From: Flavivirga abyssicola | Lineage (GTDB): Bacteria > Bacteroidota > Bacteroidia > Flavobacteriales > Flavobacteriaceae | Length of the DNA: 64,000 nucleotides | Reading direction: 5' to 3' | Assembly: GCF_030540775.2 (NCBI RefSeq) | Contig: NZ_CP141266.1 | Span: 4,327,001-4,391,000, forward strand | Shown here: positions 1 through 64,000 of the stretch, in pieces | Numbering within the stretch: the stretch's first letter is position 1 | How the letters are laid out: every line of letters begins with the position of its first letter | Notes under the pieces: model-generated | Told to the model about the DNA's origin: nothing | The model's input: only the letters and a program-made list of their open reading frames with translations | The model's database searches: none | Made by a program: the position numbers and the translations under genes

Positions 1-104
1 ACAACAACAAACTTTCCATTACTAAAATCCTGATCTTTTTTAAATGAAGAAAATGTTAATACTATTATAAAGGATACGAAAAGTAATACTCTGTGCGTTT
101 TCAT
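1..104 (-). CDS. N-acetylmuramoyl-L-alanine amidase, 5' end only (partial)
   Basis: An ATG at 104 opens a minus-strand frame that runs off the left edge. About 34 residues are visible: a basic start (MKTHR), a hydrophobic signal-like stretch (about residues 6-20), then a segment ending NGKFVVV. In Bacteroidota amidases of the AmiC (Amidase_3) type, this beta-strand directly precedes the zinc-site motif DAGHGG, which would lie just outside the window. The gene is divergent from lptD, an arrangement often seen in flavobacteria. The product would be an exported peptidoglycan hydrolase. The call rests on a short segment plus the neighbour, so it is moderate. Confidence 0.5.
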   Translation of the reverse strand, partial: MKTHRVLLFVSFIIVLTFSSFKKDQDFSNGKFVV

Positions 105-270
105 GTGGTATATAAATTTATTTTAATCGAAAACATGCAACAACCTATACTATTTATTATTGTTTTGACAAGGATACCGATAAAGGCTTTAACGATTAAA
201 AAACTCAGTTTATTTTAATTTTAAATTTTTAATTGATTATTAAATCAATCACAGAAAAATATATGTAATT

Positions 271-3048
271 TTGGCTTTTCAAAAACCGAGCCATACTTTT
301 ACAAAAATACATTTAAAAGCGTTGCATACAAACAACTTTAAAATACTTTTTGCACTAAGTTTTACAGTGTTTATTAACACGTTAAGCTTTGCTCAAGATA
401 TTCCCAAAAAGGGTAAAACCATCAACCGAAGCCTTAAGGATAGTGTTGTTGTTAAAACTGATAGTCTACTTATTCCTGAAATTTCTGAAAAAACTCAAGA
501 TTCTACATTAACAGATTCTGTACCACCTAAAAAAGAACTTTTAGAGCACACAGTTACCTATCATGCAGATGATTACACGAAATTCAATCAAAAAAAACAA
601 AAACTCTACTTATACAATAATGCCAAGATTGACTATGGAGATATGAATATTACTTCTGGTAATATTGTTATTGATTATACTAAAAATACAGTATATGCTA
701 AAGGAATAACAGATTCTATTGAAGGGTATACTCAAAAACCTGTTTTTACCCAAGGAAGTAATGTTGTAGAGCCCGATTCAATTATTTTTAATACTGAAAC
801 AAAAAAGGCACTTATATTTAATTCTAAAACGGAACAAGGTGAAGGGACGGTAATTGCTCAAATTACAAAGAAAGAGAATGATTCTGTTTACTTCTTAAAA
901 AATGCTAAATATACAACTGCTGAAGATCTTGAAGACCCCGAGTACTATATAAAACTTAGAAAGGCAAAAATTGTTCCTGGTAAAAAAATAGTTACGGGAT
1001 TAGCCAATTTATTTATATATGATGTCCCGACTCCTATTGGGGTTCCATTTGCTTTTTTTCCACAAACTGAAACACACACATCTGGGATTATAATACCCAC
1101 TTTTGGTGAGCAAAATGATCGTGGGTTCTTTTTACAAAATGGCGGATATTATTTTGCTATTAATGATTATGTAGATTTGGCCGTTATAGGAGATTATTAT
1201 ACGAATGGTAGTTATGGTATGCGCTTAGAAAGCACCTACTCTAAACGTTATAAATTTAGAGGTAATTTAGGTTTTAGATACGAAAGCATAATTAATAGTG
1301 AACGTGGTTTTCCTGACTATTCTAAAAGTACTATTTATAACATTCGTTGGTCTCATAGTCAAGATGCTAAAGCAAACCCTAATTCGCGATTTTCTGCTTC
1401 GGTTAACTTAGGTAGTAGTACCTATTATCGTTCTTCTGTAAATCAAGTCAATACTGGAGCCTTTTTAAATAATTCTTTGTCATCATCTGTATCGTACTCT
1501 AAAACATTTCAAGGAGAGCCTCAAGTAAATTTTAGTTTAACGGCAACGCATTCGCAAAACACCAATACTGAAGTAATAAACATGACGCTTCCTACATTTC
1601 AGGGGAGTGTTGGCAGAATGTACCCTTTTGCCTCAAAATCCGGGTCTAAAAAAGGGATTATTCAAAATATGAACTTGCAGTACAATATAAGAGGGGAAAA
1701 TAGAATTCAAACAACCGATGAATTTTTCTTTAAAAAAGAAATGTTTGATGATGCCAGTGCTGGTTTTCAACATTCAATTCCATTAAGTACAAATTTCAAA
1801 ATATTTAAATATTTTAGCCTTAGTGCTTCTACTAATTACAATGAAGTCTGGACTTTTAAGACTATTGACAAAACTTACGATGTTGTGGAACGTAATTTTG
1901 TAAACGATACTATTAAAAAGTTTGATGCTTTTAGAACTTACAATTTCAGTACTAGTATAGGTACAACTGTTTACGGAATGTTTGATTTTGAAAAAGAAGG
2001 TAAAGACCGAAAAATAAAAGCTATTAGACACGTTGTTAGACCTTCTGTTAGCTATAATATAAATCCTGCTTTTGACAAATATTATGAAAATGCCGAAGTT
2101 GTAAATGCTGATGGTTTGACCGAAGGAGAATTGGATGTTATTTTAGATAATGTGAATTTAGAGTATACGCGTTTTCAGCAAGCGTCTATTTTTGGAACAC
2201 CTAATAAAAACTTCTCAAGTTCTATGGGTATATCTCTATCTAACAATCTAGAAGCCAAAGTTCGTGATAAGGATAGTACAGCCACAGAACCCAAAAAGGT
2301 GGTTTTATTAAATAATCTGAACTTTTCTACTTCTTATAATTTTGCTGGTGATTCGCTGCAATGGAGTCCAGTTAGAATGAGTGGTGGGACACAGCTGTTT
2401 GATGGCAAAATGAGCGTGAATTTTGGTGCGACTTTAGACCCTTATGCATTGGACAATAATAACAATAAAATTGACAAATTTAATATTGACAATGGCGGTA
2501 GTCTTTTTAGGCTAACAAGTGCAAACCTAACGACTAGTTGGTCTATATCCAGTAAAAAAGGAGGCAAAGAAAAAGATAAAAATCTTGAAGAGAATTTGCG
2601 AAGCGGAGGACGTGCGGATGATCTGTTTGGTGTTTCTGAAGATTTTGCTAACCAACAGATCGATAGTAAAAAGGATGATGATAAGGATAAAGCCCCAAGC
2701 GAACATTATAATTATAAAATTCCTTGGAATTTGCGTGTCGCGTATGCCGTAAACTATTCAAATTCCAGGCGCCAGGATGAAATTTCCTCGCATTCTCTTA
2801 TGTTTTCTGGTGATATAGAGTTATCTCCCAAATGGTCTATCGGAGCTTCTTCGGGTTATGATTTAAAAAATGCTGGGTTTACTTATACGCAACTACGTTT
2901 TGAACGTGATTTACTAAGTTGGCGTATGAACTTTAGTTGGGTTCCTTTTAGTTCAAGAAGTTCTTGGAATTTCTTTATTGGTATTAAATCAAGTATTTTA
3001 CAAGATTTAAAATATGAAAAACGCAGACAGCCAGATATTCAACTCTAG
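271..3048 (+). CDS. lptD: LPS-assembly outer-membrane protein LptD (OstA-like)
   Basis: A 925-residue protein. A hydrophobic export segment (about residues 24-41) ends in SFAQ. Next come a periplasmic OstA/LptA-like beta-jellyroll part (about 90-240, with the YNNAKIDYGDMNI type of repeat) and a long beta-barrel part rich in aromatic and Asn/Ser strands to the C-terminus. LptD inserts lipopolysaccharide into the outer leaflet of the outer membrane as the endpoint of the Lpt bridge. The length matches the long Bacteroidota form. The only usual start codon in the open frame is TTG at 271; an in-frame TAA lies at 241 and no ATG lies between. The gene is divergent from the amidase and is followed 64 bp later by ridA. 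Confidence 0.85.
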   Translation: MAFQKPSHTFTKIHLKALHTNNFKILFALSFTVFINTLSFAQDIPKKGKTINRSLKDSVVVKTDSLLIPEISEKTQDSTLTDSVPPKKELLEHTVTYHADDYTKFNQKKQKLYLYNNAKIDYGDMNITSGNIVIDYTKNTVYAKGITDSIEGYTQKPVFTQGSNVVEPDSIIFNTETKKALIFNSKTEQGEGTVIAQITKKENDSVYFLKNAKYTTAEDLEDPEYYIKLRKAKIVPGKKIVTGLANLFIYDVPTPIGVPFAFFPQTETHTSGIIIPTFGEQNDRGFFLQNGGYYFAINDYVDLAVIGDYYTNGSYGMRLESTYSKRYKFRGNLGFRYESIINSERGFPDYSKSTIYNIRWSHSQDAKANPNSRFSASVNLGSSTYYRSSVNQVNTGAFLNNSLSSSVSYSKTFQGEPQVNFSLTATHSQNTNTEVINMTLPTFQGSVGRMYPFASKSGSKKGIIQNMNLQYNIRGENRIQTTDEFFFKKEMFDDASAGFQHSIPLSTNFKIFKYFSLSASTNYNEVWTFKTIDKTYDVVERNFVNDTIKKFDAFRTYNFSTSIGTTVYGMFDFEKEGKDRKIKAIRHVVRPSVSYNINPAFDKYYENAEVVNADGLTEGELDVILDNVNLEYTRFQQASIFGTPNKNFSSSMGISLSNNLEAKVRDKDSTATEPKKVVLLNNLNFSTSYNFAGDSLQWSPVRMSGGTQLFDGKMSVNFGATLDPYALDNNNNKIDKFNIDNGGSLFRLTSANLTTSWSISSKKGGKEKDKNLEENLRSGGRADDLFGVSEDFANQQIDSKKDDDKDKAPSEHYNYKIPWNLRVAYAVNYSNSRRQDEISSHSLMFSGDIELSPKWSIGASSGYDLKNAGFTYTQLRFERDLLSWRMNFSWVPFSSRSSWNFFIGIKSSILQDLKYEKRRQPDIQL

Positions 3049-3112
3049 ATATTAAGTTTAAATAAATTATTATACGGTTTTTGCTTTCGCGGAAATGAAA
3101 AATATATTTTTT

Positions 3113-3493
3113 ATGAAAAAGATAATTACTACACCCAAAGCCCCTGCTCCTATTGGTCCTTATAATCAAGCTGTGTTAAGTGGCAATACATTATATACTT
3201 CGGGACAAATTGCCTTAAATCCAGAAACAGGAGTGCTTATTTTAGATGATATAAAAACTGAAACGGATCAAGTCATGCAAAATTTAAAAGCAGTTTTAGA
3301 AGCGGCAGATATGACTTTTGAGCATGTTATTAAAACATCTATTTTTATTAGTAATATGGACAATTTTACTCAAATTAATGAGGTTTATGGTAGCTTTTTT
3401 AATGATGAAACTGCTCCAGCTCGTGAAACTGTACAAGTTGCCAGACTTCCTAAAGATGTTAATGTGGAAATTAGCATGATTGCTGTTAAGTAA
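3113..3493 (+). CDS. ridA: RidA family reactive intermediate/imine deaminase
   Basis: A 126-residue protein of normal family length. It hydrolyses reactive enamine/imine intermediates, such as 2-aminoacrylate made by PLP enzymes, in the cytoplasm. Visible family features are the N-terminal APAPIGPYNQAV, the LYTSGQI strand, and the C-terminal PARETVQVARLP block carrying the arginine that binds substrate carboxylate. I chose ATG 3113 (MKKIITTPKAP) because it matches the usual N-terminus. An upstream in-frame ATG at 3095 would add only six residues (MKNIFF). The gene follows lptD in the same direction. Confidence 0.9.
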   Translation: MKKIITTPKAPAPIGPYNQAVLSGNTLYTSGQIALNPETGVLILDDIKTETDQVMQNLKAVLEAADMTFEHVIKTSIFISNMDNFTQINEVYGSFFNDETAPARETVQVARLPKDVNVEISMIAVK

Positions 3494-3515
3494 AGGTTTA
3501 CGTTTTATTTATTAT

Positions 3516-3770
3516 TTACTTTTCTTTGCGCGTCCAAAGAAAAGTAACAAACCTGCCTGCCATGCCTTTGGCTTGGTAGACCGGCAGGCAGGAGAAAAGA
3601 CGCCCCTTCGATAGGAATTTCTTCTCTTGGCTTACGCTTGAGAAGAACCAAGCACAAAACTTCGACGTCGCGCCAATGCACCATCCAATGCTATGCTCCT
3701 GGGTTTCGAAGCTTTTGTCCTTTATTCTTACGAAGGGTTAGGGCTTGCCTGATGGCCATTTCTTAACGAG
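3516..3770. repeat. Intergenic palindromic repeat cluster
   Basis: The non-coding gap between ridA and the histidine kinase holds stacked inverted repeats. One is a perfect 13-bp pair, ttacttttctttg at 3516-3528 and its complement at 3535-3547. Another is a perfect 10-bp pair, cctgcctgcc at 3552-3561 and ggcaggcagg at 3583-3592. A third is an 8-bp pair, ttcttctc at 3619-3626 and gagaagaa at 3640-3647. The cluster is more GC-rich than its surroundings. Related cctgtctgcc/aggcaggc sequence recurs at about 42840-42870. This looks like a REP-type repeat family, and the first hairpin could also terminate ridA transcription. Confidence 0.7.
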
Positions 3771-3773
3771 CTC

Positions 3774-5192
3774 TTAAGTCGAAGAATCTTTCTTAGAGTA
3801 TTTAACTAATAACTCTTTTAGTCTATCTGTTTCTATTGGTTTTGCCAAAAACTCATCAATTCCTGCTGATTTTGCGTGGTTAATGTCTTCTTCAAAAGCA
3901 CTTGCAGAAACAGCAATTATAGGAGTCTTATTTTTAATATATTTTTCAGTGGCTTGAATAGCTTTAGTTGCTTGGTAACCATCCATATCTGGCATATAAA
4001 TGTCCATAAAAACCATATCGAAATCTAAAATTTTATATAAATCTACAGCTTCAATACCGTTTTTTGCAAATGTACAATCGGCTCCTTGTCGCTCCAGTAA
4101 AAATTTAATTACCTTTTGATTCATGCGGTTATCTTCTGCAACTAAAACACTAAATTTATCTAAAAGGATAGGTTGTTGCTCAGTATTCTCTGTTTTTATA
4201 TTCAATGTCTTTTTTAACTGTAAACTAAAGTAGAAAGTAGATCCTTCATTTTCCTTACTTTCTAGCTTTAAATCACCGCCCATTAATTTTACTAATTGAT
4301 GTGAAATGGAAAGCCCAATTCCTCCTCCTTTATAATACCGCATCATAGATGCATCATATGGGCTTGTAGCGTTATTGAAAATGCGTTTAATTTCTTCTTG
4401 CCGCATGCCTACACCCGTATCTTTAATATAAAATGTAACTATTTGATCTTCATCAATACTAACCGTTTGATCGACTATAATGGATATCTTTCCTGAATTT
4501 GTGAATTTTATAGCATTATTAATCAAATTTATTAATACCTGCTGAATCCTCGCCGAATCTCCTAAAACAGAAAATGTGTCTTTTTCTTCATGCAAGAACT
4601 TAAAATCGAAATCTAAACCTTTTTCCCATGCTTGATATTCAAAAACTTTAAAAAGATGAAATAAGTCCGATTTTAAATCTATTGCCAATAAATTTAATTG
4701 AAGGTTTCCTATTTTAACATCTGCATTATCAGTTACCATATTTACTAATTGCAATAGGTGCTTTGAAGAATATTCTGCAATCTCAACCTGTGCTTTTTGG
4801 TCACTATCAAGATTCGTTTGCTTCAACATATTCAGCATCCCCAAAACAGTACTAAGCGGTGTACGAACTTCATAACTCATGTTTGACAAATAGATTGATT
4901 TGTGCTCAATCATTCTATCTGATTCCTTCAAACTCGCTTTCAACTCATTAATACGCAAATTCAAATTTGATCGTCTGGTATCATTTTTTAATTGATTCTT
5001 AAAAAAATACTGAAGTACAAAAACCTGAATTATCGTTAAAAAAAATAAGAATAGAGTTATGGTTTCTAAACTAATTTTCTTTTCAAGAAATAAATAACCT
5101 CCTAACAAGATTGTGAGAATAGAAATAAAAATAAAGAAAGATAATATCCTTCTTTTTTTTATGGATTTAAAAAACTGTGAGAAAAAGCTCAT
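3774..5192 (-). CDS. Hybrid histidine kinase/receiver lacking the phospho-acceptor His
   Basis: A 472-residue membrane protein. Two hydrophobic segments (about 16-35 and 42-64) are followed by a coiled linker, a HisKA-like helix (about 100-165), an HATPase domain and a C-terminal receiver. The ATPase has an N-box (NLINNAIKF, 222-230), a G1 box (DTGVG, 258-262) and a G2 box (GGGIGL, 289-294). The receiver has an acidic pocket (ED 353-354), phospho-acceptor D397 in FMDIYMPDMDG and K451. The H-box reads MSYEVRTPL where the family has S-H-E-[IV]-R-T-P, so residue 107 is Tyr (TAT at 4872-4874). The ATP site and receiver look intact, so the protein may act as a phosphatase, a scaffold or a partner of another kinase. 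No sensor domain is visible and the gene stands alone. Confidence 0.85.
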   Translation of the reverse strand: MSFFSQFFKSIKKRRILSFFIFISILTILLGGYLFLEKKISLETITLFLFFLTIIQVFVLQYFFKNQLKNDTRRSNLNLRINELKASLKESDRMIEHKSIYLSNMSYEVRTPLSTVLGMLNMLKQTNLDSDQKAQVEIAEYSSKHLLQLVNMVTDNADVKIGNLQLNLLAIDLKSDLFHLFKVFEYQAWEKGLDFDFKFLHEEKDTFSVLGDSARIQQVLINLINNAIKFTNSGKISIIVDQTVSIDEDQIVTFYIKDTGVGMRQEEIKRIFNNATSPYDASMMRYYKGGGIGLSISHQLVKLMGGDLKLESKENEGSTFYFSLQLKKTLNIKTENTEQQPILLDKFSVLVAEDNRMNQKVIKFLLERQGADCTFAKNGIEAVDLYKILDFDMVFMDIYMPDMDGYQATKAIQATEKYIKNKTPIIAVSASAFEEDINHAKSAGIDEFLAKPIETDRLKELLVKYSKKDSST

Positions 5193-5562
5193 TTGTTAGT
5201 AAGTTTTAACAAACTTATTCAAATTATATCAAACTTTATAATTCCTTTATTTTTTTATTTCTCTAAACTTTATAAGTGCTTCTTTTTGTAGACTAATATT
5301 AATAAGTATTAGACATCTTATTAAAATAACAAAGTTAATTTTATAAGCTTCATAATATCTTTAATTATGACACATATTAAGAAGCTACAGGTACTATCTA
5401 CTTCCCAATTAAGCTTTACATGTAAAGGAAATTCATCATTTCACAATAAAAACAATGGATACTCAGTAATAAGAGAAAAATATTCTTTTAGGCATCTGCA
5501 TTTAATGATTTTTTATCTAAGATGATATATCATTAAAAAGGTTGTGCAAAAAACAATAAAGT
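5193..5562. other. 370-bp intergenic gap, no supported gene
   Basis: This very AT-rich stretch lies upstream of the histidine kinase and downstream of the sugar kinase. One 52-codon plus-strand frame (5367-5525) is present, but its composition is low-complexity, it has no family resemblance, and I do not call it. No clear terminator hairpin was found. Confidence 0.5.
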
Positions 5563-6423
5563 TTATAAATTCTTAGTATGAAAAGATACTAAACCTTCTA
5601 TAGGCCTTCTTTCAAAATTACCAACGGTGAATCCCATCTCTTGGGCTACTTCTTTTATTTCATCTTGAGAAAAGTACGCTATAGACCCTGCAAAATGAAC
5701 GGGTACTGTTTTTAGTTCTTCCTTATATTGCATAATCATATTAGTAGCAAATAATCGTATGCCTTTCTTTATAAGGTTTATTGTATATTCTGAATCTTTG
5801 TGTAAAAACATAAATTCAGCAAAGTTGGCTAAATATGCATTAGGGTTAGGCTGCTTATATAGATTATACTTAATATAATCAGACTCCATGTTAAATTTGC
5901 TACCAAAAGCAATTTTAACATCTTCTGGCATATGATTAAAGTAATAATCTCTAATAAGTTGACGGCCATAATAATTACCTGAGGCATCATCCATAACAGA
6001 ATAGCCTAAAGAGGTAACACGTTGCTCTAATTGCTCACCATTATAGTAACTACAATTCGATCCTGTTCCCAAAATACAAACTACTGCAGCTTCCTTATCG
6101 TGGTTAATTGTAGAATAAACCGCAGCCATAGTATCTTCATTAACTTCTATATGGGCATTAACAAATATATTTTGTAACACGCCTTTTAAAAGTTCAACAG
6201 GCTTTTCTGTACCGCAACCAGCTCCGTAAAAGAAAATATGAGTGACATTATTCTTATGTTTTTTTAATAAACTATTTGATTTAATTATCTTTTTAAGTTT
6301 CTTCTCTTCCAAAATAGCAGGGTTTAGCCCTTTGGTGCGTATCTTTTCTAGTAATTGATTTCCATTACCGTCTACTGCTATCCAATCAGATTTTGTAGAA
6401 CCACTATCAACAATTAAAATCAT
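5563..6423 (-). CDS. BadF/BadG-type sugar kinase (N-acetylglucosamine kinase-like)
   Basis: A 286-residue cytoplasmic ATPase of the ASKHA fold. It begins with the phosphate-1 motif (LIVDSGSTKSDW, residues 3-14). It also has a GAGCGTE loop, an acidic EVNEDTMAA segment, the phosphate-2 motif ILGTGSNC, and the GYSVMDDASGNYYGR block typical of the N-acetylglucosamine kinase branch. A late FAGSIAYF segment contributes the adenosine motif. The likely reaction is ATP-dependent phosphorylation of GlcNAc or a related amino sugar, feeding murein recycling or chitin use. Its ATG lies 18 bp beyond a strong terminator that ends gapA, so expression would need read-through or a promoter close to the hairpin. 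The exact sugar cannot be read from sequence. Confidence 0.8.
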   Translation of the reverse strand: MILIVDSGSTKSDWIAVDGNGNQLLEKIRTKGLNPAILEEKKLKKIIKSNSLLKKHKNNVTHIFFYGAGCGTEKPVELLKGVLQNIFVNAHIEVNEDTMAAVYSTINHDKEAAVVCILGTGSNCSYYNGEQLEQRVTSLGYSVMDDASGNYYGRQLIRDYYFNHMPEDVKIAFGSKFNMESDYIKYNLYKQPNPNAYLANFAEFMFLHKDSEYTINLIKKGIRLFATNMIMQYKEELKTVPVHFAGSIAYFSQDEIKEVAQEMGFTVGNFERRPIEGLVSFHTKNL

Positions 6424-6441
6424 AAGTTTTTAAATAAAAAA

Positions 6442-6486
6442 AGTCCACAGAATCACTTTATTAATAATAAGGCGATTCTGTGGACT
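6442..6486 (-). terminator. Rho-independent terminator after gapA
   Basis: A perfect 13-bp inverted repeat, agtccacagaatc at 6442-6454 and gattctgtggact at 6474-6486, encloses a 19-nt loop. On the minus strand the stem is followed by a run of T (complement of 6435-6441). It lies 12 bp after the gapA stop codon. Confidence 0.9.
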
Positions 6487-6497
6487 AAATTAATAAT

Positions 6498-8503
<2,006 letters not shown>

Positions 8504-8662
8504 CAAAAATTATTATTTACGTGTAAAATTAATAAACAAAACGCACATATCTATAAGCATTTATCTTATTTTAATTGCAGTTACCAAACTATAACGTTTT
8601 AGTTAATAAAAAAATACGATTTGCTACGAAAACAGTTATAAATAAAGCAAAAAAACAGTAAT

Positions 8663-11600
8663 TTATTTTTGAGTAGAGGGTTTTACTGTAATAAAATCCG
8701 GTAATGCATTAGCATCTATTTCTTGAGTTTTTTCTTCTGGGATTTTCTCTTCTTTTTCAGGTTTTTTAAAGAACTTTTGAAGTAATTCTTTAAAGGTATC
8801 AAAATCGACACTATATGAAAGTCCTATTCCTTGTGTGTATCCTATGTCTTCACCAAAATTTCTAATACTATTTTCTCTATTAAATACTTTCGCTGTTAGG
8901 GTACCTTCTTCATTTAAAAGAAAATCAATTTCTACATCTCCAGCAATAACAGTTTCGGTAGCTCCTGCCCCACCAACAGGGACTCCTACTTTTCCATTTA
9001 TAAGTACACGGTCACTAATTTGTGTTTGTATGGTGGCAACAACTCTATTATCTGTTTGATAATCTGGTCGGTTTTGACCAGCTTCATAATTGACGCCCAG
9101 ATTAAGTTTACTATCACCATTTCCAAAAATACCACTAATAATACCATTAAGTCGCTCTGCTATGGTTCCTGAGAAATTCAATTCATTTAATCCTCTGGAG
9201 AATGACCCTGTGGATATTAAATACAGGGCTTGGTTTTGTTTATCGTCTGCAGATTCTAATCGATATTGAAGCTCTGATTTAATTGTTGAGTTTACATTAG
9301 GAAATTCAAAACTAAAATCCGGATCTGGTTTTTCTAAATTACCTTTTAAGCTAATATTTAATTCAACAGGAATGCTTCTATTAATTGGATTATCTAATAG
9401 TGGCGAAGGGTTAGCTTGTGTTTTGTAAATAGCATTCATATCCATTATAGCGTTTAATGGATCGCCATTCCATGCCAACGTTCCACCAGGTTGTACAATA
9501 AATTCTTTTTGAATTAATCCGCCATAAGCAAAATTATATACGCCTTCAAATACAGAGAAATCCCCCCACATATTAAATTTACCATTCGTATTAATTTCGA
9601 CTAATAAACCACCTCTACCGCGCCCTTTTAATGAATGTCCTGTGTTTTTATCAATAATAATCTCTACTTCGGCTTCTTCTGTAAGGTCTAAATCGAAATC
9701 TAACTCCAATCCTTTAATTTCATTAAAAACAACTTCTTCTCCTTTTTTTCTAGCCTCTTTTTCATCTTTTGTTATAAAATGAATAAAAGAATTATCTCCA
9801 AAAGACTCAGCATCACTAAGTGGTATTTTAAATACTGTTCCGCGTTTGGTTGCTCCTACTACATCTATAACTAATTCTTCTGTAGGTCCAACAATACTTG
9901 CTCTACCTCCTACAAAACCAGTACCGTAATACAGAGCATCTTCTGTTTCTTTAGTATCTAGCACCAACAATCGGGGTGTTTTGAGGTTTAAACCTAAACT
10001 CCACTTAGAAAAATTTACATGATTTAACGAACCGTTAAGTTCTCCTTTTGAATTAAATTTAGTATCTCTTATTTGAATCTTATTAAAAATGAAACTCTGA
10101 TTTTTTAAAGTCACTGACGCATTACGCTTAAAATCATAATCTACGTTAAGATATGGAATACCAAGCCCTGCATCGTTTAAGGTTAGATCTCCATTAATAT
10201 CTGGATGCTTAAGCCTACCTATTACGTTTACATCTCCAGAAACTTTTCCTCGTATATTAGTTAAAACACCATCCAATAATGGATTTAAAGGCACTAAATT
10301 AAAGTCGTCAAAGTTTAAATCTGCGTCTATTTTTGCATCGTCTCCTAAAACACTTATGTCACCTTTTGCACTAAATGATCTTGAAGTATCATTTTTAATT
10401 GTAACATCCAACTTATAATTCGTAAGTGTTTTGTTACCTGTAATGGCTGCATCAAAAGAACCTAATAGAAAATCATTAACCTTAAAGTCATCAATGATAA
10501 CAGAAGAGTTTGGTAAATAATTGCCATTTTTTTGAAGTATATCTAATTTTCCATTTACATTACCTGCTAATGACAAACTATCTATATCTGGAGTTATTTT
10601 AGCTAAATCAACATTTTTAAAGCTTAGCTTCAAATCTTTTTCTGTAGAATCTCTTAGAATACCGGAAAGTTTAATCTCTTCATTATTATGGTTAATTCTG
10701 AGTCTATCAATATCGAACTTAGTAAAGCCTTTATTGAATGCTATTTTATTAAATCTATCTTTATTCTCATTAATAAACCACTTATTGTTTTTAATGGTGA
10801 CATCAGATTTTTTAAAGCCTATAACGGATTCTTTTTCTTCATTAATAGTATGATAAAAACTTAAATTATAGCTATCATTATTTCGTTTACCTCCTTTAAA
10901 CTCAGAACGCATAAACAAAGTATCATTAACGGTTACATTAATTAAATTGAATTTAGAAACATTATAATGCTTTGTTTTTAAACTATCTACTTCTATATAG
11001 GTATTGAAAAGCGGATTACTATTATCAACTTGCAATTCAATATGACTAGCAAAATTATCCAGCAATCTGATTTTTGGAGATTTAAACGTAAGTTTAAAGT
11101 TTTTTTCGTCGCTTTCAACCCTACCACGTATAAAGGTGTTTTTACCAAGTTCGATTTCTGGATACACGACTTCAATAATCTTATTATAAATTTTGAAATT
11201 AAAATCGATACTTTGATTTGTTGCCACTTCATGCGGTTCATAATTGGTGTAAATATGTCCTAATGAATTTTCGAATAGCTTCCTTAAATCTTTAAATACA
11301 AAACGCCCTTTTAAATCACCTTCAATAATGTCTGGTGAATTAAATTCTATAAATCTCGTGGCTCCTTCAAATCGAGAAAGTACATCTAACTTATTAAAGT
11401 AATAATTATCATTCTGATTTTTATAAGATGTATTCCTAAACGAGATTTTCCCATATGCATCATCATAATTACTGGCATTCATATTCATTCTTACACGACT
11501 TCTAAATATGGAAAGACTATCTTTTTTCACAAAGTTTAGTGCTTTTAAATTCGCATAATCAACATTAGCCTCAAAATCATACTTCTTAATAACTTCAGAA

Positions 11601-13072
11601 AAATCCACAAGTCCGGCAAAACTCATTTTTAAGTTTTTATCGTTTACTGTCAGGTTTCCATCAAAAATTTTGTTTCTAACATTTCCAGCAACCTTTACCC
11701 CTTTATAGTTGTAATTGTTATAATCAACATCAAAAACATCTCCTTTTACCTGTGTATTAACATTCTCTGCGATAAACCCTTTACCGTTTACATCAAAATT
11801 TAGAGACGCATTTCCAACTGCCGGATCATTAAGAAATGTACCAAAATCAAATTCTTCAAAAATGATATTTCCTTTATAGGAAGCGTTATCGATGTCATTA
11901 ATTTTTGTTATTTCTAAATTAGAGTCAACAAAACCTAATTCGGTCACTATTTCTATATCTGCAATAACCGTAGAACTTGTTACTTGAGAGTTTCCTACTA
12001 TAATAAACATGCCAAGTCTATTAAACGACGAGGGTATGGCGTCTCCTAGAACGTTTGGCAATAGCCCTTTTAAATCTCTATATGTAGAAGAAAGGTTTCG
12101 AAAATACCCGTTCATATAAAAATTGTCATTTTCTTTATTAAACAAATTTTTGAAATTGATGTCTCCATAAACCCTAGTATTCCTACTGGTATTCAATTTT
12201 AAATTTGTTGTTTGCAGGTCGTTTAAAGTACCTGATAAATTGACACTAAACTTGGCAGATTGATTGGCGCCAAATTCATTGTAGAATGTATTAAGTTCAT
12301 CTAATTGAACATTAGAGTCTTTAAAACTTGCAGAAACCAAAACTTTATCTGTAAAGAATTGCAGATCTTTTCTATCATAAGAAAACTTTAAATCTCCATT
12401 TAAAACAGACTTAGGTGTTTTTATTTGAAGATTTGCAAACGTCATATCTTTTAATGTATATGCAAAATCTGTCATTAAATTTTCCATAACCAAGCCTCGG
12501 CTATCAATAAGAGACAACGTATTAATTCTAGCACTTACATCACTTCCTTTAATTAAAAAATTGGTTGCATTAATGTTTAGGTTATTAAAATGAAGCACAT
12601 TTGTGGTTTCTCTATTTTCATCAGATAGATTAAAAATACCGTTATAAATAGAAACATCGCTAGAGGATAGTAGAAAACTTCCATCTCCTTTTGTTGGGTT
12701 GTCTCCTTCTAGCTTAGCAACAAAAATATCTAGATTGGTATCTCTTGAACCTTCATAGGTTTTAATATTAAAAACCAAACCTATAATGTCTATATCTCCG
12801 AATTCTAATTTACCATTAGATAAATTCCCATAATTTAAAATAGACGTATTTAATTCGGTGATGTTTATAAGCGTATCTTTCTTATAATCTTCTATGTAAA
12901 TATTTTTTAGTTCAACATCGCCATTAAACTGTAAACCAATCTTATCGATGTTTATATTCGTACCAAAATCATTGTTGATTCTTTTCGTAGCATAATTCCC
13001 CAAACTGGTTTGAATTGCGGGTATAGAAAGCACAAGCACCAAAATGATGAAAAGCAGCAAAATAATGCCCAC
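8663..13072 (-). CDS. tamB: TamB-like translocation and assembly module protein
   Basis: About 1470 residues. An N-terminal membrane anchor (GIILLLFIILVLVLSIPAI) is followed by a very long periplasmic region of repeated beta-strands (AsmA/DUF490-like). A conserved C-terminal TamB domain (about 1000-1420) includes the GRGRGGLLVEINTNGKFNMWGDF block. TamB bridges inner and outer membranes and is linked to outer-membrane protein and lipid transport. GTG 13072 falls at the very edge of the membrane segment. The open frame continues upstream to codon 13117 with a basic stretch (KKSIKKLFKIVLKIV) expected of a real N-terminus, but it offers only ATT or ATA starts. The true start is therefore probably upstream of the coordinates given. 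Divergent from tsaD. Confidence 0.85.
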   Translation of the reverse strand: MGIILLLFIILVLVLSIPAIQTSLGNYATKRINNDFGTNINIDKIGLQFNGDVELKNIYIEDYKKDTLINITELNTSILNYGNLSNGKLEFGDIDIIGLVFNIKTYEGSRDTNLDIFVAKLEGDNPTKGDGSFLLSSSDVSIYNGIFNLSDENRETTNVLHFNNLNINATNFLIKGSDVSARINTLSLIDSRGLVMENLMTDFAYTLKDMTFANLQIKTPKSVLNGDLKFSYDRKDLQFFTDKVLVSASFKDSNVQLDELNTFYNEFGANQSAKFSVNLSGTLNDLQTTNLKLNTSRNTRVYGDINFKNLFNKENDNFYMNGYFRNLSSTYRDLKGLLPNVLGDAIPSSFNRLGMFIIVGNSQVTSSTVIADIEIVTELGFVDSNLEITKINDIDNASYKGNIIFEEFDFGTFLNDPAVGNASLNFDVNGKGFIAENVNTQVKGDVFDVDYNNYNYKGVKVAGNVRNKIFDGNLTVNDKNLKMSFAGLVDFSEVIKKYDFEANVDYANLKALNFVKKDSLSIFRSRVRMNMNASNYDDAYGKISFRNTSYKNQNDNYYFNKLDVLSRFEGATRFIEFNSPDIIEGDLKGRFVFKDLRKLFENSLGHIYTNYEPHEVATNQSIDFNFKIYNKIIEVVYPEIELGKNTFIRGRVESDEKNFKLTFKSPKIRLLDNFASHIELQVDNSNPLFNTYIEVDSLKTKHYNVSKFNLINVTVNDTLFMRSEFKGGKRNNDSYNLSFYHTINEEKESVIGFKKSDVTIKNNKWFINENKDRFNKIAFNKGFTKFDIDRLRINHNNEEIKLSGILRDSTEKDLKLSFKNVDLAKITPDIDSLSLAGNVNGKLDILQKNGNYLPNSSVIIDDFKVNDFLLGSFDAAITGNKTLTNYKLDVTIKNDTSRSFSAKGDISVLGDDAKIDADLNFDDFNLVPLNPLLDGVLTNIRGKVSGDVNVIGRLKHPDINGDLTLNDAGLGIPYLNVDYDFKRNASVTLKNQSFIFNKIQIRDTKFNSKGELNGSLNHVNFSKWSLGLNLKTPRLLVLDTKETEDALYYGTGFVGGRASIVGPTEELVIDVVGATKRGTVFKIPLSDAESFGDNSFIHFITKDEKEARKKGEEVVFNEIKGLELDFDLDLTEEAEVEIIIDKNTGHSLKGRGRGGLLVEINTNGKFNMWGDFSVFEGVYNFAYGGLIQKEFIVQPGGTLAWNGDPLNAIMDMNAIYKTQANPSPLLDNPINRSIPVELNISLKGNLEKPDPDFSFEFPNVNSTIKSELQYRLESADDKQNQALYLISTGSFSRGLNELNFSGTIAERLNGIISGIFGNGDSKLNLGVNYEAGQNRPDYQTDNRVVATIQTQISDRVLINGKVGVPVGGAGATETVIAGDVEIDFLLNEEGTLTAKVFNRENSIRNFGEDIGYTQGIGLSYSVDFDTFKELLQKFFKKPEKEEKIPEEKTQEIDANALPDFITVKPSTQK

Positions 13073-13140
13073 TATTTTTAATACTATTTTAAAGAGTTTT
13101 TTGATACTTTTTTTAATTATAATTTAAATTAAGAATATCC

Positions 13141-13148
13141 TATTTTTG
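13141..13148 (+). promoter_or_regulatory. Possible tsaD promoter (-7 box)
   Basis: TATTTTTG matches the Bacteroidota -7 consensus TAnnTTTG in the tamB/tsaD divergent gap, 77 bp before tsaD. No clear -33 box was seen, so support is weak. Confidence 0.3.
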
Positions 13149-13224
13149 CACTTACGAATAAAAACTATAGGTTAGATTTTTATTTTGTTTCAAAATTAAC
13201 AATTATTGTGCCTAATATTTACTA

Positions 13225-14247
13225 ATGTCCTCACAAAATATTTACATTCTGGGAATTGAGTCATCATGCGATGATACAGCTGCAGCTATAATACACAACG
13301 GGAAAATTTTAAGCAATGTTGTGGCAAGTCAAAAAATACACGAAGAGTTTGGTGGTGTGGTGCCTGAATTAGCATCCAGAGCACACCAACAAAATATTGT
13401 TCCTGTAGTACACCAAGCATTGAAAAAAGCTGGTATATCTAAAGATCAACTACACGCTATTGCATTTACTCGTGGCCCAGGTTTAATGGGGTCTTTATTA
13501 GTAGGAACCTCCTTTGCCAAATCTTTAGCTTATGGTTTAAATATCCCACTAATAGATGTTAACCATATGCAAGCACACATTCTGGCGCATTTTATAGATG
13601 AAGAAGGTTTTGAAAAACCATCATTTCCTTTTATTGCAATGACGATTTCTGGCGGACACACCCAGATTGTTGAAGTGAAAAACTATTTTGACATGACTGT
13701 TATTGGTGAAACTATTGATGATGCCGTGGGAGAAGCTTATGATAAAAGTGGAAAAATTCTTGGTTTAGGATATCCAGCAGGACCAGAAATTGATAAGCGT
13801 GCACAAAAAGGCAACCCAAAAGCCTATCAATTTACAAAACCAAAAGTTGATGGCTTAAACTTTAGCTTTTCTGGCTTAAAAACAGCAATTCTTTATTTTA
13901 TTCAGCGAGAAGTAAAGGCAAACCCTAATTTTATTGAAGAAAACCTAAACGATATTTGTGCTTCTATTCAATATACCATCATTGGTATTCTAATTGATAA
14001 ATTAAAACTTGCTACAAAACAAACAGGCATTAAACAAATTGCTATTGGTGGTGGAGTTTCTGCAAATTCTGGTATCCGTCAAGCTTTAAAAGATGGGGAA
14101 CAAAAATTTGGTTGGACTACTTACGTTCCTAAATTTGAGTTTACCACAGATAATGCTGCTATGATAGCTATTGTTGGTTATTTAAAATACTTAGAAGGTG
14201 ATTTTGCCGAACAAGGTGTTACAGCTTCAGCTAGACTTAAAATATAG
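13225..14247 (+). CDS. tsaD: tRNA N6-threonylcarbamoyladenosine transferase component TsaD
   Basis: A 340-residue enzyme that transfers threonylcarbamoyl from TC-AMP to A37 of ANN-reading tRNAs, together with TsaB and TsaE. It starts IYILGIESSCDDTAAA, carries the metal-binding NHMQAH motif (HxxxH), the nucleotide-binding ISGGHTQ and GGGVSANSG loops, and the TTDNAAM segment near the C-terminus. Length and order of motifs are typical. The gene is divergent from tamB and is followed by a repeat-rich spacer before rsmE. Confidence 0.97.
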   Translation: MSSQNIYILGIESSCDDTAAAIIHNGKILSNVVASQKIHEEFGGVVPELASRAHQQNIVPVVHQALKKAGISKDQLHAIAFTRGPGLMGSLLVGTSFAKSLAYGLNIPLIDVNHMQAHILAHFIDEEGFEKPSFPFIAMTISGGHTQIVEVKNYFDMTVIGETIDDAVGEAYDKSGKILGLGYPAGPEIDKRAQKGNPKAYQFTKPKVDGLNFSFSGLKTAILYFIQREVKANPNFIEENLNDICASIQYTIIGILIDKLKLATKQTGIKQIAIGGGVSANSGIRQALKDGEQKFGWTTYVPKFEFTTDNAAMIAIVGYLKYLEGDFAEQGVTASARLKI

Positions 14248-14300
14248 TTGGCAGTATTCAGTTGCAGTTGGCAGTATTTGGTATTGTTGTTCTCGATTTT

Positions 14301-14338
14301 TTCTTTGCGTCTTTGCGTCTTTGCGCCTTTGCGAGAAA
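14301..14338. repeat. ctttgcg heptamer repeat, copy 1
   Basis: Four tandem units of the form (t)ctttgcg[t/c] followed by gagaaa. An inverted related copy lies at 16741-16771. This short family recurs in intergenic DNA of flavobacteria. It is preceded by a direct repeat of ttggcagtatt at about 14249-14280. Confidence 0.75.
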
Positions 14339-14407
14339 TTAATATAGTTTGCTACATAAGTAGCTCAAAAAATCAAAAATCCGCAATCGTAAATCGTAAA
14401 TCCTTTT

Positions 14408-14415
14408 TATCTTCG
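14408..14415 (+). promoter_or_regulatory. Possible rsmE promoter (-7 box), near-leaderless
   Basis: TATCTTCG differs by one base from the TAnnTTTG consensus and ends 4 bp before the rsmE ATG. The spacing would give an almost leaderless transcript. Support is weak. Confidence 0.25.
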
Positions 14416-14419
14416 CTTT

Positions 14420-15127
14420 ATGCAATTATTTTACAATCCAGAGATTACAGATAGTACTACGCAGTTTTCTTTTCCTAAAGAAGAAAGTAAGCATATTGTT
14501 AAGGTCTTACGAAAGCATGTTGGAGACATATTGCACATTACAAACGGGCACGGGTGGTTGTTTACAGCTGAAGTTACCATACCAAATACCAATAAATGTA
14601 TCGCTACTATTGTATCTAAATCTCAACAGTTAAAAAGAGATTATCGCTTACATTTAGCAGTAGCACCAACAAAAATGAACGATCGTTATGAATGGTTTTT
14701 AGAAAAAGCTACTGAAATAGGCATCGATAGTATTACACCTATTTTTTGTGATCATAGTGAACGCAAAGTCATTAAACCAGAACGTTTTGAACGTATTTTA
14801 CAATCAGCAATGAAACAGTCCCTAAATTGTTATTTGCCCATATTAAATGATGCTATGCCTTTCAAAACTTTTATAAAACAGGATTTTAAAGGTGATTTGT
14901 TTATTGCACATTGCGAAGAAACCGATAAAAAGTCCTTAAAACAAGAACTAAGACCAAAACGGGACATAACTATTTTAATTGGCCCCGAAGGTGATTTTAG
15001 CATTAAAGAAATCGAACAAGCGCTTCAAAAAAACTTCTCTCCTGTTACTCTTGGAGACAGCCGATTACGTACAGAAACAGCTGCCATTGTTGCTTGTCAT
15101 TCGGTGGCTTTTATTAACGAATTATAA
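14420..15127 (+). CDS. rsmE: 16S rRNA (uracil(1498)-N3)-methyltransferase
   Basis: A 235-residue SPOUT-class methyltransferase that methylates U1498 of 16S rRNA. An N-terminal PUA-like part (EESKHIVKVLRKHVGDILHI) is followed by the knot domain. The knot domain has KMNDRYEWFLEKATEIG, SERKV, the SAM-loop ILIGPEGDFS, and LGDSRLRTETAAI near the C-terminus. The stop codon overlaps by 6 bp the stop of the convergent DUF1223 gene. Confidence 0.95.
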   Translation: MQLFYNPEITDSTTQFSFPKEESKHIVKVLRKHVGDILHITNGHGWLFTAEVTIPNTNKCIATIVSKSQQLKRDYRLHLAVAPTKMNDRYEWFLEKATEIGIDSITPIFCDHSERKVIKPERFERILQSAMKQSLNCYLPILNDAMPFKTFIKQDFKGDLFIAHCEETDKKSLKQELRPKRDITILIGPEGDFSIKEIEQALQKNFSPVTLGDSRLRTETAAIVACHSVAFINEL

Positions 15128-15850
15128 TTTTTGTTGACTCCCTCCAGTAATATCCAAATTTTCAGTCTGGACAAATGCTACTATCGATAAATCATCATTC
15201 TGATTTACTATATCTGGAATAGGAAGGCTTAATTTGCCTTCTTTCGAATCTAAATTTAAGAACATTTCTTCTACGACAATATTGGAGTTTTTAAGTGTTC
15301 TATTCTTATTTTCACCGCGCTTGATTGAAGTGATTCGCTCATTAATGACCAACGCCACTCGCAATGTTTTTTTATTAATAACTCCTTCTATTTTATAATT
15401 TAAAGAAATAGCAGCATTATCTTTTTTAATATTACTAAGTTCTACCATATTTACAGCACTTTTACTTAAGTAGGTATTGAGTTTCGACTTCATAATACCT
15501 TTATTGGAACCTACAAAATGTTCTTTTCCATTTACGACAATCTGTGGTGTATAAATGGAACTGCTATTAAACTTATGCCCGTATTTGCGTTGTTTATCGC
15601 TAAACACTTTCTTACTAAAAGGGTCTCTCCAGCCAATGTAATTCCAATAATCTACATGGTAAGACAAGGCTATTACCTCATCATCAGAATATTTAGTCTT
15701 AACTTCATTTAATAAATTATCAGCCGGCGGACAGCTAGAACATCCTTGTGAGGTAAACAACTCTAAAACTACAACAGGATTAAATGTCTCTTTTTTTTCC
15801 GGTTGAAATAAAAATGATGATATTATTATGGTTAAAAGTATCTTTTGCAT
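15122..15850 (-). CDS. DUF1223 secreted thioredoxin-like protein
   Basis: A 242-residue protein from ATG 15850 (MQKILLTIIISSFLF), which gives a proper signal peptide. A longer frame from 15955 would add 35 non-hydrophobic and basic residues and overlap the divergent gene's start. After the signal it has VVVLELFTSQGCSSCPPAD, a CxxC-bearing thioredoxin-like strand-turn typical of DUF1223, then SYHVDYWNYIGWRDPF and YTPQIVVNGKEHFVGS. The molecular function of the family is not established; a redox or thiol role is inferred from the CxxC. The gene is convergent with rsmE and divergent from the DUF4159 gene, 25 bp away. Confidence 0.85.
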   Translation of the reverse strand: MQKILLTIIISSFLFQPEKKETFNPVVVLELFTSQGCSSCPPADNLLNEVKTKYSDDEVIALSYHVDYWNYIGWRDPFSKKVFSDKQRKYGHKFNSSSIYTPQIVVNGKEHFVGSNKGIMKSKLNTYLSKSAVNMVELSNIKKDNAAISLNYKIEGVINKKTLRVALVINERITSIKRGENKNRTLKNSNIVVEEMFLNLDSKEGKLSLPIPDIVNQNDDLSIVAFVQTENLDITGGSQQKL

Positions 15851-15875
15851 AGCAATTCTTTTTATTTTTGACTTT

Positions 15876-16547
15876 ATGATACTTAGTTGGGTGAAAATCA
15901 AAAATCTTACAAAAATTATCGTCATTAGTATGTCTTTAATGACTGGTAACTGCATGGCTCAAGATTTAGCTATTTTAAAATATAAGGGTGGCGGCGATTG
16001 GTATGGTAATCCTACAGCATTACCTAATTTGATAGCTTTCTGTAACCAAAACATAAACACTAAAATAACGCCTAAACCACAAACCGTTGAAGTTGGCAGT
16101 ACCGATATTTTTCAATACCCCTTATTACATATGACTGGGCACGGTAATGTTTTTTTTAGCGAAACGGATGCGGAAAATCTAAGAAACTACCTCATATCTG
16201 GCGGTTTTTTGCACATAGACGACAATTACGGCATGGAACCTTTTATAACTAAAGAGCTTAAAAAGGTATTTCCCGATAAAGATTTAATTGAACTTTCTAC
16301 GAGTCATAAAATATTTAATACGCCTTATAAGTTTTCACAGGGCTTACCTAAAATTCATGAGCATGATGGAAAACGTCCACAGGCTTTTGGTATTTTTCAG
16401 GATGATCGATTGGTCGTGTTATTTACTTATGAAAGCGATTTAGGTGATGGCTGGGAAGATACGGAAGTACATAATGATCCTGCCGATGTTAGAGAAAAAG
16501 CGCTTAAAATGGGGGCTAATATTGTTACATATGCTTTTGAAAATTAA
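15876..16547 (+). CDS. DUF4159 exported protein
   Basis: A 223-residue protein from ATG 15876 (MILSWVKIKNLTKII) with a signal-like hydrophobic stretch ending MAQD. Earlier starts at 15828 would place the beginning inside the divergent DUF1223 gene. Core features of DUF4159 are visible: LKYKGGGDWYGNPTALPNL, HMTGHGNVFF, GGFLHIDDNYG, and FGIFQDDRLVVLFTYESDLGDGWED. The fold resembles class I glutamine amidotransferase-like domains. The role is unknown. In Bacteroidota it often travels with RNA methyltransferase genes, as here. Confidence 0.85.
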   Translation: MILSWVKIKNLTKIIVISMSLMTGNCMAQDLAILKYKGGGDWYGNPTALPNLIAFCNQNINTKITPKPQTVEVGSTDIFQYPLLHMTGHGNVFFSETDAENLRNYLISGGFLHIDDNYGMEPFITKELKKVFPDKDLIELSTSHKIFNTPYKFSQGLPKIHEHDGKRPQAFGIFQDDRLVVLFTYESDLGDGWEDTEVHNDPADVREKALKMGANIVTYAFEN

Positions 16548-16559
16548 GCTCTGTTTTTG

Positions 16560-16718
16560 ATGAAAGATCTTGTTGTAGTTCTTATTGAATTTATTTTTCA
16601 CACTAATATTAACGAAGAAATCACTTTAAAAAAAGTATTAATAATAGTCTTTAAGGTTTTAATGTTTTTACTGGTTCTTTCAATTATAATGTGGGTTTTA
16701 TTAAACTATAACGAATAA
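16560..16718 (+). CDS. Small single-span membrane protein
   Basis: A 52-codon gene starting 12 bp after the DUF4159 stop. An N-terminal half with acidic residues (MKDLVVVLIEF, TNINEE) and Lys precedes one long hydrophobic helix (VLMFLLVLSIIMWVLL). No family was recognised. Its position and direction fit a DUF4159 operon, and its composition is that of a real inner-membrane mini-protein. Confidence 0.5.
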   Translation: MKDLVVVLIEFIFHTNINEEITLKKVLIIVFKVLMFLLVLSIIMWVLLNYNE

Positions 16719-16740
16719 ATTTTCTGAATGCTTAAAAATT

Positions 16741-16823
16741 TTTCTCGCAAAGACGCAAAGGCGCAAAGAAACACTGATACTGAATACTGATACTCGACAC
16801 TGAATACTGAACACTGGATACTC
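16741..16823. repeat. ctttgcg repeat, inverted copy, plus actgaata repeats
   Basis: 16741-16771 (tttctcgcaaag then gcgcaaagaaa) is the reverse-complement counterpart of the 14301-14338 repeat. It is followed to 16823 by a run of short imperfect direct repeats based on actgaatactga, ending just before the SpoU gene. The two copies flank a 2.4-kb block in inverted orientation. Confidence 0.7.
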
Positions 16824-16827
16824 AAAA

Positions 16828-17328
16828 ATGCAACTAACCCATTACAACATAAACTTTTCAAAGCGCTCCTTCCCCATTACTTTGGTTTGTGACAATGTTA
16901 CTAATGCACCTAATATTGGTAGTCTGTTTAGAATTTCTGATGCTTTTGGAGTTGAAAAATTTATCCTCTGTGGAGATCATATTCCACTTGGAAGAAAAAT
17001 GACAAAAACGTCAAGGGCTACCGAAAAATCTGTTGATTATGACATGGCTCAATCTGCTTCAGAAGTCATTGAATCTTTAAAAAATAAGGGCTTTCAAATT
17101 ATTTCATTAGAAATTACAGATACTAGCAAACCTATTCATAATTTCAAATTTTCTGCTAAAAAACCTATTGCTTTGGTTATTGGCGATGAAAATTTTGGAG
17201 TATCTGATACTATTTTAAATATGTCTGACGCTGTTATTCACATAGATATGTTTGGGCAAAATAGCAGTATGAATGTGGTACAAGCTACTAATATTGTTTT
17301 ATATGAAATAACGAAGCAATTATTATAA
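16828..17328 (+). CDS. SpoU/TrmH-family RNA 2'-O-methyltransferase
   Basis: A 166-residue protein consisting of just the SPOUT catalytic domain. Three family motifs are in order: NAPNIGSLFRISDAFG (motif 1), ALVIGDENFGVS (motif 2) and IDMFGQNSSMNVVQATNIVLYE (motif 3, knot). There is no N-terminal substrate-binding extension. It would 2'-O-methylate a ribose in tRNA or rRNA; which position cannot be told from sequence. Confidence 0.9.
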   Translation: MQLTHYNINFSKRSFPITLVCDNVTNAPNIGSLFRISDAFGVEKFILCGDHIPLGRKMTKTSRATEKSVDYDMAQSASEVIESLKNKGFQIISLEITDTSKPIHNFKFSAKKPIALVIGDENFGVSDTILNMSDAVIHIDMFGQNSSMNVVQATNIVLYEITKQLL

Positions 17329-17427
17329 ATCATACCAGATATAAAGTGGGCAACTAAGTAAAATTAGTGTATGCGATTTCTCTCTTTGGTTCGAAATGAC
17401 TAGATTTACTATTCTAAACTAAATCAA

Positions 17428-18516
17428 TTGACTTCTAACACAATTTCTAACGGTATTTTAAAAGCTATAGCTATTATTTTAGGTATTGCCTTAGTACTTT
17501 ACTTTTTATATCAAATACAGGCTGTCATTGGTTATATAGCGATTGCAGCGGTGATTTCATTAATAGGAAGACCAATCGTATTATTTTTAGAACGTCGATT
17601 AAAATTCAAAAACACCATTGCTGTAATAGTTACCATGGTAGTTCTTTTAGGATTATTTTTAGGATTAGTAGGCTTATTTATTCCTTTGGTTATAAAGCAG
17701 GGACAAAATTTATCGCTGTTAAACATTGATGAGCTACAGGTTAATATAGAGAACTTATATGTAGAAATTATTAATTATTTCGATTTACATCAAATAGATT
17801 TAGAACAATCCATTAAGGAGTCTAATTTGTTAGCTAAAATAGATTATTCACTGATTCCTGATTTCTTAAACTCTGTTGTAAGTGGCTTAGGCAGTTTTAG
17901 TATAGGACTCTTTTCTGTGCTTTTTATATCGTTTTTCTTTCTAAAGGATAGTCGATTATTTGAAAATGGTCTTCTCACTTTTATACCAGATAACAAGGAA
18001 TCTCGATGGAAAAACTCATCAACCAAAATTAAAGATTTACTTTCTAGGTACTTTGTAGGACTCATTTTCCAAATATTAATCCTGTTTATTATCTACACCA
18101 TTGGCTTACTTATTATTGGTGTTGAAAACCCTATCGTTATAGCGTTTCTATGTGCCTTATTAAACCTAATTCCTTATGTTGGACCTTTAGTTGGCGCTTT
18201 ATTAATGATAACATTAACAATGACGAGCAATCTTGGAGAAAGCTTTAGTGAAGTTATTCTACCCAAAACATTTTGGGTATTTATTGTATTTGCCATTGGG
18301 CAGTTAGTTGATAATTTTGGCAGTCAGCCAGTTATATTTTCAAAAAGCGTAAAATCACATCCGCTGGAAATATTTTTGGTGATTTTAACTACTGGGATCT
18401 TATTCGGTGTTATTGGATTAATTATCGCTGTTCCTGCATACACAGCAATAAAAGTAATCTTAAAAGAGTTTTTATCTGAAAACAAAATCGTAAAGAAACT
18501 CACAAAAGATTTATAA
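17428..18516 (+). CDS. AI-2E/PerM family membrane transporter
   Basis: A 362-residue polytopic membrane protein. It has hydrophobic segments near residues 10-30, 33-50, 60-85, 150-175, 205-232, 236-268 and 300-345. The conserved LLNLIPYVGPLVGALL and a C-terminal VDNFGSQPVIFSKSVKSHPLEIF block match the AI-2E transporter (PerM/UPF0118) family. Members export or import diverse small molecules or ions; the substrate is unknown. The start is TTG 17428, with no better codon upstream. The next gene begins 9 bp downstream, so they are probably co-transcribed. Confidence 0.85.
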   Translation: MTSNTISNGILKAIAIILGIALVLYFLYQIQAVIGYIAIAAVISLIGRPIVLFLERRLKFKNTIAVIVTMVVLLGLFLGLVGLFIPLVIKQGQNLSLLNIDELQVNIENLYVEIINYFDLHQIDLEQSIKESNLLAKIDYSLIPDFLNSVVSGLGSFSIGLFSVLFISFFFLKDSRLFENGLLTFIPDNKESRWKNSSTKIKDLLSRYFVGLIFQILILFIIYTIGLLIIGVENPIVIAFLCALLNLIPYVGPLVGALLMITLTMTSNLGESFSEVILPKTFWVFIVFAIGQLVDNFGSQPVIFSKSVKSHPLEIFLVILTTGILFGVIGLIIAVPAYTAIKVILKEFLSENKIVKKLTKDL

Positions 18517-18525
18517 TATTATTTT

Positions 18526-19701
18526 TTGAACACCTTCATTTTAAATACTGAAATTCAAGAATTTATACATAAGCATTTAAATTCTGATGTAGCGTCATTA
18601 CTACTCAAAGGCGCGTCGTTTCCCAATGTTGAAATCAAAGATCTTATAGAACAAATTGAGGCAAAAAAGCGCTGTGAAAAAAAGTTGCCAACATGGTTTC
18701 ATTGTAAAAATATATATTATCCAAATAAGTTAAATATTGAACAAACATCTTCTGAAATAACGGCTCAACATAAAGCTAGTTTGATTAATGGCGATGACGT
18801 TATAGATTTAACAGGCGGCTTTGGAATAGATTGTTATTATTTTTCAAAGGTATTTAAAACAGTGATGCATTGCGAAATCAATGAAAGCTTATCAAACATT
18901 GTAAGTCATAACTACAAACAACTAGAAGTCAATAATATTGAAACCAAAAATACAGATGGTATCAACTATTTAAAAACTTCGAAAAAGCAATTTAATTGGA
19001 TTTATATTGATCCTTCCAGAAGACATGATAGTAAGGGAAAGGTCTTCTTTTTAAATGATTGTCTCCCTAACGTTCCAGAGCATATCGATTTGTTATTTAA
19101 TCATTCAAAAAACGTTATGATTAAAACATCTCCTTTACTAGATTTATCTGTTGGTATTAATGAATTAAAGTATGTAAAAACAATTCATATTGTTGCTGTA
19201 AATAATGAGGTAAAAGAGTTGCTCTGGGTATTAGAAAATGGTTTTAAAGGCGATATAAGTATCCATACTGTAAATATTAAAAAAGAATCGAAAACGTTCT
19301 TTAAATTTTCAATAGAAACTGAAAAAACTTCAGAATCAAAATACCATCCACCACTCTCCTATTTATATGAACCAAATAGTGCTATTTTAAAGGCGGGAGC
19401 TTTTCATGCTATAAGTAATCAGCTTAATGTATACAAACTTCATAAGCATTCGCATTTATACACAAGTGATTCTCTAATTGATTTTCCTGGTAGAATTTTT
19501 AAGATAGAAAGCTTTATTCCGTACAATAAAAAAGAATTGAAAAAGCTAGGGATTTCCAAAGCCAACATTACTACTCGTAATTTCCCTGAAACAGTTCAAC
19601 AGATTCGAAAAAAGTTCAATATTAAAGATGGTGGCAACATTTACTTATTCTTTACTACTGATGTGAATGATAACAGAATTGTATTAATAGTTTCTAAATA
19701 A
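18526..19701 (+). CDS. THUMP-like class I SAM-dependent methyltransferase
   Basis: A 391-residue protein. An N-terminal helical part contains KLPTWFHCKNIYYPNKLNIEQ, which resembles the entry of THUMP-like RNA methyltransferases. The Rossmann domain follows with motif I VIDLTGGFGIDCYYF (about residues 88-102), an acidic CEINE ribose-binding loop, and the YIDPSRRHD active-site motif (about 160). A C-terminal THUMP-like region ends near NIYLFFTTD. It is a predicted RNA-modifying enzyme with unknown target. The start is TTG 18526. Confidence 0.8.
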   Translation: MNTFILNTEIQEFIHKHLNSDVASLLLKGASFPNVEIKDLIEQIEAKKRCEKKLPTWFHCKNIYYPNKLNIEQTSSEITAQHKASLINGDDVIDLTGGFGIDCYYFSKVFKTVMHCEINESLSNIVSHNYKQLEVNNIETKNTDGINYLKTSKKQFNWIYIDPSRRHDSKGKVFFLNDCLPNVPEHIDLLFNHSKNVMIKTSPLLDLSVGINELKYVKTIHIVAVNNEVKELLWVLENGFKGDISIHTVNIKKESKTFFKFSIETEKTSESKYHPPLSYLYEPNSAILKAGAFHAISNQLNVYKLHKHSHLYTSDSLIDFPGRIFKIESFIPYNKKELKKLGISKANITTRNFPETVQQIRKKFNIKDGGNIYLFFTTDVNDNRIVLIVSK

Positions 19702-19855
19702 AAAGACCTTACTTTTTATCCTGTAGGTATTTATGTATATTTAAGCGCATAAATATTTTATATATAATCACTTATATACATATTAGTAAATCATATGATT
19801 TTCCAAAATGTTTTAAATAAGTGAAACAACAACATATGAATTTTAGACATAAGTT

Positions 19856-20509
19856 ATGAAAGAAAACAAATCAAATTTCGAACATATTGTTTCATTAATT
19901 AAAAGTTTAATCTGGCCTTTTATTATTCTTGTGTTTTTTCTTTCCTATAAAACTGAGTTTAATGCTATTGTAAATTACCTGCCCGAAATGATAAAAAAGT
20001 CATCAAAAGTAACTGTTGGGGGTATTTCCATAGAAGTACAAAATATTGCAGAAATTAGTGGAAACCCTGAATTAGCTAAAATTATTCCATCATTATCTAA
20101 CGAAGGCATTAAAACACTTCTAAAAATAGGAACGGGGGGAAGGCATATAGTGCTCAGCCGTCGTGGAGACTCTTTGTTTAATTTAACAGAAAGTATTAAT
20201 CCATTTTATGAATTAGAATCTAATGGCTTGGCTAAAGCTTCATACGGTTATAACAAACCTAAGGTTTCTATTAAAAAGTTCTTGGAAGACTATGTTAGTT
20301 TAAATTTATCGGATTTAGATCATGAATTGAATTTAAAAAAGATAGAAGGGATTAATTTAAATAGAATGAAAAAAGGGATTAAAAGATCCAATACAACTAG
20401 TTCTAAATGGGAATCGTTAGACAATTTTGGAATTGAATTGAACGATGAAGGAAAGAAAGCTTATGAAATTATTATTCAAGTAGTTTCAAAAGAACTATCC
20501 GAAAGCTAA
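19856..20509 (+). CDS. Uncharacterised membrane-anchored protein
   Basis: A 217-residue protein with one N-terminal transmembrane helix (LIWPFIILVFFLSY, about 17-31) and a soluble remainder. A basic patch (RHIVLSRRGDS) is followed by helical segments. The C-terminal part (SKWESLDNFGIELNDEGKKAYEIIIQ) has the rhythm of a small winged-helix-like domain, but I do not recognise a family. It is convergent with the coiled-coil protein gene, separated by 3 bp, so the two 3' ends are in tight contact. Confidence 0.6.
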   Translation: MKENKSNFEHIVSLIKSLIWPFIILVFFLSYKTEFNAIVNYLPEMIKKSSKVTVGGISIEVQNIAEISGNPELAKIIPSLSNEGIKTLLKIGTGGRHIVLSRRGDSLFNLTESINPFYELESNGLAKASYGYNKPKVSIKKFLEDYVSLNLSDLDHELNLKKIEGINLNRMKKGIKRSNTTSSKWESLDNFGIELNDEGKKAYEIIIQVVSKELSES

Positions 20510-20512
20510 CAC

Positions 20513-22732
20513 TTACTCAATACATTTCAACTTATCACTAAAAAACTCTTTATAATCTATATCTGTAATATTATGAGTTCCTTCTGTTCCTTTTAATAAT
20601 ATTGATTTAATTGGAGACTTTTTTAATTGTGTAATTTGTGATTTAGAAAGGTTTCCTTTAAACAAAAATGTACCACATTCCATATTCCAGGTATGATAAA
20701 AGGTTATTGTCTGATTATTTTCAAGTTTAACTTTTACAGATGACCGATTACTGGTAAAATAACTAACGCAACCTAAATCTTTTTTAGAGTTAAAAAATAT
20801 ATTTACTTGTTGACCATATTTATATAATTCTACGGTTAAATCATCGCTTATTGAATAAGGGTCTGTTCGGATATGATTTTTTTTGTAAAACTCATCATAC
20901 GTATTTATAGCATAATGACATGTATTTCTAAACTTAGCTCTTTCTGAATTAGCACTTTCATCTATTTCTGTTGCCACTGAATCTTGCTGTCCACTAATGT
21001 CTTCCTTAGCTTTAAGAATAGAGTCTTGAATCCTTATTTTTTCTTTTAATTCTGCTTCTCGTTTTTTGGCTTGTATCAATAACTCTTGTTGGTGTTTGGA
21101 ATCTTCCTTGACCTTTCTAATAATAGAATCTTGAACCCTCTGTCTTTCAATCAATTCAGCTTCCCTTCTTCTAGCTTGGGCCAATAGCTCTTGCTCACGC
21201 TTGGCTGCTTCTTGAGCCTTGTTAATGGAATCCTGAACCCTTTGCTTTTCTTTTAATTCGGCTTCCTGTCTTTTGGCCTGTGCCAATAACTCTTGCTGAC
21301 GCTTAGCTGCTTCTTTAGCTTTGTTAATGGAATCTTGAACCCTTTGCTTTTCTTTTAATTCGGCTTCTTGCCTTTTGGTCTCTGCCAATAACTCTTGCTC
21401 AAGCTTGGCGGCTTCTTTAACCTTATTAATGGAATCCTGAACCCTTTGTTTTTCTTTTAATTCAGCCTCTTGCCTTTTGGCCTCTGCCAATAACTCTTGC
21501 TCTCGTTTGGCGGCTTCTTGAGCTTTGTTAATGGAATCTAGAACTCTCTGTTTTGCTTTTAACTCGGCTTCCCGCCTTTTCGCCTCTGCCAATAACTCTT
21601 GTTGACGCTTGGCTGCTTCTTTAGCTTTGTTTATGGAATCTTGAATCCTTTGTTTTTCTTTTAATTCGGCTTCTTGCCTTTTCGCCTCTGCCAATAATTC
21701 TTGCTCACGCCTAGCTGCTTCTTTAACCTTATTAATGGAATCCTGAACTCTCTGTTTTGCTTTTAACTCGGCTTCCCGCCTTTTCGCCTCTGCCAATAAC
21801 TCTTGTTGACGCTTGGCTGCTTCTTTAGCTTTGTTTATGGAATCTTGAATCCTTTGTTTTTCTTTTAATTCGGCTTCTTGCCTTTTCGCCTCTGCCAATA
21901 ATTCTTGCTCACGCCTAGCTGCTTCTTTAACCTTATTAATGGAATCCTGAACTCTCTGTTTTTCTTTTAATTCAGCTTCTTGCTTTTTCGCCTCTGCCAA
22001 TAATTCTTGCTCACGCCTAGCTGCTTCTTGAGCCTTGTTAATGGAATCCTGAATCCTTTGTTTTTCTTTTAACTCGGCTTCTTGTCTTTTGGCTTGTGCT
22101 AATAACTCTTGCTCACGCCTAGCTGCTTCTTGAGCCTTGTTAATGGAATCCTGAACCCTTTGCTTTTCTTTTAATTCGGCTTCCTGCCTTTTCGCTTCTG
22201 CCAATAATTCTTGCTGACGCTTGGCTGCTTCTTGAGCCTTATTAATGGAATCCTGAACCCTTTGCTTTTCTTTTAATTCAGCTTCCTGTCTTTTTGCCTG
22301 TGCTAATAACTCTTGCTCACGTTTGGCTGCTTCTTGAGCTTTGATAATAGAATCTTGTTTCCTTTTTTCTCTTTTCTCTTTATTAACTATTTCTTCTATT
22401 CTTTTCTTTCTATTTTCTTCTTCCTTAATAGCCTTTTCCAGTTCCTTTTGTTCGTTAGCATAATATAAATCCATCATTTCCTCATTAATCTCTAAAAAAT
22501 CAGAATTCACATAACCAACCCATTCTTTATATATTATTTTATATATGTCCTTACCTAAATAAGCTGTAACTATACATCTTTCATTTTCTTTAAACTCAGC
22601 TAAAGGTTGTGAAAACTCATTAGGCGTTTTATACATACTACCATCCTCGAAAAAAGTTGTAGGAATAGATACTTCTTGCGAAAAAATATGGCTAGATAGT
22701 ATAAGGCAAACAAGTAGAGAGAAAAATTTCAT
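20513..22732 (-). CDS. Secreted SH3-like protein with 13 coiled-coil repeats
   Basis: A 739-residue protein. A signal peptide (about 1-18, ending IFSQ) is followed by an SH3-like segment (about 20-85, with YKIIYKEWVGYVNSDFLEI). Residues 124-566 hold thirteen copies of a 34-residue charged unit (R-[VI]-Q-D-S-I-N-K ... ELKEKQ), then a degenerate fourteenth. A compact C-terminal domain (about 600-739) contains CHYAINTYDEFY. The repeats are strongly helical, Glu/Lys/Gln-rich and suggest a long rigid coiled coil in the periplasm or on the surface. The function is unknown. The resemblance to TolA-like stalks is compositional only. Confidence 0.75.
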   Translation of the reverse strand: MKFFSLLVCLILSSHIFSQEVSIPTTFFEDGSMYKTPNEFSQPLAEFKENERCIVTAYLGKDIYKIIYKEWVGYVNSDFLEINEEMMDLYYANEQKELEKAIKEEENRKKRIEEIVNKEKREKRKQDSIIKAQEAAKREQELLAQAKRQEAELKEKQRVQDSINKAQEAAKRQQELLAEAKRQEAELKEKQRVQDSINKAQEAARREQELLAQAKRQEAELKEKQRIQDSINKAQEAARREQELLAEAKKQEAELKEKQRVQDSINKVKEAARREQELLAEAKRQEAELKEKQRIQDSINKAKEAAKRQQELLAEAKRREAELKAKQRVQDSINKVKEAARREQELLAEAKRQEAELKEKQRIQDSINKAKEAAKRQQELLAEAKRREAELKAKQRVLDSINKAQEAAKREQELLAEAKRQEAELKEKQRVQDSINKVKEAAKLEQELLAETKRQEAELKEKQRVQDSINKAKEAAKRQQELLAQAKRQEAELKEKQRVQDSINKAQEAAKREQELLAQARRREAELIERQRVQDSIIRKVKEDSKHQQELLIQAKKREAELKEKIRIQDSILKAKEDISGQQDSVATEIDESANSERAKFRNTCHYAINTYDEFYKKNHIRTDPYSISDDLTVELYKYGQQVNIFFNSKKDLGCVSYFTSNRSSVKVKLENNQTITFYHTWNMECGTFLFKGNLSKSQITQLKKSPIKSILLKGTEGTHNITDIDYKEFFSDKLKCIE
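20957..22363 (-). repeat. 102-bp coding tandem repeats
   Basis: Thirteen in-frame copies (plus one partial) of a 102-bp unit encode the 34-residue coiled-coil repeat. Two adjacent two-unit blocks (204 bp each, about 21547-21954) encode the same 68 residues and look identical at the DNA level, pointing to a recent duplication. Confidence 0.85.
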
Positions 22733-22914
22733 ATAGTAAATTGTAGAACGTGTAAATATAATAACCTGTTAAACTAATAACGAAGAAATACGACCTAATT
22801 TGAAAAAAGTCGAGGTGTAGTAGTTTTTATCTATTTTTAATGCCAACAAGATCATTAAAACAGATAAAATACCAAAGGAAAATTATATTAAGCCTAATTC
22901 TAGATAACCGATTA

Positions 22915-24258
22915 TCAAAAAAACAGCGATAAAATTGACGCACAAGCAAAGCCTGTAATTGCCAATAATGTGGTCATGGCTGTCCAACTTTGAAACGTTT
23001 GCTTTTCAGATAATCCCAGATATTTACCAACCAACCAAAATCCACTATCATTTACATGAGACATAATACTTGCTCCGGAAGCTACAGCTATTACTAGTAA
23101 TGCTTTTTGTGGATCTGAAACAGATTCCATTAAAAGCGGTGCAGTGAGACCAGCTGCGGTAATCATTGCTACGGTTGCAGACCCTTGTAAAATACGAATT
23201 ACAACGGCAGATAAAAATGCAAATAATAATATACTAACGCCTTCATTTGCAAAATAATTAGCTAGCATTTCTCCTGCGCCTGTGTTTACCAGCATTTGTT
23301 TGAACACCCCACCTGCTCCTGTTATTAAAATTATCATACCTGCTGGTGCCATGGACTTTGTACTGATATCTAACAATTGATCTTTTGTAAAGCCTCTTCG
23401 AATTCCTAATAGATACCAGGCAATCAAATTGGCTATAATTAATGCCGAAAATGGGTGTCCAATCATCCCCATCCATTCCAGTATTTTTTTAGGTATTATA
23501 TGTTCTCCTACTAACGGACTGTTTAGTATAGTGTTTACAACTATTAGTAAAATAGGAATAGCGATTATACTAATAATGATACCAACTGAAGGAAGATTTT
23601 CTAGTTCTTTGGTCTCAGTAGTTATTTCAATCTGGGATACTTGAACTCTTTTTGAAATAAATTTTCCAAAAATAGGACCGCATAGAATTGCTGTTGGAAT
23701 TCCTGCAATTAATCCAAAAAATATGACCCATCCCAAATCTGCTTTTAAAATATCTGCAACAGCTACTGGACCTGGTGTAGGTGGAATAAATGTATGTGTT
23801 ATAGCTAATCCTGCCAGTAACGGAATTCCATAAAGTAATATAGGTTTACCTGTCTTTTTTTGAAGGGCGTATACCATAGGTACTAAAATAATAAAGGCTA
23901 CTTCAAAAAATACTGGAATAGCTACAATAAATCCAGCGAGCATTAATGCCCAGGGAGATCGTTCTACTCCAAACTTAGCCAATAATGACGCGGCTAATGA
24001 TTCTGCACCTCCGGAATGTTCCAGAATAGCACCAAATATACCTCCCAAACCAACAACTAGTGCAACAAAACCCAATGTGTTTCCCATACCTTCTTGCATG
24101 GTTTTTATAATTGTTAAGGGTTCCATTCCTGATAAAACTCCCACGAAAATACTTGCAATTAGTAAGGATAAAAATGCCTGTATTTTAAAACGTAAAATCA
24201 GTACTATTAATAATACAACTCCTAATATTACTGATGTTAAAAGAGAAAAATCTATCAT
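22915..24258 (-). CDS. gntP: GntP family gluconate:H+ symporter
   Basis: A 447-residue polytopic permease with about 12 hydrophobic segments. Family marks are GLGGIFGAILEHSGGAESLA, AHTFIPPTPGPVAVADIL-like (here THTFIPPTPGPVAV), ITGAGGVFKQMLVNTG, the QGSATVAMITAAG motif and MSHVNDSGFWLVGKY near the C-terminus. It would import gluconate or a related aldonate. ATG 24258 begins 2 bp after the stop of the upstream gluconokinase/6PGDH gene. Translational coupling and shared substrate support the gluconate assignment. Confidence 0.92.
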   Translation of the reverse strand: MIDFSLLTSVILGVVLLIVLILRFKIQAFLSLLIASIFVGVLSGMEPLTIIKTMQEGMGNTLGFVALVVGLGGIFGAILEHSGGAESLAASLLAKFGVERSPWALMLAGFIVAIPVFFEVAFIILVPMVYALQKKTGKPILLYGIPLLAGLAITHTFIPPTPGPVAVADILKADLGWVIFFGLIAGIPTAILCGPIFGKFISKRVQVSQIEITTETKELENLPSVGIIISIIAIPILLIVVNTILNSPLVGEHIIPKKILEWMGMIGHPFSALIIANLIAWYLLGIRRGFTKDQLLDISTKSMAPAGMIILITGAGGVFKQMLVNTGAGEMLANYFANEGVSILLFAFLSAVVIRILQGSATVAMITAAGLTAPLLMESVSDPQKALLVIAVASGASIMSHVNDSGFWLVGKYLGLSEKQTFQSWTAMTTLLAITGFACASILSLFF

Positions 24259-24260
24259 AA

Positions 24261-26138
24261 TTAATACCAATTAGTGTGAAAAAATTGACCTTTAGGTGCA
24301 TCTATTTTTTGATACGTATGTGCTCCAAAATAATCGCGTTGTGCTTGAATTAAGTTTGCTGGTAAGTTTTCGGTGGTGATTGCTATCCAATGATTATAAG
24401 CAGACCAGAATGTATCAAATGGTACTCTATGTGATAAACTGTAGGTTATACTTTTTGTTATATGGTTTTCTGCTGAAATCAATACCTCTAATAAATCTGT
24501 TGTATCCAAATAACTTTCATAATCTTTAAATACATCCACTGATGTTTCCATGAATTCAGAGCGGATGATGCAACCGTTGGTCCAGATACGAGCAATTTCT
24601 GATATGTTTAACTGCCAATTGAATGTTTTAGAAGCCAATCGAATCAGTTCAAAACCTTGATGGTGATTTATAATTCTTGCAAATCGATATGCCTTTTCTA
24701 AACTGTTAACATCAAGTACATCTGTAGTTTTTAAATCACTCTTAATAAACTTAGATAGCTGTTTTCTTTTTTCTTTAAAAGAAGATATATAACGGGCAAA
24801 AACAGCAGAAGACATCATGGTATTTACTGTACCCAAATCGAAACCAGCTTTTGTAGACCAGGAACCAGTCCCCTTATTACCGGCCTTGTCTAAAATAGTA
24901 TCCAGCACATACTTTCCATTTTCCTTAGTTTTTAGAATATTAATTGTAATTTCTAATAAGTAACTAGATAAATCTGTCGTATTCCACTGTGATAAAATAG
25001 TAGCAATTTCTTCATTATTATTGGTTATGGATAATAGGGCATAAATTTCTGCTAACAATTGCATCTCGGCATATTCAATGCCGTTGTGAACCATTTTAAC
25101 AAAATGGCCAGCGCCTTGCGGCCCTACATAAGTGCAACAGGCGTTACCCTTTTTATCTTTAGCTGCAATGGCTTCTAAAACTGGTTTTATAATCTGGTAA
25201 CTTTCTTTAGCACCTCCAGGCATAATAGAAGGTCCCTTTCTTGCTCCTTCTTCTCCTCCCGAAACGCCACAACCTATAAAATGAAGCTGCTTACTTATTA
25301 AATATTCATATCTTTTATTCGTATCTAGGTAATGTGAATTACCACCATCAATTAAAATATCACCTTCAGATAAAATAGGTATTATTGCTTCGATAACTGC
25401 ATCAATGGCTTTACCGGCCTTAATCATGATGAGTATTTTTCTGGGACGTTCTAAAGAATTGACGAATGCCTCTAATTCCGTAAAGCCCTTAATTTGCATA
25501 ACCTCATCAGCTTTGTTCAAAAAGTCTGAAACCATATGTTCTTCTCCCGGAGCTATTCTATTATATACAGATAGTGCGTACCCCTTTTCTGCAATGTTTA
25601 AGCTTAAACTACTGCCCATAACACCCAGTCCTATAACTCCAAAAAACGATTGATTTAGATTTTCCAATTTTGAAATGATATTTTTTGTAATTTTTTCTGG
25701 CGATTCGGAAATGTCAATATGAATTCCATATTCAGGCATTTCTAAATCCTTAAATTGAGAAGTCAACAAATCTGCATTCATAAAATGTCCACCTCTTTTT
25801 TCAATTCTGCCTTTAATTAAATCATAACTACCTGATAAATGAACCCATATAATATCATTATATCTTGAAGACAGCACGGCTCTATACTTTTCCTTTAATG
25901 CAGAGCAAGCTAATATAGCTCCATTTTCTTCAGACCATGTTTCAATATTACTTGCTAATGAAAGTAACCAAGGGTATCTATCATCATCATTTAAAGACAT
26001 ACCCTTTGTCATTTTATCAATGTTAGATTTTGGATGAAAATCGTCACCATCAAAAAAAGGAATCCCAATTTTTTGAGATAATTTTTTTCCTACTGTAGTT
26101 TTACCACACCCACTGACACCTAATAGCACAATAATCAT
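24261..26138 (-). CDS. Gluconokinase-6-phosphogluconate dehydrogenase fusion
   Basis: A 625-residue two-domain enzyme. Residues 1-160 are a gluconokinase of the GntK type: Walker A GVSGCGKTTVGK, FFDGDDFHPKSNIDKM and ACSALKEKYR. Residues 166-625 are a complete 6-phosphogluconate dehydrogenase: the GVIGLGVMG Rossmann loop, ILIDGGNSHY, GVSGGEEGARKGPSIMPGG and HFVKMVHNGIEYAEMQ. One chain would turn gluconate into 6-phosphogluconate and then ribulose-5-phosphate with NAD(P)H. The two parts join without a long linker. ATG 26138 is preferred; GTG 26144 overlaps the GH3 stop by one base. Its neighbours are a gluconate permease and GH3 enzymes. Confidence 0.92.
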   Translation of the reverse strand: MIIVLLGVSGCGKTTVGKKLSQKIGIPFFDGDDFHPKSNIDKMTKGMSLNDDDRYPWLLSLASNIETWSEENGAILACSALKEKYRAVLSSRYNDIIWVHLSGSYDLIKGRIEKRGGHFMNADLLTSQFKDLEMPEYGIHIDISESPEKITKNIISKLENLNQSFFGVIGLGVMGSSLSLNIAEKGYALSVYNRIAPGEEHMVSDFLNKADEVMQIKGFTELEAFVNSLERPRKILIMIKAGKAIDAVIEAIIPILSEGDILIDGGNSHYLDTNKRYEYLISKQLHFIGCGVSGGEEGARKGPSIMPGGAKESYQIIKPVLEAIAAKDKKGNACCTYVGPQGAGHFVKMVHNGIEYAEMQLLAEIYALLSITNNNEEIATILSQWNTTDLSSYLLEITINILKTKENGKYVLDTILDKAGNKGTGSWSTKAGFDLGTVNTMMSSAVFARYISSFKEKRKQLSKFIKSDLKTTDVLDVNSLEKAYRFARIINHHQGFELIRLASKTFNWQLNISEIARIWTNGCIIRSEFMETSVDVFKDYESYLDTTDLLEVLISAENHITKSITYSLSHRVPFDTFWSAYNHWIAITTENLPANLIQAQRDYFGAHTYQKIDAPKGQFFHTNWY

Positions 26139-26143
26139 ACACA

Positions 26144-28387
26144 CTACTTTTTAAGATAGAAGGTATGTTTTAAACCAGATTCAGCATCAGCCCCTACCCA
26201 AATATTAAAATCACCTTCTTCTGCATCACGAATTTGTTTATGATTTGTAAATTCTAACTGTGCTGCCGACACTTTAAAAATTACTTCTTTAGTTTCACCC
26301 GCATTTAAACTTACATGTTCGAACCCTTTTAATTCTCTAACAGGTCTCGTAATACTACCCACTATATCTTGCGTATAAAACTGGACAATCTCTTTACCTT
26401 TCTTCTCTCCAACATTTGTAATAGAAACTTTGACGAGTAATTCTTCGTTGAAACCAATTGTATCCTTAGATATTTGTAAATTATCATATTGAAACTCTGT
26501 ATACCCCAAGCCAAAGCCAAAAGGAAAGTGTGGTGTATACCCAATATCTAAATAATGAGAATCATTTCCTAAGGAGCTCTGCCAAGCACCAATAGGAATA
26601 TCATACATAGCCACATAGTCTTTTTTATTGGCTGGCCTTCCCGTGTTTTTATGATTATAAAAATATGGTAATTGACCTGCAACTTTTGGCCAAGACACGG
26701 GTAGTCTTCCTTCTGGTTCTCTAAATCCAAAAATAATCTCTTGCAATGCAGCACCTCCCATGGTACCAGGATGCCAAGACATTAATACTGCATCAACGTT
26801 ATCTATAATATTCGTAATGGTAATAGGCCGACCTGCCATAATCACCAAAACAATAGGCTTGCCTGTTTTGGATAATTCTTTTATTAAATCTTCTTGTACA
26901 CCTGGTAAGTCTAGAGAAGCTCTACTATGAGCCTCACCTGATAGAATAGCTTCTTCTCCTGCAACAAACACAATAACATCAGAATCTTTTACACCATTAA
27001 TAGCTTTTTTAAATTGTGCTTTAGATCTGTCTCTGCTATGGGTTAATGCTGTTACATACGTAACATTAACTTTTGCGTCTTTAAAGGCTTTTAAAGGTGT
27101 TATAGTATGTTCTTTTTCACCATCGAATGTCCAGGTTCCCATTTGATCTAATGGTGCATTAGCCAAAGGCCCTATTAATGCTACTTTTGTATCACCAGAC
27201 AAAGGCAATATATTCTTATTTTTCAGTAATACCGAACTTTTAATTGCTGCTTCTTTGGCTTCTTCTAAGTGTCCTTTTTTATAAAAACTTGCTTCATTAT
27301 TTTTATCTCGATATGGTGTTTCAAAAAGCCCTAGTCTCAATTTTATTCTTAATATGTTTTTTACAAACGCATTTAACTGAGATTCTGTAACTTTTCCTTC
27401 TTTTATCAAATCTTTTAAGTGATACTCATAAGCTCTACTAGTCATTTCCATATCCATACCTGCATTTGCTGCCAATTCGCCTGCTTGCTTTTCATCTTTT
27501 GCATAACCGTGAGCGATCATTTCTATAACAGAATCCCAATCACTAACAACAAATCCATCAAAATTTAATTCATCTCTTAAAACGTTTTTTAATAGAAATT
27601 CATTCCCTGTCGCCGGGATACCATTTATCTCATTAAACGATGTCATAACTGTTGCTGCTCCTGCATCTAAAGCTGATTGAAAAGGTGGTAAATACACATT
27701 ACGCAGCAATGGTTCGGGAATTATTGTGGTATTGTAATCTCTCCCTCCTATAACTGCTCCGTAACCAATGTAATGCTTAGCACATGCAGCTATGCTTGTT
27801 GGGTTGTTTAAAGAATCACCTTGAAACCCTTCAACATAGGCTTTTCCATAAATTGAAGCTAGATAAGGGTCTTCTCCCGGAGATTCTGCTATTCTTCCCC
27901 AACGGCTATCTCTGGCAATATCCAACATTGGTGCAAACGTCCAACGAATTCCAACTGAACTGGCTTCTATAGCTGCTATTCGAGAGGATGATTTTACTAT
28001 ATTCGTATCCCATGAAGACGCTAAACCAATAGGTATTGGAAATATCGTTTTAAATCCATGAACGACATCTCTCCCAAAAATCAAGGGGATTTTATTCGGA
28101 CTTTCCTCCACTGCTATTTTTTGGAGTTCGTCTACAAATTCAACATTCATGACATTTAACAATGCTCCGACTTTACCTTGTCTTACATCTTCTTTTAGTT
28201 CGTCTGATAGTGTTTTTGACCTACTGGACGTTCCTCTTAAATTGGTTTGTCCTATTTTATCATCTATAGACATGGTTGCCAATACACTGTCTATAAATTT
28301 CTCTTCAACATTATTCTTTGTTGTAGAAACTTTATTTTCTGAACAACCAATTAAGGTGAGTGCTATAATTACTAAGTAATATTTCAT
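26144..28387 (-). CDS. GH3 beta-glucosidase-like lipoprotein (BglX type)
   Basis: A 747-residue protein. The lipoprotein signal MKYYLVIIALTLIGC (lipobox cysteine at 15) predicts membrane anchoring. The GH3 N-terminal barrel follows with IPLIFGRDVVHGFKTIFP, RWGRIAESPGEDPYL, KHYIGYG and the nucleophile segment FVVSDWDSV. The (alpha/beta)6 C-terminal domain and a fibronectin III-like end (FGLGYTEFQYD, about 640-745) complete the BglX/exo-beta-glucosidase architecture. It should remove terminal beta-linked glucose or xylose from oligosaccharides made by other PUL enzymes. It lies in the esterase-GH3-GH3-gluconate operon. Confidence 0.9.
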   Translation of the reverse strand: MKYYLVIIALTLIGCSENKVSTTKNNVEEKFIDSVLATMSIDDKIGQTNLRGTSSRSKTLSDELKEDVRQGKVGALLNVMNVEFVDELQKIAVEESPNKIPLIFGRDVVHGFKTIFPIPIGLASSWDTNIVKSSSRIAAIEASSVGIRWTFAPMLDIARDSRWGRIAESPGEDPYLASIYGKAYVEGFQGDSLNNPTSIAACAKHYIGYGAVIGGRDYNTTIIPEPLLRNVYLPPFQSALDAGAATVMTSFNEINGIPATGNEFLLKNVLRDELNFDGFVVSDWDSVIEMIAHGYAKDEKQAGELAANAGMDMEMTSRAYEYHLKDLIKEGKVTESQLNAFVKNILRIKLRLGLFETPYRDKNNEASFYKKGHLEEAKEAAIKSSVLLKNKNILPLSGDTKVALIGPLANAPLDQMGTWTFDGEKEHTITPLKAFKDAKVNVTYVTALTHSRDRSKAQFKKAINGVKDSDVIVFVAGEEAILSGEAHSRASLDLPGVQEDLIKELSKTGKPIVLVIMAGRPITITNIIDNVDAVLMSWHPGTMGGAALQEIIFGFREPEGRLPVSWPKVAGQLPYFYNHKNTGRPANKKDYVAMYDIPIGAWQSSLGNDSHYLDIGYTPHFPFGFGLGYTEFQYDNLQISKDTIGFNEELLVKVSITNVGEKKGKEIVQFYTQDIVGSITRPVRELKGFEHVSLNAGETKEVIFKVSAAQLEFTNHKQIRDAEEGDFNIWVGADAESGLKHTFYLKK

Positions 28388-28459
28388 TAAAATGCATTTA
28401 ATTATTTAAGATCTCGAAACGTCGTTATTCCCTTTCTTCTTCTTTCTTAAATTCTTTTA

Positions 28460-30646
28460 TTATTCAACTTCAAATTTTATTGTCTTGGAAATATTATTAG
28501 ATGCATTTCCTATATATGCTATATAATTCCCTTTTTCTAAATTCCAATCTGAAATATTCTCATCATAAAATGCCAAATCATTTACATAAATGGATATCTC
28601 GACAGACTGCGAGGTACTCTTTTTTAATACCATTTTCTTAAATCCTTTTAGTTCTTTAAGGGCTCTTTTTACTTTAGATTTTGGCTTTCCAACATAAACC
28701 TGAATGACTTCTGCTCCATCTGTATTTCCTGTATTTGAAACCGCTCCGGAGATAACTACTTGCTCTCCTTTTGAATATGTTTTTTTGTTTAATTTAAAAT
28801 CGGATAACTCGAATGAGGTATAAGACATCCCTTCACCAAAGGCAAATAGAGGTTTAATCTTTTTTGTATCATGCCAACGATATCCTACTAAAATATCTTC
28901 TTTGTAATATTGATTAGTACCGTCTCCTGGGTAAGACAGTTCTCCAAAATGATGGGCTGCATTATCTTTTAATTTTGTAGGAAACGAGAATGGTAGTTTC
29001 CCTGAAGGATTAACATCTCCACTAATAACATCTGCTAACGCATCTCCTGCCATACTTCCCAGATACCATCCTTGTATTAGCCCATTAATTTTATCTAACC
29101 AGGACATTTCTACAGCATTCCCTGTTAATAGCACTACACCAACATTTTTATTAACTGCCGTAATTTCATTTAGTAATTCATCTTGTCCAAAAGGTAATTC
29201 AAATTGTTTTCTATCTTCCCCTTCACAATCTTGAAGGTGGCTTTTATTTAAACCGCCAACGAACAACACTATATCTGCTTTTTTGGCAACTTTAATAGCT
29301 TCAATTTTTAAGGAATCTGCATCATACGGCGAAGGCAAAACTTCGTCATATATTGAGGGCCCTGAAGCAAACCCCATGGCATGAACAATTTTTGCGTTTT
29401 TATAACGTGCTTTTAATCCTTCAAGAGGGGATATTTCAAATTGTGGTTTTAATTCTGAAGAACCACCACCCGCAGTCATTGATCGTGTTGCATTTTCTCC
29501 AATAACAGCTATTGTTAGTCCTTTTTCATCTTCAATCGGGAAAAAATTATCTTTATTTTTAAGTAGCACAATACCTTCTGTAGCTACATTTCTAGCTACA
29601 TTATGGTGTTCTACATTGTTCATTCTTCCAAAAGGCCTATTGTCACTCATGTTTGTTCTTAACATCAACCTTAGAATGCGTCTCACTTTATTGTCAACTA
29701 CAGATTCTTCTATTTCTCCCTTTTTAATTGCTTTCAAGAAAGGTGTTGCCAAATAATAGTTGCTATAGTGATTTAAAGTGGTTGTTCCCAAACCATCTGT
29801 TCCTGTACCCATTTCCATATCTAAACCGTACAAAGCAGCTTCTTTTGTGGAATGTGCCGAACTCCAATCGCTTATTACAACACCATCAAACTCCCAATCT
29901 GTTTTTAGTATTTTATGAAGTGTTGGGTTATGTGTAGTGTACTTACCTCTAAATTTATTGTAAGCCCCCATAATTGCCCAAGTGTTGCCTTCTTTTACTG
30001 CTGCTTTAAAGGCTGGTAAATAAATTTCGTATAAGGCTCTATCGCTTACTTCAACATTGATTTTATCTCGCAAATGCTCCTGATTATTTAAAACAAAATG
30101 TTTTACACATGCGGCAACGCCATTTTCTTGAACTCCTTTTATATAAGGCACTACAAGCTTTGAAGCTAAATACGGATCTTCGCCCATATACTCAAAGTTT
30201 CTACCATTGTATGGGGTTCTGTATATATTAACTCCTGGACCTAAAAGCACATCTTTTTTTCTGTATCGTGCTTCCTCTCCAATACTGAAACCATATTCTT
30301 TGGCAAGCTTTGGATTAAAAGTCGATGCTAAACAGGTTAGTGCTGGAAAGGCTGTAATGGAATCATTAGTCCATTCTGCATACCCCCAGTTATCCCAATT
30401 TATTTCTGCTCTTACACCATGAGGCCCATCAGACATCCATACCTCGGGAATTCCAAGACGTGCTACTCCCGGTGTACTAAATTTAGATTGTGCATGACAC
30501 ATCGCTACTTTTTCTTCCAAAGTCAATAAGGAAATTATACTATCAATCTTTTTTTCTATCATTTGATTCTTCTGTGCTTTTACTGTACTAGTCATAAATA
30601 ATATAAAAACTAAAAAAAGAGGTTTTCTATAAAATTGCTTTATCAT
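28460..30646 (-). CDS. GH3 beta-glucosidase-like exported enzyme
   Basis: A 728-residue protein starting at ATG 30646 (MIKQFYRKPLFLVFILF), with a signal peptide ending VKAQ. A longer frame to 30694 would only add a basic stretch inside the previous gene. It contains ARLGIPEVWMSDGPHGVR, a GVNIYRTPYNGRNFEYMGEDPYL barrel segment, CVKHFVLNNQE and the nucleophile region GVVISDWSS. A C-terminal FnIII-like domain ends near FEVE. This is a different GH3 subtype from the neighbouring gene (closer to plant-type/BglB enzymes). Its ATG overlaps the esterase stop in an ATGA, indicating translational coupling. Confidence 0.9.
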   Translation of the reverse strand: MIKQFYRKPLFLVFILFMTSTVKAQKNQMIEKKIDSIISLLTLEEKVAMCHAQSKFSTPGVARLGIPEVWMSDGPHGVRAEINWDNWGYAEWTNDSITAFPALTCLASTFNPKLAKEYGFSIGEEARYRKKDVLLGPGVNIYRTPYNGRNFEYMGEDPYLASKLVVPYIKGVQENGVAACVKHFVLNNQEHLRDKINVEVSDRALYEIYLPAFKAAVKEGNTWAIMGAYNKFRGKYTTHNPTLHKILKTDWEFDGVVISDWSSAHSTKEAALYGLDMEMGTGTDGLGTTTLNHYSNYYLATPFLKAIKKGEIEESVVDNKVRRILRLMLRTNMSDNRPFGRMNNVEHHNVARNVATEGIVLLKNKDNFFPIEDEKGLTIAVIGENATRSMTAGGGSSELKPQFEISPLEGLKARYKNAKIVHAMGFASGPSIYDEVLPSPYDADSLKIEAIKVAKKADIVLFVGGLNKSHLQDCEGEDRKQFELPFGQDELLNEITAVNKNVGVVLLTGNAVEMSWLDKINGLIQGWYLGSMAGDALADVISGDVNPSGKLPFSFPTKLKDNAAHHFGELSYPGDGTNQYYKEDILVGYRWHDTKKIKPLFAFGEGMSYTSFELSDFKLNKKTYSKGEQVVISGAVSNTGNTDGAEVIQVYVGKPKSKVKRALKELKGFKKMVLKKSTSQSVEISIYVNDLAFYDENISDWNLEKGNYIAYIGNASNNISKTIKFEVE

Positions 30647-31542
30647 AATTTTTTTTGAGATGAATTCATTTTTCTTTTTTTGGAAAAAAGCCAAGGAATC
30701 AGTTCTGTTTCATTGAACGCTTTTTTGAATGATTCTCCGTGACCTGTATTTCTGTACTCTGTATACTTTACATCTGCATTACTATTAGACAATAGCTTAA
30801 ACATTGTCCTTGATCCTGTTACTGGGTTCCACTTATCGATATCCCCATGAAATATCCAGAATGAGATATGCTTTATTTTTTCCAGTTGATCTGGATCAGA
30901 ATAGCCAGCCATAGGTATGGCTCCTGCAAATAAATGTGGTTTTCTGGCTGTGAATTCCCAAGTTCCAAAACCACCCATTGACAGCCCTATGATATAAACT
31001 CTATCTGTATCAATATTTTTATCTTTTATTGTTTGCTCTATTAATTCTAATGCAGCTGCTCCAGATTCGGAAGGCTCAGGACTCATTTTATAAGTACCAT
31101 CTGTTCCTAAACCTTTAAAAGGTGTTTCTGGTGAATTCCCAATCCATTTTGCCCATTCTTCATTTTCTGTTTTATCTGAACACTGCGGAATTAAAATATG
31201 ACAGGGGTATTGAGATTGCATTGTGGTTTCTAATAATGAATTTGAATTCGTAATTATCCCTGCTTCATGGTATATCTTTGAATCATTATCAACTCCCCGG
31301 TCACCCCTTCCGTGTAAAAAAACCACTAAAGGAATTTTTGTTTTGGCCTCATTTTTGGGGCTAAACAAACGATAAGGCATTTTTAATCCATTTGAAGACG
31401 AAAAAACATACTTTGTCAATAAAGAATCAATGGTCAATTCTTCCATGTTATAAGCCTTCTCCTTTAAGGTGACTTTTTGTGCCTTTGCACTTATACAGCT
31501 TAGAAAAACAAAAAAAATAAATGGTATAGGTAATTTTAACAT
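30643..31542 (-). CDS. Exported alpha/beta-hydrolase esterase
   Basis: A 299-residue protein from ATG 31542 (MLKLPIPFIFFVFLSCISAKAQ) with a clear signal peptide. The domain resembles PHB-depolymerase/dienelactone-hydrolase-like carbohydrate esterases and predicted peptidases. It shows an oxyanion region (PLVVFLHGRGDRG), a nucleophile elbow GLSMGGFG, an acid HGDIDKWNPV and a late histidine RNTGHGES. It probably removes acyl or aryl esters from the polysaccharide or its oligomers. It is the first gene of the esterase-GH3-GH3-gntK/gnd-gntP operon, behind the 29-bp motif at 31649-31677. Confidence 0.8.
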   Translation of the reverse strand: MLKLPIPFIFFVFLSCISAKAQKVTLKEKAYNMEELTIDSLLTKYVFSSSNGLKMPYRLFSPKNEAKTKIPLVVFLHGRGDRGVDNDSKIYHEAGIITNSNSLLETTMQSQYPCHILIPQCSDKTENEEWAKWIGNSPETPFKGLGTDGTYKMSPEPSESGAAALELIEQTIKDKNIDTDRVYIIGLSMGGFGTWEFTARKPHLFAGAIPMAGYSDPDQLEKIKHISFWIFHGDIDKWNPVTGSRTMFKLLSNSNADVKYTEYRNTGHGESFKKAFNETELIPWLFSKKRKMNSSQKKL

Positions 31543-31648
31543 CTTAACTGTTTCTAAAGTGTTGAAATGCCCCTTATTTAAATCAGGGGCAGTCAACACA
31601 AAAACTAAACTAATTTGATACTTATATTTACTTAAGCTCTCTATTATA

Positions 31649-31677
31649 AAGACCCATAGGAAAGAAAAACGGGTAGC
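31649..31677 (-). promoter_or_regulatory. Candidate ECF-sigma promoter for the esterase-GH3 operon
   Basis: On the minus strand this reads GCTACCCG, 11 nt, TATGGGTCTT. The same two blocks with the same 11-nt spacing occur at 40600-40628 before the anti-sigma gene. A -35-like CTACCCG and a -10-like GGTCTT fit ECF promoter layout. It lies 107 bp before the esterase ATG. Confidence 0.6.
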
Positions 31678-31918
31678 ATTAAAATGACAATTATAATTTC
31701 AGAAAATGAATAAAAGATTTTCAGAACAACTACTGGCTAAATATTAAGCCATATAACATCTTTAAATATTTGATAATAAACAAAATAAGCTCAAAATCTT
31801 TATAACTCTTAATGTATCCCGTGAAGTTTAAATACTAAAAGAAGTAAAATGAGGCGTGTTATAAAAAAGCAACATTCTTTTTGATTTTTGTGTTCTGCGT
31901 TTGTTTTTTCATAAAACG
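31678..31918. other. Non-coding gap between VCBS gene and operon promoter
   Basis: With 31543-31677 this forms a gap of about 376 bp. Apart from the 29-bp promoter-like motif I see only AT-rich sequence with no open frame of note and no strong hairpin. Confidence 0.4.
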
Positions 31919-34900
31919 TCAATTTATTTTAATAAATTGAGGGTAATCGTTATTTTTGGCTGCAATGATATGTTTGTGACCATTAATATTAATTGAAATC
32001 AAATCTTTTACATCTCCTCTAATAGACAAACCACATTCTGCACTTGGCACAGATAAAAAATTACCATTGCCATCCCCTTTTAAATAATTACCTATACTAG
32101 AGTCATTTCTAGGAGTCTCTATCTCTGAAGTGTATAAATTTCCAGCAATCACAATATCTTTAAACCCATCGTTATCTATATCGTCCGTAATAATTTTGTT
32201 TACTGAAGAAAACTGAGCTTCGTTAGGTAATTTGATCAGTTTAAAATTACCATGTCCTAAATTTTCAATATAGCTGCTTGCAAAAGTCTTTGCTTTATAA
32301 TGTATTTCTGCTTTTTCTAATTGTTCTTTACCGTAAACTTCTGTGACGTCTGCTTCTGCAAATACATCATATTTATTAAACTTTTTACTTAATGAAGGGA
32401 TTTGCTGAGTTGAGCACGATTTACCTCGCACAGGAAATAACTTGCCAAAGTTATAATAACTCAACACAATATCCTTTCTATTGTTGCCGTCAAAATCATC
32501 TGCAAATACTTCAAAAGGTTCTTCAGCGGTAGCTTTATATTTATAATTTAAGCCCAGATTGCCAACCACATAGTCCATATCTCCGTCATTATCAAAATCA
32601 TCTTGCGTGATACTAGACCACCAACCACTGGTGTTTTTTAAACCTGTTTTATCTGTAACATTTTTAAATGTACCATCTGTATTACTATAAAATAAAATTG
32701 GTGTCCATTCTCCAACAATAATAAGATCTAAAGTACCATTACCATCAAAATCTGTCCAACTAGCATCAGTAATCATGCCTAGTGTATTAAAATCAGGAGC
32801 TAATATTTTGGTTACATCTTTAAAAACACCTTTATCATTGTTTAAAATATAGCTTTTAGTTGGCCATGGGTATTTACCAGCTACCAACCTACCTCCAACA
32901 AATAAATCCATATCACCATCATTATCATAATCTCCTGCGGTTACTCTAGATCCGCTAGTTTCTATTAAAGGGAGACGATGTACATCTTTTGAAAAATGAC
33001 CTTTACCATCATTTATGTATAAACGATCTTGAAAATTCAACAGATCTCCATACTTTTCGTTCCCTCCACTTACTACATATAAATCATTATCACCATCTGC
33101 ATCTGCATCAAAAAACAAGGCGCTCATATCTTCCTTATTTTTATCTAATTCCCAAACATCGTTATTTGTTTTTTCAAACTTTCCGTTTGCATTTTGGATA
33201 TACAATGCTCCTGCTTGTTTACTAGCACCTCCTATATAAAAGTCATCTAATCCATCACCATTAACATCTGCTACTGCCACTCCAGAGCCTAACATGGATG
33301 TTTGGTGGGGCAAAAGTGGTTCTACATAATAATCATTATACTTATTTTCGGTATGCTTAAAATCTACCTGAAGTGTATCTAAGTCTAATGTTTTAAATAT
33401 AGTTGTATTTACTTTTTTATGCTGATTTATTTTTTTTGCTGACGTATAATCAATTACTAAATTCTGGTTTGCCTTTACATCTCTTAGTTCTGAAACTAAC
33501 CCATCTGGCCATACAACTTTAATATTGGAAACCGTTTCGGTTTTTCCTAGACCAAAATGAAGTCTAGGCGCTACAGATGATTGGAAACCTCTACTCAATG
33601 TAAGTTCACCAAATTGTTGTAAATCACTTGAAGTGACATATACTTTGGCTCCGATACCATTTTTATTATTTTTTGATCCTTTGAAGGTAACTTGTAAAAA
33701 ATTATTATTATTTAAATTATTGTTTCTATAAACACTAGCTTTATGATCTATATTATTTATTATAAAATCTAAATCGCCATCATTATCTAAATCGGCATAA
33801 GCGACACCATTAGAAAATGTTTTTTCTTCCCATCCCCATTCTTTAACCATATTCTTAAATGTATGGTTTTTAGTATTTTTAAAAATATAATTCGATATTT
33901 TTTCTGATGGAATTTGCTTAATCTCTTCTGCTGATAATTTTACTCCTCCAAAATGATTTCTGGATTTTAAACTAAGAAAATAATCTCTATTATTTATATC
34001 TCTTCTTGTTCCATTTGAAATTGTAATGTCTTTCCATCCATCATTATCTAAATCTGAAAATAAGATTGACCAACTCCAATCTGTAGTTGCGATACCTGCT
34101 ATTCTTGACACTTCGCTAAAAACAGGATTTCCATTAGTGTCATTTCCTCTGTTTAATTGTAAACAATTCTGCATATACTGATAATGTAAGCCTGCATTTA
34201 TCATTTTTGTAAACCCTACTGGATTCATGCTAGACATATTAGCTTTAGATCGTCTATTATCTTCTGGTGTCATATCTACTTGAGCTATATCATGTAGATT
34301 ATCATTATTATAATCAGCAATATCTGACCCCATCCCATATTGTGCCGTATGATTTACGGCATTTTTAGCTATTTCTTTAAACGTCCCATTCTTGTTATTT
34401 AGATACATAAAATCTGGAGCGTCAAAATCGTTTGACACATAAATATCTTTCCATCCATCATTATTAAAATCGGCGATGGTAGCACTTAATGATAATCCAA
34501 AGTTTAAAACTCCTGCGTCAACAGTAACATCTGTAAATGTACCATCTCCATTATTTTTGAATAAAATATCGGACTCTTCTATTTTTGGATTATGCACTTT
34601 GTACTTATAAAATGCAACAGGACTTTTAAATGGTGTTGGTGGATAATTGGCTAGGTATAGATCTAAATCACCATCATTATCGTAATCAAAGAAAGTACTT
34701 TGGGTGGTATGTCCTTTATGGTCTATACCATATTTTTTGGCTTGTTCTGTAAACGTTAAATCACCGTTATTGATATATAATAAATTATTCCTCTTATCCC
34801 CTTTGCCAGAAACACTCACATAAATATCCAGATACCCATCATTGTTAATATCTACCATAGTAGTGCCTGTAAACCATCTATCATCACCCTTAATTTTGGC

Positions 34901-35200
34901 TTTTTCGGTTATATCTTCAAATACAAAATCTCCTTTATTGAGATATAATGTATTAGATTTCATGTTTGCAGTAAAAAACAAGTCTACCAATCCATCATTA
35001 TTGATATCACCAGCTGAAACGCCTCCACCCATATACATATACGGGTAAGTGAAATAGTTTAAACTATCGGTCTCAATTAAATCATTAGAAAATTCAATAC
35101 CTGTCTCGTCTGCTAATAACAGACTAAACTGTTTTACATCATGTTTTTTACAAGATTGCAAAAACATTAATAACACTAAACTGGCATATAGTATTCTCAT
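31919..35200 (-). CDS. VCBS/FG-GAP repeat lipoprotein with ASPIC/UnbV domain (CRTAC1-like)
   Basis: A 1093-residue lipoprotein (MRILYASLVLLMFLQSC, lipobox cysteine at 17). It is built of about a dozen FG-GAP/VCBS beta-propeller blades, each with a DxNNDGxxD calcium loop (for example DINNDGLVDLFF, DYDNDGDLDLYL, DVNGDGLDDFYI). A central ASPIC/UnbV segment (SRGFQSSVAPRLHFGLG, VSNIKVVWPDG, about 535-580) separates two propellers. Such proteins often accompany SusCD pairs in flavobacterial PULs; a surface glycan- or protein-binding role is inferred. It begins 20 bp after the susD terminator hairpin. Confidence 0.85.
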   Translation of the reverse strand: MRILYASLVLLMFLQSCKKHDVKQFSLLLADETGIEFSNDLIETDSLNYFTYPYMYMGGGVSAGDINNDGLVDLFFTANMKSNTLYLNKGDFVFEDITEKAKIKGDDRWFTGTTMVDINNDGYLDIYVSVSGKGDKRNNLLYINNGDLTFTEQAKKYGIDHKGHTTQSTFFDYDNDGDLDLYLANYPPTPFKSPVAFYKYKVHNPKIEESDILFKNNGDGTFTDVTVDAGVLNFGLSLSATIADFNNDGWKDIYVSNDFDAPDFMYLNNKNGTFKEIAKNAVNHTAQYGMGSDIADYNNDNLHDIAQVDMTPEDNRRSKANMSSMNPVGFTKMINAGLHYQYMQNCLQLNRGNDTNGNPVFSEVSRIAGIATTDWSWSILFSDLDNDGWKDITISNGTRRDINNRDYFLSLKSRNHFGGVKLSAEEIKQIPSEKISNYIFKNTKNHTFKNMVKEWGWEEKTFSNGVAYADLDNDGDLDFIINNIDHKASVYRNNNLNNNNFLQVTFKGSKNNKNGIGAKVYVTSSDLQQFGELTLSRGFQSSVAPRLHFGLGKTETVSNIKVVWPDGLVSELRDVKANQNLVIDYTSAKKINQHKKVNTTIFKTLDLDTLQVDFKHTENKYNDYYVEPLLPHQTSMLGSGVAVADVNGDGLDDFYIGGASKQAGALYIQNANGKFEKTNNDVWELDKNKEDMSALFFDADADGDNDLYVVSGGNEKYGDLLNFQDRLYINDGKGHFSKDVHRLPLIETSGSRVTAGDYDNDGDMDLFVGGRLVAGKYPWPTKSYILNNDKGVFKDVTKILAPDFNTLGMITDASWTDFDGNGTLDLIIVGEWTPILFYSNTDGTFKNVTDKTGLKNTSGWWSSITQDDFDNDGDMDYVVGNLGLNYKYKATAEEPFEVFADDFDGNNRKDIVLSYYNFGKLFPVRGKSCSTQQIPSLSKKFNKYDVFAEADVTEVYGKEQLEKAEIHYKAKTFASSYIENLGHGNFKLIKLPNEAQFSSVNKIITDDIDNDGFKDIVIAGNLYTSEIETPRNDSSIGNYLKGDGNGNFLSVPSAECGLSIRGDVKDLISININGHKHIIAAKNNDYPQFIKIN

Positions 35201-35219
35201 ATTATAAATATAGGAAAAA

Positions 35220-35246
35220 GAGGCTTTGAAATATATTCAAAGCCTC
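35220..35246 (-). terminator. Rho-independent terminator after susD
   Basis: A perfect 11-bp inverted repeat, gaggctttgaa (35220-35230) and ttcaaagcctc (35236-35246), with a 5-nt loop and five T on the minus strand beyond the stem. It separates susD from the VCBS gene, whose ATG is only 20 bp further. Confidence 0.88.
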
Positions 35247-35289
35247 ATCAAAAACTAAACAAACTCAGGTTTTATTAATTTTCATCAAA

Positions 35290-36840
35290 TTAATATCCGG
35301 TATTTTGAGGTAACAAATTAGAATTAACAGATATTTCTGTATTTGGTACGGGCATTAAGTCGCGACCTTGAGGAAGCGTTAAACCATATGAATCTTGAAT
35401 AAACATAGCGGCTTCACCTGATCTTCTAATTACTGCCCATAAAGAGAATTCTCCTCCTAATTCATGTCTGTATTCCTGCAATATATTAGCTATAGAAACG
35501 GTTTTAGCAGGCGCTGTTCCTCCCCAAGCTCTATCTCTTACTCTATCAAAAGCTGTTTGTGCTTTAGCTGTTTGGCCTTCTCTTAAAGCAGATTCTGCTA
35601 AACTTAAAAGCACTTCGCCATAGCGTATCCAGATATGCCCTTGACCACCAAAAAGTTGTTCTCTACCCCATCCATCAATATTTGGATCTCTCCAGCTCTT
35701 AACGCCCCAATAACCTGATCTGCCTGCTGGGTCTCCACCTGTCCATGGTTCTGCTACAGTTCCAGCTGTATTAATATTTACACCATCATACATGTTTATA
35801 TCTATTAATGGATCTGGATGCTCCTCTCCAGGGGCTATTACCGTAGCTTGTCTTCTTAAATCGCCCGGTTCGAAAGAATCGTACAATTCTTTTGTGGGGA
35901 TTCCAGCAAAACCTCCACCACCTGTAATATCGGTAGGCATAGCAAATAGCTGTAAAATATTTACTTCATCATTTCTATTCCAACCTAAATCACCGTTAGC
36001 AGCCCATTGCAATTCAAATAAAGATTCTACTCCATTAGGATTGTCTAACGCATGAATATCGAAGTAATCAGGTTCTAATGAAGTGACTCCTCCTGCTTCT
36101 ATAGCTTCAAAAGCCGTAATAGCCTCAGAATACTGTTTTAACCACATATGAGCATTTCCTAATACGGCATATGCAGTTCCTTTTGTGACTCTTCCTTTAT
36201 CGGTATCATGTGACCAAGGAAGCCTGTTAACAGCATCATTCATATCGGTTACTATTTGCTGAAACACCATATCTTGAGGGTCTCTTCCTTTAAATGGATC
36301 ATCGGCTATGCTCAACATTATAGGAACATCTCCATAAACTGCAGCAAGGTATTGGTAAGAGATGGCTCTAATAACTAGTACTTCTCCAATTAAACGGTTA
36401 CCTAAATCTGCACTTATACTTCCTCCATCTATACCCGATTGAAGACCTACTAATGCATTATTGGCTCTACCAATTGCCCTGTAATTATTAGGCCAAATTT
36501 TTACAGGAACTTCGCCATCTGGATTAACATCAAAATTGAAGTAATCTGAATCAGCACGTCGTGCTTGTGGCTGCCAATCTAAAGCAGGATAATTTGCGTA
36601 GGCAAAAATACCTTTTACATTATATTCATTAGGCAACCCAGGATCTCCTTGAGAGTCATTTTGAAGCCCATCATACACACCGGTTACTGCTGCTATTGCA
36701 GTTGCATCAGATCCATAAACAAATGCTTCCGTTAAATCTTTAGTATTTGGATCTTGTAAGAAACTATCTGAACAACCATATAATAACACTAATAAAAGCG
36801 CTCCTATGGTTACAATTCCTTTAATATTTCTAAATTTCAT
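35290..36840 (-). CDS. SusD/RagB-family glycan-binding lipoprotein
   Basis: A 516-residue surface lipoprotein. The signal MKFRNIKGIVTIGALLLVLLYGC ends in a lipobox cysteine, followed by SDSFLQDPNTKDLTEAFVY, typical of SusD N-termini. TPR-like helices (AYAVLGNAHMWLKQYSEAITAFE, about 220-250) and the C-terminal RHELGGEFSLWAVIRR block complete the family pattern. It binds glycan and forms the lid of the SusC transporter. ATG 36840 is used; TTG 36846 is an alternative. It follows susC by 11 bp and ends at a strong terminator. Confidence 0.95.
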   Translation of the reverse strand: MKFRNIKGIVTIGALLLVLLYGCSDSFLQDPNTKDLTEAFVYGSDATAIAAVTGVYDGLQNDSQGDPGLPNEYNVKGIFAYANYPALDWQPQARRADSDYFNFDVNPDGEVPVKIWPNNYRAIGRANNALVGLQSGIDGGSISADLGNRLIGEVLVIRAISYQYLAAVYGDVPIMLSIADDPFKGRDPQDMVFQQIVTDMNDAVNRLPWSHDTDKGRVTKGTAYAVLGNAHMWLKQYSEAITAFEAIEAGGVTSLEPDYFDIHALDNPNGVESLFELQWAANGDLGWNRNDEVNILQLFAMPTDITGGGGFAGIPTKELYDSFEPGDLRRQATVIAPGEEHPDPLIDINMYDGVNINTAGTVAEPWTGGDPAGRSGYWGVKSWRDPNIDGWGREQLFGGQGHIWIRYGEVLLSLAESALREGQTAKAQTAFDRVRDRAWGGTAPAKTVSIANILQEYRHELGGEFSLWAVIRRSGEAAMFIQDSYGLTLPQGRDLMPVPNTEISVNSNLLPQNTGY

Positions 36841-36851
36841 AATCAATTTTT

Positions 36852-39800
36852 TTAAAATTTTAAATTAAATCCTAAAGTTACAGTACTTGAAACTGGATAT
36901 GCCCCAGCATCGATACCTCTTGTAGTGACATTGCTATTTCCATTGATGTCAGCATTTTGGCCTATCTCTGGATCAGATCCTGAATAATTAGTTATTGTAA
37001 ATACATTTTGAATACTCGTATATATTCTAAACGTATCTAATCTTAATTTTTCAACAATTTTAGATGGTAATGTATAGCCAATATTTAAGTTTCTTAATCT
37101 GAGATAAGAACCATCTTCAACAAAATAACTAGAAGCTCTATTATTTTGTATATCACCATCGTCTATAAGCGCTCTAGCGTATGCATTTGTTGAGCCCTCG
37201 CCACTCCATATATTATTAAAATATTCTGTACTAACATTTGAATACGACGCACTATTACCATAACCTGAAGCACTTTCCAGTTCACGCTTTACAAGGTTGA
37301 ATATCTCACTACCGTAAGACCCATAAAAATTAAGCCCCAAATCAAAATTCTTATAGGAAAAGTTCAAGTTTAAACTTCCAAAGAAATCTGGAACCGGACT
37401 CCCAATGACTGTTCTATCTTGATCTGTTATCTCTCCATCGTTGTTTAAATCTACAAATCTACGATCACCGGGAGATGTTCTAGTTGATTGATACGTACCA
37501 TCTGGTGAAGCTGTATTCAAAGCATCGATTTCTGCTTGGTTTTGAAAAAGACCATCAGCCACAAAACCATAAAAAGACCCTGCTTCTCCACCTAATTGAG
37601 ATTTTGTAATATCATACCAAAATCCTCCTGTAAAAAAGTCATTTAAAAATTGGTTAGAAAATGTAACTTCACCATTAGGAACATTTAGCTCAGTTATTTC
37701 ATTATCTATGAAAGAAATATTTCCATTGATATCAAAGTTAAAGTCTCCATCATTTTTTCGGTATCCTACTAAAAGTTCAAATCCTTTATTTACTATTGTT
37801 CCGCCATTTACAGGTACAATTGGAAAACCAGATTGTGAAGGACTATTAATAAAAAGTAAAAAATCCTCTGATGTTCTATTAAAATAGTCTGCTGTAAAGT
37901 ATAATCTATTATTTAGAAGCTCACCTTCTAAACCAATATTTGTTTGCACTTGTGCTTCCCATGTTAAGTTTGGATTAGATGCGCCAACAGGAGCTAAACC
38001 TGCCGCATTGTTTCCTGCAAAACTATAACTAGAATCATTATTGGGAGTACCATTATTAAATGTTGTGCTAAATCGGTATGGCTGAATACCTTGAAAGTTT
38101 CCTGTTTCTCCCCAACTAGCTCTTAACTTTAAAATATCAAAAGCACTGTCTTGCATGAAATTCTCTTCGTCAATATTCCATCCAACTGCAAATGAAGGGA
38201 AGACTCCCCATAAATTATCTGCACCAAAGGTATCACCAACACCGTCTCTTCTTATAGTTCCGGTAAAATAATATTTACTGTCAAAACTATAATTAAACCT
38301 GGCAAAAGTACTTGCCAAAGTTTGCCTAGTAGAGAACCCTGCTGCATCTGTTATCTCTGCTGCTTGAGCTATATCACGAATCCTATTATCCAGAAAACCG
38401 CTTCCTTCTACTTCGCTAAACTTTCTAAATGTTCTTTGTACTGAAATACCTCCTAAAACATCTATACTATGTTTTTCAGCAAATGTTTTCTTGTACTGTA
38501 GTATATATTCTGCTAACCATTGGTTAGATGTATCTTGCGTGTACTTATATGTCGCACGGTTTCTAAGGTCTACATTACCAGAACTACGATAATATTCTGG
38601 GCTAAAATTCCAACCTGCAAAATTATCACTTCGAGCACCTAAATTTAACCTTGTAGATAATCCTTTGTAAATATCCCATTCGGCACTCATATTAGCCAAC
38701 ACAGTATTTGACACATTATCTTGGTCATTTTCCAAAGCTCTAGCTACCCAGTTTCTACCATCACGAAACGCTTCTCCTGTTACATCAGGGAATGCCCCAA
38801 AATTACCATTGGCATCTACAGGCAAGTTAGTAGGGTTAGTTCCTCCTATTTGATTAGCTTCTCCAGTTGGTGCCAAATGAGGAACTGAAGCATATAAGTT
38901 TAATAAAGCACCTCGACCAGTTCCAAGAGGTTGAAAGTTTTGTGAAGAAATGTATTTGGCATTAGCTTTAAAACGTAGCTTATCTGTTATATCAAAAGAA
39001 CCATTTAACCCCAAATCGTAACGCTTGTATTCTGATCCAATAAGTGTTCCTTCATCATCAAAAATACCAGCTGTAACTGCATATCTAGAATTTTCACCCC
39101 CACCTCTAACACTTAAAGTAGTACTTTTTATAGTTCCTTTACTAAATACTTCATCTTGCCAGTTGATGGTTCTCAGATCACCTGGATTACTCCACCCTGA
39201 ATACGGTATTGCGTTTCCAGCAACATCCACATCAGAACTTCCACTAAGCCCTAAGGCTAATGAAGAAAATTGATTTGCATCAAGTACATCGATAGACTTT
39301 GGTTTAGAACGAAAGGCCAAAAAAGAGCTTAATTCTACCGCAACTTTTCCTTTAGTTCCCTGTTTAGTTTGAATTATAACAACTCCATTACTTGCTCGCA
39401 CACCATATAATGCTGTTGCCGATGCATCTTTAAGTACTGAAATGGATTCAATAGTACTTGGATTTACAAATGATATATCATTAGTAGGAAAACCATCTAC
39501 CACATAAAGAGGTGTAGTACTTCCAAATGAACCTACTCCTCGTATATTTACAGTTGCTGAAGCTCCTGGAGCTCCAGAGTTTGAAGTAATTTGTACACCA
39601 GCAGTTTTACCTTGAAGTGCCTGATCTACAGTAGCTGTTGGGAACGAGGTAAGCTCCTCAGAACTAATTACGGATACTGCACCTGTTAGATCCTTTTTAG
39701 TCGCTGTACCATAGGCAACAACAACGATCTCATTTAGAGATTGAGTGTCTTCTACCAAGGTTATATTTACTGTAGTCCGGCCATTAACTGCTACTTCTTG

Positions 39801-40190
39801 AGAAACAAAGCCTATATAACTTACTACTAATATATCATTATCAGCTACATTTGAGATTGAATATTTACCATCAAAGTCTGTTTGACTACCATTTGACGTT
39901 CCTTTTACAATAATATTTGCTCCCGGTAAGGCTGCTCCATTTGCATCTGTTATAATTCCTGAAACTGATTTCTGAATATCAGTATTAACGTTTTTGAGTC
40001 GATCTGTTTCATCAAAAACCTCTTCAATTTTCATGTTATTCGAATCCAGATTAATATTTGTATTGTTTGAATACGCATTATCCTGAACCGAAAAAAATGA
40101 AATTACTAATAAAAGTAAATTTACCTTCATCTTTAATTTAATTTTAATTGAATTGAGCCACGATAGCCCAAAACTCTTATAGTTTTTCAT
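36852..40190 (-). CDS. SusC/RagA-family TonB-dependent glycan transporter with reduced STN region
   Basis: A 1112-residue outer-membrane receptor. After a basic N-terminal tail and signal (MKVNLLLLVISFFS, about 21-40) there is only a short STN-like stub (NINLDSNNMKIEEVFDE). Next come the carboxypeptidase-D-like domain (SVSGIITDANGAALPGANI, about 72-150), the TonB box/plug region (IVVVAYGTATKKDLTGAVS, NIRGVGSFG) and a 22-stranded barrel ending in an aromatic-type C-terminus (TLGFNLKF). It imports oligosaccharides with SusD. A full STN domain normally contacts a FecR anti-sigma; here both are shortened. ATG 40190 is used, though ATG 40130 would also leave a signal peptide. Confidence 0.93.
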   Translation of the reverse strand: MKNYKSFGLSWLNSIKIKLKMKVNLLLLVISFFSVQDNAYSNNTNINLDSNNMKIEEVFDETDRLKNVNTDIQKSVSGIITDANGAALPGANIIVKGTSNGSQTDFDGKYSISNVADNDILVVSYIGFVSQEVAVNGRTTVNITLVEDTQSLNEIVVVAYGTATKKDLTGAVSVISSEELTSFPTATVDQALQGKTAGVQITSNSGAPGASATVNIRGVGSFGSTTPLYVVDGFPTNDISFVNPSTIESISVLKDASATALYGVRASNGVVIIQTKQGTKGKVAVELSSFLAFRSKPKSIDVLDANQFSSLALGLSGSSDVDVAGNAIPYSGWSNPGDLRTINWQDEVFSKGTIKSTTLSVRGGGENSRYAVTAGIFDDEGTLIGSEYKRYDLGLNGSFDITDKLRFKANAKYISSQNFQPLGTGRGALLNLYASVPHLAPTGEANQIGGTNPTNLPVDANGNFGAFPDVTGEAFRDGRNWVARALENDQDNVSNTVLANMSAEWDIYKGLSTRLNLGARSDNFAGWNFSPEYYRSSGNVDLRNRATYKYTQDTSNQWLAEYILQYKKTFAEKHSIDVLGGISVQRTFRKFSEVEGSGFLDNRIRDIAQAAEITDAAGFSTRQTLASTFARFNYSFDSKYYFTGTIRRDGVGDTFGADNLWGVFPSFAVGWNIDEENFMQDSAFDILKLRASWGETGNFQGIQPYRFSTTFNNGTPNNDSSYSFAGNNAAGLAPVGASNPNLTWEAQVQTNIGLEGELLNNRLYFTADYFNRTSEDFLLFINSPSQSGFPIVPVNGGTIVNKGFELLVGYRKNDGDFNFDINGNISFIDNEITELNVPNGEVTFSNQFLNDFFTGGFWYDITKSQLGGEAGSFYGFVADGLFQNQAEIDALNTASPDGTYQSTRTSPGDRRFVDLNNDGEITDQDRTVIGSPVPDFFGSLNLNFSYKNFDLGLNFYGSYGSEIFNLVKRELESASGYGNSASYSNVSTEYFNNIWSGEGSTNAYARALIDDGDIQNNRASSYFVEDGSYLRLRNLNIGYTLPSKIVEKLRLDTFRIYTSIQNVFTITNYSGSDPEIGQNADINGNSNVTTRGIDAGAYPVSSTVTLGFNLKF

Positions 40191-40244
40191 ATCTTTGAAA
40201 TGTTATTAATAATTAGCTAATCATTTAGTTGATTATTTTATCAT

Positions 40245-40268
40245 CGAGAAGTATTCCTGTACTTCTCG
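40245..40268. other. Hairpin in the anti-sigma/susC spacer
   Basis: A perfect 9-bp inverted repeat (cgagaagta / tacttctcg) with a 6-nt loop, about 90 bp downstream of the anti-sigma stop and 55 bp upstream of susC. Its T-run lies on the plus-strand side, so on the minus strand it is a weak terminator at best. It could be an attenuating or processing structure that separates regulator from receptor expression. Confidence 0.6.
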
Positions 40269-40357
40269 ATTTTTTACTTTATAAAATCGGAGTGTAGTTT
40301 TTTATTTCATTTAGGCATATTTTGGTTTTAAGTTAATTTAGTAAGTATATCGTTTTT

Positions 40358-40570
40358 TTATTCTAGTTTTTGCTTCACTTGCTTCCAGGCAAATTCTACA
40401 TCTAAATTCATTATTTCCGAAAGGTCTTTACCTCTTTCTTTTAGAGCTTCAAGACGATCAAACATGTATGTATTTATTAATGATTCGTCTACCCAGTTTT
40501 TAAAACACACCTCTTCCTCCCTAGTTAAATTATAATCCAGTTTTCCTATTATCAGTTTTATTATGTCCAT
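40358..40570 (-). CDS. Truncated FecR-like anti-sigma factor (sigma-binding part only)
   Basis: A 70-residue protein with the pattern of the cytoplasmic N-terminus of Bacteroidota FecR anti-sigma factors: KLDYNLTREEEVCFKNWVDES, then a helix and LDVEFAWKQVKQKL. In full FecR proteins this last helix is followed by a transmembrane segment and a periplasmic signalling domain of about 200 residues. Here the frame stops, and no hydrophobic continuation is seen in the roughly 100 bp beyond. It would act as a soluble anti-sigma without a surface-signal input, or be a decayed remnant. It lies between the sigma factor and susC. Confidence 0.65.
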   Translation of the reverse strand: MDIIKLIIGKLDYNLTREEEVCFKNWVDESLINTYMFDRLEALKERGKDLSEIMNLDVEFAWKQVKQKLE

Positions 40571-40599
40571 TAATGACGCTATAAAGACTATTTATAATT

Positions 40600-40628
40600 A
40601 AGACCCATAAAAACAGAAAACGGGTAGC
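40600..40628 (-). promoter_or_regulatory. Candidate ECF-sigma promoter before the anti-sigma gene
   Basis: Minus strand: GCTACCCG, 11 nt, TATGGGTCTT, sharing both blocks and spacing with 31649-31677. It ends 30 bp before the anti-sigma ATG. Layout fits autoregulation by the sigma factor encoded just upstream. Confidence 0.6.
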
Positions 40629-40687
40629 GTGAAATAAAAAATCCGCAAAAATGAACTTAAAAAAATAAAAATTACAAAAAAGAAGTG

Positions 40688-41203
40688 CTAAAAATATGTT
40701 TTTCGTAATGTAAAACGCAATATTTTATATGCTTTCTTTAAATGGAATTTTACTGTATTTATCGATATTCCTAATACATCGGCTGCATTTTGATATTTAG
40801 CACCTTCTAACACACACAACTCAAAAACTCGCTTACTCTGTTCGGGCAATATCCTCAATGCATCACTTATTTTTGCTTTGTTTTCAAAATCAATTAAATA
40901 TTCTTCATGAGACGGTGATAGCGCAAACAAATTATAATCTTTTATCTGTTCTGTTTTTTTGGTGCGTTGTATTTTTTTCAAACTCGTATTACGAACTGCC
41001 ATACTGATATAACTTTTTAGGTCTAAAATCTCAGTATTCTTTTTTCTATTTAAAATTTTCACAAAAACATCCTGAACCATGTCCTCTGCCTCAGACATAT
41101 CTTCCATATAACTATATGAAAGCAAACACCATTCTTTGTAGTGTTTCATAAACATAGCCTCTATTTGAGGTTGATGACTGATTTGTAAAATGTTATTTAA
41201 CAT
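40688..41203 (-). CDS. ECF-type RNA polymerase sigma factor
   Basis: A 171-residue sigma-70-family protein of the Bacteroidota ECF group. Region 2 is visible as MFMKHYKEWCLLSYSYMEDMSEAEDMVQDVFVKILNR (about 18-54). Region 4 appears as LPEQSKRVFELCVLEGAKYQNAADVLGISINTVKFHLKKAYKILR (about 119-164). It should direct polymerase to PUL promoters, with the 29-bp motif at 40600 and 31649 as best candidates. A short anti-sigma-like gene follows 117 bp later. Confidence 0.95.
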   Translation of the reverse strand: MLNNILQISHQPQIEAMFMKHYKEWCLLSYSYMEDMSEAEDMVQDVFVKILNRKKNTEILDLKSYISMAVRNTSLKKIQRTKKTEQIKDYNLFALSPSHEEYLIDFENKAKISDALRILPEQSKRVFELCVLEGAKYQNAADVLGISINTVKFHLKKAYKILRFTLRKTYF

Positions 41204-41286
41204 ATCAATACAGTTAATTGCTTCTCTATTATTAATTATTTGTGTTTCTGATGAAATATCCCAAGCTTATGGACGTATTTCATATT

Positions 41287-42408
41287 TTAATTACTACCTA
41301 TTACAACAGATATTAGAGGCTTGTTTTCTGTAGCATCATTGTAAAGCAATCCGAAATTGTCACTTTTATAATTCCAATTAGCATACCCAATGCCTGTTTC
41401 TTCAAAAAGTTGAATCATATCCCGATACCAAATAAGACTCTCTTCTTTTGGGGCATTAGAAATAACACCGAATTCTCCACAGTAAAGCGGTAAGCCCAAA
41501 CTCTTGGCTTTCTGTATAGGTTTTTGCCACATCCCTAGTAAGACCTCTTTATTAAATTTGGCACCTACCCACTCCTCGACTTCTTTTTTAATATCTTCTG
41601 GAAGTGTTTCAAACTCAGCTTCACTTAAAATGACACCTGGATAATGAACGGGACCTTTATAATCTCTTAAGCTTGTCCATCTTGCTGCATAATGACTCAA
41701 AAGAAAAGGCTTGTAGAAATGAAAGCTTAAAAGGATGTTTTTATCGTTAGCTGGAACGCGTAATGCATCAAAAGTTTCTACACCTTGCCATCTATTAGAC
41801 CCAACAATTATCGTGCGTTCTTTTTCTAATTCGCGAATAGCAGTTATAGCTCTTGCAAGCAGACTGTTCCAAGATTCATGATTGTCTGCAACAGCTTCAT
41901 TCATTAGTTCGTAGGCTACTAAACTATTTGGAAATTTCTTTAATGATTTTGAAAGGTCTCTCCACAGGTCAAAAAACTTCTCTTGTTCTGTCGGATCTGT
42001 CCATAAAGGTTTTTCTTTTGCGTTAAAATGATGAGATCTTAAAATATGTAGATCAACAATAACTTTAAGGTTATTTTCGATACACCAGGTAATACCGTTA
42101 TCCAATAGCTGAAATGCATCTTCATGTCGATTCCCGTTTTCATCCCACATTTGTTCTTCATCAATGGGTAACCGAATATGATCAAACCCCATACTGGCAA
42201 TTTTTTTAACATCGGTTATTGTAAAGAATTGTTCACGTTGTATTCCTCTTCGGTCACTTTGCGACAACCAATGTGCTACATTTGTTCCTCTTTTAACTTC
42301 AAACTGTTCAAGACCGACTATTTTTTTTGAACACCCTGTAATTACAATTGCACCTAACAATCCAAGGAAAACAAACCTTAATAATATTATTTTAACTCTC
42401 AATTGCAT
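41287..42408 (-). CDS. GH5-like endoglucanase/glucanase lipoprotein
   Basis: A 373-residue protein with lipoprotein signal (VFLGLLGAIVITGC). It adopts the GH5/cellulase barrel pattern: KRGTNVAHWLSQ, FDHIRLPIDEEQMWDE, KVIVDLHILR, the acid/base AYELMNEAVA (Glu), SFHFYKPFLLSHYA and the nucleophile region LYCGEFGVIS (Glu). It probably cuts internal beta-linkages of a glucan, making oligosaccharides for SusCD uptake and GH3 trimming. It lies between the hybrid regulator and the sigma factor in the same direction. Confidence 0.88.
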   Translation of the reverse strand: MQLRVKIILLRFVFLGLLGAIVITGCSKKIVGLEQFEVKRGTNVAHWLSQSDRRGIQREQFFTITDVKKIASMGFDHIRLPIDEEQMWDENGNRHEDAFQLLDNGITWCIENNLKVIVDLHILRSHHFNAKEKPLWTDPTEQEKFFDLWRDLSKSLKKFPNSLVAYELMNEAVADNHESWNSLLARAITAIRELEKERTIIVGSNRWQGVETFDALRVPANDKNILLSFHFYKPFLLSHYAARWTSLRDYKGPVHYPGVILSEAEFETLPEDIKKEVEEWVGAKFNKEVLLGMWQKPIQKAKSLGLPLYCGEFGVISNAPKEESLIWYRDMIQLFEETGIGYANWNYKSDNFGLLYNDATENKPLISVVIGSN

Positions 42409-42420
42409 ATATTAAGTTTC

Positions 42421-42516
42421 TCAAATATTTACAAACACCATAACCAACAAAAACATTAAAACTCCAATCAATAAGATTTCGAACACTAGCTTTTTGTTAA
42501 TTTTTTTCTGACTCAT
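42421..42516 (-). CDS. 31-residue membrane peptide
   Basis: ATG 42516 opens a 31-codon frame (MSQKKINKKLVFEI, then a hydrophobic helix LLIGVLMFLLVMVFV) ending 12 bp before the GH5 ATG. A basic head and single transmembrane helix make it plausible as a small membrane peptide or leader of the GH5 gene, but it is too short for firm support. Confidence 0.35.
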   Translation of the reverse strand: MSQKKINKKLVFEILLIGVLMFLLVMVFVNI

Positions 42517-42769
42517 ACCTTATTAATATTAATCCAAACTTAACATTTCATTAAGATTCTATTCATCACATAAAATGCATTAAATGAAAGATTTGTAGCT
42601 TTTGATGCGTATTAAAAGCTTATGCAACATTTGTAATATATCATGCAACATTTGTGCGTATACACTATCCTAGTAGTAGTGAATTTATATGTTTACAAAT
42701 CAATAGAATCCAAGAAGTGAATAGGAAAAGGGATTCTAATAAGTGCTTAAATGACTAAGTCTTTTTAAT
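42517..42769. other. Non-coding stretch upstream of GH5
   Basis: This belongs to a gap of about 580 bp between the PUL regulator and GH5. It holds AT-rich sequence with a near-direct repeat (gcaacatttgta / gcaacatttgtg at about 42624-42656), no further gene and no clear terminator. Confidence 0.4.
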
Positions 42770-42962
42770 AATTAACGTGAATCTTGGATAAAGAAAAGTT
42801 ATGTCAGTTAGATTTTTGCAAAAAATCGTATCGAAAACCTGTCTGCCGACCTTTAGGCAGGCAAATAAATTTTCGACAAAAAGAGCTTCTCGATACATCC
42901 CGAAGCAAGTTCGGAACACTCGAAGTGACATCTTGAACTCTTAAACAAAATTCACGTTAATT
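42770..42962. repeat. 193-bp element with 13-bp terminal inverted repeats
   Basis: Perfect inverted ends aattaacgtgaat (42770-42782) and attcacgttaatt (42950-42962) bound a non-coding segment. Inside are REP-like ctgtctgcc/ggcaggc sequence (42841-42864) and gcttctcgatac...ctcgaagtgaca (42886-42930). It looks like a MITE or composite intergenic repeat. No target-site duplication was recognised. Confidence 0.6.
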
Positions 42963-42987
42963 AAGAAAGTTTATTTGATTTAGAGGG

Positions 42988-45900
42988 CTATTTTATCTCT
43001 GTTGGTAAAACTCCGAAATGGGCTTTAAAACATTTTGAAAAATACGACGGGGATGCAAACCCAACACTGTAACATGTTTCGCTTATATTAGAATTGCCTT
43101 TTTCAAGAATTAGTTTTGATCTTTCAAGTCTTATCCTTCTTACAAACTCATTAACAGTTTGACCTGTTAACGCTTTAACTTTTCTGTAAAGTTGGCTTCT
43201 GCTTAAGTTTAAATGGTCTGCTAGTTCCTCCACACCTAAATTCGAATCGCTTATATTATCATTAATATAGCTTAGCAACTTTTGTATGAATTCTTTATCG
43301 ATTGAACTCGTATTAACATTGTCTTCTGCCCCACTAATCGCACTAAAGTATTTATCAAAAATAAGTTGTCTGCTTTTAATTAACTGGGTTAAACGAAGCT
43401 TAAGAAGCTTAAGATCAAAAGGTTTAACCATATAGGCATCTGCACCATTTTCTATACCTTCAATTCTATTTTCTATAGTTGCTTTTGCAGTAAGCATTAA
43501 TAAAGGGATATGACTTGTTGAAGCATGTGTTTTAATAGTTTTACAAAATTCAAAGCCACTCATTTCTGGCATAATAACATCAGTGATTATAACATCTGGA
43601 AAGGATTCTCTGGCAATTTTAACGCCCGATTTACCATTACTTGCCAATAATACTTTATATTGATCACCTAATTCTAATTTCAAGTAATCTCTCAATTCTA
43701 CATTATCTTCAACAATAAGTACAGTATTTGTCTTTTGAACTTGAATACTTTCATCTGATTGTTCACTAATCTCAACTGTTGGTACTGTTAAGAAATCTTC
43801 TTTCTTCTCGTGCAATGCCTTTTTGTTTAATACAATCTCATTTTCATAAAAATGATCATTGCCAGATGCCAATAATATCTTAAACGTTGTGCCTTCATTA
43901 ATTTTGCTTTTAACTTCAATGACACCTTTATGCAACTTTACAAAATTTTGAACCACTTCCAATCCTATTCCTGTGCCACCGAAATAAGTTTTATTCTGGC
44001 CTTCTACTTGATAAAAACGTTCAAATATTTTTGATACTTGATCTTCTTTCAATCCAGGGCCTGTATCAGAAATTATTATTCCAACTGTTTTTACAGGTTT
44101 TTCCTCATCAATTAGCGGTAAAATATGTAACTGGTCTGTTGATAGAAGCTCTACTGTAATAGCGCCGCCATCTGGGGTAATTTTAATAGCATTGGACAAT
44201 AAATTAAAAATTATTTTTTCAAGCATTTTTGTGTCTGCCCAAACCGTTACAAAGGGCATATCTGCATCTACACTTAATAGAATGTTTTTTCTAAAGGCTT
44301 CTTCTTGAAAATAATCAACAATATTTTCTGAGAATTCTATTAGGTTTATCTTTTCTGCCCTCACATTCATTTTTTTTAACTCGAGCTTCCTTAAATCCAT
44401 TAACTCATTAATAAGCCTATAAAGCCTATCTGTATTCTTATAAATAATTGCGTGCTTATTTTTAACTTTTTGTGGCAAATTAAGATCAGCGTTATTAATA
44501 ATATCCTTGAGAGGATTTAAAATTAGTGTAAGAGGGGTTCTAAATTCATGTGAAATATTTGTAAAAAACTGAATCTTCTTTTTGTTTAATTCATCATTTT
44601 GAACTTGCTGTAAACGTTCATTTCTGATTAATTCTTTTTCCTTAATTCTACTTTGCGTTAACTGATTTAGCATATAAATACCTAAAAGAAATAATAACAA
44701 GTAAGAAAAAATCGCCCAATTTGTTTGCCACCAAGGCGGTAGTACTGTAATTTTTAATTCTAGTGGATTTTCATTCCAGACACCATCATTATTAGCTGCT
44801 TTTAACTTAAACGTATAATTACCAGCATCTAAATTAGTATAGGTAGCATTTCTTTTTTGCCCAACATAATTCCAAGTTGCTTCATACCCTTCCAGATAAT
44901 ACGCATAATTATTCTTTTCTGGTCGGGTATAATTAATTCCAGAATATTCAATGGTAAATACAGACTGTTTATGTGTTAAGCTAATACTATCTGTTTCCGA
45001 AATAACCTTATTAAGCGGCCCTTCTTTATCTTGTGGAATAACCTTTTCATTAAACAGTTTGAAATTTGTAAGGTATAAGGATGGGGGGCTATTATTAATT
45101 TTGATTTGCTTTGGGTTAAAATAATCTACACCCTTAAAGTTTCCAAAATATAGTAATCCATCTGATCCTTTTAATACGGAACCAAAATTAAAATCATTTG
45201 ATAATAAGCCATCATTAATAGTGTAGTTAGTAAAACTAAAATCCTTTAAATCAATTTTTGTTAGCCCAGAATTTCCACTTATCCATAAATTATTATTACC
45301 ATCTTCTGTTATTGCCGAAACATTTTCTTCATTAAAACCTGTAAACTTATTATACCAAATAAATTCATCTTTCACTTTATCATATTTACAAACTCCTGCT
45401 CCTCTTGTACCAATCCATATGTTGTTATTGGAATCTTCATAAATTGAAAGAATATGGTTAGCATCAGCAGAATTCTTATATTCCTGGGTCATTTTATTAC
45501 TTAATACTGTAACATTTAATGTCCCATTTTTTTGATTTTCGACTTTAAACAGACCATTTGTTGTTCCCAACCAGATAACATCTTCTGAATCGACCAAAAC
45601 CTTTCTAATATCCTTTTCGGAAAAACCGTTTTTTATAAAACCATTTGAGCTATGTTTTTTTATTTTTTTAGTAATCGGATCATACGAATGGAGTCCTTCA
45701 GCAAATGTGCCAATCCAAATGATACCATTGGAGTCTTCAGACAAACTTATAATGGTATTAGATCGTAGTGCCCCTGCCGTGTTTTCTATACTATAATTAG
45801 TAAATTTTTTTTCTCCTTTCTTTAAAATAAAAACACCACTGTCCCAACTGCCTACCCAAATATTTTCATGAGAATCAACAAATAATGTTTTAATGTAATC

Positions 45901-47139
45901 TGATGTCAACCCAGAATAGATCGATTTGTCCTGACTATTTACATGTGTGATTTCGGCGTTTTTTGGATTGTAAATATCAATCCCGCCTCCGTCGGTTGCA
46001 ATCCAGATGTTTTTAGAGCTGTCTTCAACCATACCCATAACAGAACTTACTCTTAACGAGTTGTCATTAGTAGGTAAGCTTTTAATGTTTAAAAATTTAT
46101 CATAGAGTTTATCACTAATAGCTACACCACTATTAAAATAACCTATCCAAATACGCTTGTTATTGTCTACAAATAATGACCAGATCGAATTATGCAAAAT
46201 ACTGTTCTCTTCTACCTTACTCGAAACATAGTTTTTAATCATGTTTCCATTTTCTTTAATATGAAAAAGTCCGTCATTTTCGGTTCCAACTATCAGAGTA
46301 TTATCTGATAATTCTACTATATCCATTATTTTCTTAGTAGAAAGCTTAAATTCTTTAACCTCAATAATACTATTATTTGCATCATTACTTAAAGTACATT
46401 TATAAACCCCTTTATTAATCTGAAAACCAATCCATAGGTTATTTTTAGAATCTATAAATAGTGTTTCTATGTTATCGTCAATGGATTTATTATCTTTAGA
46501 AAACAATCTGGTATGAATAAGTTTATTGTTAACAAAATCAACTTCTTTGAGCCCAAAATTTGTACCTAAAAACGTTTTACCTTGTCTAGAATGTTGTATA
46601 CTATTAATGTATATATCTGATCCGTTTTCGTAAGTTGAATTCAATACTTTTTCAACACTGAATGTAGTCATATCCAGCTTGAATAAGCCTAAACCATACG
46701 TCCCAATTAATAAATTATTTGATGAATCTTCTTCCAAAGACAGAATTAATTCACGGTTAACATTATTGATCTCTAATGAGATTCTTTTAAACTGATCTAA
46801 TGCTCTATCATAAAGATTCAACCCATTTTCTGTACCTACCCATAGTCTGTTTTTACTATCTAAATAAGTGCATTCTATTCTACTACTACTTAATGACGTT
46901 GTATCTCTTAATCTATGCTTATAAACGGTGTAATCTATACCATCAAACTTGTATAACCCAGTGCCACTAGTTCCAATCCAAATAAAGCCATAATGATCTT
47001 GAATAATATTTGAAACCCCGGCTTTAGGAATGCCGTCTTTTATATTAACAAAATGAAATTCCTGATGGGACTCTTGCGATATAATAGATAATGGCAGAAG
47101 TAATATATAATAAACAAAAAAATAAATTATATTTTTCAT
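42988..47139 (-). CDS. Hybrid two-component system regulator (HTCS) of the PUL
   Basis: A 1383-residue one-chain sensor/regulator. A signal peptide leads to about 14 periplasmic Reg_prop propeller blades (for example IWIGTSGTGLYKFDGIDY, LWVGTENGLNLYD), then a Y_Y_Y domain (about 700-785) and a transmembrane helix (WAIFSYLLLFLLGIYML). A HisKA follows with intact histidine (FFTNISHEFRTPL), then an HATPase (ISDTGPGL, GGTGIGL), a receiver (VEDN, ITDVIMPEMSG, KPF) and a C-terminal AraC-type HTH (ELADHLNLSRSQLYRKVKAL). It should bind a PUL oligosaccharide in the periplasm and activate transcription. ATG 47139 is chosen over GTG 47151. Confidence 0.95.
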   Translation of the reverse strand: MKNIIYFFVYYILLLPLSIISQESHQEFHFVNIKDGIPKAGVSNIIQDHYGFIWIGTSGTGLYKFDGIDYTVYKHRLRDTTSLSSSRIECTYLDSKNRLWVGTENGLNLYDRALDQFKRISLEINNVNRELILSLEEDSSNNLLIGTYGLGLFKLDMTTFSVEKVLNSTYENGSDIYINSIQHSRQGKTFLGTNFGLKEVDFVNNKLIHTRLFSKDNKSIDDNIETLFIDSKNNLWIGFQINKGVYKCTLSNDANNSIIEVKEFKLSTKKIMDIVELSDNTLIVGTENDGLFHIKENGNMIKNYVSSKVEENSILHNSIWSLFVDNNKRIWIGYFNSGVAISDKLYDKFLNIKSLPTNDNSLRVSSVMGMVEDSSKNIWIATDGGGIDIYNPKNAEITHVNSQDKSIYSGLTSDYIKTLFVDSHENIWVGSWDSGVFILKKGEKKFTNYSIENTAGALRSNTIISLSEDSNGIIWIGTFAEGLHSYDPITKKIKKHSSNGFIKNGFSEKDIRKVLVDSEDVIWLGTTNGLFKVENQKNGTLNVTVLSNKMTQEYKNSADANHILSIYEDSNNNIWIGTRGAGVCKYDKVKDEFIWYNKFTGFNEENVSAITEDGNNNLWISGNSGLTKIDLKDFSFTNYTINDGLLSNDFNFGSVLKGSDGLLYFGNFKGVDYFNPKQIKINNSPPSLYLTNFKLFNEKVIPQDKEGPLNKVISETDSISLTHKQSVFTIEYSGINYTRPEKNNYAYYLEGYEATWNYVGQKRNATYTNLDAGNYTFKLKAANNDGVWNENPLELKITVLPPWWQTNWAIFSYLLLFLLGIYMLNQLTQSRIKEKELIRNERLQQVQNDELNKKKIQFFTNISHEFRTPLTLILNPLKDIINNADLNLPQKVKNKHAIIYKNTDRLYRLINELMDLRKLELKKMNVRAEKINLIEFSENIVDYFQEEAFRKNILLSVDADMPFVTVWADTKMLEKIIFNLLSNAIKITPDGGAITVELLSTDQLHILPLIDEEKPVKTVGIIISDTGPGLKEDQVSKIFERFYQVEGQNKTYFGGTGIGLEVVQNFVKLHKGVIEVKSKINEGTTFKILLASGNDHFYENEIVLNKKALHEKKEDFLTVPTVEISEQSDESIQVQKTNTVLIVEDNVELRDYLKLELGDQYKVLLASNGKSGVKIARESFPDVIITDVIMPEMSGFEFCKTIKTHASTSHIPLLMLTAKATIENRIEGIENGADAYMVKPFDLKLLKLRLTQLIKSRQLIFDKYFSAISGAEDNVNTSSIDKEFIQKLLSYINDNISDSNLGVEELADHLNLSRSQLYRKVKALTGQTVNEFVRRIRLERSKLILEKGNSNISETCYSVGFASPSYFSKCFKAHFGVLPTEIK

Positions 47140-47151
47140 AGTAGGAATCAC

Positions 47152-47459
47152 TCTTTCTATTTAATTTTTTTAATATTAGCTGCTTAGTCTTATCCAAATA
47201 TTCTTTTAACTAAGGTTGCAGCTAAGTCAGCAGCTCGTTTTTCTATAGCTTCGATAATTACACAATATCATGAAAAAATCTTAATAAAAAAATATAGACG
47301 GGATTTCAATTTATAAATTACGTATCAAAATGCAAAAATTTCGAGCTTAGGTAGCCAGATGTGATATCACAAAAAGTATTTAAAACTAAAAGCCTCACGA
47401 TGTCCAGTGAAGCTTTTTTATATATTCATTACAGTGGATTGTTATTTAGTCATCCATAT
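47152..47459. other. 308-bp gap at the PUL/accessory boundary
   Basis: No gene was found. It contains a perfect 12-bp palindrome tgtgatatcaca (47360-47371) and the terminator-like hairpin at 47389-47416. Confidence 0.45.
47389..47416. terminator. Hairpin downstream of the 80-residue protein gene
   Basis: A 10-bp stem with one mismatch, aaagcctcac (47389-47398) and gtgaagcttt (47407-47416), has an 8-nt loop and T-rich flanks on both strands. It follows the minus-strand gene ending at 47460, so it probably terminates that transcript. Confidence 0.6.
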
Positions 47460-47702
47460 TTATATACCACCTTTATTACTTTTCTTAGCCTTACGTGATA
47501 TATAATTTTGCATATATACAATTAAATGCTTGCGTACATTATACTTCATTGGGATTTCAAAACGAGAAAACCAACCAGACCTAACACTAGATTTTACCAT
47601 GTCAAACTCCTCTGCTACTTTTTCAAAAAAATCCTCTTTATCAGATTTATCTATTTGACTAAAAAGTCGTTTAATATTGTCTATTTCATTAATATCCCTC
47701 AT
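47460..47702 (-). CDS. Uncharacterised 80-residue protein of the accessory island
   Basis: An 80-residue mixed-charge, mainly helical protein (MRDINEIDNIKRLFSQIDKSDKEDFFEK ...) with a basic C-terminal tail (YISRKAKKSNKGG). The segment FDMVKSSVRSGWFSRFEIPMKYNVRKHLIVYMQNYI looks like a helix-turn-helix that might bind nucleic acid, but I do not recognise a family. It is the second gene of a two-gene minus-strand operon divergent from an XRE-type regulator, 18 bp after the 53-residue gene. Confidence 0.55.
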   Translation of the reverse strand: MRDINEIDNIKRLFSQIDKSDKEDFFEKVAEEFDMVKSSVRSGWFSRFEIPMKYNVRKHLIVYMQNYISRKAKKSNKGGI

Positions 47703-47720
47703 AATGCTTTTTTAATATTT

Positions 47721-47882
47721 TTAGATGTTTTCAACCGAGATCATGTCTGTAAATTTTTTTAGCAGATAATCTGCACCGTATATCACGGATGTTAATTGTA
47801 GTAGAGCTGATATACCCTTTTCAAGAAACATGTTAGATACCAAATGAACTATACTGTTTTCCTGTGTTGTCAAATCTTTCAT
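47721..47882 (-). CDS. Uncharacterised 53-residue protein of the accessory island
   Basis: ATG 47882 opens a 53-codon frame (MKDLTTQENSIVHLVSNMFLEKG ...), a helical and moderately hydrophobic small protein without a family I know. Support comes from position: it lies between the operator-like repeats and the 80-residue gene, same strand, 18 bp apart, 92 bp behind a TATATTTG box. Confidence 0.45.
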   Translation of the reverse strand: MKDLTTQENSIVHLVSNMFLEKGISALLQLTSVIYGADYLLKKFTDMISVENI

Positions 47883-47940
47883 GAAGTACTACTTTACTTG
47901 TAATTTATTTTCATTTGTTGTTTAATAAGGTTTTACAACA

Positions 47941-47948
47941 TATATTTG
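47941..47948 (+). promoter_or_regulatory. Possible -7 box for the XRE regulator
   Basis: TATATTTG matches TAnnTTTG, 88 bp before the regulator ATG. A weaker alternative lies closer to the gene, so support is low. Confidence 0.3.
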
Positions 47949-47973
47949 TTGTAGTATCACAATTACAAGTGTA

Positions 47974-47981
47974 CAAATATA
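47974..47981 (-). promoter_or_regulatory. Likely -7 box for the 53-/80-residue operon
   Basis: The complement of caaatata gives TATATTTG on the minus strand, 92 bp before the 53-residue gene. Two operator-like gacacttt repeats abut it where the -33 box would fall, so repressor binding would block polymerase. Confidence 0.5.
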
Positions 47982-47982
47982 C

Positions 47983-48031
47983 GACACTTTTTTGACACTT
48001 TAAAATAAAAATGATACTTTTTTTACACTTT
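47983..48031. promoter_or_regulatory. Operator-like repeat array in the XRE switch
   Basis: Four copies of an 8-bp element: gacacttt at 47983 and 47994, gatacttt at 48013, tacacttt at 48024. Start spacings are 11, 19 and 11 bp, so the two pairs repeat with a 30-bp period. The last copy ends 4 bp before the XRE gene's ATG. They likely bind that protein. Confidence 0.6.
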
Positions 48032-48035
48032 CAAC

Positions 48036-48440
48036 ATGATGTTATCAGAAAAAATAGAAAAATTAATACATGAATTACAGCTCTCTCCTGAAGAATTTGG
48101 AAACAAAATAAATGTTGGAAAAAGCTCTATATATAAGTTATTAAGAGGTGATACAAAAAAACTCACTTCTAATATGGCTACTAAAATAAATAGCGCATTT
48201 CCTGAATATTCCATAGAATATTTAAATGGACTCAATTATGACACTTTAAGGCCTCATAAGGACAATACAAGCGAACCAGCTCCTGGCTATGAAAAATTAA
48301 AACAAAAGGAGATAGAATTCATTACAAAAGCCTTTGAGGACAACTTTTATGACTTAATGGCTTATAAACGATTTAAAAAAGAGTTTTTATTTAGAGCTAC
48401 AGAAGTTCTAGGAATACTACCTAATAAAACTAAAAGATAA
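48036..48440 (+). CDS. XRE-type HTH repressor-like protein
   Basis: A 134-residue protein. An N-terminal helix-turn-helix (about 4-60) has the XRE pattern LSPEEFGNKINVGKSSIYKLLRGDTKKLTSNMATKINSAFP. A Pro-rich hinge (SEPAPGYEKL) and a helical C-terminal part, possibly for dimerisation, follow. It resembles CI-like repressors of phages and integrative elements. It is divergent from the 53-/80-residue operon and next to periodic operator-like repeats, so it likely controls both directions. ATG 48036 is immediately followed by a second ATG at 48039. Confidence 0.75.
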   Translation: MMLSEKIEKLIHELQLSPEEFGNKINVGKSSIYKLLRGDTKKLTSNMATKINSAFPEYSIEYLNGLNYDTLRPHKDNTSEPAPGYEKLKQKEIEFITKAFEDNFYDLMAYKRFKKEFLFRATEVLGILPNKTKR

Positions 48441-48938
48441 TCTGTCTAGTTGATCTTTACTGTTTTTAAGTCAACTATTATGAAATTATAATTTCTGGAC
48501 ATATTTGTCACGATTAACATGATATTGTTAAAAAAGACCTTTTATTTTGTCCTACGTTTATTATCACTTTCATAAAATAATTTATTCAGTAATCTCTACA
48601 CGATATTTTACACAAATTCTTAGTTATAAATTAACTAATATGATAATCATTTTTAAGTTATTTTAAAAAAAAATATATGTATTAACTTACATTTACCACA
48701 TCAATAAGTACGGGAAACCCACAACACACATATAACTATAAATACATAAATAAATTAATATTTACTCATAAGTATAATAAAATCAGATTTTTACTGCAAA
48801 ATTATGTATTTCGTCGATTTTGAATATATTGTACCACCCTACACCACAGAATACTTGTAATAAAATTGAATACCAGCACAGTATAAGCAGACTAAATAAC
48901 TAACTAAAATTGGAAGTGATAATTAATGAAATTTACGA
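48441..48938. other. About 500-bp gap without a supported gene
   Basis: Extremely AT-rich (many A/T runs, about 48600-48800) between the XRE regulator and two small membrane-protein genes. No open frame with coding character, tRNA or clear terminator was recognised. It may be eroded mobile-element DNA. Confidence 0.4.
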
Positions 48939-49094
48939 ATGAAACTTGTTTTTAGAAGCGAAAAAGAAAAAAGTCTTAGCGCCTTTGCTTATCGGCTAGT
49001 AGCTATTATAGGTATTCTTTTTGCCTTATCTGCATCTCCCAATAGCTTAATATTAGCATTTGTTGTTATTTTACTGGCAAGTAGTTTGTTTTAG
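48939..49094 (+). CDS. Small membrane protein, 51 residues
   Basis: ATG 48939 opens a 51-codon frame: a basic N-terminus (MKLVFRSEKEKS) and two short hydrophobic stretches (LVAIIGILFALSA and LILAFVVILLASSLF) around an SPNS turn, consistent with a helical hairpin. No family was recognised. It lies 83 bp before another small membrane-protein gene on the same strand. Confidence 0.45.
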   Translation: MKLVFRSEKEKSLSAFAYRLVAIIGILFALSASPNSLILAFVVILLASSLF

Positions 49095-49177
49095 AAGCAT
49101 TGTATCTATAATTACATCGAAGTCAGGTTTTCACAAAATAAATTAAGATCGATACTACCCGGAAAACATTTTTTGTT

Positions 49178-49516
49178 GTGTTATTACAAAATAATGTAAC
49201 TGCTATCGATTCTCTCTTACAAAATATAGACCATATAAAACTAGGCTTATTTTTAGGCCTGTTATGTGTTTCCATATACTTTATAGCACGAAAACTTCTT
49301 AAAAGAAAGACCTATGCTGTTGAAGATATTATAAAATCTTTAGGCTTTGGTTTCACTCTATCTTTGTGCCTTAAAATAGGATTAATTGGCTACTTCAACG
49401 AATGTGGCAAGCTCGAATTTACAACTGAAGCCTGTATGATTATTGGTGGATTTGCTTTGGCTGTTTTTGCTTTAGACGGATTAACAAAATCCATTAAAAA
49501 AAATGATCCTCTCTAA
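49178..49516 (+). CDS. Small polytopic membrane protein, 112 residues
   Basis: A 112-residue frame from GTG 49178. Hydrophobic segments at about 23-40 (LGLFLGLLCVSIYFIA), 55-70 (GFGFTLSLCLKIGLIGYF) and 82-100 (ACMIIGGFALAVFALDGL) suggest two to three membrane helices. I do not recognise the family. It lies beside the integrase relic in the accessory island and may be a holin-like or element-borne protein; that is inference. Confidence 0.5.
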   Translation: MLLQNNVTAIDSLLQNIDHIKLGLFLGLLCVSIYFIARKLLKRKTYAVEDIIKSLGFGFTLSLCLKIGLIGYFNECGKLEFTTEACMIIGGFALAVFALDGLTKSIKKNDPL

Positions 49517-49534
49517 AAAAGAAGGATTCTTTTG

Positions 49535-49924
49535 ATGGTTTATAGCATGCTAATACATATTGAAGTGGCTAATGGTAAAAAGGATCGTTATACTATACTT
49601 TCTTATACATTATTAGAAGATTTACGAGACTACTATAAACAATGGAAACCAGAAAAATATATCATTGAGGGGTTATATGGAAAACAATATTCTGGACAAA
49701 GTGTTGGCTAAATAGTAACAAATACCTCAAAAAAAACTGGAATACAAATTACTGTGACGCCCCATATGTTAAGACATAGTTTTTCAACCCACCTTTTAGA
49801 AGACGGCGTTGATTTAAGACAAATCCAAGTTTTGTTAGGTCACAACTCTACTAAAACAACAGAGATTTACACCCATGTTGCCATGACTACTTTTAAGAAA
49901 ATAAAGAACCCTCTAGATATTTAA
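49535..49924 (+). pseudogene. Tyrosine recombinase (XerC/D-type) remnant, truncated and nonsense-mutated
   Basis: One frame encodes the C-terminal half of a phage-type integrase. A GKKDRYTILSYTLLEDLR segment precedes an in-frame TAA (49709-49711). After it come [17 protein letters not shown] (HxxR box), the [15 protein letters not shown] block with the histidine and nucleophile tyrosine, and a TAA at 49922. The N-terminal core-binding domain and first catalytic arginine are missing. It shows the island once carried its own integrase. Confidence 0.85.
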
Positions 49925-49954
49925 GAATATAATATATATATCCTATATTTGGAT

Positions 49955-49980
49955 GTATAAAGAACATATGTTCTTTATAC
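49955..49980. repeat. 26-bp perfect palindrome
   Basis: The sequence equals its own reverse complement (centre at catatg, ends gtataaag/ctttatac). It lies 31 bp after the integrase relic stop. It could be a dimer-binding site or a terminator stem; a T-run is absent. Confidence 0.7.
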
Positions 49981-50115
49981 TATTGTTAGACACAAGCTCT
50001 GAAAAGCCAACCTCACATTCAAGCACATTTTATTTTTTCGTGCCTCAAAAATAAAAAGAGCTTGCCTTTTCCCTCCACACAATAATGATTTGAATAATAA
50101 AGTCGATAATTTTTA

Positions 50116-50132
50116 ATATCATATTATGATAT
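50116..50132. promoter_or_regulatory. Possible controller operator of the R-M operon
   Basis: Inverted repeat atatcat-att-atgatat (7-bp arms, 3-bp spacer), 47 bp before the ATG of the small XRE gene that heads the operon. Such short-spacer dyads are typical binding sites for controller-type HTH proteins. Very AT-rich context weakens the case. Confidence 0.4.
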
Positions 50133-50179
50133 AATTTATTAACTTTTATAACTTAGCGAACGAATTAATAAAATCTAAA

Positions 50180-50386
50180 ATGAACCGAATAAAAGAGGTT
50201 TTAGACGAAAAAGGAATTAAGCAAATATGGCTTGCTGAAAAAATAGGCAAAAGCTATAATATGGTTAATGGCTACGTTCAAAATAGAAGACAACCAAGTT
50301 TAGAATTACTAAATGAAATAGCCAAAATTTTAGATGTAGATGTAAAAGATTTAATACAAAGCTCAACCAACAAGGATGTTAAATAA
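50180..50386 (+). CDS. Small XRE-type HTH protein, controller-like
   Basis: A 68-residue protein consisting almost only of an HTH domain: MNRIKEVLDEKGIKQIWLAEKIGKSYNMVNGYVQNRRQPSLELLNEIAKILDVDV. Length and domain content resemble R-M controller (C) proteins. Its last 11 bp overlap the start of the restriction subunit gene, so translation is probably coupled. It likely delays or limits restriction expression. Confidence 0.8.
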   Translation: MNRIKEVLDEKGIKQIWLAEKIGKSYNMVNGYVQNRRQPSLELLNEIAKILDVDVKDLIQSSTNKDVK

Positions 50387-53234
50387 TATTATAAGAAACA
50401 AAACAAATCAATGGTTACAATCAAAAGATTGTAGCATTAACGGTTTGCTGTCATACATAAAAGAAAAGGGAGAGCTTAGAGATACTCAAATTGAAGCAAT
50501 TGAAACCTATTTATTTCTTAAAATAGAAGGTCAAAACAAACCACTTTGGCAATTGTTTTCAGAAGGTTTTTTCACAAATGGAACTGACCTTTCAACTTTA
50601 AATATAAACAACAAAGCACGTACATATTTAGAAAACAATATAAATGCATTTGCTTTGTATGACTTTTCAAGACAAAAAACAGGAAATACAATACTACTTC
50701 CGAATCTTGAAAAAATGATTGTAGATAATTGTGATAAAGTAGAATATGACAAAATCATAAAAAACATTTTTTACAATGTAAGCTATACAGATTATTTATT
50801 GAGTTTACCAATGGGTTCAGGTAAAACTTATTTAATGGCTGCATTTATATATATTGATTTATACTTTGCAAGTAACGAGCCTGAAAACAAAAACTTTGCT
50901 CATAACTTTTTAGTTTTAATTCCGTCAGGTCTTAAAACTTCTATTGGACCAAGTTTAAGAACAATAGAAAACTTTGACCCTTCTTGGGTTATTCCAGAAC
51001 CTTCAGCTACCAACTTAAAAAAACAACTTGTTTTTGACGTTTTAGACGAACAAAAATCTGCTAAAAAAAGTAACAAAGCACGAAATCCAAATGCTCAAAA
51101 AGTAAACCAATGTTTACCTAATCCTTTTGGACAAGTTTTTGTTGTAAACGCAGAGAAAGTTATTTTAAATAGAGTTGACACAACAGGTCAAAAATCGCTT
51201 TTTGAAGATGATGAAGATAAAAAGGCAAATGAATTAAGAAACTTAATTGGTAATATTCCTAACCTATCTTTACTAATTGATGAAGTTCACCACGCAGCAA
51301 GTTCTGACATAAAATTAAGACAAGTTGTAAATGGTTGGAATGAAAAAGGAAATATTACTACAGTTCTTGGCTTTTCTGGTACACCTTACCTTTCTTCTGC
51401 TGAAAAAATTCAATTATCAGAGGATGAAGTTTTAAAAATTTCGGAAATAACAAATACAGTTTATTATTACCCACTTACTACAGCAATTGAGAAATTCTTA
51501 AAAACACCAACAGTTAAAATTGGCGAAAACTTAGACCATTTTCAAATTGTAAAAAAAGGAATGGAAGACTTTAATACTACTTATGGAAATACTATTTACG
51601 AGAATGGAACAATTGCCAAAGTTGCTATTTATTGTAGTTCCATTGAAATGCTTGAAAATGAAATTTATCCATATTTACAGAGCGAACTAAATATAAACGC
51701 AGATGAAATTTTGCGTTTTCACGGAGGTAACAAAACATATTCTTTACCAAAAGAAAATGAATTACAATTTAAATCTTTAGACACTTCTTTATCTAAAAAG
51801 AAATACATTTTATTAGTTGCAATTGGTAAAGAAGGTTGGGATTGTAAAAGTTTGACTTCTGTTATTCTTCCTCAAAAAAGTAAAAGCACTTCTAAAAACA
51901 CGATAATACAAACTACTTGTAGATGTTTAAGACAAGTTATCAAAGGAAATGACGAATCTGCTTTAGTCTGGCTAAACAAAGAGAATGCGCAAATTCTAAA
52001 CAAACAATTACAAAAAGAACAACATACTTCAATTGAAGAACTTAACAACATTAAACGAAACACAAAAGTTGAAATGGTGGAACGTGTTTCTAGAATGGAT
52101 TTCTTAAAAATTCCTAAAGTAGATTACTACCAACTTAAAGTTTCTTATCAATCTATTGAGGAAGAAGAAAAAGCGAACACCAAAGAAAAACTAATAGAAC
52201 TACACAAAACAATTGAAGAATATAAATCTACTGCACTAATAACAACAACAGGTTTAGAGCATTTAGAGTCTGGAGAACTAGAGTTTTTAGAGAATACGGG
52301 AAACAGTTTAGCCAATTACAACACTTGGATATTTAATATTTCAAAAGATAGCTTTGAAACTACTACAAGTGTCGAACTTCATTCTTTTGACGAAGAACTA
52401 AAAGCAATTTTTGAAAAAATCACTTTTATAAAAAATGAACAACAATTTTTTAACGAACAATTTGATTTATTTAAAATCAATTCAAAAATACGTGTTGCTT
52501 TTAGCATTAAAAAAAGTTTGAAAACAAAACAAGAAATTATATCAAAAGAAGCTAATCTCTTAATTGTAGACAACCTAAAAGGAGTTGAGCAAAATAAGAA
52601 TATATTTCCAAATAAAGACATTAGCAATCAAATACTTTCTTTTGATAAAAAACCACTATCTAAGGAAGAATTTGACAAACAAAAGCAAGATAGAATACTG
52701 CAATTAACACAAGAGGGAAAATTTGAAGAAATAGCAAAAGTAGCTTCCGAAACCATTCACCCAATTATTGAGCAAAAAGATAAATCATTTCATTTATTGC
52801 CTTATAATTTTGATAGTTCCTTTGAATCTGACGTTTTAAATAAAACATTACAGTTAAGAGATTTTAAAGAAAAGAATTTAGAAATCTACTTTAATGGGGA
52901 AAGAGGTTTAACAGAATTTGTAATTAATTGCTTTGCTAAAAAAGGAAAAAATTGGCAAAACATTGGTAAATATACAACCGATTTTTTAATTCTAAACAGA
53001 ACCAAAGAAAATAAGATACACAAAGCATTAATTATAGAAACAAAAGGAGAAGGTTTTGCAAACAACCAAAGTTTTATTAAAAAGAAAAACTTTGTAGAAA
53101 CCGACTTTTTAGAGCAAAACAATGAAAAATTTGGTTATCAAAAATTTGATTTTATTTACTTAGAAGATAGTGATAGCTTAAATACTAATGTTGGAAAACT
53201 AAATAGTAAAATCAATTCATTTTTTAACGAATAA
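50376..53234 (+). CDS. Type III restriction endonuclease subunit (Res-like helicase-nuclease)
   Basis: A 952-residue SF2 helicase. Motifs in order: Walker A LPMGSGKTY (about 147), LLIDEVHHAAS (DEAH-like, about 307), GFSGTPYL (motif III), AIGKEGWDCKSL (motif V-like), and TTCRCLRQ (motif VI). A C-terminal PD-(D/E)xK-like nuclease core reads YTTDFLILNR ... LIIETKGEG (about 865-890). It translocates on DNA from unmodified sites and cuts when two complexes meet. The gene precedes mod by 9 bp, the reverse of the usual mod-res order. Confidence 0.85.
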   Translation: MLNNIIRNKTNQWLQSKDCSINGLLSYIKEKGELRDTQIEAIETYLFLKIEGQNKPLWQLFSEGFFTNGTDLSTLNINNKARTYLENNINAFALYDFSRQKTGNTILLPNLEKMIVDNCDKVEYDKIIKNIFYNVSYTDYLLSLPMGSGKTYLMAAFIYIDLYFASNEPENKNFAHNFLVLIPSGLKTSIGPSLRTIENFDPSWVIPEPSATNLKKQLVFDVLDEQKSAKKSNKARNPNAQKVNQCLPNPFGQVFVVNAEKVILNRVDTTGQKSLFEDDEDKKANELRNLIGNIPNLSLLIDEVHHAASSDIKLRQVVNGWNEKGNITTVLGFSGTPYLSSAEKIQLSEDEVLKISEITNTVYYYPLTTAIEKFLKTPTVKIGENLDHFQIVKKGMEDFNTTYGNTIYENGTIAKVAIYCSSIEMLENEIYPYLQSELNINADEILRFHGGNKTYSLPKENELQFKSLDTSLSKKKYILLVAIGKEGWDCKSLTSVILPQKSKSTSKNTIIQTTCRCLRQVIKGNDESALVWLNKENAQILNKQLQKEQHTSIEELNNIKRNTKVEMVERVSRMDFLKIPKVDYYQLKVSYQSIEEEEKANTKEKLIELHKTIEEYKSTALITTTGLEHLESGELEFLENTGNSLANYNTWIFNISKDSFETTTSVELHSFDEELKAIFEKITFIKNEQQFFNEQFDLFKINSKIRVAFSIKKSLKTKQEIISKEANLLIVDNLKGVEQNKNIFPNKDISNQILSFDKKPLSKEEFDKQKQDRILQLTQEGKFEEIAKVASETIHPIIEQKDKSFHLLPYNFDSSFESDVLNKTLQLRDFKEKNLEIYFNGERGLTEFVINCFAKKGKNWQNIGKYTTDFLILNRTKENKIHKALIIETKGEGFANNQSFIKKKNFVETDFLEQNNEKFGYQKFDFIYLEDSDSLNTNVGKLNSKINSFFNE

Positions 53235-53243
53235 AAACAGGAT

Positions 53244-55145
53244 ATGCCAGTAAAATATATACCATACACGCCAAATACAGTTGAAGGACAAGCTGTTTTA
53301 GATAATATAACACGTACTCAAAGATTATTACGTTACAGAGAAAATAATGAGGTTTACAACCGCATAAAAAGAGGAATGCCTTATTATGAAGTGGAAACTG
53401 TTGAGCAAGTTGGCAAAGAATCTGAAAACATAGTTTTAAGAGGCGAGTGTATTTCTGCTTGTGCCTACTTAAAAGAACAGAACATAAAAGTGGATTTGGT
53501 ATATATTGACCCACCTTTTGCAAGTGGTGCAGATTATGCTAAAAAAGTACACATACGCAAAAATCCAAAACTTGCCGAAAAGGTTGCCAAAGCAGAAGCA
53601 GAATTAGAAATGGAAGAACTAAAAGCTTTTGAAGAAACAATGTATGGAGATATTTGGAAAAAAGAAGATTATCTAAATTGGATGTATGAGAACTTACAAG
53701 CCATTAAAAGCATTATGTCTGAAAATGCTTCAATCTATGTGCATTTAGACCCTTCAATAGGTCATTACGTAAAAATATTAATGGATGAAGTTTTTGGAGA
53801 AGATAACTTTAGAAATGAAATAATTTGGTGTTACAAAACATCTCTACGCTCTTCACCCAAATCATATGGAAAAGACCACGATAATATTTTCTTTTATAGT
53901 AATAGTGAATTTAGTGAAATTCATCCTGATAAAAAAGACTTTCCATCAAGTGAAAGCACAATAAAACGTTGGAAACCTTACGCAGATGAAAATGGTTTTG
54001 TTAGTAACAAACATTTTGCTGGAAGTAAAAGTACTATTATTGACACGACAGATGAATCAAAAGGGTTTAATATTTTTAATGGTATTCCACGTGATTGGTG
54101 GGAAATATCTGCAAACGTTTCAAAAGGAAACACTGATGAAGTAAGTGCTGGAAAGTACGCAACCCAAAAACCTGAATCTCTTTTAGAAAGAATCATAAAA
54201 GCAAGTTCTAACAAAGAAATGGTTGTTGCAGATTTTTTTGGTGGTAGTGGTGTAACAGCAAAAGTTGCGAATGAACTAGGTAGAAAGTTTATACATTGTG
54301 ATGTTGGTATTAATAGCATCCAAACAGTAAGAGACAGATTAATTGCTGAAAAAGCAGATTTCAAAATATTAGAAGTAAAAGATGGTGTAAGTTTGTTTAG
54401 AAACCCACAACAAACAATGGATAAACTAGGTACATTAATTACAGGTTTGCAAAAAAAGGTAGAAGGAGTTTCAAAATTTTGGTTTGGAGCAATAAACGAT
54501 AGTAAATTAGGTGTAATTCCAGTTTATGCACCAGATTTAATTGATAGTAAACAGAAAGTATTAGATATACCAACAATCAATAGAATTATCAATCAAGAAA
54601 TACAGAATCTAAATATTACAGTTAAAAAAATAATTGTGTATTACATAGATATTGATGATGAAAAAGAATTGCTGAAATTTATAAAAGACAACAATGCGAC
54701 AACAGTAGAAATTGAATTAAAAGATTTAAAAAATCTATTACACGAAACAGTTGTAAATGATGAAGTTGAGTTTTCGTTAAATAATGTCGATTCTGAATAC
54801 ACTATAGAAATTGAAAAATTTGTAAGTGACAGATTATTACAGAAAATTGGAGCATTTAACGAAAAAGGAAATCTACAATCTCTAAAAAACGGAAAAAAGT
54901 TTAATCCTATAGAAATTAGTGAAGAAGGTTTAGAATTGATAGAATTGATTTCTTTAGACTGTAATAATAAAGAAGGAAAATGGTTTAGCTCAACTGAAAT
55001 TAAAATTGACAAGTTGGGTTATGTAATCACAAAAGGAGAAAAGTCAAAAGACTTCTGGAATGGAAAAATTACGACAACTGAAAAACCTTTGAGAATAAAA
55101 GTGAGAAATATAAGTGGAGACGAATTAATTAAAGATGTGGAATAA
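53244..55145 (+). CDS. Type III DNA methyltransferase (Mod-like)
   Basis: A 633-residue beta-class amino-methyltransferase. The catalytic motif IV IDPPFASGADY (about 91) precedes the SAM-binding motif FFGGSGVTAKVA (about 330), as in type III Mod proteins. YLNWMYENLQAIKSIMSENASIYVHLDP and RNEIIWCYKT surround the target-recognition region; a long C-terminal extension (to 633) follows. It would methylate adenine at an asymmetric site and provide recognition for Res. The target sequence cannot be predicted. Confidence 0.88.
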   Translation: MPVKYIPYTPNTVEGQAVLDNITRTQRLLRYRENNEVYNRIKRGMPYYEVETVEQVGKESENIVLRGECISACAYLKEQNIKVDLVYIDPPFASGADYAKKVHIRKNPKLAEKVAKAEAELEMEELKAFEETMYGDIWKKEDYLNWMYENLQAIKSIMSENASIYVHLDPSIGHYVKILMDEVFGEDNFRNEIIWCYKTSLRSSPKSYGKDHDNIFFYSNSEFSEIHPDKKDFPSSESTIKRWKPYADENGFVSNKHFAGSKSTIIDTTDESKGFNIFNGIPRDWWEISANVSKGNTDEVSAGKYATQKPESLLERIIKASSNKEMVVADFFGGSGVTAKVANELGRKFIHCDVGINSIQTVRDRLIAEKADFKILEVKDGVSLFRNPQQTMDKLGTLITGLQKKVEGVSKFWFGAINDSKLGVIPVYAPDLIDSKQKVLDIPTINRIINQEIQNLNITVKKIIVYYIDIDDEKELLKFIKDNNATTVEIELKDLKNLLHETVVNDEVEFSLNNVDSEYTIEIEKFVSDRLLQKIGAFNEKGNLQSLKNGKKFNPIEISEEGLELIELISLDCNNKEGKWFSSTEIKIDKLGYVITKGEKSKDFWNGKITTTEKPLRIKVRNISGDELIKDVE

Positions 55146-55396
55146 GCCAACGCTAGCAAGTTTGCGGAATAAAGCCAGTGGCTAACAATGTATATAAAAA
55201 ATAGGGCGGAAAGTGCTAAAACAAAGATTTTTACTTGATTGCAAAGTCCGCCATATTTTTAATTTGTATTTTAGTAAAAAGATAAAAATAAAATGAAAAA
55301 TATGGCTAAGTGTAAATCCGAAAGTAAGTGCTTATCAACTGCCCTACTTTTCATATACGTATTCCAAGATAAAATCCTAATTAAAAAACAATTATT
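55146..55396. repeat. Imperfect inverted repeats downstream of mod
   Basis: gtatataaaaaatagggcgg (55190-55209) matches the complement of 55339-55358 at 17 of 20 positions. Inside lies a hairpin ggcgga (55205-55210)/tccgcc (55247-55252). The sequence cgctagcaag...ccagtggctaacaatg (55151-55190) resembles boundary repeats seen between cassette-like genes in Bacteroidota. No gene is present. Confidence 0.5.
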
Positions 55397-56385
55397 TCAA
55401 GCCACATGTTGGTGAAGAACCACATAGGGTGTTCCTCTTTTTACAACAGAAAATACCCTTGCCAATAATTTATTCCTAACATTGTTCAAAGCTATCATTT
55501 TGGGTTTTCCCTCTGCAACTTTTCGCTTGTAATACATTCTTAATACTGGATCGTGTTGTATGGCTGATATACTTGCCATACTTAACAAGCTTTTCATCTT
55601 TCTATCTCCTAAATAATGACACTTTTTGCGCCTATGAATACTTGTTCCCGATTGATACTCGTAGGGAGCAAGGCCTCAATAACTTGAAAATTTTCTCCAG
55701 CTTTCAAAGCGTTTAAAGTTCTCTGTATGATACAATAACTGACAAGCAACAACAAAACCTATTCCTCGTAAAGAAAGCAATAATTTGTAGGTGCTTGTGA
55801 GTTATCTTCTCTCAATAATAAATCCATTCTAGATTCTATACTTTTAATTTGTTTACTTAAATTCTCTATACTTCTCCTTAAAACAATACAACTGATACCT
55901 GTAGAGGGACTGCTCAAAAGTTGTTCTATTTCTTTTAAAGTCCCTAACAAACCGGCTCTACTTCTAATTAATTGATCTCGCAATCCAATAAGCCGACCTA
56001 ACTCTTGACAAGTAATGCTTTTTAATTCGCTCGGAATCAGCTCTTCTCGATAAACCCAAGCGTACCTAGCTATAATACCTGAATCAATCTTATCTGTTTT
56101 CTCTCTGACCAGACCAGAGGAACGCTTTATCTTAATAGGGCTCTCTTCAACATAAGCAACACCTTTTAAACTTAAATAACTGGCTAGCTTTAAAGAATAA
56201 TTACCTGTATTCTCAAAACAATAAAAAACAGAAAAGTCTTTGGTTTGTTTTATTGTCCAATTCAACATAGATTGGTAACCTTTAACATCATTAGTAAAAA
56301 CACGGTGTCGTTGTGCTAAATGACAACTTGCATCTATTGTCTTCTTTGATACGTCAATACCTACTGCTTCTTCATAATTTTTCAT
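55397..56385 (-). pseudogene. IS110-family transposase, broken by frameshift and stop
   Basis: From ATG 56385 the DEDD/RuvC-like domain is intact: EAVGIDVSKKTIDA, FENTGNYSLKLASYL, REKTDKIDSGIIARYA. The frame then ends at a TAG near 55759. The homologous reading continues in another frame (LSLRGIGFVVACQLLYH, from about 55795), is hit by TGA at 55676-55678 where GLAPYEYQSGTS follows, and runs on through HRRKKCHYLGDRKMKSLLSMA to a stop at 55397. Two lesions in one gene make it inactive unless recoded. Confidence 0.9.
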
Positions 56386-56640
56386 ACTTTTATATTTAGA
56401 TATTAAAATTATGCTACATAAACTATTTCCTTTAACGGGTTCTGACAACCTAGTATTCCAATTGGTTCTATGTAACATTTAAAAAGAAAAGAGGACTAGT
56501 ACGTCTAATAAGGCATTAGCCTGAAGACCGTTTTAGTTCTCCTCTTTTCTTCTATTAATTTAATAATTCAAAGTAAAGGAGACCGTTGTACTACATTTTC
56601 CTCACAACGGCATAATTCTTGATAAATTCCTACAATATTT
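56386..56640 (-). ncRNA. Candidate bridge-RNA region of the IS110 element
   Basis: Non-coding DNA directly upstream of the IS110 transposase, where IS110-group elements encode their bridge RNA. On the minus strand it holds a stem with 11-bp arms (agaaaagagga at about 56483-56495 with tcctcttttct at about 56539-56551), an internal hairpin around ggc...gcc (ctaat aaggc attag), and further downstream AT-rich sequence. Structure is suggestive only; exact ends and loops are not resolved. Confidence 0.35.
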
Positions 56641-56664
56641 TAATCTTAAAACAGACGGCTTAAA

Positions 56665-57228
56665 ATGAAAAGAATTTTATTAACCTTAACTTTCTGCGGA
56701 ATAACTTTAATCGCAAAATCACAAAACGCAAGTGTAGAAAAATCAACTTTTGGAATACAAACTGGATTTTTAGGAATTTGGACTCATAACGAAACAAAAT
56801 TGTCTAATTCTATAGTTTTACGGACTGAAATTGGATTTGATAGCGGAATTTGGGGTGGAGATTTCTACGATGGAACTGGATTTTTAATGACACCTGTAAT
56901 TACCTTTGAACCTAGACTTTATTACAATCTGAATAAACGAGTTAAAAAATCACGCAGGATTGACGGAAACAGCGGAAATTTTGTATCACTGAAAACAAGC
57001 TATCATCCTGACTGGTTTGTAATTTCAAATACGGAGAATGTAAGTATAATAAGTGACATTTCAATAATTCCGACTTGGGGAATACGAAGAAACATCGGAA
57101 AACATTTTAATTACGAAGCAGGAATTGGAATTGGATATAGATATATTTTTGCCAAACAAGCTGGATTCCTCGAAAACGAAAGTGAAGCCGCAGCAAATTT
57201 ACATTTGAGAATTGGATACCGATTTTAA
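56665..57228 (+). CDS. Small outer-membrane beta-barrel-like protein
   Basis: A 187-residue protein: signal peptide MKRILLTLTFCGITLIAKSQ, then short amphipathic beta-strands with alternating aromatic residues (FGIQTGFLGIW, VLRTEIGFDSGIW, ITFEPRLYYNL, GIGIGYRYIFA), ending in LRIGYRF with a C-terminal Phe as in outer-membrane barrels. It fits an 8-stranded OmpA/OmpW-like barrel of unknown function. It sits alone between hairpin-bearing repeats (about 56583-56610 and 57297-57359), in a cassette-like setting. Confidence 0.7.
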   Translation: MKRILLTLTFCGITLIAKSQNASVEKSTFGIQTGFLGIWTHNETKLSNSIVLRTEIGFDSGIWGGDFYDGTGFLMTPVITFEPRLYYNLNKRVKKSRRIDGNSGNFVSLKTSYHPDWFVISNTENVSIISDISIIPTWGIRRNIGKHFNYEAGIGIGYRYIFAKQAGFLENESEAAANLHLRIGYRF

Positions 57229-57396
57229 ACAGAAAAAACGTTGTACAACAATGCATCATCCTATGAAAAATTGCTATTTTGTGCTTAACCAATGTGAGTT
57301 GCTTTGTTTGCTAGCTTCTGATTTTCCTTCGGAAAATCCTCGCACACAAACACGCAACTTTCCATATAGGTAACCCGCTAGCAGCAACCTAAAAAA
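57229..57396. repeat. Complex hairpin repeat downstream of the barrel gene
   Basis: agttgctttgtttg (57297-57310) pairs with caaacacgcaact (57347-57359). Within lies a perfect stem gattttcc (57320-57327)/ggaaaatc (57331-57338). gctagc occurs at 57310-57315 and 57377-57382 as a second pairing. Together with cgttgtacaacaatg near 57240 it looks like a structured recombination-type or REP-type repeat. Confidence 0.5.
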
Positions 57397-57436
57397 AAGA
57401 AACGGGACAATCTTAATATTAAGAATTTGTCCCGTT
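57391..57436 (-). terminator. Rho-independent terminator of the tRNA-Arg gene
   Basis: Stem aacgggacaa (57401-57410)/ttgtcccgtt (57427-57436) with a palindromic tcttaatattaaga loop. The complement of the A-run 57391-57398 supplies the T-tract on the minus strand. It starts 4 bp after the tRNA 3' end. Confidence 0.88.
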
Positions 57437-57439
57437 CAG

Positions 57440-57513
57440 TGAGCCCTGAAGGATTCGAACCTTCGACCGCCTCCTTAGAAGGGAGGTGCTCTATCCAGCT
57501 GAGCTAAGAGCCC
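57440..57513 (-). tRNA. tRNA-Arg (anticodon TCT)
   Basis: A 74-nt cloverleaf. The acceptor GGGCTCT pairs with AGGGCTC, allowing two G-U pairs. The D-arm is GCTCAGCTGGATAGAGC. The anticodon stem-loop CCTCC-CTTCTAA-GGAGG carries TCT. The T-arm is GAAGGTTCGAATCCTTC and the discriminator is A. The CCA end is not encoded. Its 3' end faces the accessory island, making it a plausible past integration site. Confidence 0.97.
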
Positions 57514-57676
57514 TAAAAGAAAACATTTTTGTTTTCTGGTGTGCAAATATAAAATTAACTACATATCTAACCAAAAGAAATCTTCATAAATTTAATCAAT
57601 AATTCATAATACTTTAAAAACCTTATCTCTAGCCTTAATCATTCATTGATTATTATTATTTCTGAACTAAGATATA

Positions 57677-57710
57677 ATTAAAAAGCACCATTTTCATGGT
57701 GCTTTTTAAT
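57677..57710. terminator. Terminator downstream of the SGLT transporter
   Basis: A perfect 14-bp inverted repeat (attaaaaagcacca / tggtgctttttaat) with a 6-nt loop and A/T tails on both sides. It lies 20 bp after the transporter stop on the minus strand and can act in both directions. Confidence 0.88.
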
Positions 57711-57729
57711 AGATATAATATTTATTTAA

Positions 57730-59358
57730 TTACCAAAACAATCCATATAAAACTGTTAGAATAATCATAATTGCAAACGAACCAATATTAAATAATGGTG
57801 TGGTTTTAAATAACTCTTTAGTAAGAGGGATTCCTTTAGGATCATCAGCTCCTTTATTCTGCATATTACTCATAATTACTATAACTAACATTGACAATAC
57901 TGTCGTAATTCCCATTTGATGCATCCATGGTTCAAATGCTGGAATAGGTAAAAATTTAAGTGCCAATGCAATTGGAATAGACAAAATAGCGCCCCAAATT
58001 GCAGCATTGTTCGTGGTCTTTTTCCAGAATAAACCTAAAATAAATACGGCTAATATACCTGGACTTACAATACCTGTGTATTCCTGAATGAATTGGAATG
58101 CTTGATCGATACCTCCTAAAAGCGGAGCTACTATTACAGCGATAATTAAAGCAACTGCCGCAGAAATACGTCCTACATTTACGGTTGTTTTATCGTCTGC
58201 ATTTTTATTAATATACTGTTTGTAAATATCCATAGTGAATATGGTAGATGTTGAATTTAGCATAGAAGCTAAAGAAGACACTATAGCAGCAGCTAAAGCG
58301 GCAAAAGCTACACCTTTAAGCCCAGTTGGTAAAAACTGTAATAACCAAGGATACGCTTTATCAGCTTGATCCGTTGTAGGCACGTTTAACATACCCGCTT
58401 CACCTAAATTAGACATAATAGAAGGGTCGTTAACCATAACGTAAGCCGCAATACCAGGAACAACTACAACCAATGGAATAACTAGTTTTAAGAACGCAGC
58501 CAATAAGATCCCTTTTTGAGACTCTTTTAAAGATTTAGCCGCTAAAGTTCTTTGTATTATATATTGATTGAAACCCCAGTAGTATAAGTTGGCTACCCAT
58601 AAACCTCCTATTAATACCCATATACCAGGCAGATTTACATAGTTTTCATTTGTTTCTTCAAGAATCATATGGAATTTTTCTGGAGCTGCCTCTACAACTT
58701 TAGAAAACCCTGCAAAAACACCTTCTCCACCAGAAACCGTATTTAATGCTAAATAAGTAGTGATTAAACCTCCTAGCACCAAAAAGACAACTTGTATAAC
58801 ATCGGTCCAGGCAACAGCAGATAATCCTCCATATAAAGAATAAGCAGCAGCAAATAAAGCTAAACCAATAATGGCGTACATCATATCTACACCCATGATA
58901 GTCTCAATAGCTAATCCACCTAAATATAATACAGACGCTAGATTAACAAAAATATAAAGCGCCAACCAGAACACAGCTAGAATTGTTTTTAAGTTGGTCG
59001 AGAATCGTTTTTCAACAAACTCCGGGATAGTATAAAGTCCTTTCTCAATAAAAATGGGTAAGAAATACTTACCTACAATAATTAAAGTTAAGGCCGCCAT
59101 CCACTCATAAGAGGCAATAGCTATACCTAGTGCAAATCCAGATCCAGACATACCAATAAATTGTTCTGCTGAAATATTTGCTGCAATTAATGATGTACCA
59201 ATGGCCCACCAGGGTAAAGATTTACTAGCTAAAAAGTAATCTTCGGCATTTTTTTGATGGCCGTCCTTATCGCGAGATACCCACAATCCTACTCCCAAAA
59301 TTAAAATGGCGTAAGCAATAAAGACTATATAGTCCCACATTTCGAATCCTGCTGTCAT
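57730..59358 (-). CDS. SSS-family sodium:sugar symporter (SGLT-like)
   Basis: A 542-residue protein with about 14 membrane helices. It starts MWDYIVFIAYAILILGVGLWVSRD. It has ISAEQFIGMSGSGFALGIAIASYEW (family signature in TM1-2), YTIPEFVEKRFS, GGLSAVAWTDVIQ, YYWGFNQYIIQRTLAAKS (sugar-binding helix region) and SLASMLNSTSTIFTMDIYK. This matches solute:sodium symporters of the SGLT type that take up monosaccharides such as galactose. It is divergent from the GntR-galMKT genes, supporting galactose as substrate. ATG 59340 (MWDY) is an alternative start. Confidence 0.92.
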   Translation of the reverse strand: MTAGFEMWDYIVFIAYAILILGVGLWVSRDKDGHQKNAEDYFLASKSLPWWAIGTSLIAANISAEQFIGMSGSGFALGIAIASYEWMAALTLIIVGKYFLPIFIEKGLYTIPEFVEKRFSTNLKTILAVFWLALYIFVNLASVLYLGGLAIETIMGVDMMYAIIGLALFAAAYSLYGGLSAVAWTDVIQVVFLVLGGLITTYLALNTVSGGEGVFAGFSKVVEAAPEKFHMILEETNENYVNLPGIWVLIGGLWVANLYYWGFNQYIIQRTLAAKSLKESQKGILLAAFLKLVIPLVVVVPGIAAYVMVNDPSIMSNLGEAGMLNVPTTDQADKAYPWLLQFLPTGLKGVAFAALAAAIVSSLASMLNSTSTIFTMDIYKQYINKNADDKTTVNVGRISAAVALIIAVIVAPLLGGIDQAFQFIQEYTGIVSPGILAVFILGLFWKKTTNNAAIWGAILSIPIALALKFLPIPAFEPWMHQMGITTVLSMLVIVIMSNMQNKGADDPKGIPLTKELFKTTPLFNIGSFAIMIILTVLYGLFW

Positions 59359-59448
59359 AGTTTAAAAATTATTTTAGTTATTTAATTTAAGACTCAAATA
59401 TAAAAATTAAATTTTGAAACATACTACGTTTAATAGAAAAAAACCAAA

Positions 59449-59468
59449 CTAGTAGGGTCTAGTAGGGT
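59449..59468. promoter_or_regulatory. Tandem operator-like repeat of the gal/SGLT control region
   Basis: ctagtagggt occurs twice in tandem (59449-59458, 59459-59468) in the divergent gap between transporter and GntR gene, about 20 bp upstream of the regulator's -7 box. It could bind GntR. Confidence 0.5.
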
Positions 59469-59486
59469 TTTTAAAAAAAATAATGA

Positions 59487-59494
59487 TATATTTG
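59487..59494 (+). promoter_or_regulatory. -7 promoter box of the GntR-gal genes
   Basis: TATATTTG fits TAnnTTTG and ends 9 bp before the GntR ATG, so the transcript would be nearly leaderless. The tandem repeat just upstream overlaps the expected -33 region. Confidence 0.5.
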
Positions 59495-59503
59495 TATTAG
59501 TTT

Positions 59504-60496
59504 ATGATAAAAATCAAGCAAAAAATAGGGGTTCCAAAATATAGGCAAATAATCAACTCGATTGAAGATGCTATCCTTTCTGGTGCTTTACAAAAAGGAG
59601 ATCAAATTCCCTCTATTAATACTGTTAAAGAGCAACATAACCTTTCAAGAGATACTGTTTTAATGGCTTTTAACGAGCTGAAAAGCAGAGGTATTATTCA
59701 ATCCATAGTCGGAAAGGGATATTATGTAGCTAGTGAAAACGTTAACGTTACACAAAAAATATTTTTACTGTTTGATGAACTAAATTCTTTTAAAGAGGAT
59801 TTATATAATTCTTTTTTAGAAAATTTGGGCGGCAATATTCAAGTAGATATTTTTTTCCATCATTTCAACAAAAACGTTTTTAGTAAATTAATTAATGACA
59901 ATGTTGGCGACTATAATTATTATGTTATAATGCCTGCAAACTTGACAAATACAAATGAGGATATAAAGAAGCTAGCAAAAGATAAGGTCTATATTTTAGA
60001 TCAAGTACATGATGATTTATTAGAATACTCTGCTATTTATCAGAACTTTGAAAAAGTCATTTTTAACAATCTTACTAAAGCATTACATCTCATTAAGAAA
60101 TACAAAAAAATAATTCTAATTTTTTCCAAAGACAAGCAACCTCAAGGCATGTTGAAAGGTTTTAACCGATTTTGTAAAAAAAACAAGATGTCTTTTGAGG
60201 TTATAAATTCATTAAAAAACAGAGCCTTAAACAAGGGAGAACTATACGTAATGCCGGATGATAAAAGCTTGCTTCGAATTATAAAAAAAATGAAGAGTAG
60301 TAATCTATTATTGGCTAAAGATATAGGCGTTATCTCGTACAATGATACCTTACTTAAAGAAATTGTAGAAGGGGGTATTACAACCATTTCTACAGATTTC
60401 AATAAAATGGGGCAGCGTTTAGCTGAAATGATCCTTAACAAAGAATTAGTTAAAGTAGAAAACCCCAACAGTTTAATTATCAGAAACTCATTATAA
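59504..60496 (+). CDS. GntR-family regulator with sugar-binding domain
   Basis: A 330-residue protein. A winged helix-turn-helix of GntR type (KYRQIINSIEDAILSGALQKGDQIPSINTVKEQHNLSRDTVLMAFNELKSRGIIQSIVGKGYYV, about 12-75) is followed by a periplasmic-binding-protein/LacI-like ligand domain (about 85-330; NYYVIMPANLTN, DIGVISYNDTLLKEIVEGGITTIS). Effector binding probably controls galMKT and the divergent transporter. Confidence 0.9.
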   Translation: MIKIKQKIGVPKYRQIINSIEDAILSGALQKGDQIPSINTVKEQHNLSRDTVLMAFNELKSRGIIQSIVGKGYYVASENVNVTQKIFLLFDELNSFKEDLYNSFLENLGGNIQVDIFFHHFNKNVFSKLINDNVGDYNYYVIMPANLTNTNEDIKKLAKDKVYILDQVHDDLLEYSAIYQNFEKVIFNNLTKALHLIKKYKKIILIFSKDKQPQGMLKGFNRFCKKNKMSFEVINSLKNRALNKGELYVMPDDKSLLRIIKKMKSSNLLLAKDIGVISYNDTLLKEIVEGGITTISTDFNKMGQRLAEMILNKELVKVENPNSLIIRNSL

Positions 60497-60511
60497 TTAA
60501 AAATAAAAATA

Positions 60512-61396
60512 GTGTATAAAATCAGTCACAACACAGCATCAAACATTCTAGAGATTGAAAATCTTGAAAACGGAGTGTATGGAAAAATTTATCTTGATTC
60601 TGGAGCCAGTTTACAAGAATTGACATTAAATGGAATAGCTATTATAAAAGATTTGTCTCCATTAACTTATGCTAACACATATGCGTCTTCTATTTTATTT
60701 CCTTTTGCAAATAGGATTAAAGATGGTGCATATACCTTTAATGATAAAAATTTTGAATTTGAGATAAACCAACAAGAAGAAAACAATGCTTTACATGGAT
60801 TGGTTTACAATAAAACTTTTTCTATTGTAGATCAAGAAACGAGTCATGACTCAGCATCTATTTTACTAGAATACAACGAAACCGAATTATCTATTGGGTT
60901 TCCTTACACATATACAATACAATTAAAATATATTTTCACTTCAAACGACTTAAGTTTAAATGTTTCTGTAAAAAACACAGATTCAAAGGCGTTTCCGTTT
61001 ACTTTAGGATGGCATCCCTATTTTTTAAGTGATGATTTATTTAATAGTTCATTAGAGTTTAACAGCAGTAAAAAAATAGTTTTGGGAGAAAGAAACATCA
61101 CTACTGGTGTTGAAAATTTCGAATTAAAAGATATATTTGCTATTGAGGATAAACAACTGGATGATTGCTGGGTTTTAGATTCAAATAAGGTAATATTTAA
61201 TACTCCTGAATATAAATTAATTATAGAATCTTCGGCAGAAAATAATTTCCTCCAAGCTTATACCCCTCCTAAGTTAAATACAATAGCTATTGAGCCTACT
61301 ACTGGAGTTTCAGACAGTTTTAATAACCATATTGGGTTAGAGGTTTTAGATCCAAATGACACTTACAATATTAATTGGAGCTTAAAAATAAAATAA
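60512..61396 (+). CDS. galM: Aldose 1-epimerase (galactose mutarotase)
   Basis: A 294-residue enzyme interconverting alpha and beta anomers of aldoses. It shows PFANRIKDGAYTF, the NALHGLVYN histidine, TLGWHPYF with the second catalytic histidine, a DDCWVLD segment and the catalytic glutamate in IEPTTGVSDSFNN. The start is GTG 60512, 15 bp after the GntR stop. It is first of galM-galK-galT and supplies alpha-galactose for GalK. Confidence 0.92.
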   Translation: MYKISHNTASNILEIENLENGVYGKIYLDSGASLQELTLNGIAIIKDLSPLTYANTYASSILFPFANRIKDGAYTFNDKNFEFEINQQEENNALHGLVYNKTFSIVDQETSHDSASILLEYNETELSIGFPYTYTIQLKYIFTSNDLSLNVSVKNTDSKAFPFTLGWHPYFLSDDLFNSSLEFNSSKKIVLGERNITTGVENFELKDIFAIEDKQLDDCWVLDSNKVIFNTPEYKLIIESSAENNFLQAYTPPKLNTIAIEPTTGVSDSFNNHIGLEVLDPNDTYNINWSLKIK

Positions 61397-61415
61397 CAAC
61401 TTAACTAATACTAAA

Positions 61416-62564
61416 ATGAGTACAATACTAATTAATGATGTAAAAAAAACATTCATCAATACATTTAAAACCGAACCTATTCTTATTTTCTCTCCAGGTC
61501 GAATTAATATTATTGGTGAGCATACAGATTACAATGATGGCTTTGTATTTCCTGCTGCGGTAGATAAAGGAATTGCGGCAGCTATGCAAAAGAGTGATGC
61601 AAATATATCTACAGCCTATGCCTTAGACAAAGACAGTCGTATCGAGTTTGAATTAGATAAATTAAAGCCATCTGCTGAAGGTAGTTGGGAGAATTATATT
61701 TTTGGAGTTGTTGCCGAAATTCAAAATAAAAACAAAGCCGTAGGTAATTTTAATATTGTTTTTAAAGGCGATATTCCGGGGGGTGCAGGTATGTCATCTT
61801 CTGCAGCATTAGAAAACAGTGTAGTATTTGGTTTAAATGAATTGTTTGATTTAGGGTTAACCAAACACGAAATGATTTTAATATCTCAAAAAGCAGAACA
61901 TAATTATGTTGGTGTAAAATGCGGCATTATGGATCAATATGCCAGTATGTTTGGCATCAAGGACAATGCATTACTTTTAGATTGTAGAACTGTAGAATCT
62001 AAACCTTATGAAATAGACTTTAAGGACCATCAACTGATGCTAATTAATACTAATGTAAAGCATAGTTTATCTGATAGTGCCTATAACGACAGACGTTCTG
62101 CTTGTGAAAGTATTGCCGAATTACTCGGAATTAAAGCATTAAGAGATGCTACTGAAACCGATTTAGAAACTATTAAAGACAAAGTGTTACCAGAAAATTA
62201 TCAAAAAGCACTTTATGTTATTCAAGAAAACAATAGAGCTATAAAAGCCTCAAAAGCTATTGAAACTAATGACTTAGAAACACTAGGTGCTTTAATATTT
62301 CAATCACATAATGGTTTACAACATCAATATAAAGTAAGCTGTGATGAATTAGATTTCTTAGTAGACCAGGCAAAAGCCAACGAACATGTTTTAGGAGCTA
62401 GAATGATGGGTGGTGGTTTTGGTGGTTGTACCATTAATTTAGTTTCAAAAAGTGAAGCTAAAGCTTTTGGAGAAGCCGCATCTATAGCTTACAAAAATGA
62501 ATTTGACAAAGCGTGTTCTGTTTACTTTATAAAATTATCTGAAGGCACACACTTAGTAAAATAA
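61416..62564 (+). CDS. galK: Galactokinase
   Basis: A 382-residue GHMP kinase that phosphorylates galactose at C1. The galactokinase signature GRINIIGEHTDYNDGFVFPAA (broken here as two parts: GRINIIGEHTDYND and GFVFPAA), the ATP motif IPGGAGMSSSAALE and the C-terminal MMGGGFGGCTINLV are all present at their usual positions. Spacing to galM is 19 bp and to galT 20 bp. Confidence 0.96.
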   Translation: MSTILINDVKKTFINTFKTEPILIFSPGRINIIGEHTDYNDGFVFPAAVDKGIAAAMQKSDANISTAYALDKDSRIEFELDKLKPSAEGSWENYIFGVVAEIQNKNKAVGNFNIVFKGDIPGGAGMSSSAALENSVVFGLNELFDLGLTKHEMILISQKAEHNYVGVKCGIMDQYASMFGIKDNALLLDCRTVESKPYEIDFKDHQLMLINTNVKHSLSDSAYNDRRSACESIAELLGIKALRDATETDLETIKDKVLPENYQKALYVIQENNRAIKASKAIETNDLETLGALIFQSHNGLQHQYKVSCDELDFLVDQAKANEHVLGARMMGGGFGGCTINLVSKSEAKAFGEAASIAYKNEFDKACSVYFIKLSEGTHLVK

Positions 62565-62584
62565 CCAATTACAATTTATTTAAA

Positions 62585-63607
62585 ATGAAGAATACAGATT
62601 TACAAGACTATTCGCATAAGCGGTTAAATATACTTACAGGCGAATGGGTTTTAGTATCACCACATCGGGCAAAACGACCATGGCAAGGACAAAATGAAGC
62701 CGTATCAAATGACGCTAGACCTGCGTACGATGAAACCTGTTATCTATGTGCAGGGAATACCAGAATTAACGGAGAAATCAATCCAAAATATCAAGACGTA
62801 TTTGTGTTTACTAACGATTTTGCTGCCTTACAAAAAGATTCTAAATCTTTTTCTGTAGAAGATGGTTTGCTAGTCGCCGAAAGCGAAACAGGTATATGCA
62901 AAGTGATTTGTTTTAGTCCAGATCACTCAAAAAGTTTAGCAGACATGGATGTTAAAGACATTCAAAAAGTGGTTTTCGCATGGCAAAAAGAATTCAAAGA
63001 ACTGTCTGAAAACCCAAACATTAATTACGTCCAAATATTTGAAAACAAAGGAGCCGTAATGGGGTGTAGCAATCCACATCCGCATGGACAAATCTGGAGT
63101 CAATCTACACTTCCTAATGAAGTTGACAAAAAAAATACGCAGCAACTAGCCTATTATACCAAAAATAACTCCAGCCTTTTAGGTGATTATCTAGCACAAG
63201 AATTAGAAAAGCAAGAACGTATTATTTTTGAAAATGATAGTTTTGTAGTTTTAATACCCTTTTGGGCTGTATGGCCATTTGAAACCATGATTGTGCCTAA
63301 AAAACAACAAGCTACTATTTTAGAATTAAATGAGGCTGAAGCATTACAATATGCCGAAGCTATTTCTGTGTTAACAAAAGCATACGATAAATTATTTAAT
63401 ACATCGTTCCCCTACTCTAGTGGTATACATCAAGCTCCAACGGATGGAGAGGAAAATAAGCACTGGCATTGGCACATGAGTTTTTATCCGCCATTATTAA
63501 GAAGTGCTACGGTTAAGAAATTTATGGTAGGCTATGAAATGTTTGGTTCTCCGCAACGTGATATCACTGCTGAAATTGCAGCAAGAATGATACGTGAACT
63601 GATTTAA
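62585..63607 (+). CDS. galT: Galactose-1-phosphate uridylyltransferase
   Basis: A 340-residue HIT-superfamily enzyme that exchanges UMP between UDP-glucose and galactose-1-phosphate. It has the zinc-site CYLCAGN, NDFAAL, the active-site SNPHPHGQIWSQ (nucleophile His in HPH), and the C-terminal GIHQAPTDGEENKHWHWHMSFYPPLLRS. It completes the Leloir set galM-galK-galT and ends before a strong terminator. galE is not in the window. Confidence 0.96.
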   Translation: MKNTDLQDYSHKRLNILTGEWVLVSPHRAKRPWQGQNEAVSNDARPAYDETCYLCAGNTRINGEINPKYQDVFVFTNDFAALQKDSKSFSVEDGLLVAESETGICKVICFSPDHSKSLADMDVKDIQKVVFAWQKEFKELSENPNINYVQIFENKGAVMGCSNPHPHGQIWSQSTLPNEVDKKNTQQLAYYTKNNSSLLGDYLAQELEKQERIIFENDSFVVLIPFWAVWPFETMIVPKKQQATILELNEAEALQYAEAISVLTKAYDKLFNTSFPYSSGIHQAPTDGEENKHWHWHMSFYPPLLRSATVKKFMVGYEMFGSPQRDITAEIAARMIRELI

Positions 63608-63635
63608 CGATTATTTTTAATAGCAAATAATATTT

Positions 63636-63664
63636 AAAAACCTGATGCTACGCATCAGGTTTTT
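63636..63664 (+). terminator. Rho-independent terminator of the gal operon
   Basis: A perfect 13-bp stem (aaaaacctgatgc / gcatcaggttttt) with a 3-nt loop (tac) and T-rich tail, 28 bp after the galT stop. Confidence 0.92.
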
Positions 63665-63757
63665 ATTTTAATAATTTATTGGGTTACATACTAATTTCTG
63701 TTTTCAAAAGTTATATTTTAGCCAATAATTGGTATTCTAAATCATCTTTATTTAACA

Positions 63758-64000
63758 ATGAAACGCTACTTATATTTTAGCCTTACTGTATTTTTTTTAA
63801 TATTCTGGAGTTCTTGCCGTAAAGATTTTGAATTTTCCCCTAGTACTGGTAATCTTGAATTTTCAAAAGACACGGTGTATCTAGATACCATTTTTACTAA
63901 TATTGGCTCTAGCACCTATAACTTAAAAGTATACAATAGAAGTAACGAAGATATTTCTATACCCTCTCTAAGATTAGCATTAGGTGAAAACTCTAACTAC
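63758..64000 (+). CDS. Lipoprotein, 5' part only (partial)
   Basis: ATG 63758 opens a frame that runs off the right edge (81 codons seen). A lipoprotein signal (MKRYLYFSLTVFFLIFWSSC, lipobox cysteine at 20) is followed by RKDFEFSPSTGNLEFSKDTVYLDTIFTNIGSSTYNLKVYNRS. This reads like an immunoglobulin-like beta-domain (ASPM/choice-of-anchor type) of uncharacterised Bacteroidota cell-surface lipoproteins. The function is unknown. Confidence 0.7.
   Translation, partial: MKRYLYFSLTVFFLIFWSSCRKDFEFSPSTGNLEFSKDTVYLDTIFTNIGSSTYNLKVYNRSNEDISIPSLRLALGENSNY

Follow-up and report, generated by a model that had tools for sequence, protein, structure and literature searches.

A proposed HTCS-to-ECF sigma relay with a truncated FecR in a PUL of Flavivirga abyssicola

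The two copies of a 29-bp motif in a PUL of Flavivirga abyssicola are very likely promoters, and our sequence comparisons point to a FecI-type ECF sigma factor of 171 aa, encoded next to one of them, as the protein that reads both. The predicted -35 core is ACCC and the predicted -10 core is GTC, separated by a 17-bp spacer, with CTACCC and GGGTCTT as sigma-specific extensions. The predicted regulon has two promoters and is confined to this one PUL, where it comprises the mini-FecR-SusC-SusD genes and the esterase-GH3-GH3-GntK/Gnd-GntP genes. We also find it rather likely that these elements form a relay, in which a hybrid two-component system regulator (HTCS) acts on the sigma factor and the sigma factor on the two ECF promoters.

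The motif, GCTACCCG-N11-TATGGGTCTT, had been described in the initial annotation, and the coordinates, minus strand, blocks and spacing given there for its two exact copies proved correct to the letter (Table 1). In the window, the whole 64-kb stretch of DNA that was analysed, up to three mismatches gave these two matches and no others, against 0.01 expected from dinucleotide shuffles, none of which contained two matches. The genome scans used pattern matching rather than a weight matrix. With up to two mismatches, the whole genome (4,684,200 bases, or 4.68 Mb) holds the same two copies, and the next-best match has three mismatches.

Table 1. Features of the locus, in order of their position in the window.
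Feature	Coordinates	Strand	Remarks
GntP permease	22915..24270	-	
Gluconokinase-like/6-phosphogluconate dehydrogenase fusion frame	24261..26144	-	
GH3 glycosidase	26144..28387	-	
GH3 glycosidase	28460..30694	-	
Esterase (alpha/beta hydrolase)	30643..31542	-	Leads the operon of promoter 2
Conserved 5'-UTR hairpin of the esterase operon	31561..31597	-	GTTGA..CCCCT..AGGGG..TCAAC; between promoter 2 and esterase start
Predicted ECF promoter 2	31649..31677	-	-35 CTACCC, -10 GGGTCTT; esterase-GH3-GH3-GntK/Gnd-GntP operon
FG-GAP/ASPIC-UnbV protein, 1093 aa	31919..35200	-	Conserved in locus
SusD-like lipoprotein	35290..36846	-	
SusC-like TonB-dependent transporter	36852..40190	-	Without STN signalling domain
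Candidate DonS-like cis-antisense RNA	40202..40277	+	Mini-FecR-SusC gap; predicted
Mini-FecR, 70 aa	40358..40570	-	Cytoplasmic anti/pro-sigma domain alone; no TM or periplasmic part
Predicted ECF promoter 1	40600..40628	-	Mini-FecR-SusC-SusD transcription unit
FecI-type ECF sigma factor, 171 aa	40688..41203	-	Pfam Sigma70_r2/r4_2; alignment; tree
GH5 glycosidase	41287..42408	-	83 bp upstream of sigma
Small hydrophobic ORF, 31 aa (MSQKKINKKLVFEILLIGVLMFLLVMVFVNI)	42421..42516	-	First ORF after direct repeat; 8/8 loci
TAAGTTTG	42535..42542	-	Fits the -7 box TAnnTTTG of flavobacterial sigma-A; almost no variation in 8 loci
Direct repeat ACAAATGTTGCAT-N8-ACAAATGTTGCAT, 21-bp period	42622..42655	-	Candidate HTCS operator
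HTCS (Reg_prop/Y_Y_Y/HisKA/HATPase/RR/AraC HTH)	42988..47151	-	Kept in all loci

The motif is conserved along with the sigma factor. Seven further Flavivirga genomes encode sigma orthologues (75-90% identical), and the core CTACCC-N15-GGGTCWT has 15 exact matches over 12 congeneric genomes. Rather than being scattered over many sites unrelated to the sigma regulon, all 15 lie at two orthologous positions in the PUL, one 3' of the sigma stop codon and ahead of the small FecR gene, the other ahead of the esterase-GH3 operon. The eight genomes with these matches all carry the sigma gene; the four congeneric genomes without it have no match, and neither does the reversed-pattern control in any of the 12. 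A sixteenth expected site, on the anti-sigma side in G010, is degenerate (ACTACCCG...GGGGATCC, that is, ACTACCC...GGGGATCC). Three more diverged loci, with a sigma factor 72-77% identical, all keep the sigma-side site; L221 and L222 also keep the esterase-side site and so have both, and in L219 the second site would fall beyond the stretch covered. Motif and sigma orthologue are thus together in 11/11 loci, with one site degenerate and one beyond the covered stretch, which supports, on sequence evidence, the tie between hydrolase operon and sigma factor drawn in the initial annotation. Alignment of the sites shows three invariant elements, CTACCC, a TTT tract and GGGTC; the flanks and the remaining spacer positions vary.

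In the congeners the sigma gene and the hydrolase operon and PUL genes always occur together, so that co-occurrence alone cannot assign the motif to the sigma factor as opposed to another regulator of the PUL. The sigma factor is singled out as the reader mostly because of a promoter signature seen across the family. Where another FecI-type sigma gene stands next to a gene for full-length FecR, the gap holds the strict pattern ACCC-N17-GTC in only 8 of 27 cases, against an expectation of 0.06 from shuffles. The spacing profile of ACCC and GTC in these paralogous gaps peaks sharply at 17, a spacing also found in 7/8 mini-FecR gaps. These results support the ECF layout that had been suggested earlier; the boxes then assigned, CTACCCG and GGTCTT, come close, but the cores themselves are ACCC and GTC. 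ECF promoters usually have GTC or CGT in their -10 element; in Flavobacterium psychrophilum, the mapped -10 box of an ECF motif has a conserved CGT (PMC9723704). A scan of the region with the sigma-70 consensus, which is the wrong promoter type, gave no excess (45 matches, 53.8 expected). In two full-FecR loci of other genera we observed a near-identical promoter, ACCC-N15-GGGTC, in the sigma-FecR gap (L103 at 4663 and L102 at 5496).

The motif might instead be an operator, in which ACCC...GGGT, read as a hyphenated inverted repeat, would let a dimeric regulator such as the HTCS bind and control both operons directly. The two halves are indeed symmetric and invariant across intact orthologous sites, and the HTCS is encoded within the same PUL. 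We regard this as unlikely. The paralogous gaps keep the ACCC-N17-GTC spacing and often lose the symmetric GGG (they read CAGTC, TTGTC or TCGTC), so that the feature they have in common is a -35/-10 pair and not a pair of operator half-sites. Moreover, a 21-bp direct repeat of the classical kind, with a different sequence and at another place, is already the candidate site for the HTCS, and an inverted repeat with a 19-bp centre spacing does not fit the direct-repeat geometry of HTCS operators. It is also improbable that the motif is an ECF promoter read additionally or mainly by other FecI-type sigma factors, in a redundant regulon. The genome encodes more than 40 sigma region-4 proteins and the ACCC-N17-GTC frame is common to other FecI-FecR pairs; however, the extended motif is limited to this PUL and is absent from congeners that lack the sigma factor yet have many other ECF sigmas. 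Chance, or the recent duplication of a segment with one of the upstream regions, might also have produced two almost identical sites separated by some 9 kb. Both are refuted by genus-wide conservation of the blocks at orthologous positions with diverged flanks: spacer and flanks differ, and the -35, the spacer T-tract and the -10 alone survive species divergence.

If the motif copies are promoters of the FecI-type sigma factor, one may ask how this factor is itself controlled. It has FecI-type regions 2 and 4 and lacks the hydrophobic C-terminal tail found in most of the relatives with a full FecR. Pfam searches of the partner SusC found an STN domain in none of 8 loci, and in the three additional loci this protein has no room for one; STN is present in 4/5 outgroup SusC proteins, from relatives with full FecR. 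Of the parts that define FecI-FecR-FecA/SusC surface signalling, the sigma factor is therefore present, and the TM and periplasmic parts of FecR and the STN domain are absent. The initial annotation had mentioned neither the missing STN, nor the fragmentary nature of the anti-sigma protein, nor the HTCS with a likely operator before the sigma operon.

The anti-sigma gene does lie directly 3' of the second motif copy, as had been noted, but it encodes only a 70-aa fragment of FecR. This mini-FecR is homologous to the FecR N terminus: its profile finds matches in full-length FecR proteins (best E 8e-19), and the alignment agrees. It has no Pfam match and no TM or periplasmic FecR/FecR_C domains; its full-length relatives match PF04773 and PF16344. 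The AlphaFold (AF2) model is helical with a mean pLDDT of 81, and Foldseek matched it weakly to the PupR cytoplasmic domain (5cam/5cos, E ~5-6, TMt 0.6). Searching PDB sequences with the mini-FecR profile gave chance matches only. Among 299 genomes of the family, profile matches outside the genus lie mostly in frames of ~370-420 aa, the exceptions being one 325-aa frame and two weak, stop-interrupted ones. In the sigma tree the members with mini-FecR fall together on a single branch (support 100/98) among relatives with full FecR; provided that the root is placed outside this clade, FecR would have been shortened once, as a derived event.

This shortening could be plain decay, with mini-FecR a non-functional remnant and the sigma factor constitutive or dispensable. 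FecR has indeed become shorter by four fifths, SusC has lost its STN, and mini-FecR evolves faster than the sigma factor. We nevertheless judge decay very unlikely. The frame keeps a length of 70-74 aa in 11/11 loci, and its identity falls to 38% across them, yet residues remain that are invariant with full-length FecR. Most pairwise dN/dS values fall between 0.12 and 0.4 and the most extreme is 0.56; values so far below 1 indicate that the gene is maintained. The sigma factor and both promoters are, furthermore, strongly conserved.

A candidate for the input to the sigma factor lies just upstream. The HTCS has a complete set of domains (periplasmic propeller sensor, HK, RR and AraC HTH), is 73-93% identical between loci, and in 11/11 of them immediately precedes GH5 and sigma. 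The interval between HTCS and GH5 contains an almost invariant block that holds the direct repeat, followed by TAAGTTTG. The consensus that the latter matches is that of the flavobacterial sigma-A -7 box (PMC9723704), and in the direct repeats predicted as HTCS operators of Bacteroides the units are on average 21 bp apart (PMC3878776). By its geometry and position, our direct repeat is a candidate HTCS operator. It is present in 11/11 loci, with two core substitutions in one locus and one in another, and at up to two mismatches it is single-copy in each of the eight carrier genomes. On the 3' side of the perfect pair, ACAAATCTTTCAT (42584-42596, minus strand) matches the repeat unit at 11/13 positions; it is nearly invariant in eight loci and is possibly a third half-site. 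The GH5 gene is probably co-transcribed with the sigma gene. Near the comparison loci with full FecR we found no HTCS in 6/7, and in L103 two weak partial matches only.

With FecR and SusC stripped of the parts needed to pass a signal through the envelope, the sigma factor probably receives its input at the level of transcription. In the proposed relay, the HTCS would sense an oligosaccharide and activate the operon of the small ORF, GH5 and sigma. The sigma factor would then fire promoter 1, for mini-FecR-SusC-SusD, and promoter 2, for esterase-GH3-GH3-GntK/Gnd-GntP; transcription from promoter 1 may perhaps continue past a terminator-like hairpin into the 1093-aa FG-GAP gene. Mini-FecR, as a product of promoter 1, would bind the sigma factor in the cytosol, either as a brake (anti-sigma, negative feedback) or as a built-in cofactor (pro-sigma, positive feedback). 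Both activities have precedents: the E. coli fragments FecR1-59 to 1-68 give constitutive FecI activity without a signal, FoxR1-93 and FiuR1-91 act as pro-sigma factors, and a fragment of FpvR inhibits its sigma factors (PMC9249621). We give about even chances to a broader reading, in which the signalling was dismantled in concert and rewired: the HTCS would drive the ECF sigma factor as an intermediate amplifier, and a "pre-cleaved" FecR, made from the sigma factor's own promoter, would serve as its soluble pro- or anti-sigma cofactor.

Several other features of the locus stood out. The terminator-like hairpin in the gap between SusD and the FG-GAP gene (GAGGCTTTGA...TCAAAGCCTC-TTTTT, 35220-35246, minus strand) is found in 8/8 loci. 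Most congeners have, between the FG-GAP gene and promoter 2, a ~410-aa gene of CxxCH type (cytochrome c-like, ACAACHLE), at 7703-8956 in L094, 11617-12849 in L096 and equivalent places elsewhere; the window and G008 lack it. The order esterase-GH3-GH3-GntK/Gnd-GntP 3' of the first motif copy is as the initial annotation had it. The GTG listed as the esterase start (31599) coincides with the edge of the conserved 5'-UTR hairpin, in which 4/14 pairs show pair-keeping changes on both sides, and the esterase likely starts at the ATG at 31540-31542. The presence of GntP, gluconokinase-like and 6-phosphogluconate dehydrogenase genes (22915-26144) in a PUL with GH3, GH5 and esterase suggests that gluconate or an aldonic acid is the end product released and taken up. 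The predicted antisense RNA has a -7 box, TATCTTTG, at 40190-40197 (plus strand), overlapping the SusC start codon, and a terminator made of a 12-bp hairpin (40243-40270) and a T-run. Box and hairpin are kept in 11/11 loci, the box reading TACCTTTG in L219, and a hairpin with a T-run is found in most full-FecR relatives as well. An Rfam search of 30000-43500 gave no matches.

The component parts of this system are already known; it is their arrangement that appears to be new. Like the Fec system of E. coli and the ECF sigma/FecR/STN-SusC PULs of Bacteroidetes, the locus has a FecI-type sigma gene beside a FecR-related gene and SusC/SusD, a predicted promoter between sigma and FecR, and the cytoplasmic domain of FecR. 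It differs from them in that FecR lacks the TM and periplasmic domains, SusC the STN and the sigma factor its hydrophobic C-terminal tail, and in having a second putative ECF promoter that would drive a hydrolase operon. In size and content the 70-aa protein matches the experimental N-terminal fragments of FecR (FecR1-59 to 1-68, FoxR1-93, FiuR1-91, FpvR; PMC9249621), but here the fragment is a stable gene, apparently expressed from its sigma factor's promoter, rather than a protease product or a laboratory truncation. As in HTCS PULs with 21-bp direct-repeat operators (PMC3878776), the HTCS adjoins the PUL and a repeat precedes an operon with a sigma-A -7 box. In contrast with those PULs, the one operator that can be recognised stands before the GH5-sigma operon rather than before SusCD, which suggests a two-step relay. 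A two-component system working through an ECF sigma factor is also known from PorX/PorY-SigP of Porphyromonas gingivalis (PMC4800418); that system controls type IX secretion, whereas the link proposed here would be transcriptional and within one PUL. The DonS-type cis-antisense RNAs at susC of Bacteroides (PMC7366714) likewise combine an antisense promoter, placed where susC begins, with a terminator between the anti-sigma gene and susC; ours is predicted from sequence and belongs to the Flavobacteriaceae. In the open-access full-text literature we found neither a naturally truncated FecR in a PUL nor a relay from an HTCS to an ECF sigma factor, and this speaks weakly for novelty.

These results may have consequences beyond this locus. 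The promoters of PUL-associated ECF sigma factors of Bacteroidota are hard to predict (PMC3878776), and ACCC-N17-GTC between sigma and FecR is a testable rule for the FecI-type sigma factors of flavobacteria and a means of tracing regulon members that lie far away. In addition, evolution has performed an experiment at this locus by retaining just the FecR fragment that laboratory work found enough to switch sigma factors on or off; the locus can therefore show whether this fragment is an activator or a brake. Finally, the control of PULs by HTCS and by ECF sigma factors is usually described as a pair of alternatives. The locus suggests that the two can be wired in series.
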